A stretch of 35,738 nucleotides of DNA from a virus, in the IMG/VR virus record IMGVR_UViG_3300017739_000039, positions 1-35,738 of that record. The stretch is one strand, 5' to 3'. The position numbers were made by a program, and so were the translations under genes. The notes under the pieces are model-generated. The model made no database searches. It was not told where the DNA came from and worked only from the letters and a program-made list of their open reading frames with translations. Shown here piece by piece: positions 1-35,738 of the stretch (positions within the stretch are counted from its first letter, which is position 1; every line of letters begins with the position of its first letter).

Positions 1-24
1 ATGACTAAAAGAGGTAAGAAATGA
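1..24 (+). CDS. 3' end of an upstream gene (partial, possible)
   Basis: The first frame reads MTKRGKK and stops with TGA at 22-24. That stop overlaps the ATG at 21 of the next gene in the ATGA arrangement used repeatedly in this phage. The short basic tail therefore probably belongs to a gene that begins outside the window. Nothing can be said about its function. Confidence 0.3.
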   Translation: MTKRGKK

Positions 25-242
25 AACTAGATGACAACAAAGTAATTGATCAGTATGGTGCTGTTCTTGCAGAATACATTCACGGAGAATGGCACACTAA
101 AGATCCTGCTGTCTTAGAGTTTATTATGAACCAAGATAAACCTGAAAAGAAAAGAGTACGTGCTCGAGATGAGAAAGGTAGATTGAAAGGTGACGATCCT
201 TCTACCCCTCATATCAACGAAGCTTGGATGCCAGAGGCATAA
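21..242 (+). CDS. small conserved phage protein with RARDEKGR / DDPSTP / NEAW motif
   Basis: This is a 73-residue hydrophilic protein without membrane segments or cysteine. Its C-terminal half carries RARDEKGRLKGDDPSTP followed by NEAW, a short motif I recognise from the C-termini of many small proteins in marine myoviruses and podoviruses. Its function is unknown. The start overlaps the TGA of the preceding frame, and AGAGGTAAG upstream serves as a ribosome binding site. It is the first of several small genes ahead of the packaging genes. The coding call is solid because of the motif; no role should be assigned. Confidence 0.75.
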   Translation: MKLDDNKVIDQYGAVLAEYIHGEWHTKDPAVLEFIMNQDKPEKKRVRARDEKGRLKGDDPSTPHINEAWMPEA

Positions 243-247
243 CAGGG

Positions 248-276
248 TTGCATATTTATCACTAGTCTGATATAAC
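248..276 (+). promoter_or_regulatory. candidate sigma70-type promoter before the DUF1127 gene
   Basis: TTGCAT (248-253) and TATAAC (271-276) are separated by 17 bases. The -10 box matches consensus at 5 of 6 positions, the -35 box at only 3 of 6. It lies in the 80-base gap between two genes, with the start codon at 323 about 40 bases beyond the expected transcription start. The -10 region shares the string ATATAACTAC with the stronger promoter candidate before the capsid gene (about 8009-8018). Confidence 0.4.
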
Positions 277-322
277 TACTTACGTATAACTATCCTCACT
301 AACATATTATAGAGGATAGAAA

Positions 323-487
323 ATGTTTAGAAAATTACTTAACAGAATTATAGAGTCAAGAACAGAGTCAGCTAGACGTAGAATTGCACGTATGCAACTT
401 TACCAAATGACTGAGAGAGAGCTACGAGACTTAGGTATCGGTAGGCACGATATAGAAAGAGTTATACTGTCAGGTAAATCTCTTTGA
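323..487 (+). CDS. DUF1127 family small protein (54 aa)
   Basis: A 54-residue, strongly basic protein reading MFRKLLNRIIESRTES, then an Arg-rich stretch, then LYQMTERELRDLGIGRHDIE. The second half is the DUF1127 signature (L..M...ELRD(L/I)GI.R.DI), with almost the full domain length present. DUF1127 proteins are numerous in Alphaproteobacteria. Some, such as CcaF1 of Rhodobacter sphaeroides, are RNA-binding proteins acting with small RNAs in stress regulation. AGAGGAT at 311-317 gives good ribosome-binding spacing to the ATG. A promoter-like pair lies at 248-276. Phage use is inferred: it could alter host RNA turnover or stress response, or be a captured host gene. The family call is confident, the function is not. 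Confidence 0.85.
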   Translation: MFRKLLNRIIESRTESARRRIARMQLYQMTERELRDLGIGRHDIERVILSGKSL

Positions 488-538
488 GAAATACAATCAG
501 TTCTTTAATGATACTAGGAGTACTTTGGGAGGAGGCTC

Positions 539-997
539 GTGGACCCAGTTACAATAATCGGTGGTGCTACCGTAGCTTTCAATGCGTTGAAGAAAGGCTT
601 TCAGGTAGGTAAAGACCTACAAGATATGTCAAGACAGTTGACCCAATGGGCAGGTTGTATGAGTGATCTGTCTTATGCTGAACAGAAAAATAAGAACCCT
701 CCTTGGTGGAAAGCATTGAATGGGGGTTCTGTTGAAGCAGAAGCTTTAGAGATATTTACGGCTAAGAGGAAAGCCGAATCCATGCGTCAGGAGCTAAAAG
801 ACTGGATTAGTTTTAGTATGGGTCCTTCAGCTTGGGATGAGCTTGTAGCTACTGAAGGTAGGATACGTAAACAAAAGAAAGAGCAAGAATACCGTAAAGC
901 AGAGATACAAGAAGCAATAGTTACTTGGTCACTGACAGGTGTCATACTAGCAACTGGTTCTGGTATGATAGGTTTAATAATTTATATGGTGGCATAA
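539..997 (+). CDS. conserved phage protein with C-terminal membrane anchor, GTG start
   Basis: A 152-residue protein starting MDPVTIIGGATVAFNALKKG. The middle is charged and probably helical (about residues 68-120, rich in Lys/Glu). The last 25 residues form one hydrophobic segment (VTWSLTGVILATGSGMIGLI) ending in MVA. The GTG start is chosen because GGGAGGAGG lies at 527-535 directly before it and the protein start matches the MDPVT.IGGAT form I recognise from marine phages. The single C-terminal anchor and charged body leave open a lysis role (spanin or holin accessory), but no known lysis motif is visible. Its TAA overlaps the ATG of the next gene (TAATG). Confidence 0.75.
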   Translation: MDPVTIIGGATVAFNALKKGFQVGKDLQDMSRQLTQWAGCMSDLSYAEQKNKNPPWWKALNGGSVEAEALEIFTAKRKAESMRQELKDWISFSMGPSAWDELVATEGRIRKQKKEQEYRKAEIQEAIVTWSLTGVILATGSGMIGLIIYMVA

Positions 998-1359
998 TGG
1001 CAAGAAACTTAACGGACAAACAGCAAAAGTTCTTGGACGTATTGTTTGAGGAAGCAAAAGGTGATCCTGTTCAAGCAAAAAAACTTGCAGGATACTCTGA
1101 CAATGTTTCTTCTACTAGTGTTGTTAACAGTATATCAGATGAAATAGCAGAGATTACAAAGAAATTTATAGCACAGTCTTCAACCAAAGCAGCTTATACA
1201 ATGTTTTCTGTTATGGCAGATCCTACAGATCTAGGTGTAAAAGAAAAGATGTTAGCAGCTAAAGATATTTTAGATCGTGCAGGTTTTACTAAAACAGATA
1301 AGGTAGAAGTAAAAACAAACGAGCCTTTGTTTATTTTACCTGCGAAAGAAGATGAGTAA
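997..1359 (+). CDS. terS: terminase small subunit
   Basis: A 120-residue protein beginning MARNLTDKQQKFLDVLFEEA. The N-terminal 60 residues have the pattern of small terminase subunits: T.KQ..FL followed by a helix-turn-helix with the AKKLAGYSDN stretch. The rest is helical and probably provides oligomerisation, with a short tail (PLFILPAKEDE) that could contact the large subunit. The start at 997 is preferred over an in-frame ATG at 925 because it overlaps the upstream TAA and yields the canonical N-terminus. Its stop overlaps the next ATG (ATGAGTAA). The role would be recognition of phage DNA and loading of the large terminase onto it for packaging. Confidence 0.85.
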   Translation: MARNLTDKQQKFLDVLFEEAKGDPVQAKKLAGYSDNVSSTSVVNSISDEIAEITKKFIAQSSTKAAYTMFSVMADPTDLGVKEKMLAAKDILDRAGFTKTDKVEVKTNEPLFILPAKEDE

Positions 1360-1849
1360 AAGAGCAACCGAAGCAGATCACCCTACTAAAGTTGATTGGC
1401 AAATACCCCTGAGAGGTGAGCTAGGTGAATGGTATCCTGTTATAAGGGTTGGGAGGCACGTTCCCTTTGGATACGAACAGGATGAAGAGGACGAATTACT
1501 TCTTCTTCCTGTACCTAGTGAGCTAGAACTACTAGAAAAAGCAAAGCTTTTCTTAAAAGAATATAGCACAAGGCAAGTAGCCAACTGGTTATCTAAAGAA
1601 TCAGGTAGATATATTTCACATGTAGGATTATATAAACGTGTCAGAATGGAAGAAAAAAGAAGACGAGCATCTTCTAACTACAGGCAGTATGCCAAAAAGT
1701 ATAAAGAGGCGGCAAGGAAAAGCCAGAAGATCGAAGAAGAAAGACTTGGGGGCAAAAACATCCGAAGTCTTGCCACAGATGAGGGACACATCAAACTCGA
1801 AAGAGGGGAGTGTTGCCCCTTCTGTGGTCAAACAAGAGGTGATATTTGA
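1352..1849 (+). CDS. helix-turn-helix protein with C-terminal CxxC motif, between the terminase genes
   Basis: 165 residues. The N-terminal part is acidic (DEEDELLLLPVP). Residues about 60-100 (LEKAKLFLKEYSTRQVANWL, then GRYISHVGLYKRV) look like a helix-turn-helix that would bind DNA, and a long basic Lys/Arg region follows. The C-terminus has CCPFCGQTR, a CxxC half-site that could hold zinc in a dimer. Similar proteins sit between the small and large terminase genes of marine phages. A role in packaging-site recognition is inference. It overlaps the previous gene by 8 bases and runs 26 bases into the start I chose for the large terminase. Confidence 0.7.
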   Translation: MSKRATEADHPTKVDWQIPLRGELGEWYPVIRVGRHVPFGYEQDEEDELLLLPVPSELELLEKAKLFLKEYSTRQVANWLSKESGRYISHVGLYKRVRMEEKRRRASSNYRQYAKKYKEAARKSQKIEEERLGGKNIRSLATDEGHIKLERGECCPFCGQTRGDI

Positions 1850-3224
1850 ACCTAACCCAGGACCTCAGACTAAATTTCTAGCATCTACAGAACAAGAAGT
1901 ACTATATGGAGGAGCAGCAGGTGGGGGCAAGTCGTATTCGATGGTGGCTGATCCAGTTAGATACTTTACGAATCCACATGCACGAATGCTACTTGTTCGT
2001 AGGAGTACAGAAGAGTTACGAGAACTTATTTCTGTAAGTAAACAGCTTTACCCAAAGGCTGTACCGGGGATAAAGTTTATGGAAAGAGATAAGACTTGGG
2101 TAGCCCCTAGTGGTGCTACACTCTGGATGTCTTACCTTGATCGTGATGACGATGTTATGAGATACCAAGGTCAAGCATTTAACTGGATTGGCTTTGACGA
2201 ATTAACTCAGTGGCCTAGTAGTTACGCATGGTCTTACATGAGGTCACGACTTAGAACAACAAGAGCTAGTGGATTACCACTCTATATGAGAGCCACAAGC
2301 AACCCTGGAGGTCCAGGACATATTTGGGTTCGTAAACACTTTATTGAACCTAACTCCCCAGGAGAATCTTTTTGGGCAACAGATGAATACGGTGAAGTAA
2401 TCAAATGGCCTAGAGGTCACACAAGAGAAGGTGAACCTCTATTTAAAAGAAAGTTTATTCCTGCTACGTTGTTTGATAATCCTTACTTATCTGAGGATGG
2501 TATGTACGAAGCAAACTTGCTTTCGTTACCAGAGCATCAACGTAGGCAACTACTAGAAGGCGATTGGGATATAAATGAAGGTGCAGCTTTTCCAGAGTTC
2601 AACCGAAATATTCACGTTGTTGATGATTACGATATTCCTTCTAATTGGACTCGTTTTAGAGCTTGCGATTATGGATACGGATCATACACAGGAGTTGTAT
2701 GGATTGCAGTTGTTCCAGGATCTGAGCAGCTAATAGTGTACAGAGAGCTATATGTTTCTAAAGTAATTGCTACTGATTTGGCTGACATGATCTTGGAGCT
2801 TGAAGATGGAGAGAAAGTACGGTATGGTGTCCTTGACTCATCTCTTTGGCATAATCGAGGTGACACAGGACCTAGCCTAGCAGAACAAATGATATTGAAA
2901 GGTTGCCGATGGAGGCCATCTGACAGATCAAAAGGTTCTAGGGTTGCAGGTAAAAACGAAATACACAGACGATTACAGGTAGACGAGTTCACAGAAGAAC
3001 CAAGACTCACCATATTTCGTAGCTGTAACAATTTAATTTCTCAGTTACCGTCAATACCTCTAAGTAAAAACAATCCAGAAGATGTTGACACACATTCAGA
3101 AGATCACTTGTACGATGCTCTAAGGTATGGAGTTATGACAAGACCTAGAAGTAACATCTTTGATTTTGACCATACCTTGCAACGAACTGGCTTTCAAGCA
3201 CAAGATCCCACATTTGGATATTAA
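1824..3224 (+). CDS. terL: terminase large subunit (packaging ATPase and nuclease)
   Basis: The DNA-packaging motor protein: it hydrolyses ATP to pump DNA into the prohead and cuts the concatemer. With the GTG at 1824 it has 466 residues. The Walker A motif GGAAGGGKS is at 29-37. Walker B ends in IGFDE (Asp125, Glu126), and the coupling motif RATSNPGGPGH begins near 156. The C-terminal nuclease has Asp-bearing ACDYGYGS, GVLDSSLW and DHLYDALRYG. The frame stays open upstream to an ATG at 1638, but that extension would overlap the preceding gene by 212 bases and is Lys-rich and unlike terminases. GAGGGGAG (1803-1810) precedes the GTG, with slightly long spacing. Function is secure; the exact start is less so. 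Confidence 0.93.
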   Translation: MVKQEVIFEPNPGPQTKFLASTEQEVLYGGAAGGGKSYSMVADPVRYFTNPHARMLLVRRSTEELRELISVSKQLYPKAVPGIKFMERDKTWVAPSGATLWMSYLDRDDDVMRYQGQAFNWIGFDELTQWPSSYAWSYMRSRLRTTRASGLPLYMRATSNPGGPGHIWVRKHFIEPNSPGESFWATDEYGEVIKWPRGHTREGEPLFKRKFIPATLFDNPYLSEDGMYEANLLSLPEHQRRQLLEGDWDINEGAAFPEFNRNIHVVDDYDIPSNWTRFRACDYGYGSYTGVVWIAVVPGSEQLIVYRELYVSKVIATDLADMILELEDGEKVRYGVLDSSLWHNRGDTGPSLAEQMILKGCRWRPSDRSKGSRVAGKNEIHRRLQVDEFTEEPRLTIFRSCNNLISQLPSIPLSKNNPEDVDTHSEDHLYDALRYGVMTRPRSNIFDFDHTLQRTGFQAQDPTFGY

Positions 3225-3234
3225 GGACTGACTT

Positions 3235-5370
3235 ATGGAAGAAGATGAAATCTTTGAATCAGAAGAACTCTATATGGATGACGAAGAGTCCTCCCATGTA
3301 GGCGATAACGAAGATCCAGAAAATAACAGAGATGAAAAAGTCGGAACAGTTACTGGTTTTGTTCAAGAAAAATTCTCTAGAGCAGAGAAAGCTAGATACT
3401 CTGATGAACAAAGATGGATAAAAGCTTATCAAAACTATAGAGGAATCTATGGTCCTGATGTTCAATTTACGTCTACAGAAAAATCTAAAGTATTTGTTAA
3501 AGTAACTAAAACAAAAGTTTTGGCTGCGTATGGTCAGATTGTAGATGTTCTATTTGGTTCAAACAAGTTTCCGATTTCTATTAACCCTACTACCCTACCA
3601 GAGGGTGTAGCTGAATCCGTAAACTTTGAAACAGATCCTAACGTAAGAAAAGCAAAAGAATCTGGATCTACTATGTATGATGTAGATGACAGGCTTCAAC
3701 CGGGGGAAACCATTATTGATTTGAGGGAAAGACTAGGATCTCTTAAATCTAAATTATCCCCTGTAGAAGATATTCTAGAAGAGGGTGCAGGTGCTACGCC
3801 AACTAAGATTACTTTTCATCCTGCTATGGTTGCAGCTAAGAAGATGGAAAAGAAAATACAAGATCAACTAGAGGAATCAAATGCTAAGAAGCAATTACGT
3901 ATTGCAGCATTTGAGTGTTCTCTCTTTGGCACAGGTATCATGAAAGGTCCTTTTGCTTTAGATAAAGAATATCCTTCTTGGTCAGACGGTGGGGAGTACA
4001 CACCTATAGTTAAGACTGTACCTCAAACGTCTTCAGTTTCTATTTGGAACTTTTATCCAGATCCTGATGCAAACAATATGGATGATGCAGAGTATGCTAT
4101 TGAGAAGCATAAGATGTCTCGTTCACAAATAAGAGCTTTGAAACGTAGACCATACTTTAGATCTAATGCTATTGATACAGCCATTAGCATGGGAGAGTCC
4201 TACTCAAAAGAGTGGTGGGAACAAGTTATGGAAGACGCAGACCAAGAAACAAGATCAGAAAGATATTCTGTTCTAGAGTTTTGGGGTTATGTAGACACAG
4301 AAATACTTAAAGATCATGATGTAGATATTCCAAAAGAACTACAAAACCAAGATCAAGTATCTGTGAATATTTGGATTTGTAATGGACAAGTATTACGTCT
4401 TGTAATGAATCCATTTACTCCTGCTATCTTACCATACTACGCAGTTCCATTTGAAGTTAACCCTTACTCATTCTTTGGGGTAGGTATAGCTGAGAATATG
4501 GATGATACTCAAACACTCATGAATGGCTTCATGCGTATGAGTGTGGACAATGCAGCATTATCAGGTAACTTGCTTATTGAGGTAGACGAAACCAACCTAG
4601 CTCCAGGACAAGATCTATCTATTTACCCCGGCAAAGTCATTCGCAGAATGGGGGGTGCACCTGGGCAAAGCATCTTTGGTACTAAGTTCCCCAACGTCAG
4701 CAACGAGAACATGCAGATGTTTGATAAAGCAAGGGTATTAGCAGATGAATCAACTGGCTTTCCTTCTTTTGCTCATGGTCAAACAGGCGTACAAGGAGTG
4801 GGTCGTACTGCTTCTGGTATTTCTATGCTTATGTCTGCTGCCAACGGTAGCATACGTACTGTTGTTAAAAATATAGATGATTACTTATTAGGTCCTTTAG
4901 GTAAAGCTTTCTTTAGTTTTAATATGCAGTTTGATTATGACTCAGACATTAAAGGTGATCTAGAAGTAAAAGCTGAAGGTACAGAAAGTTTGATGGCTAA
5001 CGAAGTACGTAGTCAAAGACTCATGCAGTTTCTTGGTGTTGTACAAAATCCTGTTCTTGCACCTTTTGCAAAAATGGATTATATTATCAGAGAGATTGCT
5101 AAGTCTATGGATCTTGATCCTGAAAAACTTACAAACTCTATGGGTGACGCAGCTATACAAGCTGAGATCCTCAAGAAATTTCAAGCAGAAAATCCACCAC
5201 CAGAGGTAGTACCTAATGCTCCACAGCAAGGTGCTCCTCAAACTAAACCTCCTGCAGGTGCTCAAGTACAGGACACTCAGGGATCAGGTGGTGGACAGGT
5301 AGGTACAGGAACAGCACCACTACCAGGAGAGCAAGGATTCACTGGTAACACTGGTGAAGGACAACAATGA
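3235..5370 (+). CDS. portal protein
   Basis: 711 residues, the size of podovirus-type portals. An acidic N-terminal tail (about 35 residues) is followed by a helical region and a core with the WNFYPDPDANNMDDAEYAIE and YYAVPFEVNPYSFFGVGIAE stretches. I recognise these from portal proteins of marine short-tailed phages. The last 60 residues are rich in Pro, Gly and Gln. The portal forms the dodecameric ring at one capsid vertex, docking the terminase and later the tail. Position right after the large terminase supports the call. AAGGA lies upstream of the ATG. Its TGA overlaps the next ATG (ATGA). Confidence 0.88.
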   Translation: MEEDEIFESEELYMDDEESSHVGDNEDPENNRDEKVGTVTGFVQEKFSRAEKARYSDEQRWIKAYQNYRGIYGPDVQFTSTEKSKVFVKVTKTKVLAAYGQIVDVLFGSNKFPISINPTTLPEGVAESVNFETDPNVRKAKESGSTMYDVDDRLQPGETIIDLRERLGSLKSKLSPVEDILEEGAGATPTKITFHPAMVAAKKMEKKIQDQLEESNAKKQLRIAAFECSLFGTGIMKGPFALDKEYPSWSDGGEYTPIVKTVPQTSSVSIWNFYPDPDANNMDDAEYAIEKHKMSRSQIRALKRRPYFRSNAIDTAISMGESYSKEWWEQVMEDADQETRSERYSVLEFWGYVDTEILKDHDVDIPKELQNQDQVSVNIWICNGQVLRLVMNPFTPAILPYYAVPFEVNPYSFFGVGIAENMDDTQTLMNGFMRMSVDNAALSGNLLIEVDETNLAPGQDLSIYPGKVIRRMGGAPGQSIFGTKFPNVSNENMQMFDKARVLADESTGFPSFAHGQTGVQGVGRTASGISMLMSAANGSIRTVVKNIDDYLLGPLGKAFFSFNMQFDYDSDIKGDLEVKAEGTESLMANEVRSQRLMQFLGVVQNPVLAPFAKMDYIIREIAKSMDLDPEKLTNSMGDAAIQAEILKKFQAENPPPEVVPNAPQQGAPQTKPPAGAQVQDTQGSGGGQVGTGTAPLPGEQGFTGNTGEGQQ

Positions 5371-5579
5371 GTTTAAAATTTTTAGTTAACGATAAAAAGC
5401 TATGGGATTCTTTAAACGAAGAGTTAGACCGAAGATTAAACTTTATCCATATACAAATGGAACAAACTCTTAAGTCAGAAGATCTATATAGACTCCAAGG
5501 TGAAGCAAGAGCCTTACGTAAAATAAAGCAACTAAGGGATCAAATTAATGACAGAGCAGATGCAAACTTCAGCCCTTGA
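5367..5579 (+). CDS. small head-region protein, coiled-coil (70 aa)
   Basis: A 70-residue, helix-rich, charged protein (RLQGEARALRKIKQLRDQIN near the C-terminus) with no cysteine or membrane segment. It is translationally coupled to the portal gene by an ATGA overlap and overlaps the next gene by 32 bases. Small helical proteins in this position between portal and scaffold are common in marine phages. It could be a minor head protein or assembly factor. No specific function is visible. Confidence 0.7.
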   Translation: MSLKFLVNDKKLWDSLNEELDRRLNFIHIQMEQTLKSEDLYRLQGEARALRKIKQLRDQINDRADANFSP

Positions 5580-6993
5580 TGAGGGTGGTCTAAAAGATGA
5601 TGGGATGAACGCAGACCCTGTGTCAGGAAACGAAGTGCCGTCAGGCTCTATGGCTTCTGAGGTTAGAGATGATATCCCTGCTCAACTCTCTGAGGGTGAG
5701 TACGTTGTTCCTGCTGATGTTGTTAGATACTATGGTGTCAAGTTCTTTGAAGATCTGAGAGAAGAAGCTAAACGTGGTCTTGCAGATATGGAAGCCAATG
5801 GTCGTATAGGTGGAGAGCCTGTGCCTGAAGGAGGCCCTATAAACGAAGCTGATCTATCTCCTGAAGAAATGCAGATGCTACAAGAGATGATGTCGGGAAT
5901 GGCAGTAGGTGGTCAAGTACAAAACCCTTATTTACAACAACAACAACTATATAGAGAACCTGCACCTAAAGCTATGGGTAATCCTACAATGGCAATGAAT
6001 GAAGGTGGTGATACCGGTCCTACCGTAGCACAAACACAAGAACAGATTCTTCAAGCAGGACAAGATTACAAACCGTATACAACTGGTAGTTTTTTATCAG
6101 GTCCTTCTTTTCTAGATTCAGAAAACAAAGGACAAGACAATAATCCAAATGCTCCAACAGAAGAAACACAAATTAAACTATGGAGTCCTGAAGGTGTAGG
6201 CCCTACTACATACAACTCTCCTAGCCAAGACGCACTAATAGCTGATTTAGAAAGTCAAGGATACACTAGAACAGATCCAAACTTAAACCCTACACCTGAT
6301 ACTACTAAGAGTAGTAAAGGGTCTAACTTCAATCCTTTTCCTGACGATGATGAAGACAATACAAGGGTTGGCAAGTTGATGGCTCTTGATTGGAATAATC
6401 AAGATGCAATACTTGAGTGGGGTAAAGAACAATCAGATACTTTTCTTACAAAAGGATTAGTTGGTGGGGCAATGGCTACGACAGCCATAGCAAACCTCAG
6501 AGCAGGTGCTATCATATCTCGTAAAAAGTACGGAGAAGATTCATCCGTAGCTTTAGAGCTAGATAAATTGGCAGATGCTAAAGAGGAAAGCCTAGGTCCA
6601 ATGGGCAGGATGCTAGGTAAAATGTTTGGTATGGATGGCGTAAAGACTGCAGATAAGTACTTTGAGGCTGAAGGAGCTTCAGTACCTGGGTCTACAACCC
6701 CACCACCCTCATCGTCCTCATCAACTAAACCTAAACGAAGAGCTAAACGTTCACTAGATAACTTTAGAAAGTCTGAACAACAAGAAGTAGATAAAATAAG
6801 ACGTGCAAGAGAAAAAAGAAAGAAAAGAGGAGTTAGTCCTGCAGAGACAAAAAGATTAAGGCAAGATGCAGGTACAGGTAGAGGTGCATTTGCTAAACGA
6901 ACTCAAAAAACCACCAAAGACTCTAGAGGAAATGTACGTAATATTGGAGGAAGAAACGAAGGTGGACTAATGTCCAAAGGCAAAAATAAATAA
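5548..6993 (+). CDS. conserved head-associated structural protein
   Basis: 481 residues. Residues about 34-90 contain the strongly recognisable block ASEVRDDIPAQLSEGEYVVP followed by DVVRYYGVKFFEDL, found in a conserved family of marine phage structural proteins next to the portal. The rest is low complexity: Gln/Pro-rich, Ser/Pro-rich around residue 390, then Lys/Arg-rich (KRRAKRS, REKRKKRG), ending in NEGGLMSKGKNK. The basic tail could bind packaged DNA or the inside of the shell. The start overlaps the previous gene by 32 bases, with AAGGGAT as ribosome binding site. A virion role is inferred from position and family; no enzyme motif is present. Confidence 0.72.
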   Translation: MTEQMQTSALDEGGLKDDGMNADPVSGNEVPSGSMASEVRDDIPAQLSEGEYVVPADVVRYYGVKFFEDLREEAKRGLADMEANGRIGGEPVPEGGPINEADLSPEEMQMLQEMMSGMAVGGQVQNPYLQQQQLYREPAPKAMGNPTMAMNEGGDTGPTVAQTQEQILQAGQDYKPYTTGSFLSGPSFLDSENKGQDNNPNAPTEETQIKLWSPEGVGPTTYNSPSQDALIADLESQGYTRTDPNLNPTPDTTKSSKGSNFNPFPDDDEDNTRVGKLMALDWNNQDAILEWGKEQSDTFLTKGLVGGAMATTAIANLRAGAIISRKKYGEDSSVALELDKLADAKEESLGPMGRMLGKMFGMDGVKTADKYFEAEGASVPGSTTPPPSSSSSTKPKRRAKRSLDNFRKSEQQEVDKIRRAREKRKKRGVSPAETKRLRQDAGTGRGAFAKRTQKTTKDSRGNVRNIGGRNEGGLMSKGKNK

Positions 6994-7002
6994 TAAGGCT
7001 AC

Positions 7003-7016
7003 TCAGCTACGGCTGA
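7003..7016 (+). promoter_or_regulatory. short hairpin with UACG tetraloop before the scaffold gene
   Basis: TCAGC (7003-7007), loop TACG, GCTGA (7012-7016). In RNA this is a five-pair stem closed by C(UACG)G, a tetraloop of the unusually stable UNCG class. It sits in the 45-base gap between the head protein and scaffold genes and has no T-run after it. It is therefore more likely an mRNA stability or processing element than a terminator. Confidence 0.45.
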
Positions 7017-7038
7017 CCCCAACAGAAAAGGAAAAGAT

Positions 7039-7983
7039 ATGCCTGAATTAACTACTATGGAAAAACCAAAATCAGCAGGTTTTGTAGATCGTGGATTCAA
7101 CCACTCAAAAAAACAAGAAAGAATGAAACAAGAAGAGGCAGAGATTGCCAAGCTAGAAGCAGAGGCTCGAGGTGAAGAAGTTGTTGAGGATCAACCCAGT
7201 GGCGAGAATACTGAGGACACCGAAGTTCAAGCAACAGACGATCCCAAACAAGAAGAAGTTAAAGAAGAAACCGAAGCACAAGAAGATGATTCAGAGTTAA
7301 CTGCTGAAGAAAAATCTTTTAAGAAACGTTACGGTGACTTGCGTAGACATATGCAAGAAAAAGAAAAAGAGTGGACAAAGAGACTAGATAACTTAGCTAC
7401 TGAAACTAGAATAGAAGAAGCTGCTGTTCCTACCTCTGAAGATGAATTAATTACTTGGATGGAAAAGAATCCTGAATCTGCAGGAGCTATAAGATCTCTT
7501 ATCCAAAAAGAAGCAGATAGTTTATTTGGTGAGTCTAAGAAACGATTGGTTGAATTAGATGAAGCCTACAAAGAAACAAATAAACTAAAAGCTGAAAACA
7601 TTATACGTAAAACACATGAAGACTTTGACGAACTAAGGCAGTCAGAGAAGTTTCATAGTTGGGCTGAAGAACAACCCAAGTGGGTAAAGGATGCTCTATA
7701 CGAAAATATGGATGATCCTGCTTCAGTTGTTCGTGTAATAGACTTATATAAAATTGATAACGGTATGAATATTGCAGCTAAGAAACAATCAAAGAAAGCT
7801 GCAGCTTCATCTGTTTCAAAAGGAACTCGTACTACAATAGATGCAGAGGGTTTATCATCTCAGATAAAAGAATCCGATGTAGCTAAAATGTCAGACAAAG
7901 AGTTCGAGGATCGTCAAGACGAAATTAACGAAGCAATGCGTAAAGGTAAATTCGTCTACGATGTTTCTGGCGCAGCCAGATAA
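7039..7983 (+). CDS. capsid assembly scaffolding protein
   Basis: 314 residues, extremely charged. Residues 20-100 are acidic (repeated EVVEDQ, EEVKEETEAQEDD). A coiled-coil middle follows (KKRYGDLRRHMQEKEKEWTK and onward), then a segment with FDELRQSEKFHSWAEEQP, and a basic C-terminal part (AAKKQSKKAAASS) that would bind the coat protein. This composition and the place directly before the major capsid gene fit phage scaffolds that template the prohead and then leave. The ribosome binding site is AAAGGAAAAG. The gene is followed by a 212-base gap holding the capsid promoter. Confidence 0.82.
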   Translation: MPELTTMEKPKSAGFVDRGFNHSKKQERMKQEEAEIAKLEAEARGEEVVEDQPSGENTEDTEVQATDDPKQEEVKEETEAQEDDSELTAEEKSFKKRYGDLRRHMQEKEKEWTKRLDNLATETRIEEAAVPTSEDELITWMEKNPESAGAIRSLIQKEADSLFGESKKRLVELDEAYKETNKLKAENIIRKTHEDFDELRQSEKFHSWAEEQPKWVKDALYENMDDPASVVRVIDLYKIDNGMNIAAKKQSKKAAASSVSKGTRTTIDAEGLSSQIKESDVAKMSDKEFEDRQDEINEAMRKGKFVYDVSGAAR

Positions 7984-7987
7984 ACTG

Positions 7988-8015
7988 TTGACACTTAAGA
8001 AGTGTTCAATATAAC
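7988..8015 (+). promoter_or_regulatory. strong sigma70-type promoter for the capsid gene, with an inverted repeat
   Basis: TTGACA (7988-7993, perfect -35) and TATAAC (8010-8015, 5 of 6) are separated by 16 bases. It starts five bases after the scaffold stop codon. An exact inverted repeat ACACTT-AAG-AAGTGT (7991-8005) overlaps the -35 box and spacer and could be an operator or a chance palindrome. Transcription from here would boost capsid protein over upstream genes. Confidence 0.6.
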
Positions 8016-8195
8016 TACGTGTATCTTAAACAAAGCCTCTTAACAGACTACCTTTGTAGATACTTTTCTAAAAGCATAAACCACAAAGAAGACTTACCTG
8101 CACAAGTATAGGCCCACTTAGTGTTACCCTAGAACGTTCAGCCTCTTTCAAGGTGTTTAGCTTCAATAAGCCAAATATCATGGAAGGATTTAATC
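8016..8195 (+). other. untranslated leader of the major capsid gene
   Basis: About 180 bases without a convincing open reading frame between the promoter and the capsid ATG. A good ribosome binding site (GGAAGGA, about 8182-8188) sits at the end. I looked for a tRNA, a riboswitch-like fold and a terminator and saw none convincing. Long leaders before capsid genes often carry mRNA-stabilising structure; whether this one does needs folding. Confidence 0.4.
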
Positions 8196-9269
8196 ATGGC
8201 TTTTCAAACAGCAAGTGGCTACGGCAATCTTCCCAATGGGAACTTTTCCAGTGTCATCTATAGCAAAAAAGTACAGCTTGCTTTTCGCAAGAGTACAGTA
8301 GTTGGTGACATCACTAACTCAGATTATTTTGGGGAGATTTCTGCCCAAGGTGATACAGTAAAAATTATCAAAGAACCAGAAATTTCTGTGAACGCCTATG
8401 CTAGGGGTACACAGGTTTCGGCACAAGATCTTGACGATGAGGATTTCTCTCTAGTCGTAGATAAAGCCAACTACTATGCCTTTAAGATCGATGATATCGA
8501 AGAGGCGCACTCACATGCGAATTTCATGCAGCTTGCAACTGATCGTGCAGCATATCGTTTAGCTGATCAGCATGACCAAGAAGTTCTTGGTTATCTGTCA
8601 GGTTTTAAACAGTCTGCTCTACACTCAAAAGCAGGTGCAGTGAATGACGTAGTGAACGGAACTAAAGCAGTTTCAACTGCAGGTTCTGACGAATTGTTGA
8701 CATCAATGAAACTACGAAAAGATTCATTTGGCAACATCACAACTGGCTCTGCAGCAGATCATTCGATCCCTGTAGCAGCACGTTTACCAGGTGCAACAGC
8801 ACTACCAACAGCAACCGTTTCTCCTGCGATGATTATATCACGTATGAAACGTTTGATGGATCAACAGCAAGTTGATACACAAGGTAGGTGGCTTGTGGTT
8901 GACCCGGTGTTTATGGAAATCTTGTCCGATGAGGACTCTCGATTCTTAAATGCTGACTACGGTGAATCAGGTGCACTACGTAACGGTCTAGTACTGAACA
9001 ACATGCACGGTTTTAGAATGTATGTTTCCTCAAACCTTCCTGCAGTAGGCACAGGTTCTGGAACATCAGGTTCTGCAAACCAAAACAGTAACTTTGGTGT
9101 TATTGTTGCAGGTCATGACTCAGCAGTAGCAACTGCAGAGCAGATCAGTAAGACTGAAACATATCGTGATCCAGATAGCTTTGCGGATATCGTTAGAGGA
9201 ATGCACCTATATGGTCGCAAGATTCTACGCCCAGAAGCAATCGTCACTGCTAAATATAACGCAGCTTAG
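8196..9269 (+). CDS. major capsid protein (HK97-type fold expected)
   Basis: 357 residues, without cysteine. It follows the scaffold gene, has its own promoter and a strong ribosome binding site, and starts MAFQTASGYGNLPNGNFSSV. Capsid-like features include the segment with TQVSAQDLDDEDFSLVVDKA (N-arm/E-loop region), a long helix region LATDRAAYRLADQHDQEVLG, a P-domain-like region with SRMKRLMDQQQVDTQGRWLV, and a C-terminal TYRDPDSFADIVRGMHLYGR. These match major capsid proteins of marine podoviruses in general form. It would form the icosahedral shell. Confidence 0.88.
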   Translation: MAFQTASGYGNLPNGNFSSVIYSKKVQLAFRKSTVVGDITNSDYFGEISAQGDTVKIIKEPEISVNAYARGTQVSAQDLDDEDFSLVVDKANYYAFKIDDIEEAHSHANFMQLATDRAAYRLADQHDQEVLGYLSGFKQSALHSKAGAVNDVVNGTKAVSTAGSDELLTSMKLRKDSFGNITTGSAADHSIPVAARLPGATALPTATVSPAMIISRMKRLMDQQQVDTQGRWLVVDPVFMEILSDEDSRFLNADYGESGALRNGLVLNNMHGFRMYVSSNLPAVGTGSGTSGSANQNSNFGVIVAGHDSAVATAEQISKTETYRDPDSFADIVRGMHLYGRKILRPEAIVTAKYNAA

Positions 9270-9283
9270 AGGGAGATTGACTT

Positions 9284-9814
9284 ATGGCTACTTATGATAT
9301 GACAGCAAAAGCAACTACTGGCGTAAACTCCGACAGTATTGCTGAACCAAGATCACGTTTCCAATCAAACGGCATGTACATCCGTGAGGCTGTGCTTGAC
9401 TTTGATAAGATGACTGCTGCAGGTTGGACTGCTGCTAACGGTGACATCTTTCAACTACTAGAGATTCCTGCTGACACTATGGTGTTATTTGCAGGTGCTT
9501 ATGTTGAAGCTGCTGCCAATGGCTCATCTCCAACTGTTGACATTGACTTTGCCGAAGGTGATGACATTGTTGACGGTGGCGCAATCGACTCAGTTGGTTG
9601 GTTGGCATCAGGTACTAACGGTAGTGCTATGACTACTTCAGGTACTTTGACATTCACACAACACACAACTTCTACAGACACAGTTGACGTTAAGTTAATT
9701 GCTGCTTCTGCAGACGTTACATCTGGACGCATTCGTGTTGTCGCAGGTTGTATGGATACAGGTATCTCTGGTCGAGTAAGACCAGTTGACGTAGATCGTG
9801 ATCTACTAGCATAA
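9284..9814 (+). CDS. probable head decoration or minor virion protein
   Basis: 176 residues, beta-rich, dominated by Thr, Ala, Gly, Asp and Ser, with a single cysteine (VVAGCMDTG). It lies 14 bases after the capsid gene in the same transcript and ends just before a hairpin at 9825. Proteins of this size and composition directly after the capsid gene are often capsid decoration or stabilising proteins. No specific domain is recognised, so the function is inferred from place and composition only. The ribosome binding site is AGAGGGAG before the ATG. Confidence 0.65.
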   Translation: MATYDMTAKATTGVNSDSIAEPRSRFQSNGMYIREAVLDFDKMTAAGWTAANGDIFQLLEIPADTMVLFAGAYVEAAANGSSPTVDIDFAEGDDIVDGGAIDSVGWLASGTNGSAMTTSGTLTFTQHTTSTDTVDVKLIAASADVTSGRIRVVAGCMDTGISGRVRPVDVDRDLLA

Positions 9815-9824
9815 ATAAAACTTT

Positions 9825-9848
9825 AGGGGCAGGGAGACTTGCCCCTTT
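9825..9848 (+). terminator. hairpin after the capsid operon, weak intrinsic terminator
   Basis: AGGGGCA (9825-9831), an 8-base loop, and TGCCCCT (9840-9846) form a seven-pair GC-rich stem followed only by TTTAG. The short T-run suggests partial termination. It would lower transcription into the tail genes relative to the capsid genes, or protect the 3' end of capsid mRNA. Confidence 0.6.
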
Positions 9849-9871
9849 AGCTTATCTGAAGGATTTTTGTA

Positions 9872-10600
9872 ATGGCTACATACGTTACTTTAGTTAACGA
9901 ACTACTGCGTAGGTTGAACGAAGTTACTCTTGATACAGCAGGAGATGGCTTCACTGCTGTACGTAATGTTCAAGCATTAGCTAAAGATGCGGTAAACAAC
10001 TCCATTAGAAATATCTTACAGACAGGTCAGGAATGGCCTTTTTTAAAAACTACTCAAACACAAACCCTAGTAGCAGGAACTAGACAGTATGATTTTCCTG
10101 CTGATTATTCTAGGGCAGACTGGCAAACTTTTTATATTAAGAAGTTAACATCTGTAGACAATACCCCTATGTCTCTTCCTACAATTAGTTACGAAGAATA
10201 CATTCAAAGATACAGACATTTTGATGATACAGGAGATCAAACAGGAATATCTGCACCAACTTTAGTCTATCAAACGGATGAATCAAAGTTTGGGGTTACT
10301 CCTATCCCAGATCAAGCCTACGAAATAGAGTATGTATACTACAAATTTCCTGCTGACTTAACTGCTTTTAGTGATACAGCAATAATACCTGAAAGATTTA
10401 AACACGTTCTTATTGATGGTGCTATGATGTACATGATGAGATTTAGATCTAATGAGCAGAGTGCTGCAATGCATCAAGCTAACTTTGATTTAGGTATAAA
10501 GTCAATGAGAAGAATACTTGTTGATGAGCCATTAAGAGTAAGGTCAACAGTTGTAGATAGGATAAACTCTTCTAATCAGGTTTTAGGTAGAGTCCTCTAA
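9872..10600 (+). CDS. tail connector / tail tubular protein A-like
   Basis: 242 residues. The N-terminus (MATYVTLVNELLRRLNEVTL) and the helical region AKDAVNNSIRNILQTGQEWP are followed by QTLVAGTRQYDFPADYSRAD and IPERFKHVLIDGAMMYMMRF. This pattern is common to adaptor proteins of marine podoviruses related in role to T7 gp11. It would form the ring attaching the tail to the portal. GAAGGA at 9858-9863 is the ribosome binding site. The stop overlaps the next start (TAATG), so the pair is translationally coupled, as expected for two connector subunits. Confidence 0.75.
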   Translation: MATYVTLVNELLRRLNEVTLDTAGDGFTAVRNVQALAKDAVNNSIRNILQTGQEWPFLKTTQTQTLVAGTRQYDFPADYSRADWQTFYIKKLTSVDNTPMSLPTISYEEYIQRYRHFDDTGDQTGISAPTLVYQTDESKFGVTPIPDQAYEIEYVYYKFPADLTAFSDTAIIPERFKHVLIDGAMMYMMRFRSNEQSAAMHQANFDLGIKSMRRILVDEPLRVRSTVVDRINSSNQVLGRVL

Positions 10601-12138
10601 TGGCAGACAATCTTGCCTCTTTTAAAGTATTTGCTCAAGGCGGTTTAAACACTAGTCGTGATGTTTTATCTCAGGGTGAACTTGCACCTGGCTCTGCTAT
10701 CTCACTTATTAATTACGAACCTGCTGTTACAGGTGGTTACAGAAAGATAAATGGCTTTGCTAATAATTACGGCACAGTTACAGGAACAGGAAGTGTTTTG
10801 GGTGTAGCAGTAGCAGATGGTATTAATGATGGTATTTTAGCTGCTCGAAAACCCTCTTCAGGAACTAACTATTTACACTATTGGAATAACTCTACATCAG
10901 CTTGGGTTGCTGTAAGTAGTGCAGGTTCTCCAACAATGACAGGTGTATCTAAAGTTAGATTTTCTAAACTTAACTTTGGTACAGCAAAAGTAGTTCTAAC
11001 AGATGGTATAAACCCTGCAGCTACTTACAATGGTTCAACTTACACACAGATTACTCATTCAGATGCACCCACAGACCCTAAGTATTCTGCAATATTTCAA
11101 AATCATTTATTTCTAGCAGGTGATCCTGCACACCCAACAAAGTTATTCTTTAGTGCTCCACTAGCAGAAACAGACTTTGCAGCAAGTAATGGTGCAGGAG
11201 TAATAAATGTAGGCTTTCCTATTGTAGCTATAAAATCTTTTAGGGATGAGCTATTTATATTTGGTTCTACTAATATTAAAAAAGTATCAGGCACAGCTTT
11301 AGCTAACTTTGTAGTACAGACAGTTACAGACGATCTTGGATGTTTAGCTACGGACAGTGTTATAGAAATAGGTGGTGATTTACTATTCTTATCTCAAGAT
11401 GGTTTACGTCCTGTCTCTGGTACAGATAGAATTGGAGATGTAAATTTAGAAACAGTATCTAAAAATATTCAGTCTATATTTACAGACATTGTTTTTGATA
11501 TTGATTTAGATACACTAAATGCTGTTACCATAAAACAAAAGACTCAGTTTAGATATTTTTTTGGAGCAGCAGATTCACAAGGTATTATAGGTGGGTTTAG
11601 AGAAACTCCTAACGGATTAAGATTTGAATACAGCCAAATGTTAGGTATCTCAGCAACTTGTGCAGCTAGTGGATACATAGGTCAAAACGAATTTGTTATA
11701 CATGGTGACAGTACAGGAAAAGTGTATAGACAAGAACAAGGTAATAGTTTTGCAGGAACTAATATTTTTAGTATATTTCAAACTCCTTACTATTATTTTC
11801 AAGACCCCGAACAACGTAAAATTATTTATAACGTAGCAACATACTTACGTTCTGAGGGTGATAACGAAATCGTATTGTCAGCAGTTTATGACTACGAAGA
11901 TCCAGATTCTTTGAATCCGACTAACTTTACTTTGAGCACTGAGGGTGCTGCAGCATACTACAATGAAGCTGCTTATAATAGTACAGCTATATTTGATGGT
12001 AATCCATCACCAGTAAAACGTACAAACATTTCAGGTTCAGGTAGATCAGTTTCTTTTAAATATGTTACAAATGATACAAATGCTTCACACAGTATCCAAG
12101 GCTTAGTTGTGACGTTTGGCGTGGGGGATAGACTTTAA
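10600..12138 (+). CDS. tail nozzle / tail tubular protein B-like
   Basis: 512 residues, beta-rich, with a start (FKVFAQGGLNTSRDVLSQGE) that I recognise from tail stabilisation proteins of marine phages. The central region has repeated strand-like blocks (FQNHLFLAGDPAHPTKLFFS, FRDELFIFGSTNIKKVSG, GGDLLFLSQDGLRPVSG) typical of a beta-propeller nozzle fold. It likely forms the tail tube through which DNA passes. It starts on the TAATG overlap with the connector gene and abuts the fibre gene with no gap. The propeller fold is inferred from strand-like repeats. Confidence 0.72.
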   Translation: MADNLASFKVFAQGGLNTSRDVLSQGELAPGSAISLINYEPAVTGGYRKINGFANNYGTVTGTGSVLGVAVADGINDGILAARKPSSGTNYLHYWNNSTSAWVAVSSAGSPTMTGVSKVRFSKLNFGTAKVVLTDGINPAATYNGSTYTQITHSDAPTDPKYSAIFQNHLFLAGDPAHPTKLFFSAPLAETDFAASNGAGVINVGFPIVAIKSFRDELFIFGSTNIKKVSGTALANFVVQTVTDDLGCLATDSVIEIGGDLLFLSQDGLRPVSGTDRIGDVNLETVSKNIQSIFTDIVFDIDLDTLNAVTIKQKTQFRYFFGAADSQGIIGGFRETPNGLRFEYSQMLGISATCAASGYIGQNEFVIHGDSTGKVYRQEQGNSFAGTNIFSIFQTPYYYFQDPEQRKIIYNVATYLRSEGDNEIVLSAVYDYEDPDSLNPTNFTLSTEGAAAYYNEAAYNSTAIFDGNPSPVKRTNISGSGRSVSFKYVTNDTNASHSIQGLVVTFGVGDRL

Positions 12139-15129
12139 ATGGCAGGTTATACAAGACAATCAGTAGCTGACATTATTGCTAATGCAGTCATTAAAGCTGC
12201 ACCAGTAAACGCAGAATACAATGCTATTCGTGATGCTTTTGCTGCATCAGGTGGACACAAACATGATGGTAGTACAGGTGAAGGTGCTTATGTACCTCTT
12301 ATAGCTGATGCTGATGCCCTAAACAAAGTCACAGTAGATACATCAAATAACAGAATTAGTTTCTTTAATGAAGTATCTTCTTCTGCTGTAGAACAGATTA
12401 GATTAGAAGATGGTGTACTTAAACCTGTAACTGATAATGATATAGACCTTGGTGCTTCAGGTGCAGAGTTTAAAGATCTGTACGTAGATGGGATAGGTTA
12501 TATTGACTCTGTAGTTGTTGGAGATAATAATTATTTAACAATAACAAATAACGAGATTGATGTATCCTCTGGTAATCTTACCCTAGATGTAGCAGGAGAT
12601 ATTATTCTTGATGCAGATGGTGGTGATGTAACTCTTAAAGATGCAGGAACTACTTATGCTAACTTAAAAAATTCTTCTGGGGAGTTGGTTCTTCAAAGTG
12701 GTAGTACACCTACAACAGCAATAACTTTTAGTGGTGCTAATGCAGACTTTGCAGGAACTCTTGATGTTACAGGGGCAGTAACTCTAGACAGCACATTAGC
12801 TGTTACAGGAACAACTGCTCTTACAGGTACAGCAACTATTACCTCTGCTGACATTAACTCTGGTGCTATGGATAATACTACCATTGGTGCAGGTACTCCT
12901 GCAGCAGGTACGTTTACAGATCTTACAGCTTCAGGCACTACTACGATAACAACTGCAGACATTAATGGTGGAGCAATAGATGGTGTTACTATTGGTGGGT
13001 CTTCTGCAGGTGCAGGTACATTTACAGACTTAACAAGCACAGGAACATCGACACATGCTACGGTGGATATTAATGGTGGTGCTGTGGATGGCACAACAAT
13101 TGGTGCTTCTAGTGCTGCGGCAGCTAGCTTTACAACTGTTTCTACATCTGGTCAGGCGACATTGGCGACTGCTGATATTAATGGTGGTACTATTGATGGT
13201 GCTATTATTGGGGGTAGTACTGCTGCAGCCATAACAGGTACAACTATAACTGCAAGTAGTAACTTTGCAGGTAATATTACAGGTGATGTAACAGGTGATG
13301 TAACAGGTGATGTTACTGGTGACATAACAGGAAGTGTAACAGGTAACGTAACTGCAGGTTCTGGCTTATCTACATTTAACAATGTAACAGTCAACGGAAC
13401 ACTAGACGTTACAGGTACAACAATTGCTAACGTTACAGATCCTAGTAATGCACAAGATGCTGCGACTAAAAATTATGTTGACACACAGGTATCAGGGCTT
13501 GTTGACTCAGCACCTGGAACACTAAACACACTCAACGAACTAGCTGCAGCCATTAACGATGATGCAAGTTTTAGTACAACCATTACAAATAGTATAGCTA
13601 CTAAGTTACCACTAGCAGGTGGTACAATGTCTGGTGCTATAGCAATGGGTACAGCTAAGATTACAGGGCTAGGTGATCCAACAGCTAATCAAGATGCAGC
13701 AACTAAAAAGTACACAACAGATACATTCTTACCATTAGCAGGTGGAACTCTGACAGGTGCAGTAGCAGCAGGTAGTAACAAGATTACTGCTAGTTATACG
13801 CCAAGTGCTAGTGCTGATCTCACAACAAAAACATACGTAGATGGTATACTTGGTTCAGCTACTGCAGCTTCTACTTCAGCATCTGCTGCTGCTAGTTCTG
13901 CCACTGCTGCTGCCTCAAGTGCTACTGCTAGTGCTTCCTCTGCAACTGCTGCAGCTTCTAGTGCAACCTCTGCAGCAGCCAGTTTTGATTTGTTTGATGA
14001 CAGATTTCTTGGTGCTAAGTCATCTGCTCCTAGTACAGACAATGATGGTGATGCTCTTCAAGTAGGAACTTTGTATTTTAATACCACTTCTAATTCTATG
14101 CAGGTCTTTGGTGGTTCTGGTTTTACTGCTGCAGGTTCATCTGTAAATGGAACTTCAAGTCGTAACACGTATACTGCAACTGGTGGGCAAACAACATTTT
14201 CAGCTACATACGATTCTGGTTTTGTAGATGTATTTATGAATGGTATAAAATTATTATCAGGAACAGACTTTACAGCTACGTCAGGAACTACTATAGTTTT
14301 AGCAGCAGGTGCTATTGCAGGTGATATACTTGACATTGTTGCTTATGGTACATTTACCCTAGCTACACACTATACCAAAACAGAGGCAGATGCGAGATAC
14401 TTACTAGAGGCTAATAACCTCTCTGACCTAACTAGTGCAGCAACAGCAGTAACTAATTTAGGTATTACTGCCACAGCAGCAGAGCTTAACATCATGGATG
14501 GTGTAACAGCAACTGCTGCTGAACTAAACATATTAGATGGAGTAACAGCAACTGCTGCAGAGTTAAACAAATTAGATGGTATTAGTGCAACAACCACTGA
14601 GTTAAATATTCTTGGAGGTGTGACTGCAACCACAGCAGAATTAAATATTTTAGATGGGGTGACTGCAACTACTGCAGAATTAAACATAGTAGATGGCGTC
14701 ACAGCTACCACTGCAGAACTTAATATCTTAGATGGTGTAACTTCTACTACTGCTGAATTAAATATTCTTGATGGAGTTACAGCTACTGCTGCAGAGTTAA
14801 ATTTTGTTGATGGAGTTACATCAAATATACAAACCCAACTTAATACTAAAGGTGGAACGTTTACAACAAACGTTATTACATCAAACACAACTGCAGTTGG
14901 AAGTAATCACTACTACTTAAATGCTGCAGGTATTACACTTACACTTCCTTCATCTCCTACAGTAGGTGACGAAGTTAGAATTTCTGAAGTAGGTAGTAAT
15001 ACTGACAATGTTATTGGACGTAATAGTAGTAACATCATGGGTTCAGCAGAAGACATTACTATAGATACAGCATACACAGTAATTTATTTAAGATATGTAG
15101 ACTCGACTATTGGTTGGGCATTCTCGTAA
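12139..15129 (+). CDS. long tail fibre protein with several tandem repeat blocks
   Basis: 996 residues, no cysteine seen. The N-terminal part (about 1-140) has NAEYNAIRDAFAASGGHKHD and DLGASGAEFKDLYVDG, common in marine phage fibres. Then come about four copies of a roughly 36-residue unit around DINGGAIDGVTIGGSSAGAG, six copies of VTGD (12-base unit), an Ala/Ser-rich seven-residue-like repeat region, a beta domain (NTYTATGGQTTFSATYDSGF) and nine copies of a 13-residue TATTAELNILDGV unit. The C-terminal region (LTLPSSPTVGDEVRISEVG) is a small beta domain. It is most likely a trimeric fibre for host contact, with a variable repeat shaft. The start follows the nozzle stop directly. Confidence 0.85.
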   Translation: MAGYTRQSVADIIANAVIKAAPVNAEYNAIRDAFAASGGHKHDGSTGEGAYVPLIADADALNKVTVDTSNNRISFFNEVSSSAVEQIRLEDGVLKPVTDNDIDLGASGAEFKDLYVDGIGYIDSVVVGDNNYLTITNNEIDVSSGNLTLDVAGDIILDADGGDVTLKDAGTTYANLKNSSGELVLQSGSTPTTAITFSGANADFAGTLDVTGAVTLDSTLAVTGTTALTGTATITSADINSGAMDNTTIGAGTPAAGTFTDLTASGTTTITTADINGGAIDGVTIGGSSAGAGTFTDLTSTGTSTHATVDINGGAVDGTTIGASSAAAASFTTVSTSGQATLATADINGGTIDGAIIGGSTAAAITGTTITASSNFAGNITGDVTGDVTGDVTGDITGSVTGNVTAGSGLSTFNNVTVNGTLDVTGTTIANVTDPSNAQDAATKNYVDTQVSGLVDSAPGTLNTLNELAAAINDDASFSTTITNSIATKLPLAGGTMSGAIAMGTAKITGLGDPTANQDAATKKYTTDTFLPLAGGTLTGAVAAGSNKITASYTPSASADLTTKTYVDGILGSATAASTSASAAASSATAAASSATASASSATAAASSATSAAASFDLFDDRFLGAKSSAPSTDNDGDALQVGTLYFNTTSNSMQVFGGSGFTAAGSSVNGTSSRNTYTATGGQTTFSATYDSGFVDVFMNGIKLLSGTDFTATSGTTIVLAAGAIAGDILDIVAYGTFTLATHYTKTEADARYLLEANNLSDLTSAATAVTNLGITATAAELNIMDGVTATAAELNILDGVTATAAELNKLDGISATTTELNILGGVTATTAELNILDGVTATTAELNIVDGVTATTAELNILDGVTSTTAELNILDGVTATAAELNFVDGVTSNIQTQLNTKGGTFTTNVITSNTTAVGSNHYYLNAAGITLTLPSSPTVGDEVRISEVGSNTDNVIGRNSSNIMGSAEDITIDTAYTVIYLRYVDSTIGWAFS
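12838..13257 (+). repeat. about four approximate 36-residue coding repeats in the fibre
   Basis: The protein unit ADINGGAIDGVTIGGSSAGA plus GTFTDLTSTGT recurs with divergence. DINSGAMDNTTIGAG, DINGGAIDGVTIGGS, DINGGAVDGTTIGAS and DINGGTIDGAIIGGS mark the four copies. The unit is about 108 bases. Boundaries are approximate. Confidence 0.7.
13276..13347 (+). repeat. six tandem 12-base repeats encoding (V/I)TG(D/S/N)
   Basis: Consecutive codons read ITGD, VTGD, VTGD, VTGD, ITGS, VTGN. The three central DNA copies (13288-13323) are near identical (GTAACAGGTGAT), so the block could expand or contract by slippage. Confidence 0.85.
13855..13983 (+). repeat. Ala/Ser-rich repeat encoding a helical linker
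   Basis: The fibre frame encodes AAASSATAAASSATASASSA and similar, a roughly seven-residue periodic Ala/Ser/Thr tract. Such tracts in phage fibres are thought to form coiled or elongated linkers. DNA copies are degenerate around GCTGCTTCTAGTGCA. Boundaries are approximate. Confidence 0.7.
14467..14817 (+). repeat. nine tandem 39-base repeats encoding TATTAELNILDGV
   Basis: Nine units of 13 residues follow one another without gaps (variants TATAAELNIMDGV, TATAAELNKLDGI, SATTTELNILGGV, TSTTAELNILDGV and so on). The repeat is widespread in marine phage fibres. Two more units occur in the separate gene at 16725. Confidence 0.9.
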
Positions 15130-15141
15130 GGAAAAATAAAC

Positions 15142-16710
15142 ATGGCAAATATTAGTTCATTCTTTGGTGGTTCAGGTGGCAGTGGTTTAAGTACTGACTT
15201 CACTAAAAACGATTATGGTGTGCCACTCCCTGAATACATTACTTGTATTACTCACAAGTCCTCATGTACTATAACAGTCTGTCCAGGATATACATTTGAC
15301 AGTAATTCTAAAGGTTTTTCTCAGGGTGGTATTACAAATGTTAGAGACAACATTTTTATTGCTACAGGGGTAGAGCATCCTTTTACTAACAGTGATTGCA
15401 CAAAAATATTTGCAATGGCTTTTTGTGTTAATGATGACACTGGTGCTATTGTATCAGGTATGACAGAGTTTAAATGTGTTTTTCAAAGTGCTAGTACTAA
15501 TGACAGGTTTGCAGGAGAAACTCAAACACCTGGAGTTGGTGATGGTTGCTGTAGGGCTTATTATGGTCACGCATGTTCTGGTTGTGGAAGTTACACAATA
15601 CTTTGTACTAACAGTTCTTTTAACTGTATTGGTACTAGCTCTGCCACTCGATATGGTTGTAGTGCTGCAGGTGGTTCAACATCCCTAGTTTACAATGGTG
15701 TTCCTGGTTCAGTACTAGCTCACGCAGGTAATAACGAAGATCAAAACTCTTTTATTCGTTTTTGTAATGGTAATGTTTGTTTTAATAACAATCTAGGTAA
15801 TTCTTTAGGTTGTACAAATTGTTTTGCTAGTAGTAATTTAAGAGGAAAGTATGCACTAAGTCCTAACACTATTCTTTTGACTGGGATTTTTATGTGTGGT
15901 GGTGATTGTATTTGCCATAAAACAATTTTGTTTCAATGGAATGATGCAAATGATTGTTATAGAATGGCCTACTGTAAAGGAGAAAGTGGGTCACAAGTTA
16001 CAAATAGTAACTATGTCTGTTGTATCCTATGTTGCCACAGCCCTGGTCATGTTCTAGGAACTTCTTTTAGAGTTGGTCCAACCTTTTATCCTGAAGGTGG
16101 AGGTGCTTCATTTTATCACGAACCAGACTGTCAAAATTGCATAAGACAAAAGTTTTGTGTAAATGGAGGATGTTGTAGAGCTATGCACCCCCACTCTGTC
16201 TTGTTAAATTGGGAGGGGCAAAATCATTGGAATATGCAGATGAAAGGCACTAGAGGTAAAGATGATGCTTCCTCTACCTGTTACTATGCAACTAATAATG
16301 ACTTTACTATGAACTGGGTTTCTAACAGTAGTTGTATTTCTAACAGAGTTGGTCATTATGTTGGTGTACAACAAAATGGTGTGCTAGGTGCAGGTATAGC
16401 TCAAAAAAGTTGCTTTGCTTTTAATTGTGGTAATTTTGGGCAAGGTACAAGACAAGAGACTTATGGATCTTGGTCTACTCCACATGGTGAGTCTGTTAGA
16501 CAACTTTATCAGTATCCTAGAACAGCCCTAAGATCTTATCCTATACCACAATTTTGTAATTGCTATCAAACTTGTTGTTTTCATTTCTTAGCATCACAAG
16601 TTGTAGGATGTAAATGGATTGTAACTATGGAGTCAAGTCAGTGTTGCCAGTGTGAATGTGTAACATTACATGCTTACAAGATTATGACTAACTCATGTAC
16701 AGCAGATTAG
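15142..16710 (+). CDS. extremely cysteine-rich tail-region protein 1 (45 Cys in 522 aa)
   Basis: The first 20 residues (MANISSFFGGSGGSGLSTDF) form a short start and Gly/Ser linker like other phage fibre proteins. The rest is beta-rich with 45 cysteines (8.6%), including six Cys-Cys pairs and many CxC or CxxC spacings (CTITVC, CGGDCIC, CCILCC, CNCYQTCC, CCQCEC). No known metal-binding or repeat family is recognised. The even spread of cysteines through the chain argues against a single zinc finger domain. It lies between the fibre and mini-fibre genes in the same transcript. A tail fibre or receptor-binding role is inferred. Flanking structural proteins are almost cysteine-free, so the composition is specific to this gene and the one at 17420. 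Confidence 0.8.
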   Translation: MANISSFFGGSGGSGLSTDFTKNDYGVPLPEYITCITHKSSCTITVCPGYTFDSNSKGFSQGGITNVRDNIFIATGVEHPFTNSDCTKIFAMAFCVNDDTGAIVSGMTEFKCVFQSASTNDRFAGETQTPGVGDGCCRAYYGHACSGCGSYTILCTNSSFNCIGTSSATRYGCSAAGGSTSLVYNGVPGSVLAHAGNNEDQNSFIRFCNGNVCFNNNLGNSLGCTNCFASSNLRGKYALSPNTILLTGIFMCGGDCICHKTILFQWNDANDCYRMAYCKGESGSQVTNSNYVCCILCCHSPGHVLGTSFRVGPTFYPEGGGASFYHEPDCQNCIRQKFCVNGGCCRAMHPHSVLLNWEGQNHWNMQMKGTRGKDDASSTCYYATNNDFTMNWVSNSSCISNRVGHYVGVQQNGVLGAGIAQKSCFAFNCGNFGQGTRQETYGSWSTPHGESVRQLYQYPRTALRSYPIPQFCNCYQTCCFHFLASQVVGCKWIVTMESSQCCQCECVTLHAYKIMTNSCTAD

Positions 16711-16724
16711 TAGAGGAATAGTAA

Positions 16725-17054
16725 ATGAGTAAAGCAAGAGACTTAGCCAATCTACTGTCTACAGGAGGTGTCCTGAACGATGGTGTTATAAGTGTATCAG
16801 AAATTGAAAGTGTTACTGCTACTGCGACAGAGTTAAACCTTATGGATGGTGTCACTGCAACTACTGCAGAGCTTAATCATGTTGATGGTGTGACATCTAA
16901 TGTTCAAACTCAAATCAATGCAAAGGCAGCAACTGCTAGTCCTACATTTACTGGAACTGTAACTGCTCCTACTGTAAATGCTACAACTGATCTGACTGTA
17001 AACTCTGTATCTGTTACAACAGAAACCGAATTAAGAAAATCTTTCTTACTATAA
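16725..17054 (+). CDS. mini tail-fibre protein with TAAELN repeats
   Basis: 109 residues. The start MSKARDLANLLSTGGVLND is typical of marine phage fibre proteins. Two or so units of the TAAELNxxDGV repeat follow (VTATATELNLMDGV, VTATTAELNHVDGV), then VTSNVQTQINAK and a short beta tail. The order repeat-VTSN(I/V)QTQ(L/I)N matches the C-terminal end of the long fibre at 12139, so this looks like a shortened paralogue or a detached fibre segment. It may trimerise with, or adapt, the flanking cysteine-rich proteins. The gene is intact, with GAGGAATAG as ribosome binding site. Confidence 0.75.
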   Translation: MSKARDLANLLSTGGVLNDGVISVSEIESVTATATELNLMDGVTATTAELNHVDGVTSNVQTQINAKAATASPTFTGTVTAPTVNATTDLTVNSVSVTTETELRKSFLL

Positions 17055-17069
17055 AAATGGAATATTGAC

Positions 17070-17420
17070 ATGGCTTTTACTTACTCTCTATTAACAGAAA
17101 TAACACAGATAGCTGCAAGTGCAGGTGCAGTGTATACTAATCCTTCTAGTAAAACTACCTTTATAAGGTCTATTATACTTCATAATGCAAACTCTTCTGC
17201 AGAAGCTGTAGTTCTTTATAATGTTCCAGATAACGGTGGTTCAGTAGGTACAGCAGCTATAGCTAATCAATTTTATAAAGCAAGTGTTGCAGCAGAGAGT
17301 ACTGTAATAATTGAGTTTGCTACACCTGGTGTTGTTTTAGAAGATGTAAACGACACAATACAGGCAAGTACAACTACTGCTAGTAAAGTGACTATACAAA
17401 TTATGGGAGCAACTGAATAA
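17070..17420 (+). CDS. small beta-rich virion-associated protein
   Basis: 116 residues, no cysteine, mostly predicted beta strands (KTTFIRSIILHNANSSAEAV, STVIIEFATPGVVLEDVND, SKVTIQIMGATE). Small proteins with the FIRSIILHNAN...VVLY pattern occur in phage tail-fibre regions and look like a beta-sandwich trimerisation or attachment domain. It lies in the fibre transcript and its TAA overlaps the next ATG (TAATG), coupling it to the large cysteine-rich protein. A partner role for that protein is inference. Confidence 0.68.
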   Translation: MAFTYSLLTEITQIAASAGAVYTNPSSKTTFIRSIILHNANSSAEAVVLYNVPDNGGSVGTAAIANQFYKASVAAESTVIIEFATPGVVLEDVNDTIQASTTTASKVTIQIMGATE

Positions 17421-19858
17421 TGGGTATAACAGTTTTTCCACCAAGTACAAGTTCAGGGAGTAGTGGTGGCTCTGAAAAACCTTACAAGTGTATTCCTGCT
17501 TGTGGTGCAGTAGCTGCAGGTGATTTAGTCTCTTTAACTCCAGGAGAATGTGTAGTTCGTTCTTCAGTTAAAGGAGCAGACCAAGACGAAATGGCTTGTT
17601 TCTGTAATGGTAATGGTTCACAAAATGTTACATTAGGAGCATGGAATGTAGTAGTTCCTTTCTTGTGTGCAAATAATTGCTATGCACAAGTAACATTACA
17701 TAATGGTGAAAAATGTACAGATGGCTTTGCAGAGTGTTGTTGGAGATGCCCTTGTATTTTAGTTAATGCTGTTACAGTAAACTCTGATCAAAGCACTACT
17801 TGCTGTACAATATATAGTTGTTGTATTCTTTTAGGAACAGCAAGTTGGCAGTGTTATAATAGTGCAGGTGAATGTTGCTGTGCTCAATTACAATTCTGCT
17901 CTGCACCCATTGTTCTTCCTTCTTGTTCAGGTCATAAGTCAGCAATATTTTTACCTTGTAATAAACAGTTTTTAAAGTGTAATTCAAATTGTTGTATATG
18001 TGATATTTATCAACAAGAAATTTGGTTGTGTTATAATACAACTTCAAATGTAGTATCAGTCATCTGTAGTTGTTGTAATATTGAAGGTCTTAGTGCAACT
18101 GCTACTAACTTCTGTAAATGTGATAAGTTTTATTATTTTGTTAGTAATGACAGAAAATATTTAGTTGGACAAAAAGCAAGAGGATATCCAAGTAGTGCAG
18201 GAGATTCAGGTCTTAAAAAAGAATACATTGTAAAATGTGTAAATGATAACTCTTACTTAGGTATTACTGCTGCAACAGTTACAGGTTTCAATCCTTGCTC
18301 TGTTTGGTGTAGTACTTGCTGTACTCAATTTTCACCTAGTTTTTCTTTTGGTGCTTTTGGATGGGCCCCATTTAGTCAAGGACAAGATGGATGGATGCTT
18401 GGTAGATTTGTTGTAGACAAGAACCCTCAAACAGGTTCTTGTTGTTGTTTCTTTACAAAAACATGGGCTATTAAACCTACTGCTGATTGTGCAATAACAA
18501 TGTCAGCAAATATTCTTTGTGACGTAGATGGTAGTTGTAACTTGGTAACTTCAAGAACAGGCTACTACGCAATTAAAGAAGCTAAACAAGCATCTTGTAG
18601 ATTTACAACTCAAAGTAATACTGCTTGTCTGATAGGAGTTGGAAGAGTATGGGATGAAGGTGACTGTGTTAAAAAAGTTTCTCTCCCTACGTTTCATCCT
18701 TGCACTGGTTGCTGTAGAGTAGTTGCAGGTCTTGCTTGTTTTTGCATAGATGGAAGCTGTAATATTCAGTTTATGGGAGGGCAAAGTTGTGATGCCAATG
18801 ATGGTCAAGTTTGTTGCACTTGTAGTCAGGCTTGCAAACCACTTGCTAATGGCTACTATATTGATTCTAATGACTTCACTTGTAAATTCTATGCATGTAG
18901 TCAAATAGGGCATGGTTGTGATTTATCTGCTGTGCCATGTTTAAAAGGAGGTCAGTATGGTGGAACTCTGTCTTGTAGTGCTGATAGCTTTTTATATTAC
19001 AACTCTTATCCTACCTGTATACAACAAGGTAGATATAGAACTGCGTTACCCCACCAGTACATACATGGAAGTGGAACAGGCTATGACTATAGTCGTGACG
19101 CATTAGAGTGTGCTAAACTTCCTGAAGGTGGTACTGGTTGTCAGTCACTTGTTGAAGGAACTGATGGTCAAGATTACAAGTCTGCTTCAGAGTACAAACT
19201 TTGTGCTTGTACAACTTGTTGGAATTTAAATTGTAATGCTTTATTTACTAAAATTTTAGATGGAATTTGTGCAGGTAATAGAAACCCTGCAGATCACTTC
19301 TTTCATCCTGGAAGTTGTTGTTTAGCTTTTTCAGGTGGTTTCTTTCCACTAGGTACTAGTTCAACAGCCTTTATTGCTGCTCAAGGACCATCTGGGCAAT
19401 TTAACCAATGGTGTAGATGTTGCGTAATTAGTGTAAGGGCGTGGAGTCAAGTTTTTCATAAAGATGTTAAAGCCTCTACGATGGGTAGAACTTATGGTAT
19501 TGCTCAAAATACTGCAGCAAATGGAGAAATAGTATGTGTTGCAGTACAGGGTAATATTGATAAATCCCCATTTACTTGCACACAATTAGCTGCTAGATAT
19601 ACTGCTTCTGGTCCTGTTGCTCTGTGTGGAGGAGTATGCTGTGGTCAGCTTACAGGTTTTATAGCATGTAAGTGTACTGATAAACATACTAAGGGATCTG
19701 GTGCTCCACATGCTTGTTACTTTCGTGGGTTTGAACAAGGTGGTTGTTGCACTAATTGTCAAGTAAGACATGCTTATATTACACCTTACTATGATGCTAC
19801 AGAAGAACATTTAGTAGGAAAAATTTCAACTAGGAATGATGATTTAGAAAACATATAG
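17420..19858 (+). CDS. extremely cysteine-rich tail-region protein 2 (87 Cys in 812 aa)
   Basis: 87 cysteines in 812 residues (10.7%), spread from residue 24 to about 783, with about 14 CC or CCC clusters (ECCC, SCCC, CTCCTQ-like) and many CxC. The N-terminus is a short segment and Ser/Gly linker, then CIPACGAVAAGDLVSLTPGE, which resembles the usual phage fibre opening (xGAIAAGDxVxLxxDG) with cysteines inserted at other residues. Cys codons are mostly TGT. Strand-like blocks alternate Cys with hydrophobic residues. No known domain is identified. A receptor-binding or particle-surface role is inferred from its place as the last gene of the fibre block. The frame is real: 812 codons are uninterrupted, coupled by TAATG to the gene before. 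Confidence 0.82.
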   Translation: MGITVFPPSTSSGSSGGSEKPYKCIPACGAVAAGDLVSLTPGECVVRSSVKGADQDEMACFCNGNGSQNVTLGAWNVVVPFLCANNCYAQVTLHNGEKCTDGFAECCWRCPCILVNAVTVNSDQSTTCCTIYSCCILLGTASWQCYNSAGECCCAQLQFCSAPIVLPSCSGHKSAIFLPCNKQFLKCNSNCCICDIYQQEIWLCYNTTSNVVSVICSCCNIEGLSATATNFCKCDKFYYFVSNDRKYLVGQKARGYPSSAGDSGLKKEYIVKCVNDNSYLGITAATVTGFNPCSVWCSTCCTQFSPSFSFGAFGWAPFSQGQDGWMLGRFVVDKNPQTGSCCCFFTKTWAIKPTADCAITMSANILCDVDGSCNLVTSRTGYYAIKEAKQASCRFTTQSNTACLIGVGRVWDEGDCVKKVSLPTFHPCTGCCRVVAGLACFCIDGSCNIQFMGGQSCDANDGQVCCTCSQACKPLANGYYIDSNDFTCKFYACSQIGHGCDLSAVPCLKGGQYGGTLSCSADSFLYYNSYPTCIQQGRYRTALPHQYIHGSGTGYDYSRDALECAKLPEGGTGCQSLVEGTDGQDYKSASEYKLCACTTCWNLNCNALFTKILDGICAGNRNPADHFFHPGSCCLAFSGGFFPLGTSSTAFIAAQGPSGQFNQWCRCCVISVRAWSQVFHKDVKASTMGRTYGIAQNTAANGEIVCVAVQGNIDKSPFTCTQLAARYTASGPVALCGGVCCGQLTGFIACKCTDKHTKGSGAPHACYFRGFEQGGCCTNCQVRHAYITPYYDATEEHLVGKISTRNDDLENI

Positions 19859-19859
19859 T

Positions 19860-19888
19860 TTGACTATACCCTCTAACTAAAGTACAAT
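19860..19888 (+). promoter_or_regulatory. sigma70-type promoter of the sugar cassette
   Basis: TTGACT (19860-19865) and TACAAT (19883-19888) have a 17-base spacer, each box 5 of 6 to consensus. It begins two bases after the stop of the last fibre gene. The leader that follows contains a small hairpin (ACCC-TTCAT-GGGT, 19896-19908) and a TAA run. This would let the cassette be transcribed separately from the late structural genes, possibly earlier in infection. Confidence 0.6.
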
Positions 19889-19934
19889 AACGAGCACCCT
19901 TCATGGGTAATAATAATAATAAGAAAGAAGACTC

Positions 19935-20861
19935 GTGAAAAAACTATTTTTTATTGATGGGGGAGCAGGTCGTGCTATTGCATCTATACCTGCTTTCCTA
20001 AAGTATGCAAAGAAACATGATGACTTTGGTATACTAGTGCATGGATGGGATTCTCTGTACTGGGGTATTCCTGAACTACAAGACAAAGTTTTTAACCCTG
20101 AACAAAAAGGTATCTTTGATCAAGTAGTAAAAAATGCTGAAGAACTTGTATCTCCTGAACCATATCGAGTACCAGGATACTTTAAACAAGAGTTATCTTT
20201 AGCAGAAGCATTTGATGTTTTAATAAATAACACAGATGATCATTCTGATCTACAGTCTCCTATTATTAAAACAAACAAAGTAGAAGAAGTAAACGCAGCT
20301 AAATTAATTTTAGATGCTAAGGCTCAACAGCAAAAAGATAAGACTATTGTTATTCAGCCTTTTGGTAGATCAATGCAACGAACTGAAATAGATGCAGTTA
20401 TTGATGAATCATCAAGGTCACTAGACTCAGAGGTATACTTAAAACTAGTTAAGAAACTGGCTACAAAGTACAACCTAGTATTAATGGCAGAGCAACCTTT
20501 TCACTCTGACGTAGATACCTACACAATTAAACCTAATGCTGATCTAAGATTGTGGGCAGCATTTATTGATGCAGCAGATTACTTTGTTGGAGTAGACTCT
20601 GTTGGACAACATATGGCAAGGGCGTTAGATAAACCTGGCACAGTTATTATTGGGTCAACCTTTGCAGTAAATACTTCATATCCAAACTATTTTAATATTT
20701 GGGAAAGGAAAGTTCAGAAAAAGTATTCACCTATTCGTATCTCAGGTCTTGAGGGTCACTTGGCAGATAGACTTAATGAGAAGACTATGGAACTCACTGA
20801 CGAAGAAGTAAATCAGTTGTACCAAAGTATTACTAAAGATATAGAAAAAAAGGTGAAGTAA
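19935..20861 (+). CDS. GT9-type (heptosyltransferase-like) glycosyltransferase
   Basis: 308 residues. Two Rossmann-like halves are expected for a GT-B fold. The C-terminal half contains IVIQPFGRS (near 145) and DAADYFVGVDSVGQHMARAL (near 211-230), close to the family 9 signature A..FIGVDSG..H.A.AL.kP, ending in GTVIIGST. Family 9 enzymes transfer heptose from ADP-heptose in the cytoplasm, usually to lipopolysaccharide core and occasionally to protein serine. The N-terminus FFIDGGAGRAIASIPA fits a donor-site glycine-rich loop. GTG start with a weak AGAAAGAAGA site. Its neighbours encode ADP-heptose synthesis, which strongly suggests the donor. The acceptor is unknown. Confidence 0.78.
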   Translation: MKKLFFIDGGAGRAIASIPAFLKYAKKHDDFGILVHGWDSLYWGIPELQDKVFNPEQKGIFDQVVKNAEELVSPEPYRVPGYFKQELSLAEAFDVLINNTDDHSDLQSPIIKTNKVEEVNAAKLILDAKAQQQKDKTIVIQPFGRSMQRTEIDAVIDESSRSLDSEVYLKLVKKLATKYNLVLMAEQPFHSDVDTYTIKPNADLRLWAAFIDAADYFVGVDSVGQHMARALDKPGTVIIGSTFAVNTSYPNYFNIWERKVQKKYSPIRISGLEGHLADRLNEKTMELTDEEVNQLYQSITKDIEKKVK

Positions 20862-20862
20862 T

Positions 20863-22566
20863 ATGAACATCCTAGCTATTAACCCAGGTCACAATGGTTC
20901 TGCTGCTTTACTAGTAGATGGCGAACTAAAGTTTTATATTGAAGAGGAACGTCTATCTCGTAACAAGTATGATGGCAACCCTTTTGCAGGAATAATGGAA
21001 GCACTAAAGTATGGTGTAGACATCCTTGTTCTTGGTGGTACTTCAGAACATTTTCCACAGTTACCTTGGACAGGTGAAGATCCTTACTCTGGTTTTTTAC
21101 GTAAGTTTAATCGTAACCTTCAAGTTATAAATCTAGGTCATGCACATCATTTAGGTCATGCAGCAGGAGCTTTTTATAACTCTGGTTTTGACGAAGCTGC
21201 AGCAGTTATTGTTGATGGCTCTGGCACTCACAGACAAATTGATATTAACGGTGACTATAAAAACTCAGGTTTTGAAACAGAGTCTATATATAAGTGTGAC
21301 TATGAAGAGGGTATAAAAGAAGTCTTCACTTCTTATGGGGGTAACTACGATACCCAACGTGTTAGTAACGAAAACATAGAGATGGATAGTGCTATTACAG
21401 TAGTAAAGGCATACGAAGCTGTCTCAGAGTATCTTGGTTTTGGTTTTATTGAAGCAGGTAAAACTATGGGTCTTGCACCCTATGGTAAGTACGATGAAAT
21501 GATTCCTAGTCTGTTTTATAATAGTAGGGGAAACAAGAATGTATTTATCCCTAATTATCCTGCAGGTGCTCACATTGATCACACTCGTCACCCTTACTTA
21601 ACCTTAACAGAAAATCCTAAAGATTGGCACAAAGATCCTAGTAAGGTAACAGATGCTGCAAAGAATCTAGCTTGGGCTGTACAAGATGAGACACAAACAC
21701 TTGTTGGTGATCTAATACAAAAAGCAGTTGATAAGACAGGACAAACAAACATTGTTATTGCAGGAGGTTATGGATTAAACTGTGTAGCAAACTACTACTA
21801 CAAGAAACGTTTTCCTGACCTTAACATTTATGTTGATCCTATCTCTCATGATGGTGGTACATCTATTGGTCTAGCACAAATAGTCCATTACACAGAGACA
21901 AAAGAAAAAACAAAACGTCCACTAAATACTTTGTACCTTGGTCCTGAACGTAAAGAAAACTACGATCTAGAAGAATACGAAACAAAAAATGTTACTGCTG
22001 CTGATGTAGCTAAGTTAATTGCAGATAAAAACATTGTTACTTTGTTTCAAGGCAGATCAGAAGCAGGACCAAGAGCACTAGGAAATCGTTCTATACTCTA
22101 TGATCCTACAGACCCTAAAGGCAAGGACACAGTAAACAAGGTTAAAGGTCGTGAATGGTTTAGACCATTTGCAGGATCAATGCTCAAGGAATACTTTGAG
22201 GAATGGTTTGATACATACGGTATGGAAGAGACACCATTCATGATGTATGCAATGGACTTCAAGACTGAGAAGCATGGTGAAGTTCCTGCTATCACGCACG
22301 TAGATGGTACATGTCGTATTCAAACTGTAACTAGAGAGCAGAACGAGTCTTACTACGATTTGATTGAAGAGTTTCGTAAGATTACTGGTGTACCTATTTT
22401 GTTTAATACAAGTTTTAACCTAGCAGGTCAGCCACTTGTAGAAACATTAGAGGATGCACTATATACAATGAAGAACTGTGATATTGAGTATCTATATTTA
22501 CCTGACGTAGGTAAACTTGTTATGGTAACTTCTGAGCAAACTGAAGAAGATTCTCAAAAACCTTAG
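20863..22566 (+). CDS. O-carbamoyltransferase, NodU/TobZ/CmcH family
   Basis: 567 residues, full length for the family. The N-terminal ASKHA/Kae1-like domain starts MNILAINPGHNGSAALLVDG, has metal-binding HHLGH (95-99) and VDGSG (Asp118), and continues with GKTMGLAPYG and HDGGTSIG. The C-terminal YrdC-like half carries GRSEAGPRALGNRSI near residue 397. These enzymes make carbamoyl adenylate from carbamoyl phosphate and ATP and carbamoylate a hydroxyl, for example on Nod factors, tobramycin, or heptose of Pseudomonas LPS core (WapO). Here the heptose neighbours suggest a heptosyl glycan as substrate, an inference. It starts one base after the glycosyltransferase stop. Its 3' end overlaps the opposite-strand phosphatase by 47 bases. 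Confidence 0.9.
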   Translation: MNILAINPGHNGSAALLVDGELKFYIEEERLSRNKYDGNPFAGIMEALKYGVDILVLGGTSEHFPQLPWTGEDPYSGFLRKFNRNLQVINLGHAHHLGHAAGAFYNSGFDEAAAVIVDGSGTHRQIDINGDYKNSGFETESIYKCDYEEGIKEVFTSYGGNYDTQRVSNENIEMDSAITVVKAYEAVSEYLGFGFIEAGKTMGLAPYGKYDEMIPSLFYNSRGNKNVFIPNYPAGAHIDHTRHPYLTLTENPKDWHKDPSKVTDAAKNLAWAVQDETQTLVGDLIQKAVDKTGQTNIVIAGGYGLNCVANYYYKKRFPDLNIYVDPISHDGGTSIGLAQIVHYTETKEKTKRPLNTLYLGPERKENYDLEEYETKNVTAADVAKLIADKNIVTLFQGRSEAGPRALGNRSILYDPTDPKGKDTVNKVKGREWFRPFAGSMLKEYFEEWFDTYGMEETPFMMYAMDFKTEKHGEVPAITHVDGTCRIQTVTREQNESYYDLIEEFRKITGVPILFNTSFNLAGQPLVETLEDALYTMKNCDIEYLYLPDVGKLVMVTSEQTEEDSQKP

Positions 22567-23164
22567 TCTTCTTTCTTAGTTTCTCTTTCGAGAACTTCTG
22601 AAGATCTTTTTCAGTAGCTACCCCATGACCAGTACGTACTAAGATTGGGGTAGCACCAATACGTTCTGCAGCTTTAAGGTCTGTAATCTTGTCACCTACA
22701 AAAAACCCTCTATCTTTAAATCTGTACTTATTATTAAATAATTCTTTTTCTGCTCTGTGAAACATACCTATATTAGGTTTAGCAAAGCAATCACATTTAA
22801 GTGAAGATTCAGAATAAAACAAACCATCAATGGAGTAGACACCTGCATTACCAAAGACTTGCATCATACGTTGATGGACAGCTTCTACTTGGTCATGTGT
22901 CTGCTCTTTTTTTATAATACCACCCTGATTGGTTAGTATAACTAGTTTATATCCTTTGAGTCTAATCATACGAATAGCTTCAAGAGATCCTGGGATAACT
23001 TCCCAATCATCAGGATCAGAGATGTAACCTTTATCTATATTAATTACACCATCTCGATCTAGACCAACAATTGACTTAGGAAATACTTTAGGCCAATCGT
23101 CAGGAACATTTTGCTGTTGAATCTGTTGTGGGTCTTGTTCTATTATATGTTTAAATCTAGACAT
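22520..23164 (-). CDS. gmhB: D-glycero-D-manno-heptose 1,7-bisphosphate 7-phosphatase (GmhB-like, HAD)
   Basis: 214 residues, HAD superfamily. Motif I is GLDRDGVIN (Asp36, Asp38), motif II LTNQGG (77-82), motif III Lys129 in AKPNIGM, motif IV VGDKITDLKAA (Asp158, Asp162). The order and spacing match GmhB/HisB-N phosphatases, which remove the 7-phosphate from heptose 1,7-bisphosphate. The GmhB zinc loop is incomplete: the CDC half is present (Cys124, Cys126) but the preceding CxH is replaced by SES and the loop is shortened. An N-terminal extension of about 30 residues is Gln-rich. It is the only - strand gene in the cassette. It has a near-perfect promoter 7 bases from its ATG and no Shine-Dalgarno, so it is probably translated from a leaderless mRNA. 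Confidence 0.85.
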   Translation of the reverse strand: MSRFKHIIEQDPQQIQQQNVPDDWPKVFPKSIVGLDRDGVINIDKGYISDPDDWEVIPGSLEAIRMIRLKGYKLVILTNQGGIIKKEQTHDQVEAVHQRMMQVFGNAGVYSIDGLFYSESSLKCDCFAKPNIGMFHRAEKELFNNKYRFKDRGFFVGDKITDLKAAERIGATPILVRTGHGVATEKDLQKFSKEKLRKKTKVFENLLQFAQKLP

Positions 23165-23170
23165 GGTGTA

Positions 23171-23199
23171 ATTTTAAGTATGAAGAAGATATTTGTCAA
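23171..23199 (-). promoter_or_regulatory. consensus promoter for the inverted gmhB gene (leaderless)
   Basis: On the - strand, TTGACA (23199-23194) and TAAAAT (23176-23171) are separated by exactly 17 bases. Six bases (TACACC) lie between the -10 box and the ATG at 23164, so transcription should start at or next to the start codon. The -35 lies inside the divergent nucleotidyltransferase gene. Confidence 0.65.
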
Positions 23200-23590
23200 T
23201 GGAGCATTTGATGTAGTGCATTCAGGACACCTTGATCTACTTGATTTTGCTAGAGGTTTAGGCACTCATCTTCTCGTAGCTATTGACACAGATAGGCGTA
23301 TTGAGTATAACAAGGGAAAAGAAAGACCTTTCAATAAACTCAAGAATAGAAAACATTTAATTAGTTCGTTGAAATCTGTTACAAGTGTAGTAACGTTTGA
23401 CACAGACAATGATCTTCTTGCGATTCTTCAGAGGTATAAACCAGATGTAATGGTAAAAGGTTCTGACTGGAGGGGAAAAGAAATTATAGGGGAGGAGTAC
23501 TGTAAAGAGGTAGTCTTCTATGAAAGAGTCAACAAAGAGTCAAGCACCAAAATCCTTAAAAGTTTTGTTGATAGGAGACAGTTGTTATGA
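23180..23590 (+). CDS. hldE-C (rfaE2-like): D-glycero-beta-D-manno-heptose 1-phosphate adenylyltransferase (HldE C-domain-like)
   Basis: 136 residues equal to one nucleotidyltransferase domain. The N-terminus MKKIFVNGAFDVVHSGHLDL contains the GxFDxxHxGH signature (HSGH at 14-17). It continues FARGLGTHLLVAID, PDVMVKGSDWRGKEIIG and SSTKILKS, which line up well with the C-terminal half of HldE (VKGGDYKPEEIAG and CSTTNIIKK in E. coli). It would couple heptose 1-phosphate with ATP to give ADP-heptose. The start at 23180 is chosen over an in-frame ATG at 23111 because it gives the canonical N-terminus; the longer form would run through the divergent gmhB start. It overlaps the kinase gene by 71 bases. 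Confidence 0.88.
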   Translation: MKKIFVNGAFDVVHSGHLDLLDFARGLGTHLLVAIDTDRRIEYNKGKERPFNKLKNRKHLISSLKSVTSVVTFDTDNDLLAILQRYKPDVMVKGSDWRGKEIIGEEYCKEVVFYERVNKESSTKILKSFVDRRQLL

Positions 23591-24281
23591 TGAATATCAT
23601 TATGGTTCTGTAAATAGAATTAGTCCTGAAGCTCCTGTTCCTATATTTGATTTACATGACACCGTTTCAAAAAAAGGAATGGCGTACAACGTACACAATA
23701 ATCTTGTAAATCTAAAACTTAAAGTAGATATTATAACAGAGTACTCTGAACGTAAGCATAGGTATGTTGATATTAAAACAGGTCAACAGCTTATAAGAAT
23801 AGACGAAAAGATAAAGAAACAATTCTTTGATAACGCAGAACAAATCTTAGATAACTATGCAGCAGTAATAGTTTCAGACTACAATAAAGGATTTGTTGCT
23901 GACAACGAAATAGAAGATCTTATAAAAAAGTACAAAGGTCCTATCTTTGTAGACACTAAGAAAAAAGATCTAGCCCAATTTGATGGTTGCTTTGTAAAAA
24001 TAAACCAGTACGAGTACGAAGCACGAGAGTCAGATACCGAAGAACTTATAGTTACATACGGCTCAAAGAAAGTCGAGTATAAAAACAGAACCTACATTCC
24101 TCCGAAAGTAGAAACTCATGATGTGTGTGGTGCAGGTGACACCTTTCTAGCTGCCCTTGTCTATAAGTATTTAGAAAAACAAAGTATAGACGAGGCTATA
24201 AGGTTTGCAATGAATGCAGCAGCAGTTACGGTGCAACATATAGGTGTCTATGCCCCAACACTAGAGGAAATTACTAGATGA
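23520..24281 (+). CDS. hldE-N (rfaE1-like): heptose 7-phosphate kinase (HldE N-domain-like, PfkB family), compact
   Basis: 253 residues against about 315 for the bacterial domain. LKVLLIGDSCYDEYHYG and RISPEAPVPI are near-exact counterparts of the HldE kinase N-terminus. LIRIDE, VSDYNKGF, VDTKKKD and the PfkB signature DVCGAGDTF (201-209, catalytic Asp207) follow. About 35 residues corresponding to the lid region after VDIIT are missing. It would phosphorylate D,D-heptose 7-phosphate at O-1. In bacteria this domain is usually fused before the nucleotidyltransferase; here it is separate and placed after it, overlapping by 71 bases. AGAGG about 10 bases upstream supports the ATG. Its TGA overlaps the cupin ATG. 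Confidence 0.86.
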   Translation: MKESTKSQAPKSLKVLLIGDSCYDEYHYGSVNRISPEAPVPIFDLHDTVSKKGMAYNVHNNLVNLKLKVDIITEYSERKHRYVDIKTGQQLIRIDEKIKKQFFDNAEQILDNYAAVIVSDYNKGFVADNEIEDLIKKYKGPIFVDTKKKDLAQFDGCFVKINQYEYEARESDTEELIVTYGSKKVEYKNRTYIPPKVETHDVCGAGDTFLAALVYKYLEKQSIDEAIRFAMNAAAVTVQHIGVYAPTLEEITR

Positions 24282-24634
24282 GGCTTGAAGGATTTGTAGA
24301 AAAAGGTTGGGGGTCTGAGTTTATATGGGCAACTAACGACAAATACTGTGGTAAATTTTTAAAGTTTAACAAAGGTGCAAAGTTTTCAATGCACTTCCAC
24401 AAAGAAAAAGATGAGACTTGGTTTGTTATATCAGGTAAATTTAAAGTCGTATGGATTGACACAGAAAACGCAGAACATAAAGAAGTTTCTTTGTTAGAAG
24501 GAGATGTTTGGCACAATCCACCACTAGTTCCTCATCAAGTAATTTGCTTAGAAGAGGGGAGTCTAATGGAAGTCTCTACTCCTGATTCTGTAGAAGACAA
24601 TTACAGAGTTGGTAAGGGTGACAGCCAAGAATGA
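24278..24634 (+). CDS. cupin sugar-phosphate enzyme, mannose-6-phosphate-isomerase-like
   Basis: 118 residues, a single cupin domain. Motif 1 is complete: Gly33, His39, His41, Glu46, Gly53 with the standard spacing (the core is SMHFHKEKDETW). Motif 2 gives Pro81 and His86, so all four metal ligands are present. The opening GWGSEFIWATNDKYCGKFL resembles cupins of the type II mannose-6-phosphate isomerase group found in sugar-nucleotide clusters. No GmhA (SIS-domain) isomerase is in the window, so this cupin is a candidate for making D,D-heptose 7-phosphate from sedoheptulose 7-phosphate, or for another isomerisation. That is inference. It is coupled to its neighbours by ATGA-type overlaps on both sides. 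Confidence 0.75.
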   Translation: MRLEGFVEKGWGSEFIWATNDKYCGKFLKFNKGAKFSMHFHKEKDETWFVISGKFKVVWIDTENAEHKEVSLLEGDVWHNPPLVPHQVICLEEGSLMEVSTPDSVEDNYRVGKGDSQE

Positions 24635-25416
24635 AAATACTAGTTACTGGTCACAAAGGGTTCATTGGTCAGAACATGGTCAATGCCCTAAAAGATAAAC
24701 ATCAAATTTCTACGTATGAGTGGGGGAATCAATACCCAATACTAGATGGTCTTGATTGGGTAATACACTTAGGAGCAGTAAGCTCTACCACAGAAAAAGA
24801 CATACGTAAGATAACAGTACAGAATATTGAGTCCTCTATATATTTGTATGAAGACTGTATAGAAAGAGGAATAAACTTTCAGTTTGCTAGTTCTGCTTCA
24901 GTCTATGGTTTAGATCCTTGTGGTTTTAAAGAGACTGCAGTCTTAAATCCCCTGAATCATTATGCTAGAAGTAAAGCTCTATTTGAGAACTACATCAAAT
25001 ACAGAGATGCTCCTATAATAACTCAAGTATTTAGATACTTTAACGTATACGGTGATCACGAAGATCATAAAGGAGAACAGGCAAGTCCTTATACTAAGTT
25101 TAGAAAGCAAGCAAAAGAAACTGGAAAGATAAAACTATTCAAGAACTCAGAATATTTTTACAGAGATTTTATTCACGTAGACAAGATTATAGAGTATCAT
25201 CAAAAGTTTTTCTCTATAGAAAAGTCAGGTGTCTGGAACGTAGGTACAGGTTTTGAAAGAAGTTTTTACGAGGTTGCTTTAGAAATATGTAAAGAAACAG
25301 AAGCAACTATCGAGTGGATAGAGATGCCAGAAAATTTAAAGAATAGTTATCAAGACTTTACTAGGGCAGATACGGTTAAACTATGGCAGACGTTAGACTT
25401 ACCACAGAAGAATTAG
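24631..25416 (+). CDS. hldD: ADP-L-glycero-D-manno-heptose 6-epimerase (HldD-like), compact
   Basis: 261 residues against about 310 for HldD. It is an extended short-chain dehydrogenase: TGHKGFIGQ dinucleotide loop (6-14), SSTTEKD, and YxxxK as Tyr111 and Lys115 (YARSK). The HldD-specific FRYFNVYG (134-141) is followed by HKG with Lys147, equivalent to the catalytic Lys178 of E. coli HldD, then FYRDFIHVDKI and WNVGTGFERSF. It would invert C6 of ADP-D,D-heptose. About 25 residues are missing near the N-terminal nucleotide-ribose region, and roughly 25 at the C-terminus, where the gene ends shortly after SYQDFTRAD. The next gene starts 34 bases inside it. Key residues are intact, so activity is plausible. 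Confidence 0.88.
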   Translation: MKILVTGHKGFIGQNMVNALKDKHQISTYEWGNQYPILDGLDWVIHLGAVSSTTEKDIRKITVQNIESSIYLYEDCIERGINFQFASSASVYGLDPCGFKETAVLNPLNHYARSKALFENYIKYRDAPIITQVFRYFNVYGDHEDHKGEQASPYTKFRKQAKETGKIKLFKNSEYFYRDFIHVDKIIEYHQKFFSIEKSGVWNVGTGFERSFYEVALEICKETEATIEWIEMPENLKNSYQDFTRADTVKLWQTLDLPQKN

Positions 25417-25637
25417 AAGACATGATGGATCGTGCAGCTAGGCGTGGTGCTAAAGAAGCATTGCGTTCTATTGGTTTGCTTGATGATGATGCTATAAAAG
25501 ATATTATAGAGATGAGAAGTTTGTTAGAGGCGTGGAGAGATACACGTAAGTCTGTCTGGTCAACAATAGTTAAAGTAACCACTGTCGCACTGCTGACATT
25601 TATTGCAGGTGCAGTGTGGATGACAATGGGAAAGTAA
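25383..25637 (+). CDS. small membrane protein, holin candidate
   Basis: 84 residues. The N-terminal two thirds are charged (LTTEELEDMMDRAARRGAKE). One membrane segment covers about residues 60-81 (TIVKVTTVALLTFIAGAVWM). It resembles the widespread small phage proteins with a charged N-terminus, WRxxR motif and terminal membrane segment, some annotated DUF6127 or putative holin. A lysis role is plausible but unproven; the only peptidoglycan-cleaving domain seen is in the virion transglycosylase at 29120. It overlaps the epimerase gene by 34 bases. Confidence 0.65.
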   Translation: MADVRLTTEELEDMMDRAARRGAKEALRSIGLLDDDAIKDIIEMRSLLEAWRDTRKSVWSTIVKVTTVALLTFIAGAVWMTMGK

Positions 25638-25647
25638 GGAATAAAGT

Positions 25648-28600
25648 ATGGCAATAAATCCAAACATAAGACCTAAAATAAGACCGAATACGTATTCTGA
25701 AAGACCTGCAACAACTGAAGCAGAAAACAGAGCTAGGACTACGGCTATGCGTATGGCTAGGGACGGTCAAAGTAGTGGTGCAGAAGAACGTGATAGAATA
25801 TCTAACGCACAAAGAACTGCTGCTCAACTTGAGGCTGCTGCATCTGGTGACTATAGCTCATTGTTACAGGGAGTTGATAGGGATAGTCATCGTGATGTTA
25901 TATCTAATGCAGACAGAGCACTAGCTACAGTTAGAGGTGATTATGAAAGATTAAGAAGATCTTCTGATGAGTACAAAGATCAAAGAGGTCAAGATAGATA
26001 CATGCGATCTCAGATTGCAAAGTATACTGATCTAGATATAGATGCACTTTTATCAGGTCAGGGATCAACAAGTACATCAACAAGTACAAGTGTAGATACT
26101 GTTAGTACAGTTGAAAAAGATAATCTTGACAAGATAATTGCAAGTTATAATCATTACGTAGAAACAGGTGAAGACGATGGAGGAGGTTTTGTAGACTCAG
26201 AAACAGGACTTCCACCGGGGGTAGACAACGAACAAGAAGCTTTCTTATTACGTACTGGTAACTTTAAGCTAAACGTGTCTGACATGCAAAAAGTTATTGG
26301 TAATGTTAGCACTGAGTTAAAAGATCAATTGATTAAAACTTATGGTGATCTTGATAAAGCAGCTATAGATATGCTTTATGGTGCTGTAGGTTCTAACACT
26401 GACTCAAGAAATATAGGAAAACTTTTAGCTGTATCTAGGTTAAGCTCAGATGCTTTTGTTCAAGCTATGGGCGTAGCTAATACACAACTTATGACTAGAG
26501 GTGTTGTAGAAAGAGATAAAGATGGTAATCCAACTGGATATGCCGGGCAAACTGAATTAAAATTTAGTACGATATCAGGACAGCCAATTGCAACAGGAGC
26601 AGGAGGATTTAACACTGGTCTGTATCCTGCTAGACTAAGTTCAATTTGGGTTAGCCCTAAAGATATTCAAGGTATTGTAGAAGGTGACGTTTTTAACAAC
26701 TACAAAGACTACTACGACACCTATAGAAAACAATTTGAATTTTTAAATGATTACGACTTTTTAAGTATGAAAAGTTTTACTGGTAAGAAGCCAGTAACAA
26801 CTCCAACCACAGATACACCTACAGTTGGAGGTGGAGGTGGAGGTACACCAACTACAGGAACAGGAACAGGAACAGTAAATCCTACAAATAATTTAGATGG
26901 CACACAGGTGATAGGAACTAATGCTACTACGTACACTCCTGTTACTACAGGTACACAGCCTATGAATACTACTGCTCCTTCTTTAGGTGGGGCAAGCACA
27001 GGTACGTATCCACAAACTAACGTGACAGGAACTTTTAACACTGCTTCTCAAACTGCAAACTTGTCATCAGTACCTAATAGTGTAACAGTTAACTCAATAC
27101 CTACAGGCACTACTATGGCAAACCTAACTAGCCAATCTCAAGGTGGCACTGGTGGTTTGAAAACTTATAAAAATACTTTTGGTCAATCTATTAAAGTAAC
27201 TGAGGATGCACAAGGTAATGCTCTAACCTATGTTCCCCCTGGTTTTACTTCTGCTGCTGAAGGTGGACTTATGGGTTTCTCCAACGGTGGTGATGTAGCA
27301 ATGGCTAGGAAGTTCTTAGGTTTTGAAGGACCTGACTCACAACTCCCTAACTTTTTACAATCAAATGCACAAGCTGCTGCACGTATGGGTAAATACAGAC
27401 AGGCTATGGTTGGAATGTCTAACCCTAGAATGGGAGCTAACACAGGTATGTTTGTTCCTACTCAAGAGCAGTTCAAGCAACTGCAAGGTAATCTTGTGGG
27501 TCAAACGATGCAGCCTCAACAGGCTAACGTTCAACAAATACAACCACAAGAAGCAGACTTTATAGGACAGACTGCAGGACAATCATATGCAGTTTCTCCT
27601 TTTGCTCAAGTAGCTACGATACCTACTACATCTCAGGCAGGTATGCCTATGACTATACCTAGTAGTCAGTTCAATCCGTTTACAGCTTACAATCAAGTAC
27701 AAGCAGAAACAGATAAACTGCAACCTGCTCAAGGAGCTATAGTTCCTGGATCAACAATAGATCCTGCACAACAAGCCACTACTTCTGTAAATATAGAAGC
27801 TGCACAAGGTAACGCAATAAAGATAGCAGGACCTGATCCTCGTAAACTGCAGACAGATCCTGTTAGTGGTGAGAGTGAGATAATCTCTGGCGTAGCAAAT
27901 GCACAGACTGCTAAAAACTTTACTGAAGCAATAGAAGCTGCAGAAGCCACACCGACTAAACAAGCTACGGTACAGGGTCAGCTAGAACAATTGATGCAAC
28001 AGTTTGAGGGTGGTAATACACCTGCTTGGGCTGCAGGTTCTATGAGAAATGCTACAGCTACTATGGCTGCTAGAGGTCTAGGTGCATCTAGCTTGGCAGG
28101 TCAAGCTATTATACAAGCTGCAATGGAAGCTGCATTACCTATAGCTCAGATGGATGCACAGGTTGTTGCACAGTTTGAAGCACAAAACTTATCTAACAGA
28201 CAACAAAGATCTATACTATCTGCACAGCAACGTGCTCAGTTTTTAGGTATGGAGTTTGACCAAGCATTCCAAGCTCGTGTTCAGAACTCAGTTCGTATTG
28301 GTGAGATAGCTAACATGAACTTTACGGCTGAACAACAGATAGCTCTTGAAGATGCTCGTGCGGCCAACACTGTAAACTTAAATAATCTATCTAACAGACA
28401 GGCAGGTGTCATGGCAGAAGCTGCTGCTCTTGCTCAGTTAGATATGGCTAACTTATCCAATCGACAACAAGCTGCAGTACAGAATGCTCAGAACTTTTTG
28501 CAGATGGATATGACAAATCTGAGTAATGAACAGCAAACAGCTATGTTCACATCACAACAGAATGTACAAGCTTTGTTTACAGATCAGGCTGCACAGAATG

Positions 28601-29106
28601 CTGCAGCACAATTCAATGCAGCAAACGAGAATCAAACCAATCAGTTCTTTGCTTCTCTTACTTCTCAGGTTTCACAGTTCAATGCGTCACAACAGAATGC
28701 AATAGATCAGTTCAACGCAGGACAAGCTAACTCATTAAGAGAGTTTAATTCTAACTTGCAACAGCAAAGAGATTTGTTTAATGCTCAGAATGGATTAGTT
28801 GTAGCACAAGCCAATGCACAATGGAGACAGAACCTAGCTACGTTGAACACTGCAGCAATTAATGAGAGCAACATGAACTTTGCTCAGACCATGAATGCTT
28901 TGACATCTACGAATTTAGATGCAACATGGCAGAAAGAAAGAGATCTTATGAGCTATGCTTTCTCAGCAGAACAAACTGCAGGAGACAGAGCTTTGCAGAT
29001 CGTGTTGGCTGATAAAGAACTAGAAGCAGTAAGAGAGAAAATTGCTAATGATGAGAAGACGGCAAAGGGTGCTCTTTGGACTAAGCTTCTCTTTAATGTA
29101 TTTTAG
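25648..29106 (+). CDS. large internal virion protein with NLSNRQQ repeats
   Basis: 1152 residues. The N-terminal 130 residues are charged and helical. Low-complexity Thr/Ser/Gly linkers follow (STSTSTS near 140; a GGGGGG run and GTGTGT near 390). EGGLMGFSNGGDVAMARKFL (about 540) is a motif seen in marine phage structural proteins. After the segment MRNATATMAARGLGASSLAG (about 800) the C-terminal third is Gln/Asn/Ala-rich and helical, with imperfect repeats of NLSNRQQ about every 25-33 residues (about 850-970) and then QFNA units. The size and position between lysis-type and transglycosylase genes suit an internal or ejected virion protein. No enzymatic motif is seen. Confidence 0.75.
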   Translation: MAINPNIRPKIRPNTYSERPATTEAENRARTTAMRMARDGQSSGAEERDRISNAQRTAAQLEAAASGDYSSLLQGVDRDSHRDVISNADRALATVRGDYERLRRSSDEYKDQRGQDRYMRSQIAKYTDLDIDALLSGQGSTSTSTSTSVDTVSTVEKDNLDKIIASYNHYVETGEDDGGGFVDSETGLPPGVDNEQEAFLLRTGNFKLNVSDMQKVIGNVSTELKDQLIKTYGDLDKAAIDMLYGAVGSNTDSRNIGKLLAVSRLSSDAFVQAMGVANTQLMTRGVVERDKDGNPTGYAGQTELKFSTISGQPIATGAGGFNTGLYPARLSSIWVSPKDIQGIVEGDVFNNYKDYYDTYRKQFEFLNDYDFLSMKSFTGKKPVTTPTTDTPTVGGGGGGTPTTGTGTGTVNPTNNLDGTQVIGTNATTYTPVTTGTQPMNTTAPSLGGASTGTYPQTNVTGTFNTASQTANLSSVPNSVTVNSIPTGTTMANLTSQSQGGTGGLKTYKNTFGQSIKVTEDAQGNALTYVPPGFTSAAEGGLMGFSNGGDVAMARKFLGFEGPDSQLPNFLQSNAQAAARMGKYRQAMVGMSNPRMGANTGMFVPTQEQFKQLQGNLVGQTMQPQQANVQQIQPQEADFIGQTAGQSYAVSPFAQVATIPTTSQAGMPMTIPSSQFNPFTAYNQVQAETDKLQPAQGAIVPGSTIDPAQQATTSVNIEAAQGNAIKIAGPDPRKLQTDPVSGESEIISGVANAQTAKNFTEAIEAAEATPTKQATVQGQLEQLMQQFEGGNTPAWAAGSMRNATATMAARGLGASSLAGQAIIQAAMEAALPIAQMDAQVVAQFEAQNLSNRQQRSILSAQQRAQFLGMEFDQAFQARVQNSVRIGEIANMNFTAEQQIALEDARAANTVNLNNLSNRQAGVMAEAAALAQLDMANLSNRQQAAVQNAQNFLQMDMTNLSNEQQTAMFTSQQNVQALFTDQAAQNAAAQFNAANENQTNQFFASLTSQVSQFNASQQNAIDQFNAGQANSLREFNSNLQQQRDLFNAQNGLVVAQANAQWRQNLATLNTAAINESNMNFAQTMNALTSTNLDATWQKERDLMSYAFSAEQTAGDRALQIVLADKELEAVREKIANDEKTAKGALWTKLLFNVF
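28186..28560 (+). repeat. NLSNRQQ coding repeats in the virion protein
   Basis: Four recognisable copies of (N)LSN(R/E)Q(Q) occur in the frame: LSNRQQRSI, LSNRQAGVM, LSNRQQAAV and LSNEQQTAM, spaced about 20-60 residues apart, with QNAQ/QLDM filler. They suggest a helical rod with a repeated Asn/Gln face. Limits are approximate. Confidence 0.65.
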
Positions 29107-29119
29107 TGAGGTTTATCTG

Positions 29120-29902
29120 ATGAGTTCTAAAGAAAGTTATTTAAACGCAATCCACATGGCTGAAAGGATTCAAGAAGATCCTTCTATTGTTAGCAAAGAT
29201 ACTTCTTCTCCTGAAGGATTAGGTGGGCTGCGTAAAGTTAGAAATGAGATAGTGGACGATAACTCTGTCTTGAATCAAGTTTTAAAAGATGCTTCAAGTA
29301 TGAATCTTTTAAAAGAAGAAATGAAAAACTTCAAAGAAGAGACAGTTAGTGCTGACACTTCTGCTTTAGTTATACCTGAAAATTTGTATGGTAAGAAGGG
29401 TTCTGAGAAAGGAGAGGTAGCTTCTAACTCTTACTACAACAAACCAGTTCCAAAAGGATTTACACGTAATGCAGGTGGTGCTCCTAAAGAAGCACAAGAA
29501 GCTGCAATCAAAGAGATAATAAGAGTTGGAAGAAGTCTTGAAGCAACACCTGAACAGATAGCTTATGCCCTTGCGACAGCAAGGTACGAGTCAGGATTTA
29601 ATATTTATGCTGCTGCTAAATCAACTAGTGCTCTCAGTCTTGGTCAGTTTATAGACGATACAGGTGGAGCTTACGGTTTAAATAGTAGCAACAGAGAAGA
29701 CCTAGGTATGCAAGCCCAAGCTTTAATTGAACATACGATGGACAATTTTGATATGGCTGAAAAGAAAGGGTATGATAAATCTTATGTCTATGCTTTACAC
29801 CACGATGGTCCTAAATTAAACAAGGGTGGTTTAGCTATATCTAAGAAACATATTATGCCCTTAGTTTCACAATACCAAAAATTACTGGAGACATATAGAT
29901 GA
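29120..29902 (+). CDS. virion-associated lytic transglycosylase / muramidase domain protein
   Basis: 260 residues. The N-terminal 130 residues are charged and helical. The C-terminal part has a lysozyme-like fold pattern: ALATARYESGFN with the likely catalytic Glu157, then SLGQFIDDTGGAYGLN and LHHDGPKLNKGG. This is the arrangement of phage transglycosylases that locally open peptidoglycan during DNA entry. The start at 29120 is chosen over an in-frame ATG at 29042 because GAGG lies upstream and the longer form would overlap the preceding gene by 65 bases. No signal peptide is present. It overlaps the next gene by four bases (ATGA). Confidence 0.78.
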   Translation: MSSKESYLNAIHMAERIQEDPSIVSKDTSSPEGLGGLRKVRNEIVDDNSVLNQVLKDASSMNLLKEEMKNFKEETVSADTSALVIPENLYGKKGSEKGEVASNSYYNKPVPKGFTRNAGGAPKEAQEAAIKEIIRVGRSLEATPEQIAYALATARYESGFNIYAAAKSTSALSLGQFIDDTGGAYGLNSSNREDLGMQAQALIEHTMDNFDMAEKKGYDKSYVYALHHDGPKLNKGGLAISKKHIMPLVSQYQKLLETYR

Positions 29903-30426
29903 TTTTTAATTCACCTATTCCAGGGCAGAGTTTAACTACTCCCCCAAGGAATGCACCTTACGAAAGACCTCCTGAGATAACAGATCCAGACGAGGCTCTA
30001 GCAGTACACTTAAAACGATTAAGTGATCCAGATGCTATTGAAGATGCAATGTATGTTCTAGAGATTGGTATTGATGTACAAACTCTAGTAGAAGGAATTA
30101 CTCGTAGTGCTGTCATGGCAGGTATACACTCAATAGATGTAAGCTTGATAATCCAACCAGTGTTGCACGAGTTTATAAAACAAACTGCTGATGCACTTGA
30201 TGTTGATTACAGTACTGGCTTTGAAGAAGAAGATAGAGATGAATTACGTAAGACAAGAGCTTCAGCTTTAGCTGACAAGAAGCTAGACGAAATGGGAATA
30301 GACGTACAGAAAAACGTCAAGGACGTTGACCTATCTTCTAATGAAGGTAGAGAACAAGAGATGGAAGAAGTGGTTGAAGAGATCACTACAGTAGAAAAGC
30401 CCAAGGGCTTGATGGCAAAGGACTAA
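29899..30426 (+). CDS. conserved marine phage virion-region protein
   Basis: 175 residues starting MIFNSPIPGQSLTTPPRNAP and containing ERPPEITDPDEALAVHLKRL, DVQTLVEGITRSAVMAGIHS and DVSLIIQPVLHEFIKQTAD. This block is strongly conserved among marine phages in my recollection, always near internal virion protein genes. The C-terminus is acidic. The function is unknown; a structural or chaperone role for the ejection proteins is possible. ATGA overlap upstream and a four-base gap downstream place it in one operon. Confidence 0.72.
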   Translation: MIFNSPIPGQSLTTPPRNAPYERPPEITDPDEALAVHLKRLSDPDAIEDAMYVLEIGIDVQTLVEGITRSAVMAGIHSIDVSLIIQPVLHEFIKQTADALDVDYSTGFEEEDRDELRKTRASALADKKLDEMGIDVQKNVKDVDLSSNEGREQEMEEVVEEITTVEKPKGLMAKD

Positions 30427-30429
30427 GAG

Positions 30430-31497
30430 ATGGGTTATGCACAGGGTATTCTTCTAGCCGTTCAGGACATGGAAGATCTAAGACGTTACGAGAAAGAGTC
30501 TGAGTTTGAAAGAGAGAAGTTTGAAAAAAATCTAACTGCTCGATATAGGTCAGACATACTGCCCTTTGCTCTTGAGGCTTTGAAGAAACAAAAAGCTCTT
30601 ACCATTAAAGAAGCAGATTTAAAACGTGTTGCTCTTGAAAAAGGTTTCACTCGTAGAGTATCAAATGCTTTATATGATAGAGGTCAGCTAGAAGAAATGG
30701 TAGCTCTAGCTCAAGATAAAAATGTAGATCCTAAATTTGTTACTATTCTAAACTCTAGTCTTGAAAAACAATTAGATAAACGAATTAAAGATAACCCTAC
30801 AGAAGCTGCTGATAAAATGGTTCAAGGTGTTCAAGCAGGTCTTTCTGTAGACGGTAATATAGACACACCTGAGAAAGAGTTAGAGTCAATAACAATGGCT
30901 AAACTTTTTGCTGCAGATGTTAGTCCAGAAGATCTTTTAGACATGACTGCACAACTGCAAGTACAAGCTCAAAGAACATACGAAGATGATCCTCTTGATA
31001 TAAGAACAGAGGCTGCTGCAGAGCTAACTAGTACTGAAGCAAATAGGCTTAAGAAAGTAGCTATGGATACACTAGGTCCTCAGATGGGAGAATACTTTGA
31101 CGTATCATCAGATGCTTACGGAAACAATATATATGTTTACAAACCCTCTGCTCCTGCACAAGTAAAACTTTTATTTAATAATATAGCTACCACAGTTAAA
31201 GAATTAAATAGAAGTCAGGATGTCGGAGATGTAAATGCACAAGATATAAATAATTTTGTAATAACCCAAGTTTCTGATCTGTTGAGGATGTCTCCTCCTG
31301 AACAAAGAAATAATACTATAGCTTATCTATCTGAACAGTTACCAAACTTAGTGAGTCTAGATCCTATAGCACCTCCTGCTTTTGAAAAAGTAGTTAAAAA
31401 AGAGGGAAGTGGAGAACCATTAGATGCTACAGGTGTTCAAATGAATATATCAGGGGCAGGAACTTTTGGTGAAAAAGTTAATGCTGCAACAGAATGA
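30430..31497 (+). CDS. helical virion-region protein, function unknown
   Basis: 355 residues, mainly helical and charged (YEKESEFEREKFEKNLTARY near the start), with no cysteine and no membrane segment. It lies between the conserved 175-residue protein and the giant C-terminal virion protein, spaced by four and seven bases. The layout parallels the internal core gene blocks of podoviruses, so it may be a smaller internal virion protein. AAGGACTAAGAG gives the ribosome binding site. No family is recognised. Confidence 0.65.
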   Translation: MGYAQGILLAVQDMEDLRRYEKESEFEREKFEKNLTARYRSDILPFALEALKKQKALTIKEADLKRVALEKGFTRRVSNALYDRGQLEEMVALAQDKNVDPKFVTILNSSLEKQLDKRIKDNPTEAADKMVQGVQAGLSVDGNIDTPEKELESITMAKLFAADVSPEDLLDMTAQLQVQAQRTYEDDPLDIRTEAAAELTSTEANRLKKVAMDTLGPQMGEYFDVSSDAYGNNIYVYKPSAPAQVKLLFNNIATTVKELNRSQDVGDVNAQDINNFVITQVSDLLRMSPPEQRNNTIAYLSEQLPNLVSLDPIAPPAFEKVVKKEGSGEPLDATGVQMNISGAGTFGEKVNAATE

Positions 31498-31504
31498 GTA
31501 TTAA

Positions 31505-34500
31505 ATGTCTAACTATTTAGAAAAAGTAAAAGACAAAGAGTTTATATCTTTAAAAGACGATTCAGATTTTCAAGACGATCTGATTCGTTTTTTTACTGGT
31601 GATAGGTATAACTACTCTAGAGAAGAGTTACTTGAAAAGGGTGCTGAAGGTTTAACAGAAGACTTCATAACTCACATGAGATATCAAGCTGCAAACGAAG
31701 TGACTGCTCTAAAAGATTTACAGTATGTTCAGGACAGAGAGAATGTATCTGATCAAGAGCTAGAATCTTTTGGTAACTTGATGAATGCGTTTGATCATTC
31801 AGGTGAAGTAGGAACAGGTGTGCTTGATGGAGCTAAAGATTTTATAGGTGCTATTGCTTCTTCTCCTTCTACTGCAGCTACTGTTGCAACAGGAGGTTGG
31901 GGTGTAGGTAGTAAACTTGCAGCTCGAGGTGCAACTAAAGCAGCTCAACTAGCTATACGATCACAGATAGATGATCTTATAAAGAAAGGTCTAGGAAAAA
32001 AAGCTGTTAAAGAAGCAGTACAGAAGAGTGTTCTTACAGAGGGAGCATACGGTGCAGCTAGGAGTGCTGCATTTGAAGGTGCTATAGGTACAGCCATAGG
32101 ATATTCTAGGGGAGAAACCAGAGAAGAAGTAATTGAAGGATATGAGTATGATACAACAGACTTAGCACTTGACGCAGCTTTAAGTGCAACAATTGGTTCT
32201 GTAGTAGGAGGCGCAACTTCAGCCTTTGGTCAAAGAGCTAAGAACAAAGCCGCAGATGCTCTAAGTAATGTAGCTTTTAAAGAAAAGTCTGCAAAGACTA
32301 GAGCAAAGAATGCTGCAGAAAAAACAATAAAACAAAAAAGACGAAGCCCAAACTTAAAGAAAGCAACGGATCAATCCTTAGAGCTATTTAAAAATTTAGC
32401 AGTCAGAGAACAAACAGAATTATTACAAAAAACAAAACCAAAATTAAATCCTTTAGATGTAGATCTAGTTAAAAGAGGACAGACTCTTAGAAGTCAATTA
32501 CTTCAAACAGGAGTAGAGGACACAGAAGTAACTCCCGGTCTATCTCTTAATACACTAAAAGGTATAACTGCTGCAACTATGGATCTTATAGACAAAGTAA
32601 AACCTAGTAAAGGTGAGAGAATAACTAGTGCTGTAGCTAGATTTATGTCTACAAATAAAAATATAAAAGAGATAGAAAAGATAAAGAAAAAGTACGGTCT
32701 TTCTTCAGAAGATTTCTCTTTAATATACCTTGCTGATTTATCAGAAGCAGGTAAAAAATTAAATGAAGCAAGTCAGATAAGTAAGAAGTTAAAGTCTGCT
32801 ACACCTATGACTAAAGCACAACAACAAATTGATGATATACTTTTAAATATTAAAAAGCTTAATGACTCTCGACTCACTACTTTTAATGATAACTTTGCAC
32901 AGTCAATAATAAGCAATGCTATCAAGAACAAAGGTGGTAAGGTAGGTACAGTTTTAAATATGGCTAAAGAGTTAGACTCTGCTCGTATTGCTTTTATGAC
33001 ATCTCAGGTTGGTACTACTGCAGCTAACGCATTTACTTCTGGGTTCAACACATTCCTTGACATATCTGATCAGTTTTGGAAAGGGTTGCTAACTGGTGAA
33101 GCAGTTCAAAGAGGGTGGACAAAAGGTGTCTTTGCTAACCTAAGAGGTATGACACTCAGTAAGGATGAAGCAATCATTCTTAAAGAGATGATGTTAAAAG
33201 AACAACCAATTGCTTACCGAAATCTTTTTCATGATGTCCAGAGAGCAGAGACAACCATTGAAAGTAACAGTATTCTTTCTCAAGCAGGTAGGTTTGTTAA
33301 CACACTTAACTCAGGTGTTGATGCTATCTTTAAACAGTCAATGCTGTACGCAGGTGTTGATAGAAGACTGAGACAACAAGGTAGAACCTTTGCAGAGTTT
33401 ATTGAATCTGGTCAAACTATAGAGAAAGGTTTACCACCTGGTCTCCTACAAGATGCTATAGAAGATGCACAAAGATTTACGTTCCAACAAACGTATGCAG
33501 GAGATAAGTCTGCTTATGGTAGGCTCGTTAAAGGTGTAGTTAAAGCCCACAGAGAAGCTCCGTTTATTATTTCAGGAGCACTAGGTATTCCTTTTCCTCG
33601 ATACATAGCAAACCATTTAGAATACATAAACGATTACACACCTATTGGTTTAGTTACTGGTGGTCTATCAGGTTTAGAAAGCCAACTCTATAAAGGAACT
33701 AAGTACAAGACTTGGCAAGATAAAACAGCAAGACAAATTAGTGGTGCTGCAATGCTTATGGGTGGTGTATATCTTGCTGCTCAAAAACAAGGTGAGTTAG
33801 ACTACGGAAGTGTTGAAACTATATCAGGTGGGACAGTGGAGACAGGACGTGTGGCAGGTCCTTTCGCAGCTCACCTTCTTTTGGGTGATTTAATATACAG
33901 ATTCTTCAATGGATTGCCTATAAAAAATATGGGGGAAGATTCTTTAGAAGTTGCTCTTGGTATGGGAGATCTTGGTTTTGATTTTTCTCTTGTTAAAGAT
34001 ATAAAAGACTCAGTTAGAACAGGAGAGTTTACTGTAGGTTTTGAAAAGAGAGCAGGTAATATTGTATCTACTTTTACTTACCCTGCTACTATTGCAAGAG
34101 ATATAAAAGCACAGCTTGATATAGAGGCAGCAGGTTCTCCTTTTACAAGACCTATTATACCAGGGGATGAAGGTAAGGTCAGTGACTTTGGGGAAAGAAA
34201 CTTCCTGATGGACATTCTTCAATCAGAGTATATTGCTGCACAGTCTGCTAGATTTTTACCTGACACTGATTTTTTTCAGTATGCTGATTCGTTTAACGGT
34301 AAGAACGACATAAAGATTTACGGAGGATTTAACGAAAGAGCAACAGGTTCTATCAATCCTTTGACAAAACAAATAGGATTCAGAGAAGATCCTCCTCTAA
34401 ACAAACTTCAAAAAGAAATGAATATTTTGAAGGTTGAAGAGTACGAACTAGTAAACAGTAGGACTGTTAAGAATCCGACAGTATACCACGCAGTTACTTT

Positions 34501-35008
34501 ACGTCTATCCAAGAAAATGCCACAGCTTTTTGAGGCTTGGTCAGAGCAAGTTGTTCTTGGAACAGGAGAAGAAGGTGAGGGTAAAGGGGCAATAGTATAC
34601 GGTAGCAGAACCTATGATGAACTAGGTAACGACTACAAACTAAAAGAGGTAGCTCTAAGAAAGTTTGTTCAAGAAGCTGTAGCAAATGAAGTTGCTATCG
34701 TAGAAAAAGCTTTTGAAGATTTGCTTACCAAGTCACCTCAAGCTGCTGTTGGTTTTATTAGGAATCAATATGCTTTTACTGAGCAAGAAATGATTGATAA
34801 AACTAAAATGAAAAACATCTATGATTACTCTGCACAACAACTAGCTAAAGAAGACGGATCATTCTATGCAAACGCAGGTGAGTATATAACTGATACAAGT
34901 AACGTAGCTGTAGAAGTAATTAGAAGACAAGAGATAATGTCCATTGCTAGAGCTATAGCAGATGGATCATCCAAAGCTGTTCTCTCTGAGATACGAAAAA
35001 ACCCCTAG
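31505..35008 (+). CDS. giant internal virion / ejection protein
   Basis: 1167 residues. An acidic start is followed by an Ala/Gly-rich stretch (about 110-245; IGAIASSPSTAATVATGGWG and AFEGAIGTAIGYSRGETREE) that could insert into membranes. A long Lys-rich helical part follows (about 250-470), then mixed globular regions (TSQVGTTAANAFTSGFNTFL near 500) and a second hydrophobic patch near 750 (SGAAMLMGGVYLAAQ). The size, composition and terminal place in the late operon match the T7 gp16-type role of forming a channel for DNA entry, by analogy only. The transglycosylase activity is in a separate gene here. Its TAG stop lies inside a terminator stem. Confidence 0.72.
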   Translation: MSNYLEKVKDKEFISLKDDSDFQDDLIRFFTGDRYNYSREELLEKGAEGLTEDFITHMRYQAANEVTALKDLQYVQDRENVSDQELESFGNLMNAFDHSGEVGTGVLDGAKDFIGAIASSPSTAATVATGGWGVGSKLAARGATKAAQLAIRSQIDDLIKKGLGKKAVKEAVQKSVLTEGAYGAARSAAFEGAIGTAIGYSRGETREEVIEGYEYDTTDLALDAALSATIGSVVGGATSAFGQRAKNKAADALSNVAFKEKSAKTRAKNAAEKTIKQKRRSPNLKKATDQSLELFKNLAVREQTELLQKTKPKLNPLDVDLVKRGQTLRSQLLQTGVEDTEVTPGLSLNTLKGITAATMDLIDKVKPSKGERITSAVARFMSTNKNIKEIEKIKKKYGLSSEDFSLIYLADLSEAGKKLNEASQISKKLKSATPMTKAQQQIDDILLNIKKLNDSRLTTFNDNFAQSIISNAIKNKGGKVGTVLNMAKELDSARIAFMTSQVGTTAANAFTSGFNTFLDISDQFWKGLLTGEAVQRGWTKGVFANLRGMTLSKDEAIILKEMMLKEQPIAYRNLFHDVQRAETTIESNSILSQAGRFVNTLNSGVDAIFKQSMLYAGVDRRLRQQGRTFAEFIESGQTIEKGLPPGLLQDAIEDAQRFTFQQTYAGDKSAYGRLVKGVVKAHREAPFIISGALGIPFPRYIANHLEYINDYTPIGLVTGGLSGLESQLYKGTKYKTWQDKTARQISGAAMLMGGVYLAAQKQGELDYGSVETISGGTVETGRVAGPFAAHLLLGDLIYRFFNGLPIKNMGEDSLEVALGMGDLGFDFSLVKDIKDSVRTGEFTVGFEKRAGNIVSTFTYPATIARDIKAQLDIEAAGSPFTRPIIPGDEGKVSDFGERNFLMDILQSEYIAAQSARFLPDTDFFQYADSFNGKNDIKIYGGFNERATGSINPLTKQIGFREDPPLNKLQKEMNILKVEEYELVNSRTVKNPTVYHAVTLRLSKKMPQLFEAWSEQVVLGTGEEGEGKGAIVYGSRTYDELGNDYKLKEVALRKFVQEAVANEVAIVEKAFEDLLTKSPQAAVGFIRNQYAFTEQEMIDKTKMKNIYDYSAQQLAKEDGSFYANAGEYITDTSNVAVEVIRRQEIMSIARAIADGSSKAVLSEIRKNP

Positions 35009-35023
35009 CCGAAACTAGGGGTT
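34996..35023 (-). terminator. strong intrinsic terminator for the - strand genes, overlapping the late-gene stop codon
   Basis: A perfect nine-pair stem, AACCCCTAG (35000-35008) with CTAGGGGTT (35015-35023) and a six-base loop. On the - strand it is followed by six T (34996-35001 read in reverse). The + strand side lacks a T-run, so it mainly stops leftward transcription. The TAG at 35006-35008 that ends the giant virion gene is part of the stem. Confidence 0.8.
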
Positions 35024-35027
35024 AAGT

Positions 35028-35252
35028 CTAAGACGATTTATCTTTATTTTTTTTATGATCAAGCATTAGGCAGGAGATACAGAATGCTTGATTAACGATC
35101 TCGTCTGACCGCATATACTTTCCAGATGCTAACAAACCCGACAATGCAGCACCTGCAAAGTAATCCCTACTAGGTACATCACCTGTAGGAATCTCTGATT
35201 TAAGAAACTCTTGGGCTTCTTGCTCAAGGGTTTTTTTATTTTGTCTGTTCAT
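35028..35252 (-). CDS. small conserved phage protein (74 aa)
   Basis: 74 residues with the block PSRDYFAGAALSGLLASGKY, common to small phage proteins of unknown function. The C-terminal ISCLMLDHKKNKDKSS has two cysteines overall (FCISC). It is the last gene of the leftward operon, 20 bases from the convergent late operon, and overlaps the upstream gene by 4 bases (ATGA). No specific function can be assigned. Confidence 0.72.
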   Translation of the reverse strand: MNRQNKKTLEQEAQEFLKSEIPTGDVPSRDYFAGAALSGLLASGKYMRSDEIVNQAFCISCLMLDHKKNKDKSS

Positions 35253-35623
35253 TTATGTTTTTCAACCCACTTCTTACGAAGACGGTCTACATACCAACTC
35301 ATTTTATCAATATCTTCTAAACCATTTTTATTTTCAAATCTAAATAAATATCTTATAATATTGGTAACATGAGGAACGTACTCTGCTGAAGTATTCTCAG
35401 CCATAGCCTCAATGATTTCAATACATTCTAACTTTGAATTAGTGTAGTGAATAGGTTTGTTTACTGGGTCAGGTAATGATCCTATTGTTAAAGTATCTAA
35501 CCCTGTCAGTGTATACTGTTCTTCCATTTCTTTCCTTCCTGCCAAATCTAAAAGATCTGAAACATCACATTCTCCACAAAGACCACTATCATCTAGATAG
35601 CTTCCACATATAGGACATGTCAT
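35249..35623 (-). CDS. DUF3310 protein with N-terminal zinc ribbon
   Basis: 124 residues. Residues 3-19 hold two CxxC pairs (CPIC, CGEC; Cys3, 6, 16, 19), a zinc-ribbon pattern. From about residue 57 the sequence reads HYTNSKLECIEIIEAM, then VTNIIRYLFRFENKNGLEDI and WYVDRL, the DUF3310 pattern. DUF3310 is a small phage family, which I associate, less surely, with the T7 gp1.7 nucleotide kinase group. It belongs to the early or replication module on the - strand. The zinc ribbon fused in front suggests nucleic-acid or protein binding. It overlaps both neighbours by ATGA-type junctions. Confidence 0.78.
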   Translation of the reverse strand: MTCPICGSYLDDSGLCGECDVSDLLDLAGRKEMEEQYTLTGLDTLTIGSLPDPVNKPIHYTNSKLECIEIIEAMAENTSAEYVPHVTNIIRYLFRFENKNGLEDIDKMSWYVDRLRKKWVEKHK

Positions 35624-35738
35624 AGCTCTACTAGTTCTGCCTCTGTGTATGGGATATGAAAGAATGTTTCACCCTTCCATATATTTTTTCCTTTGGCTTC
35701 TTTGATTCTATCATCAGTCATGAGAGTATCTTTTATTC
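35620..35738 (-). CDS. partial - strand gene (C-terminal end)
   Basis: The frame reads leftward through MTDDRIKEAKGKNIWKGETF and FHIPYTEAELVEL to a TGA that overlaps the ATG of the DUF3310 gene. The frame stays open upstream of the ATG to the window edge, so the true start may lie outside. Too short for a family call. Confidence 0.5.
   Translation of the reverse strand, partial: IKDTLMTDDRIKEAKGKNIWKGETFFHIPYTEAELVEL

What the first reader, a model, noticed from the sequence alone, without database searches (positions are those of the whole stretch)
15142..16710. Second cysteine-rich protein (45 Cys in 522 aa) with little obvious similarity to the first
Seen: 8.6% Cys with CC, CxC and CxxC spacing, Gly/Ser linker at the start as in the 812-residue protein, but otherwise no clear alignment by eye. 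Two different proteins in one fibre block sharing the same extreme composition suggests a shared selection (same chemistry, same partner) and not chance drift in one gene.
Basis: partly seen in the sequence, partly recalled or inferred. Interest (0 to 1): 0.72.

Follow-up and report, generated by a model that had tools for sequence, protein, structure and literature searches.

The report
Cysteine-coated phage fibres with linked glycosyltransferase
This phage gene makes a host-attachment protein studded with surface cysteines; the same oddity recurs in some thirty unrelated proteins, nearly always next to one unusual sugar-transferring enzyme, so the cysteines are probably attachment points for sugars, a form of protein decoration not previously described.

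Summary
In detail: 45 Cys in 522 aa, against 0-2% in almost every other ORF of the window. The two Cys-rich proteins share only a 19-residue N-terminal anchor. I collected 125 Cys-rich proteins (about 5-13% Cys) in 31 families without detectable mutual similarity, from marine and freshwater phages, cyanomyoviruses and one archaeal contig. Almost all lie beside a GT9 (heptosyltransferase-fold) enzyme like window 19935-20861, usually with a NodU/TobZ-like carbamoyltransferase. Homologous or same-slot fibres without the enzyme have ordinary Cys. The Cys stand where control fibres have D, S, T and E, not hydrophobics; they are well conserved but drift singly, without disulfide or metal spacing. 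The enzyme keeps the sugar-donor site but has lost the catalytic Asp that activates a hydroxyl acceptor (Arg in 17/17). Best explanation: the cysteines are mass acceptors for S-linked (carbamoyl-)heptose, a Cys analogue of TibC/AIDA-I hyperheptosylation. The linkage is shown, surface position is supported by substitution patterns, and the S-glycosidic bond is inferred. The association is not absolute: 7 of 61 informative enzyme-positive loci showed no Cys-rich protein.

The parts
15142..16710 (+). 522-aa Cys-rich fibre-block protein (45 Cys); N-terminal anchor (residues 1-15) plus Cys-rich body of unknown fold
   Evidence: No Pfam, PHROG or PDB match; AlphaFold model unusable (pLDDT 27)
17420..19858 (+). 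812-aa second Cys-rich fibre-block protein (87 Cys), unrelated body, same 19-residue anchor
   Evidence: no family match
12139..15129 (+). 996-aa tail fibre with no Cys; its conserved N-terminus was used for the natural experiment
   Evidence: PHROG tail fiber hits; 80 loci sharing it
16725..17054 (+). Small Cys-free protein (MSKARDLA...) between the two Cys-rich genes; the slot recurs in relatives
17070..17420 (+). 116-aa Cys-free protein preceding the anchored Cys-rich protein (phrog_20100)
19935..20861 (+). GT9-like glycosyltransferase with heptosyltransferase fold, the constant partner; catalytic Asp replaced by Arg13
   Evidence: phrog_8954; weak heptosyltransferase HMM hits; model pTM 0.79, VIA Z 21.3 GT9 3tov, 19.4 WaaF, 17.8 WaaC and TibC, next unrelated enzymes 12.9; active-site alignment
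20863..22566 (+). NodU/TobZ-like carbamoyltransferase, frequent second partner (absent from the Vibrio/Aeromonas stretches read)
   Evidence: PF16861 4e-62 and PF02543; PDB TobZ 5e-51; absent in L033, L034, L129 stretches
22520..23164 (-). GmhB-like heptose-bisphosphate phosphatase
   Evidence: PRK08942 5e-41, below curated cut-off
23111..23590 (+). HldE domain II-like heptose-1-phosphate adenylyltransferase
   Evidence: TIGR02199 1e-30, below cut-off
23520..24281 (+). HldE domain I-like heptose-7-phosphate kinase
   Evidence: TIGR02198 3e-37, below cut-off; PfkB Pfam 8e-15
24278..24634 (+). Cupin protein of the sugar cassette
   Evidence: PF07883 2e-9
24631..25416 (+). HldD-like ADP-heptose 6-epimerase
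   Evidence: TIGR02197 2e-63, below cut-off

Best explanation
The 522-aa and 812-aa proteins are exchangeable attachment proteins of the phage tail. Their abundant surface cysteines are acceptor sites for a sugar added inside the infected cell by the linked GT9-like enzyme (19935-20861). The donor is probably ADP-heptose, made by host and phage genes, and the heptose is probably then O-carbamoylated by 20863-22566. The result would be fibres coated with S-linked (carbamoyl-)heptose, serving adhesion, solubility or shielding. Shown: Cys enrichment across unrelated families, tight linkage to the enzyme, ordinary Cys in enzyme-less homologues, Cys in place of polar residues, heptosyltransferase fold (predicted model), and loss of the hydroxyl-activating Asp. 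Inferred: surface exposure, the S-glycosidic bond, the sugar's identity, which gene products act on which residues, and the benefit to the phage.
For: (1) Forward: of 61 informative new enzyme-positive loci, 48 have a strongly Cys-rich ORF and 6 a moderately enriched fibre. The enzyme-positive cyanophage and marine records whose neighbourhood I read all have Cys-rich proteins. (2) Reverse: 80 loci fetched with a Cys-rich query; the enzyme is visible in 65, and the other 15 contigs end within 1.8 kb of the last Cys-rich ORF. (3) Natural experiment: 21 loci with the same fibre N-terminus and visible downstream ORFs; Cys-rich only in the two with the enzyme and one truncated contig, the other 18 at 0-1.4% Cys. 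(4) Vibrio tail proteins: 23-24 Cys in the first 520 residues with the enzyme; 2-6 in homologues from phages without an enzyme hit. (5) An archaeal MAG contig has a Tat-like-leader Cys-rich protein beside enzyme and carbamoyltransferase. (6) Against control fibres the 9.1-point Cys gain is paid mainly by D, S, T, A, V, E; hydrophobics unchanged. When Cys changes it swaps with N, D, E, R, P and avoids L, I, M. (7) The catalytic Asp of WaaC (TibC Asp110) is Arg in 17/17 homologues; Asp261 is kept. (8) ADP-heptose gene set and heptosyltransferase fold.
Against: No biochemical evidence of modification. Seven enzyme-positive freshwater phage loci show no Cys-rich ORF in view, including a 58-kb contig read in full. 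The fold match cannot separate LPS from protein acceptors (WaaC and TibC tie). Arg13 also occurs in the exceptional loci. No usable model of a Cys-rich body exists, so exposure is inferred from substitutions. Loci are phylogenetically related, so counts are not independent.
Confidence: 0.58

Rival explanations
1. The enzyme and carbamoyltransferase modify host LPS core (added carbamoyl-heptose, for example to exclude superinfection), and Cys-rich fibres are a separate adaptation that travels in the same adsorption module.
For: Weak LPS heptosyltransferase HMM hits; WaaF/WaaC fold; Pseudomonas LPS carries carbamoyl on HepII, assigned to WapO (PMC8005017); freshwater phages with the enzyme but no visible Cys-rich protein.
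Against: Does not explain why 31 unrelated families become Cys-rich with the enzyme, the archaeal instance (archaea lack LPS), or loss of the hydroxyl-activating Asp.
Confidence: 0.14
2. The cysteines form dense disulfides that armour extracellular fibres; sugar genes are incidental or act on Ser/Thr.
For: Fibres are extracellular; Cys are more conserved than average residues.
Against: Single unpaired gains and losses (44 v 43, 29 v 30, 83 v 82); density kept while positions turn over at about 33% identity; Cys in likely helical repeats of Vibrio tail proteins; Ser/Thr depleted by 6 points; no explanation for the linkage.
Confidence: 0.11
3. The cysteines bind metal (iron, zinc or copper), extending the HxH iron-binding tail fibre idea.
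For: HxH iron sites proposed in marine phage fibres (PMC11705849).
Against: No CxxC excess (172 v 165 expected); positions drift singly; no reason for linkage to a glycosyltransferase.
Confidence: 0.05
4. Cysteines are modified, but differently: direct S-carbamoylation, or a sugar other than heptose.
For: NodU/TobZ-like enzyme usually present; weak HypF similarity (E 0.009), and HypF carbamoylates a Cys thiol (own knowledge).
Against: Carbamoyltransferase absent beside the enzyme in the Vibrio/Aeromonas stretches read; present without Cys-rich proteins in S-SSM5. The GT is the constant partner.
Confidence: 0.12

Closest known systems
TibC / AAH (BAHT) hyperheptosylation of TibA / AIDA-I autotransporter adhesins (PMC4358343)
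   Same: Adhesin gene with a linked heptosyltransferase-fold enzyme; many sites per protein; same fold (Z 17.8); ADP-heptose donor implied
   Different: Acceptor is Ser in TibC; here Cys density tracks the enzyme. Catalytic Asp110 is Arg here; the window enzyme has no Cys and so no iron finger; tail fibres instead of autotransporters; carbamoyltransferase usually added
LPS heptosyltransferases WaaC/WaaF/WaaQ (GT9)
   Same: Fold (Z 17.8-19.4); conserved DSxGxH donor motif; weak HMM similarity to heptosyltransferase III
   Different: Asp13 base and Lys192 both replaced by Arg in 17/17; all scores below the curated cut-offs
Glycocin S-glycosyltransferases (SunS, PalS; PMC6405829)
   Same: Enzymatic sugar attachment to cysteine sulfur is known in bacteria
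   Different: One specific Cys in a small peptide, different enzyme family; here tens to over two hundred Cys per protein
TobZ / NodU / WapO sugar O-carbamoyltransferases
   Same: Sequence family (PDB TobZ 5e-51); WapO is assigned to carbamoylation of LPS heptose
   Different: Substrate here unknown; linked to Cys-rich fibres
Gly_rich_2 (PF21722) phage fibre domain
   Same: S-SSM7 Cys-rich 261-aa protein matches it above cut-off; the Gly-rich L009 fibres occupy the same slot
   Different: About 10% Cys placed in Gly-rich loops and strands

Membership tests
BAHT (TibC-like protein heptosyltransferase) | GT-B heptosyltransferase fold | tested here: met
   VIA Z 17.8 to TibC (265 aligned, rmsd 3.6), tied with WaaC, below WaaF 19.4; unrelated GT-B at 12.9
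BAHT (TibC-like protein heptosyltransferase) | Catalytic base Asp110 | tested here: not met
   Arg at the equivalent WaaC Asp13 column in 17/17; TibC itself was not in the alignment
BAHT (TibC-like protein heptosyltransferase) | Four-Cys iron finger | tested here: not met
   The window enzyme has 0 Cys in 308 aa
BAHT (TibC-like protein heptosyltransferase) | Gene linked to an adhesin that it hyperglycosylates | tested here: inconclusive
   Linkage to fibre-block proteins shown; modification not testable here
GT9 heptosyltransferase superfamily | Fold and donor-site Asp261 (DSxGxH) | tested here: met
   PF01075 at 21.0 bits, just below its cut-off of 22
LPS heptosyltransferase | Catalytic Asp13 and Lys192 | tested here: not met
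   Both Arg in 17/17 homologues
SunS-type S-glycosyltransferase | Sequence membership | tested here: not met
   No such family among Pfam or NCBIfam hits of the enzyme
SunS-type S-glycosyltransferase | Forms S-glycosidic bond to Cys | not testable with these tools
   Needs mass spectrometry
NodU/TobZ O-carbamoyltransferase | Carbam_trans N and C domains | tested here: met
   PF02543 5e-21, PF16861 4e-62
Metal-binding Cys protein | Excess CxxC spacing | tested here: not met
   172 observed v 165 expected
HxH iron-binding tail fibre | HxH motifs | not tested
   Only the His fraction (2.0%) was measured

The most novel reading that the evidence does not exclude
A previously undescribed protein glycosylation system in which cysteine, not Ser/Thr/Asn, is the mass acceptor: a GT9 enzyme with an Asp-to-Arg active site S-heptosylates tens to hundreds of surface cysteines on viral fibres, and selection has repeatedly turned unrelated folds into cysteine-coated substrates.
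Probability: 0.5. Interest if true: 0.95.

Novelty: categorically new. Interest (0 to 1): 0.86.

Why it matters
Phage fibres decide host range, and hypervariable Cys-rich proteins in marine phages, including cultured cyanophages P-SSM2, S-SSM7, S-CAM1 and S-CAM3, have had no explanation that I could find. If right, this gives phages a dedicated glycan coat on their adhesins, shows a rare protein-sugar linkage used on a large scale, gives a function to carbamoyltransferase and heptose genes usually filed as LPS genes, and offers an enzyme for cysteine-directed glycoengineering. Isolates exist, so it is directly testable.

Tried and rejected
Chance or base composition: rejected. CxxC or CC motif as signature: rejected, close to chance. 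Homology of the two window proteins: rejected apart from the anchor. Carbamoyltransferase as the key partner: rejected; S-SSM5 has one without the GT and no ORF over 150 aa above 3.9% Cys in the whole genome, while Vibrio/Aeromonas phages have the GT without it nearby. O-glycosylation of Ser/Thr as the reason for the composition: disfavoured, S+T down 6 points. AlphaFold of the 522-aa protein: unusable. PDB sequence search with the GT and the Cys-rich profile: nothing. More archaeal examples: 1 of 352 genomes of the order. Literature: no paper found on cysteine-rich phage fibres linked to S-glycosylation; that library is open-access PMC only.

Full report
Observation. The ORF 15142-16710 (+) encodes 522 aa with 45 Cys (8.6%); 17420-19858 encodes 812 aa with 87 Cys (10.7%). 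The other structural proteins of the window have 0-3 Cys each. Base composition predicts about 19 Cys in 522 codons. Neither protein matches Pfam or PHROGs. The two proteins share no detectable body homology, only a 19-residue N-terminal anchor.

Relatives. A 65%-identical relative has 35 Cys, and there the anchor is of the type that the window has on the 812-aa protein, so anchors and bodies are exchangeable. At about 33% identity a 514-aa relative keeps 34 Cys, with 21 positions shared and 34 one-sided: density is kept while positions turn over. Neighbours of the 116-aa protein gave more genomes of the same phage group; their two slots hold different Cys-rich proteins of 240 to 903 aa, whereas an outgroup (L009) with the same 116-aa gene has ordinary Gly-rich fibres and no sugar cassette.

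A constant partner. Directly downstream lies a GT9-like enzyme (phrog_8954) and a NodU/TobZ-like carbamoyltransferase, then GmhB, HldE-I, HldE-II and HldD-like genes, i.e. most of ADP-heptose synthesis. Searching with the enzyme found Cys-rich fibre-block proteins beside it in very different viruses: freshwater-type phages (L020, L022-L024), marine single-cell viruses, cyanomyoviruses S-SSM7, P-SSM2, S-CAM1, S-CAM3 and Sf-FS3. In INPHARED, homologues of two Cys-rich cyanophage proteins fall only in phages that also belong to the enzyme-positive groups. A scan of bacterial and archaeal genomes found a contig with cellular-looking genes (enolase-, mutase- and UvrC-like by eye) in a Woesearchaeota MAG, carrying a Tat-like leader fused to a Gly-rich Cys-rich protein (8.8% Cys) beside the enzyme, carbamoyltransferase and a GmhB-like gene. 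The enzyme occurs in 1 of 352 genomes of that order, so this is probably acquired; mis-binning cannot be excluded.

Counts in both directions. Reverse: of 80 loci fetched with a Cys-rich profile, all have Cys-rich ORFs and 65 show the enzyme; the other 15 contigs end within 1.8 kb of the last Cys-rich ORF. Forward: of 70 new enzyme-positive loci, 48 have a strongly Cys-rich ORF, 6 a moderately enriched fibre, 9 are too short, and 7 show none. So the association is strong but not absolute; the exceptions look like freshwater T4-like phages with several other sugar genes, on incomplete contigs. Natural experiment: among 21 loci with the window's fibre N-terminus and visible downstream ORFs, only L036 and L057 (enzyme present) and the truncated L046 have Cys-rich proteins; the other 18 have at most 1.4% Cys. 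In Vibrio phages the tail protein beside the enzyme has 23-24 Cys in 520 residues, while homologues in phages without an enzyme hit have 2-6. S-SSM5 has a carbamoyltransferase but no enzyme hit and no Cys-rich ORF anywhere. All these loci share history to some degree, so the counts are not independent trials.

What the cysteines look like. 125 Cys-rich proteins form 31 families without BLAST similarity. Against fibres from the same slot without the enzyme, Cys rises by 9.1 points, paid by Asp -3.5, Ser -3.1, Thr -2.8, Ala -2.0, Val -2.0 and Glu -0.9, with hydrophobics constant at 27-28%. In 14 homologous pairs Cys is always more conserved than average; when it changes (202 cases) it swaps with N, D, E, R and P more than expected and with L, I and M less (some pairs share a sequence, so P-values are indicative). 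This is opposite to the usual exchange pattern of buried cysteines (own knowledge of substitution matrices). Single gains and losses occur. Spacing is near random. This fits exposed residues made polar by modification, and argues against disulfide ladders and metal sites.

The enzyme. An AlphaFold model (pTM 0.79) matches heptosyltransferases far above other GT-B enzymes: Z 21.3 (GT9 3tov), 19.4 (WaaF), 17.8 (WaaC), 17.8 (TibC), next unrelated enzymes 12.9; chloroplast NDH subunits of the same fold score 16-18. TibC heptosylates Ser residues of autotransporter adhesins (PMC4358343). Aligned with E. coli K-12 WaaC, WaaF and WaaQ, all 17 homologues, including the archaeal and Vibrio/Aeromonas ones, have Arg in place of the catalytic Asp13 (TibC Asp110) and Arg for Lys192, but keep Asp261. 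That Asp13 is the WaaC base rests on my own knowledge and on the TibC paper's superposition. Loss of the base that deprotonates a hydroxyl, with the donor site kept, is what a thiol acceptor would allow; this is inference.

Mechanism proposed. ADP-heptose is made by the host, topped up by the phage cassette; the GT9-like enzyme transfers heptose to surface cysteines of the fibres; the carbamoyltransferase, where present, caps the sugar as WapO is thought to do in Pseudomonas LPS (PMC8005017). Enzymatic S-glycosylation exists in glycocins (PMC6405829), but on a single specific Cys. Shown: linkage, composition, predicted fold and active-site change. Not shown: the bond, the sugar, or the benefit.

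On novelty. It works like TibC/AIDA-I (adhesin plus its own hyperglycosylating heptosyltransferase) but is not a member: the catalytic Asp and iron finger are absent. I rate it categorically new because no known system uses cysteine as a mass acceptor; if the S-linkage fails, the rating should drop to a new variant.

Limits. No model of any Cys-rich body; IMG/VR contigs are often partial; the 80-locus caps bias towards close relatives; the literature library is open-access only.

Noticed in passing
L115:8040-9821: Woesearchaeota MAG contig encodes a Tat-like leader fused to a phage-type Gly-rich fibre domain with 8.8% Cys, beside the GT and carbamoyltransferase: possibly a phage adhesin co-opted by a cell.
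   Followed up: partly
L232, L240, L253, L254 (phage contigs, freshwater T4-like by gene content): Carry the GT (mostly with carbamoyltransferase) amid several other sugar-related genes but no visible Cys-rich protein; the enzyme may have other substrates there or the fibre may lie off-contig.
   Followed up: partly
L018:5249-6379: First slot holds an ordinary 376-aa protein (1 Cys) while the second slot is Cys-rich: slots are independent.
   Followed up: no
L057:7922-8140 and 8154-10283: A Cys-free 72-aa protein lies beside a Cys-rich protein whose N-terminus resembles it, an internal control for where Cys are inserted.
   Followed up: partly
L034:9747-14678 (Vibrio phage K479): Tail protein repeats (AYADGIVTAEE) carry alternating Cys (ACICAC, ALVCSC) next to the GT homologue.
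   Followed up: partly
L029:19355-19711 (P-SSM2 gene 312): Annotated as cysteine dioxygenase but sits at the cupin position of the heptose cassette; probably misnamed.
   Followed up: no
L023:3736-9939: A 2067-aa ORF with 232 Cys (11.2%), the largest Cys-rich fibre-block protein seen, with segments repeated and shared with L024.
   Followed up: no

Follow-up and report, generated by a model that had tools for sequence, protein, structure and literature searches.

Gene content of the locus

The window analysed here, the whole stretch of 35,738 bases making up the virus record, came from an HMO-2011-type phage with a portal protein 85% identical to that of Roseobacter phage CRP-9. Comparison of the portal, coat and tail module identified orthologues of its coat and tail proteins in CRP-9, CRP-13 and HMO-2011. 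Directly downstream of two genes for cysteine-rich fibres lay genes for a heptosyltransferase-like glycosyltransferase (GT), a carbamoyltransferase and ADP-heptose synthesis:

12139..15129, + strand: large tail-fibre protein, 996 aa, cysteine-free
15142..16710, + strand: second cysteine-rich fibre protein, 522 aa, 45 Cys (composition and homologues)
16725..17054, + strand: small fibre-like ORF, 109 aa, 0 Cys, between the two cysteine-rich genes (weak PHROG tail-fibre matches)
17070..17420, + strand: conserved 116-aa ORF (phrog_20100), marker gene preceding that for the 812-aa cysteine-rich fibre
17420..19858, + strand: cysteine-rich fibre/adhesin protein, 812 aa, 87 Cys (composition)
19935..20861, + strand: GT9-type heptosyltransferase-like enzyme (GT), phrog_8954, 308 aa (profile, AlphaFold and PDB)
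20863..22566, + strand: NodU/TobZ-type carbamoyltransferase (Pfam Carbam_trans_N and Carbam_trans_C; PDB homologue TobZ)
22520..23164, - strand: GmhB-like heptose-1,7-bisphosphate phosphatase (NCBIfam NF006506, E 5e-41, below equivalog cut-off)
23180..23590, + strand: HldE-type heptose-1-phosphate adenylyltransferase (TIGR02199, E 1e-30, below cut-off; start at ATG 23180)
23520..24281, + strand: HldE-type heptose-7-phosphate kinase, PfkB (TIGR02198, E 3e-37, below cut-off)
24278..24634, + strand: small cupin (Pfam Cupin_2 and MannoseP_isomer)
24631..25416, + strand: HldD-like ADP-heptose 6-epimerase (TIGR02197, E 2e-63, below cut-off)

Four ADP-heptose pathway enzymes were looked for, HldE kinase, HldE adenylyltransferase, GmhB and HldD, and all were represented, each scoring below its equivalog cut-off, as divergent phage copies. 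A cyanophage homologue of the cupin (T4-GC 307) is annotated as 'cysteine dioxygenase', and Pfam placed the window protein with general cupins and mannose-6-phosphate isomerase. CRP-9, CRP-13, CRP-207 and HMO-2011 shared the structural backbone of the window phage but differed in having cysteine-poor fibres, and no GT/heptose cluster was found in 45 kb of each.

Two cysteine-rich fibre proteins

Translation of the ORF at 17420..19858, which was free of stops, yielded 87 cysteines in 812 residues (10.7%) with 14 CC or CCC clusters distributed along the entire protein, as a preliminary description of the sequence had reported. That description also held that neighbouring structural proteins were nearly devoid of cysteine, which was true of the remaining structural ORFs (0 to 3 Cys) but not of the upstream 522-aa protein, where 8.6% of residues were cysteine and which belongs to the same phenomenon. 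Apart from these two, every protein of the window contained next to no cysteine. At the cysteine frequency of the other ORFs in the window (0.27%), the binomial probability of 87 cysteines was ~1e-106. TGY codons numbered 87 in frame, whereas the two alternative forward frames contained 7 and 64. Cysteine was encoded by 71 TGT and 16 TGC codons, a ratio matching the GC3 of 0.17 for this ORF, so that the cysteine codons look normally selected. Recoding of TGY was dropped on this ground and because cysteine positions were kept in cysteine-rich homologues. Antisense ORFs of fibre genes do look cysteine-rich, but such a frame artefact is not the case here.

Profile searches of Pfam, PHROG and NCBIfam returned no match for either cysteine-rich protein. 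The N-terminus of the 812-aa protein (MGITVFPPSTSSG..) was conserved and common to cysteine-rich fibres of related phages. A tblastn search with the first part of this protein, cysteines masked, gave no match; the first residues of the query differed from those of the protein (GVSKPYK for SEKPYK), which cannot account for the null result. The protein had no full-length homologue, and its one weak partial homologue (L135, 6717-9029; 30% identity over 300 aa) itself contained 99 Cys in 770 aa and adjoined a GT. A 110-Cys protein of contig L094 was rejected as a homologue because the alignment was unconvincing. Homologues of the 522-aa protein were found at L089 2491-4062 (65% identical, 35 Cys) and, at 31% identity, in L124 and L125; its AlphaFold model had a mean pLDDT of 28.

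Recurrence and pattern of cysteine in related loci

Since direct scans of IMG/VR and of named phages with the 812-aa protein recovered no relatives, the 116-aa neighbour gene was taken as bait. It retrieved five IMG/VR contigs, each with two or three cysteine-rich fibres in the same place, and later more; all IMG/VR loci recovered with this neighbour at >= 74% identity bore cysteine-rich fibres there. In one close relative (L093:6286-7401, the same contig as L120) the first cysteine-rich slot was held by a cysteine-poor 371-aa ORF, propeller-like by eye, and the second fibre was still cysteine-rich. Another phage with the 116-aa marker (L102:8351-9793) encoded cysteine-poor Gly-rich adhesins, a counterpart of the Gly-rich tips that may be decorated elsewhere. 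Homologues of the cysteine-free 996-aa window fibre in the GT-bearing HMO-2011-group loci L122 and L126 contained 22 and 43 Cys.

With cysteines masked, 139 cysteine-rich ORFs formed 43 or more sequence groups, among them Gly-rich tips, IGYxAL-repeat proteins and segments that appeared coil-like by eye. Given so many unrelated groups, it is cysteine, and not the fold, that is the common factor. Within IGYxALxxNTTGxNN repeats, cysteine sat at the variable positions. Cysteine was among the most conserved residues in three homologue pairs (78%, 78% and 92%, against overall identities of 65%, 53% and 75%). Where it was lost in these pairs, it was mostly replaced by polar residues, often in odd numbers, and between close homologues cysteines were gained or lost singly at polar positions. 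Full-length cysteine-rich ORFs showed no bias towards even cysteine numbers (59 odd, 70 even). CC, CxC and CxxC spacings were in modest excess, that of CxxC being weak (81 against 65, z 2.2), and a search of the sequence context of cysteines found no sequon. Ser and Thr were also abundant in these fibres.

Genetic linkage to a glycosyltransferase

The genetic association between cysteine-rich fibres and the GT was very strong. With a cysteine-rich ORF defined as one having 8 or more Cys within 100 aa, such an ORF was present in 71 of 88 GT loci and in none of 89 loci without GT (Fisher p 2e-33, a value that is indicative only, as loci are not phylogenetically independent and some controls do not span the fibre genes). 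Among GT loci for which 3 kb or more of upstream sequence was available, 64 of 72 had a cysteine-rich ORF, at a median gap of 695 bp. In the reverse direction, GT was found in all 67 testable loci of one cysteine-rich family (those with at least 2.5 kb downstream). The named cyanophages with GT were the same set as those with cysteine-rich relatives (S-SSM7, S-SSM6a, Sf-FS3, S-CAM1, S-CAM3, P-SSM2 and P-SSM5). The same GT occurred in single-cell marine viruses, as well as in cyanophages P-SSM2, S-CAM1, S-CAM3 and S-SSM7; in each of six GT regions examined, cysteine-rich ORFs (7.6-11.6% Cys) adjoined it. A tryptophan halogenase and 2OG-Fe(II) oxygenases were encoded in the S-SSM7 cluster (L112:15390-22380) as well, a hint of additional modifications. 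Genome bins provided seven distinct full-length GT matches (two of the eight entries look identical), mostly on phage-like contigs and all with cysteine-rich neighbours.

Phages that had not been used to find the link showed it too. In Vibrio phages SBP1, K479 and D497 and Aeromonas phage HJ05, GT homologues of ~28% identity abutted cysteine-dense tail proteins (23-41 Cys, reaching 10-13 per 100 aa); in relatives of the Vibrio tail protein without GT nearby, the total was 7-10 Cys and the density never exceeded 3 per 100 aa. In N4-like Vibrio phages (L298:9747-14678 and L300:12745-15522; SBP1 belongs to the Schitoviridae), the cysteines of the tail protein adjoining GT were located in coil-like AMTTYTNxxLxACSAEL repeats. 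A cluster on a Woesearchaeota MAG contig (L206:6046-11317) comprised a 52-Cys Gly-rich protein with a signal-like N-terminus beside GT, carbamoyltransferase and a GmhB-like phosphatase, surrounded by ordinary cellular, chromosomal-looking genes.

The neighbouring enzymes followed GT to differing degrees. A carbamoyltransferase accompanied it in 51 of 54 loci, and about half of GT loci had no recognisable heptose genes within the stretch examined, so the sugar may vary. Phage P-RSM4 had a carbamoyltransferase, with neither GT nor a cysteine-rich ORF in the 150 of 176 kb covered, and S-SM2 had heptose genes, also with neither GT nor a cysteine-rich ORF. In eight GT loci, each with 3 kb or more of upstream sequence, a cysteine-rich ORF was lacking (L149, L150, L153, L164, L168, L169, L170 and L187); extending the sequence of some of these revealed one on the L168 contig only. 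On the T4-like contigs L169/L170 and L149/L150, which carried GT (and carbamoyltransferase) and in which no cysteine-rich ORF was found, sulfotransferase-like genes lay nearby, and the acceptor may differ there.

The glycosyltransferase and known systems

The window GT matched phrog_8954 (E 1.3e-86) and scored 21 bits against Pfam PF01075, just below the cut-off of 22. Querying PDB sequences with its profile yielded nothing useful. Its AlphaFold model (pLDDT 93.4, from 45 sequences) had TibC as the nearest PDB structure (E 5.5e-9, TM 0.59), with WaaC/WaaF nearly equal; the lead over these LPS enzymes is so slight that the fold leaves a protein or an LPS acceptor undecided. TibC uses ADP-heptose as donor, glycosylates Ser, as does AAH, and requires a four-Cys iron finger (PMC4358343). 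The BAHT systems (TibC/TibA and AAH/AIDA-I) resemble the window system in the nearest solved fold, and would also do so in dedicating an ADP-heptose enzyme to many sites on a surface adhesin; an adhesin-like gene does adjoin the window GT. In contrast to TibC, the window GT was shorter (308 aa), phage-borne and paired with a hypercysteine partner, and with 0 Cys it has no iron finger, so it was not filed as a BAHT member.

Attachment of sugar to cysteine would be the point of likeness to glycocin S-glycosyltransferases such as SunS, which acts on the prophage-encoded sublancin. SunS-type enzymes belong to a different family, use a hexose donor and modify one or a few cysteines of a small secreted peptide, compared to the dozens proposed for a fibre. 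Closer in gene content were cyanophage 'LPS' clusters (P-SSM2, S-SSM7; T4-GC 302-308), which comprise the same GT, carbamoyltransferase, HldE, cupin and HldD genes and adjoin cysteine-rich ORFs annotated merely as hypothetical. In a 2010 comparison of cyanophages, these were treated as LPS genes without an assigned use that might be 'stuffer DNA' or be linked in function (PMC3037559). Our search of the open literature found no description of cysteine-rich tail fibres.

Possible function of the cysteines

As cysteine-rich fibres occurred in unrelated phages almost exactly where GT adjoins, the cysteines probably serve as attachment points for sugar. We put at roughly two in three the probability that they are acceptor sites for the phage-encoded GT, which would add heptose that is probably then carbamoylated. 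The 812-aa and 522-aa proteins would be receptor-binding fibre modules of the virion, with many surface cysteines as glycosylation acceptors. The phage's own GmhB, HldE and HldD homologues would make ADP-heptose. Ahead of assembly, in the reducing environment of the cytoplasm, the TibC-like GT would move heptose from this donor onto cysteine thiols through an S-heptose (thioether) bond. The NodU-type carbamoyltransferase would then probably carbamoylate the sugar, as its near-constant presence beside GT suggests. As other virion proteins are almost cysteine-free, cysteine could act as an address confining the coat to fibre tips, where the sugar may be displayed or serve as a shield at the host-contact surface. 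The LPS of picocyanobacteria and of many Rhodobacteraceae is not known to contain heptose, and Vibrio and Aeromonas make their own. In the former hosts the donor would have to be made, which may account for the complete heptose pathway carried by some phages. Covalent modification of cysteine had been among the options in the preliminary description; the genetic link to a TibC-like heptosyltransferase now favours it, and the chemistry proposed here is what we infer beyond that link.

That description had also offered a hardened adhesin, in which cysteines kept reduced in the host form a dense disulfide network upon release into oxic seawater. The very high cysteine content, the conserved positions and the modest excess of close spacings are all consistent with this, but the lack of an even bias, together with single gains and losses at polar positions where pairwise conservation might be looked for, disfavours a simple disulfide network. 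Both window proteins have odd cysteine numbers, cysteine-rich segments occur (by eye) in coil-like stretches too, and tracking with the glycosyltransferase gene would be left unexplained, so we regard this explanation as unlikely. The remaining option, metal capture or display, in which metal bound by the thiols would lure host metal receptors in the manner of a Ferrojan horse, appears extremely improbable: thiol density would suit it and others have proposed that phages carry metal, but the weak CxxC excess gives no metal-site signature and the link to GT is again unaccounted for.

Other readings retain the enzymes and change their target. GT could modify Ser/Thr or another fibre residue, with cysteines playing an associated but separate part, for example in keeping the glycosylated fold stable. 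TibC and AAH do modify Ser (PMC4358343) and the fibres are rich in Ser and Thr, but phage fibres commonly contain these residues whether GT is present or not, and the trait common to unrelated fibre families is cysteine; we consider this reading quite improbable. It is very unlikely that the carbamoyltransferase S-carbamoylates fibre cysteines directly while the heptose enzymes act elsewhere. HypF does carbamoylate a protein cysteine, and the enzyme rarely parts from GT; against this, P-RSM4 has the carbamoyltransferase with neither GT nor a cysteine-rich ORF, the GT loci L165-L167 have a cysteine-rich ORF and no carbamoyltransferase in the stretch examined, and none is annotated beside GT in the Vibrio and Aeromonas regions, where many genes are hypothetical. 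We give equally little credence to remodelling of host LPS or capsule by the GT cluster for superinfection exclusion, with the cysteine-rich fibres a linked cassette that is biochemically unconnected. Distant similarity to LPS heptosyltransferases and the filing of these genes as LPS genes in the cyanophage comparison (PMC3037559) point that way. However, adjacency persists in podoviruses, cyanomyoviruses and Schitoviridae, whose cysteine-rich proteins are unrelated, the association holds in both directions, and S-SM2 keeps heptose genes with neither GT nor a cysteine-rich ORF.

Implications for marine phages

Heptosylation of fibre cysteines would explain the odd composition of these fibres and give a testable function to the heptose and 'LPS' genes of ocean cyanophages, once considered possible 'stuffer DNA' (PMC3037559). 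On balance, we think it probable that this represents a widespread form of viral protein glycosylation with cysteine as the address code, in which fibre tips of ~10% Cys are S-heptosylated (and carbamoylated) by a dedicated transferase to give a sugar-coated receptor-binding surface. The parts of the system are of known kinds and it would work like adhesin heptosylation, though we know of no such coupled system. If the proposal is correct, neither an S-glycosylated virion nor an S-heptose linkage was, to our knowledge, known before, and an archaeal contig that looks chromosomal (L206) would hold a copy of the cysteine-addressed system. Ocean phages would then coat their receptor-binding tips with their own sugar via an unusual cysteine linkage. 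This would matter for host recognition and for how fibres are read from sequence, as their surfaces would be partly sugar.

Follow-up and report, generated by a model that had tools for sequence, protein, structure and literature searches.

A putative virion-glycosylation module in a marine podovirus: an ADP-heptose cassette beside genes for cysteine-rich proteins

Enzymes of the BAHT group (TibC/AAH) use ADP-heptose to add heptose to a protein adhesin whose gene lies nearby; they carry a Cys-ligated iron site, their acceptors are modified at Ser and the sugar is supplied by the host. The glycocin S-glycosyltransferases SunS and GccA attach a sugar to cysteine sulphur, and are GT2-fold enzymes that use hexoses and small peptide acceptors. 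The gene set closest to the one described here is the 'LPS-type' cluster of the cyanomyoviruses P-SSM2 (PSSM2_307-313), S-SSM7 and S-CAM3, where genes for a GT9-like protein, NodU, adenylyltransferase, kinase, a cupin and HldD lie in the same order as here, beside tail-fibre genes. According to a review, P-SSM2 has two clusters with 24 LPS-type genes in all, which were suggested to alter the host surface (PMC2984593); the cassette may be one of these clusters. Since these three phages already have the cassette, finding a heptose cassette in a phage is no novelty as such, and an earlier sequence-only reading of our locus, which had called a nearly whole pathway in one cassette unusual, needs qualifying in this respect. 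The new part is the Cys-rich proteins encoded directly upstream of GT9, outside the cassette (19935-25416). In the open-access literature searched, nothing relevant was found on phage S-glycosylation, ADP-heptose or Cys-rich fibres.

The window, that is, the whole stretch of DNA analyzed here, is one virus record of 35,738 bases. Its major capsid protein and portal are 79% and 75% identical, respectively, to those of Roseobacter phage CRP-13, a phage without the cassette, and the window therefore represents an HMO-2011-type marine podovirus. The seven genes that the sequence-only reading had placed in the cassette were all found there and all matched the named families, though the reading had not mentioned that GmhB is encoded on the minus strand (Table 1). 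This gene lies tail to tail with the NodU gene in a plus-strand virion operon, and its orientation is kept in most close relatives. The claim that the cassette has its own promoter was also supported, as TTGA..-17-TATAAT-type boxes about 50 nt before the GTG start of GT9 recur in relatives (12 upstream regions, aligned by eye); in a promoter scan of the window alone, the score was not above chance. After the cassette, a gene for a DUF6127 protein (25383-25637) overlaps the end of hldD, and this gene occurs also in CRP-13, there without the cassette.

Table 1. Features of the virion block and the heptose cassette in the window
Feature	Positions	Strand	Remark
Cys-rich virion-block protein A (522 aa, 45 Cys, 8.6%)	15142..16710	+	proposed glycosylated fibre protein
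Small tail-fibre-like protein, 0 Cys, between two Cys-rich genes	16725..17054	+	
Small protein, 0 Cys, between two Cys-rich genes	17070..17420	+	
Cys-rich virion-block protein B (812 aa, 87 Cys, 10.7%)	17420..19858	+	proposed main acceptor
Sigma70-like promoter TTGACT-17-TACAAT	19860..19888	+	similar boxes precede GT9 in relatives
GT9-like glycosyltransferase (308 aa, GTG start, no Cys)	19935..20861	+	proposed fibre heptosyltransferase
NodU/TobZ-type O-carbamoyltransferase	20863..22566	+	Pfam domains, motifs
GmhB, heptose 1,7-bisphosphate phosphatase (HAD)	22520..23164	-	divergent from adenylyltransferase gene
HldE C-domain-type heptose 1-phosphate adenylyltransferase	23180..23590	+	HxGH motif
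HldE N-domain-type (pfkB) heptose 7-phosphate kinase, shortened, 253 aa	23520..24281	+	
Cupin, candidate sedoheptulose 7-phosphate ketol-isomerase (GmhA substitute)	24278..24634	+	role inferred
HldD, ADP-L-glycero-D-manno-heptose 6-epimerase, shortened, 261 aa	24631..25416	+	

The window shares with the cyanomyovirus clusters the gene set, its order and the Cys-rich proteins encoded before it. On the other hand, the cyanophages have a short 'phosphoheptose isomerase' (T4-GC306) in GmhB's place and HldD on the opposite strand, whereas the window, which comes from a podovirus, has GmhB, on the minus strand. The version of the window is retained in several dozen IMG/VR loci, in which GmhB is usually encoded on the opposite strand. 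In P-SSM2, T4-GC306 corresponds to PSSM2_311 (L002:12725-13069, 110 aa), and its homologues are alike. Its assignment as GmhA was not supported, since it had no Pfam hit and begins with a HAD-like DIDGT motif (by eye); it is probably a misannotated phosphatase that may replace GmhB.

In HMM and structure searches against GmhB, HldE, HldD and GT9, the matches of each protein agreed with the named family. GmhB matched PRK08942 (E 5e-41) with GmhB structures as the best PDB matches, the adenylyltransferase matched rfaE_dom_II (E 1e-30), the kinase rfaE_dom_I (E 3e-37) and HldD heptose_epim (E 2e-63), with E. coli HldD as its top PDB match (E 2e-38). The scores of these four proteins are under the NCBIfam curated cut-offs, with the same families still being the best hits, as would be expected if the phage proteins have diverged and become shorter. 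The catalytic motifs that were checked occur in the window (kinase: GAGD, NxxE and SPEAPVP; HldD: TGxxGFIG, the S116 region, YxxxK and the HKG lysine; GmhB: DxDG, TNQ and GDKxxD) and in most relatives (GAGD in 51/51 kinases, HxGH in 48/48 adenylyltransferases, YxxxK in 53/53 HldD), while the C-x-H half of the zinc site, as found in E. coli, is missing from the window GmhB. We infer that the cassette proteins are active enzymes. They fit the successive steps to ADP-L,D-heptose and its use by a GT9 transferase that the sequence-only reading had laid out, and the gene set is conserved as a unit. A GDP-heptose route, which had been named there as another possible pathway, would use a GHMP-type kinase; the kinase here is of the pfkB/HldE type. 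In three loci (L080, L084 and L094) the whole sugar block, consisting of kinase, adenylyltransferase, cupin, GmhB and HldD, is inverted, indicating that the block moves as a unit.

No GmhA was found among the cassette genes of the window. The cupin profile weakly matches D-lyxose and L-ribose isomerases (E 2e-5 to 1e-4), and the cupin is kept in nearly all full cassettes. It is not incidental, and our guess is that it could supply the isomerase step that is otherwise missing at the start of the pathway. The PHROGs label for this cupin family is 'cysteine dioxygenase'; the profile hits instead include sugar ketol-isomerases.

The GT9-like protein matched phrog_8954 (E 1e-86) and scored 21 bits against Pfam GT9, one bit under the cut-off of 22. 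When its structural model (pLDDT 57, low confidence) was searched with Foldseek, WaaC was the best match (E 1e-6, prob 1.0), followed by WaaF and TibC. The sequence signature is well kept among the GT9s compared (GG.GR in 97/97, D[ST]..H in 95/97), and the window protein carries this signature and is predicted to adopt the GT-B fold. Its scores against the LPS heptosyltransferase equivalogs were well below their cut-offs (28 bits versus 170 for III, 20 versus 185 for I). The transferase is common in viruses, with relatives of the window GT9 encoded in at least 581 viral stretches of IMG/VR. The neighbouring NodU/Nol-like carbamoyltransferase (Pfam E 4e-62) has both the N- and C-terminal Pfam domains and the conserved motifs.

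Directly upstream of GT9, proteins A and B together contain 132 Cys in 1,334 aa, compared to 11 Cys in 7,821 aa for the rest of the virion block. Protein A has a 64% identical relative in locus L036 and distant relatives in L009/L011/L014, and no match among annotated phages; for protein B, neither the annotated phages nor a pattern search of IMG/VR yielded a relative, as would suit a receptor-binding protein that changes fast. Neither protein has a Pfam match, and protein B has none in PHROGs. Over 44 aa, the product of the small tail-fibre-like gene between them is 66% identical to the tail fibre of the window itself. From their position and their relatives, A and B are presumably fibres. 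The cyanophage-type Cys-rich proteins match phrog_4205 and Pfam Gly_rich_2 (best E 6.7e-7); the top PDB match of a model of one of them in Foldseek (pLDDT 52, low confidence) is the fibre of cyanophage Pam3 (E 5e-5), and the Cys-rich protein of locus L142 matches a tail-fibre family.

The pairing of GT9 with Cys-rich neighbours extends well beyond the window. When loci with two or more heptose genes were counted by distinct GT9 sequence, an ORF of 6% Cys or more lay upstream in 32/35, the remaining three reaching 5.0-5.8%, whereas only 1/435 background ORFs (at least 150 codons) reaches 6%; since the loci are related to one another, Fisher p-values for such counts overstate independence. Such ORFs before GT9, mostly with 8-12% Cys, occur in the cyanomyoviruses and throughout the full-cassette loci of IMG/VR. 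Among the MAG hits, all seven phage-like contigs show the pairing (7/7), and the distant bacterial GT9s have no comparable Cys-rich neighbour. Cyanophage-like contigs (L144-L148) were found in MAGs titled Euryarchaeota, Rhodobacteraceae, Actinomycetota and Flavobacteriales, a placement likely due to binning errors. The Cys-rich proteins make up at least 18 groups between which no similarity could be detected. Common descent of one fibre therefore fails to explain the pairing, and a single inherited Cys-rich fibre family is ruled out. This is a stronger argument than the locus counts.

The association was then resolved into its parts. Heptose genes without GT9 had a Cys-rich neighbour in 0/14 loci, 10 of which were clean (the other four, L001, L026, L030 and L033, are fragments whose GT9 side possibly lies outside), which rules out that Cys-richness follows heptose genes alone. 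In S-T4, P-TIM68, S-SM2 and Sf-CH8, which have heptose genes and no GT9/NodU, these genes sit inside larger glycosyltransferase clusters, and no large Cys-rich ORF was found in the stretch examined, a part of each genome. In six HMO-2011-type phages without the cassette, the virion block contains 0.2-0.45% Cys, with a maximum of 3.1%; given this, and the presence of Cys-rich proteins in cyanomyoviruses, Cys-richness as a trait of the HMO-2011 lineage is ruled out as well. These two comparisons also speak against the explanation that the cysteines bind a metal such as iron at the tail tip and that the sugar cassette is a hitch-hiker in a tail-adhesin exchange module, since Cys-rich fibres go with GT9 and not with heptose genes alone, and are absent in the six cassette-less relatives. 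The Cys-rich sequences, the exchange of fibre modules as blocks, and the occurrence of the cupin and of 2OG-Fe(II) oxygenases near some cassettes would agree with that explanation, which we regard as very unlikely.

In Vibrio/Aeromonas schitovirus-type phages (L054, L055 and L060), a distant GT9 (26-27% identity) occurs without heptose genes nearby and directly adjoins a tail-region protein with 41, 23 or 39 Cys, a moderate enrichment of 2.4-4.4%. Vibrio/Aeromonas-type hosts make ADP-heptose themselves. A Cys-rich candidate acceptor lies beside the transferase with the exception of one clade of 18 GT9s; nearly all of these have NodU, none has a kinase, adenylyltransferase or HldD in the flank examined, and a Cys-rich neighbour is present in only 1/18, most having 1-5.5% Cys, compared to 33/34 in the clade of the window. 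Loci L096-L126, of the clade with GT9 and NodU, contain clusters with an apparent sulphotransferase and other transferase genes and no strongly Cys-rich fibres; a change of sugar or acceptor is possible there.

Whether host LPS could be the target was judged from the likely hosts. Rhodobacteraceae are a likely host family. No HldE kinase was matched at E 1e-60 in 81 genomes of the family of a MAG titled Rhodobacteraceae, and no HldD at 1e-80 in 41 genomes of that family, E. coli and Caulobacter being positive in both searches as controls. The LPS of marine Synechococcus WH8102 and CC9311 contains neither heptose nor KDO (PMC4515613). In such hosts the phage must bring the pathway if ADP-heptose is needed, and no native heptose acceptor is expected in their LPS. 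This bears on the explanation that GT9 acts on the envelope of the infected host, heptosylating its LPS or another glycan there and resulting in a superinfection block or a changed surface. GT9 enzymes are LPS heptosyltransferases, with WaaC and WaaF as the top fold matches of our model, and such a role was proposed for the P-SSM2 LPS-type clusters, according to the review mentioned above (PMC2984593). However, the expected lack of an acceptor counts against it, it leaves the Cys-rich fibre-type neighbours of GT9 in unrelated phages unexplained, and it is the phages with heptose genes in larger glycosyltransferase clusters, without GT9/NodU, that look more like surface-type systems. We consider it quite unlikely. 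Of the three targets that the sequence-only reading had offered (LPS, a protein or a virion glycan), LPS is accordingly disfavoured, whereas the virion is favoured by the linkage of GT9 with Cys-rich fibres.

Within the Cys-rich proteins, Cys is the most conserved residue (79% in aligned pairs). Among the residues that take its place, N and K are over-represented (1.7 and 1.9 fold, respectively) and W, P, F and I are under-represented, suggesting that these positions are exposed. CC and CxC pairs are enriched, and Ser and Thr together make up 16.5% of residues. The Cys conservation and the frequent CC pairs would also suit disulphides or metal binding. Parity of the Cys count (26 even, 22 odd) is uninformative, and the models (pLDDT 57 for GT9, 52 for the Cys-rich protein) are of too low confidence to tell disulphide-paired from exposed Cys. 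A serious rival arises here, in which GT9 places heptose on ordinary fibre residues (Ser, Thr or Asn) and the cysteines are disulphide cross-links or metal ligands that stabilize the same fibres. TibC/AAH-type enzymes O-heptosylate Ser, and TibC is among the fold hits of GT9; the Ser and Thr content and the enriched, highly conserved Cys pairs agree with it, too. It gives no reason, however, why extreme Cys content should track GT9 over at least 18 dissimilar groups. In addition, fibres assemble in the reducing cytoplasm, and a thiol oxidoreductase was not found in the cassette of the window. We regard this rival as unlikely, though it deserves to be taken more seriously than the other two.

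The explanation that we favour, by a small degree over its being wrong, is that the cassette is a virion-glycosylation module placing heptose on the phage's own Cys-rich fibres. Sedoheptulose 7-phosphate would be isomerized by the cupin or a host enzyme, and the kinase, GmhB, adenylyltransferase and HldD would then convert the product into ADP-L-glycero-D-manno-heptose. From this, GT9 would move the heptose onto the Cys-rich tail-fibre proteins encoded directly upstream, most likely onto Cys sulphurs, and the NodU-type enzyme would carbamoylate the heptose. In hosts that make no ADP-heptose, the phage would in this way assemble fibres with a dense cover of sugar. Genomic linkage of GT9 with Cys-rich ORFs is no proof of the substrate; nevertheless, the fibre is likely to be the target, while for cysteine sulphur as the attachment atom, which is suggested by the linkage with Cys, we see the case as evenly balanced. 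With roughly one in ten fibre residues being Cys, diverse marine phages could bear a dense coat of S-linked (carbamoyl-)heptose on their receptor-binding proteins, built from phage-made ADP-heptose in hosts lacking it, which we propose tentatively and with somewhat less than even confidence. To our knowledge, this kind of protein glycosylation has not been described before.

On this proposal, a gene set of the sort that has long been interpreted as phage 'LPS genes' becomes a probable virion-glycosylation module, and particular masses are expected on the fibre peptides of phages that are already cultured. It would explain why the pathway occurs in phages of hosts without ADP-heptose, and the transferase alone in Vibrio/Aeromonas phages. 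If Cys is the acceptor, the known S-glycosyltransferases would also be joined by one of GT9 type whose substrates are large structural proteins.

Compared to the LPS heptosyltransferases WaaC and WaaF, the window GT9 shares the fold and the D-S/T...H motif of the nucleotide-sugar site; however, identity in the fold alignments is only about 12%, and the gene neighbourhood points to fibres rather than LPS. The likeness to the BAHT enzymes lies in TibC being among the fold hits of the GT9 model, whereas the window GT9 has no Cys and hence lacks their Cys-ligated iron motif. With SunS and GccA, the proposed system has in common the linkage to cysteine sulphur, but it would combine a GT9-like fold with large proteins of 45-87 Cys as acceptors and heptose as the sugar.
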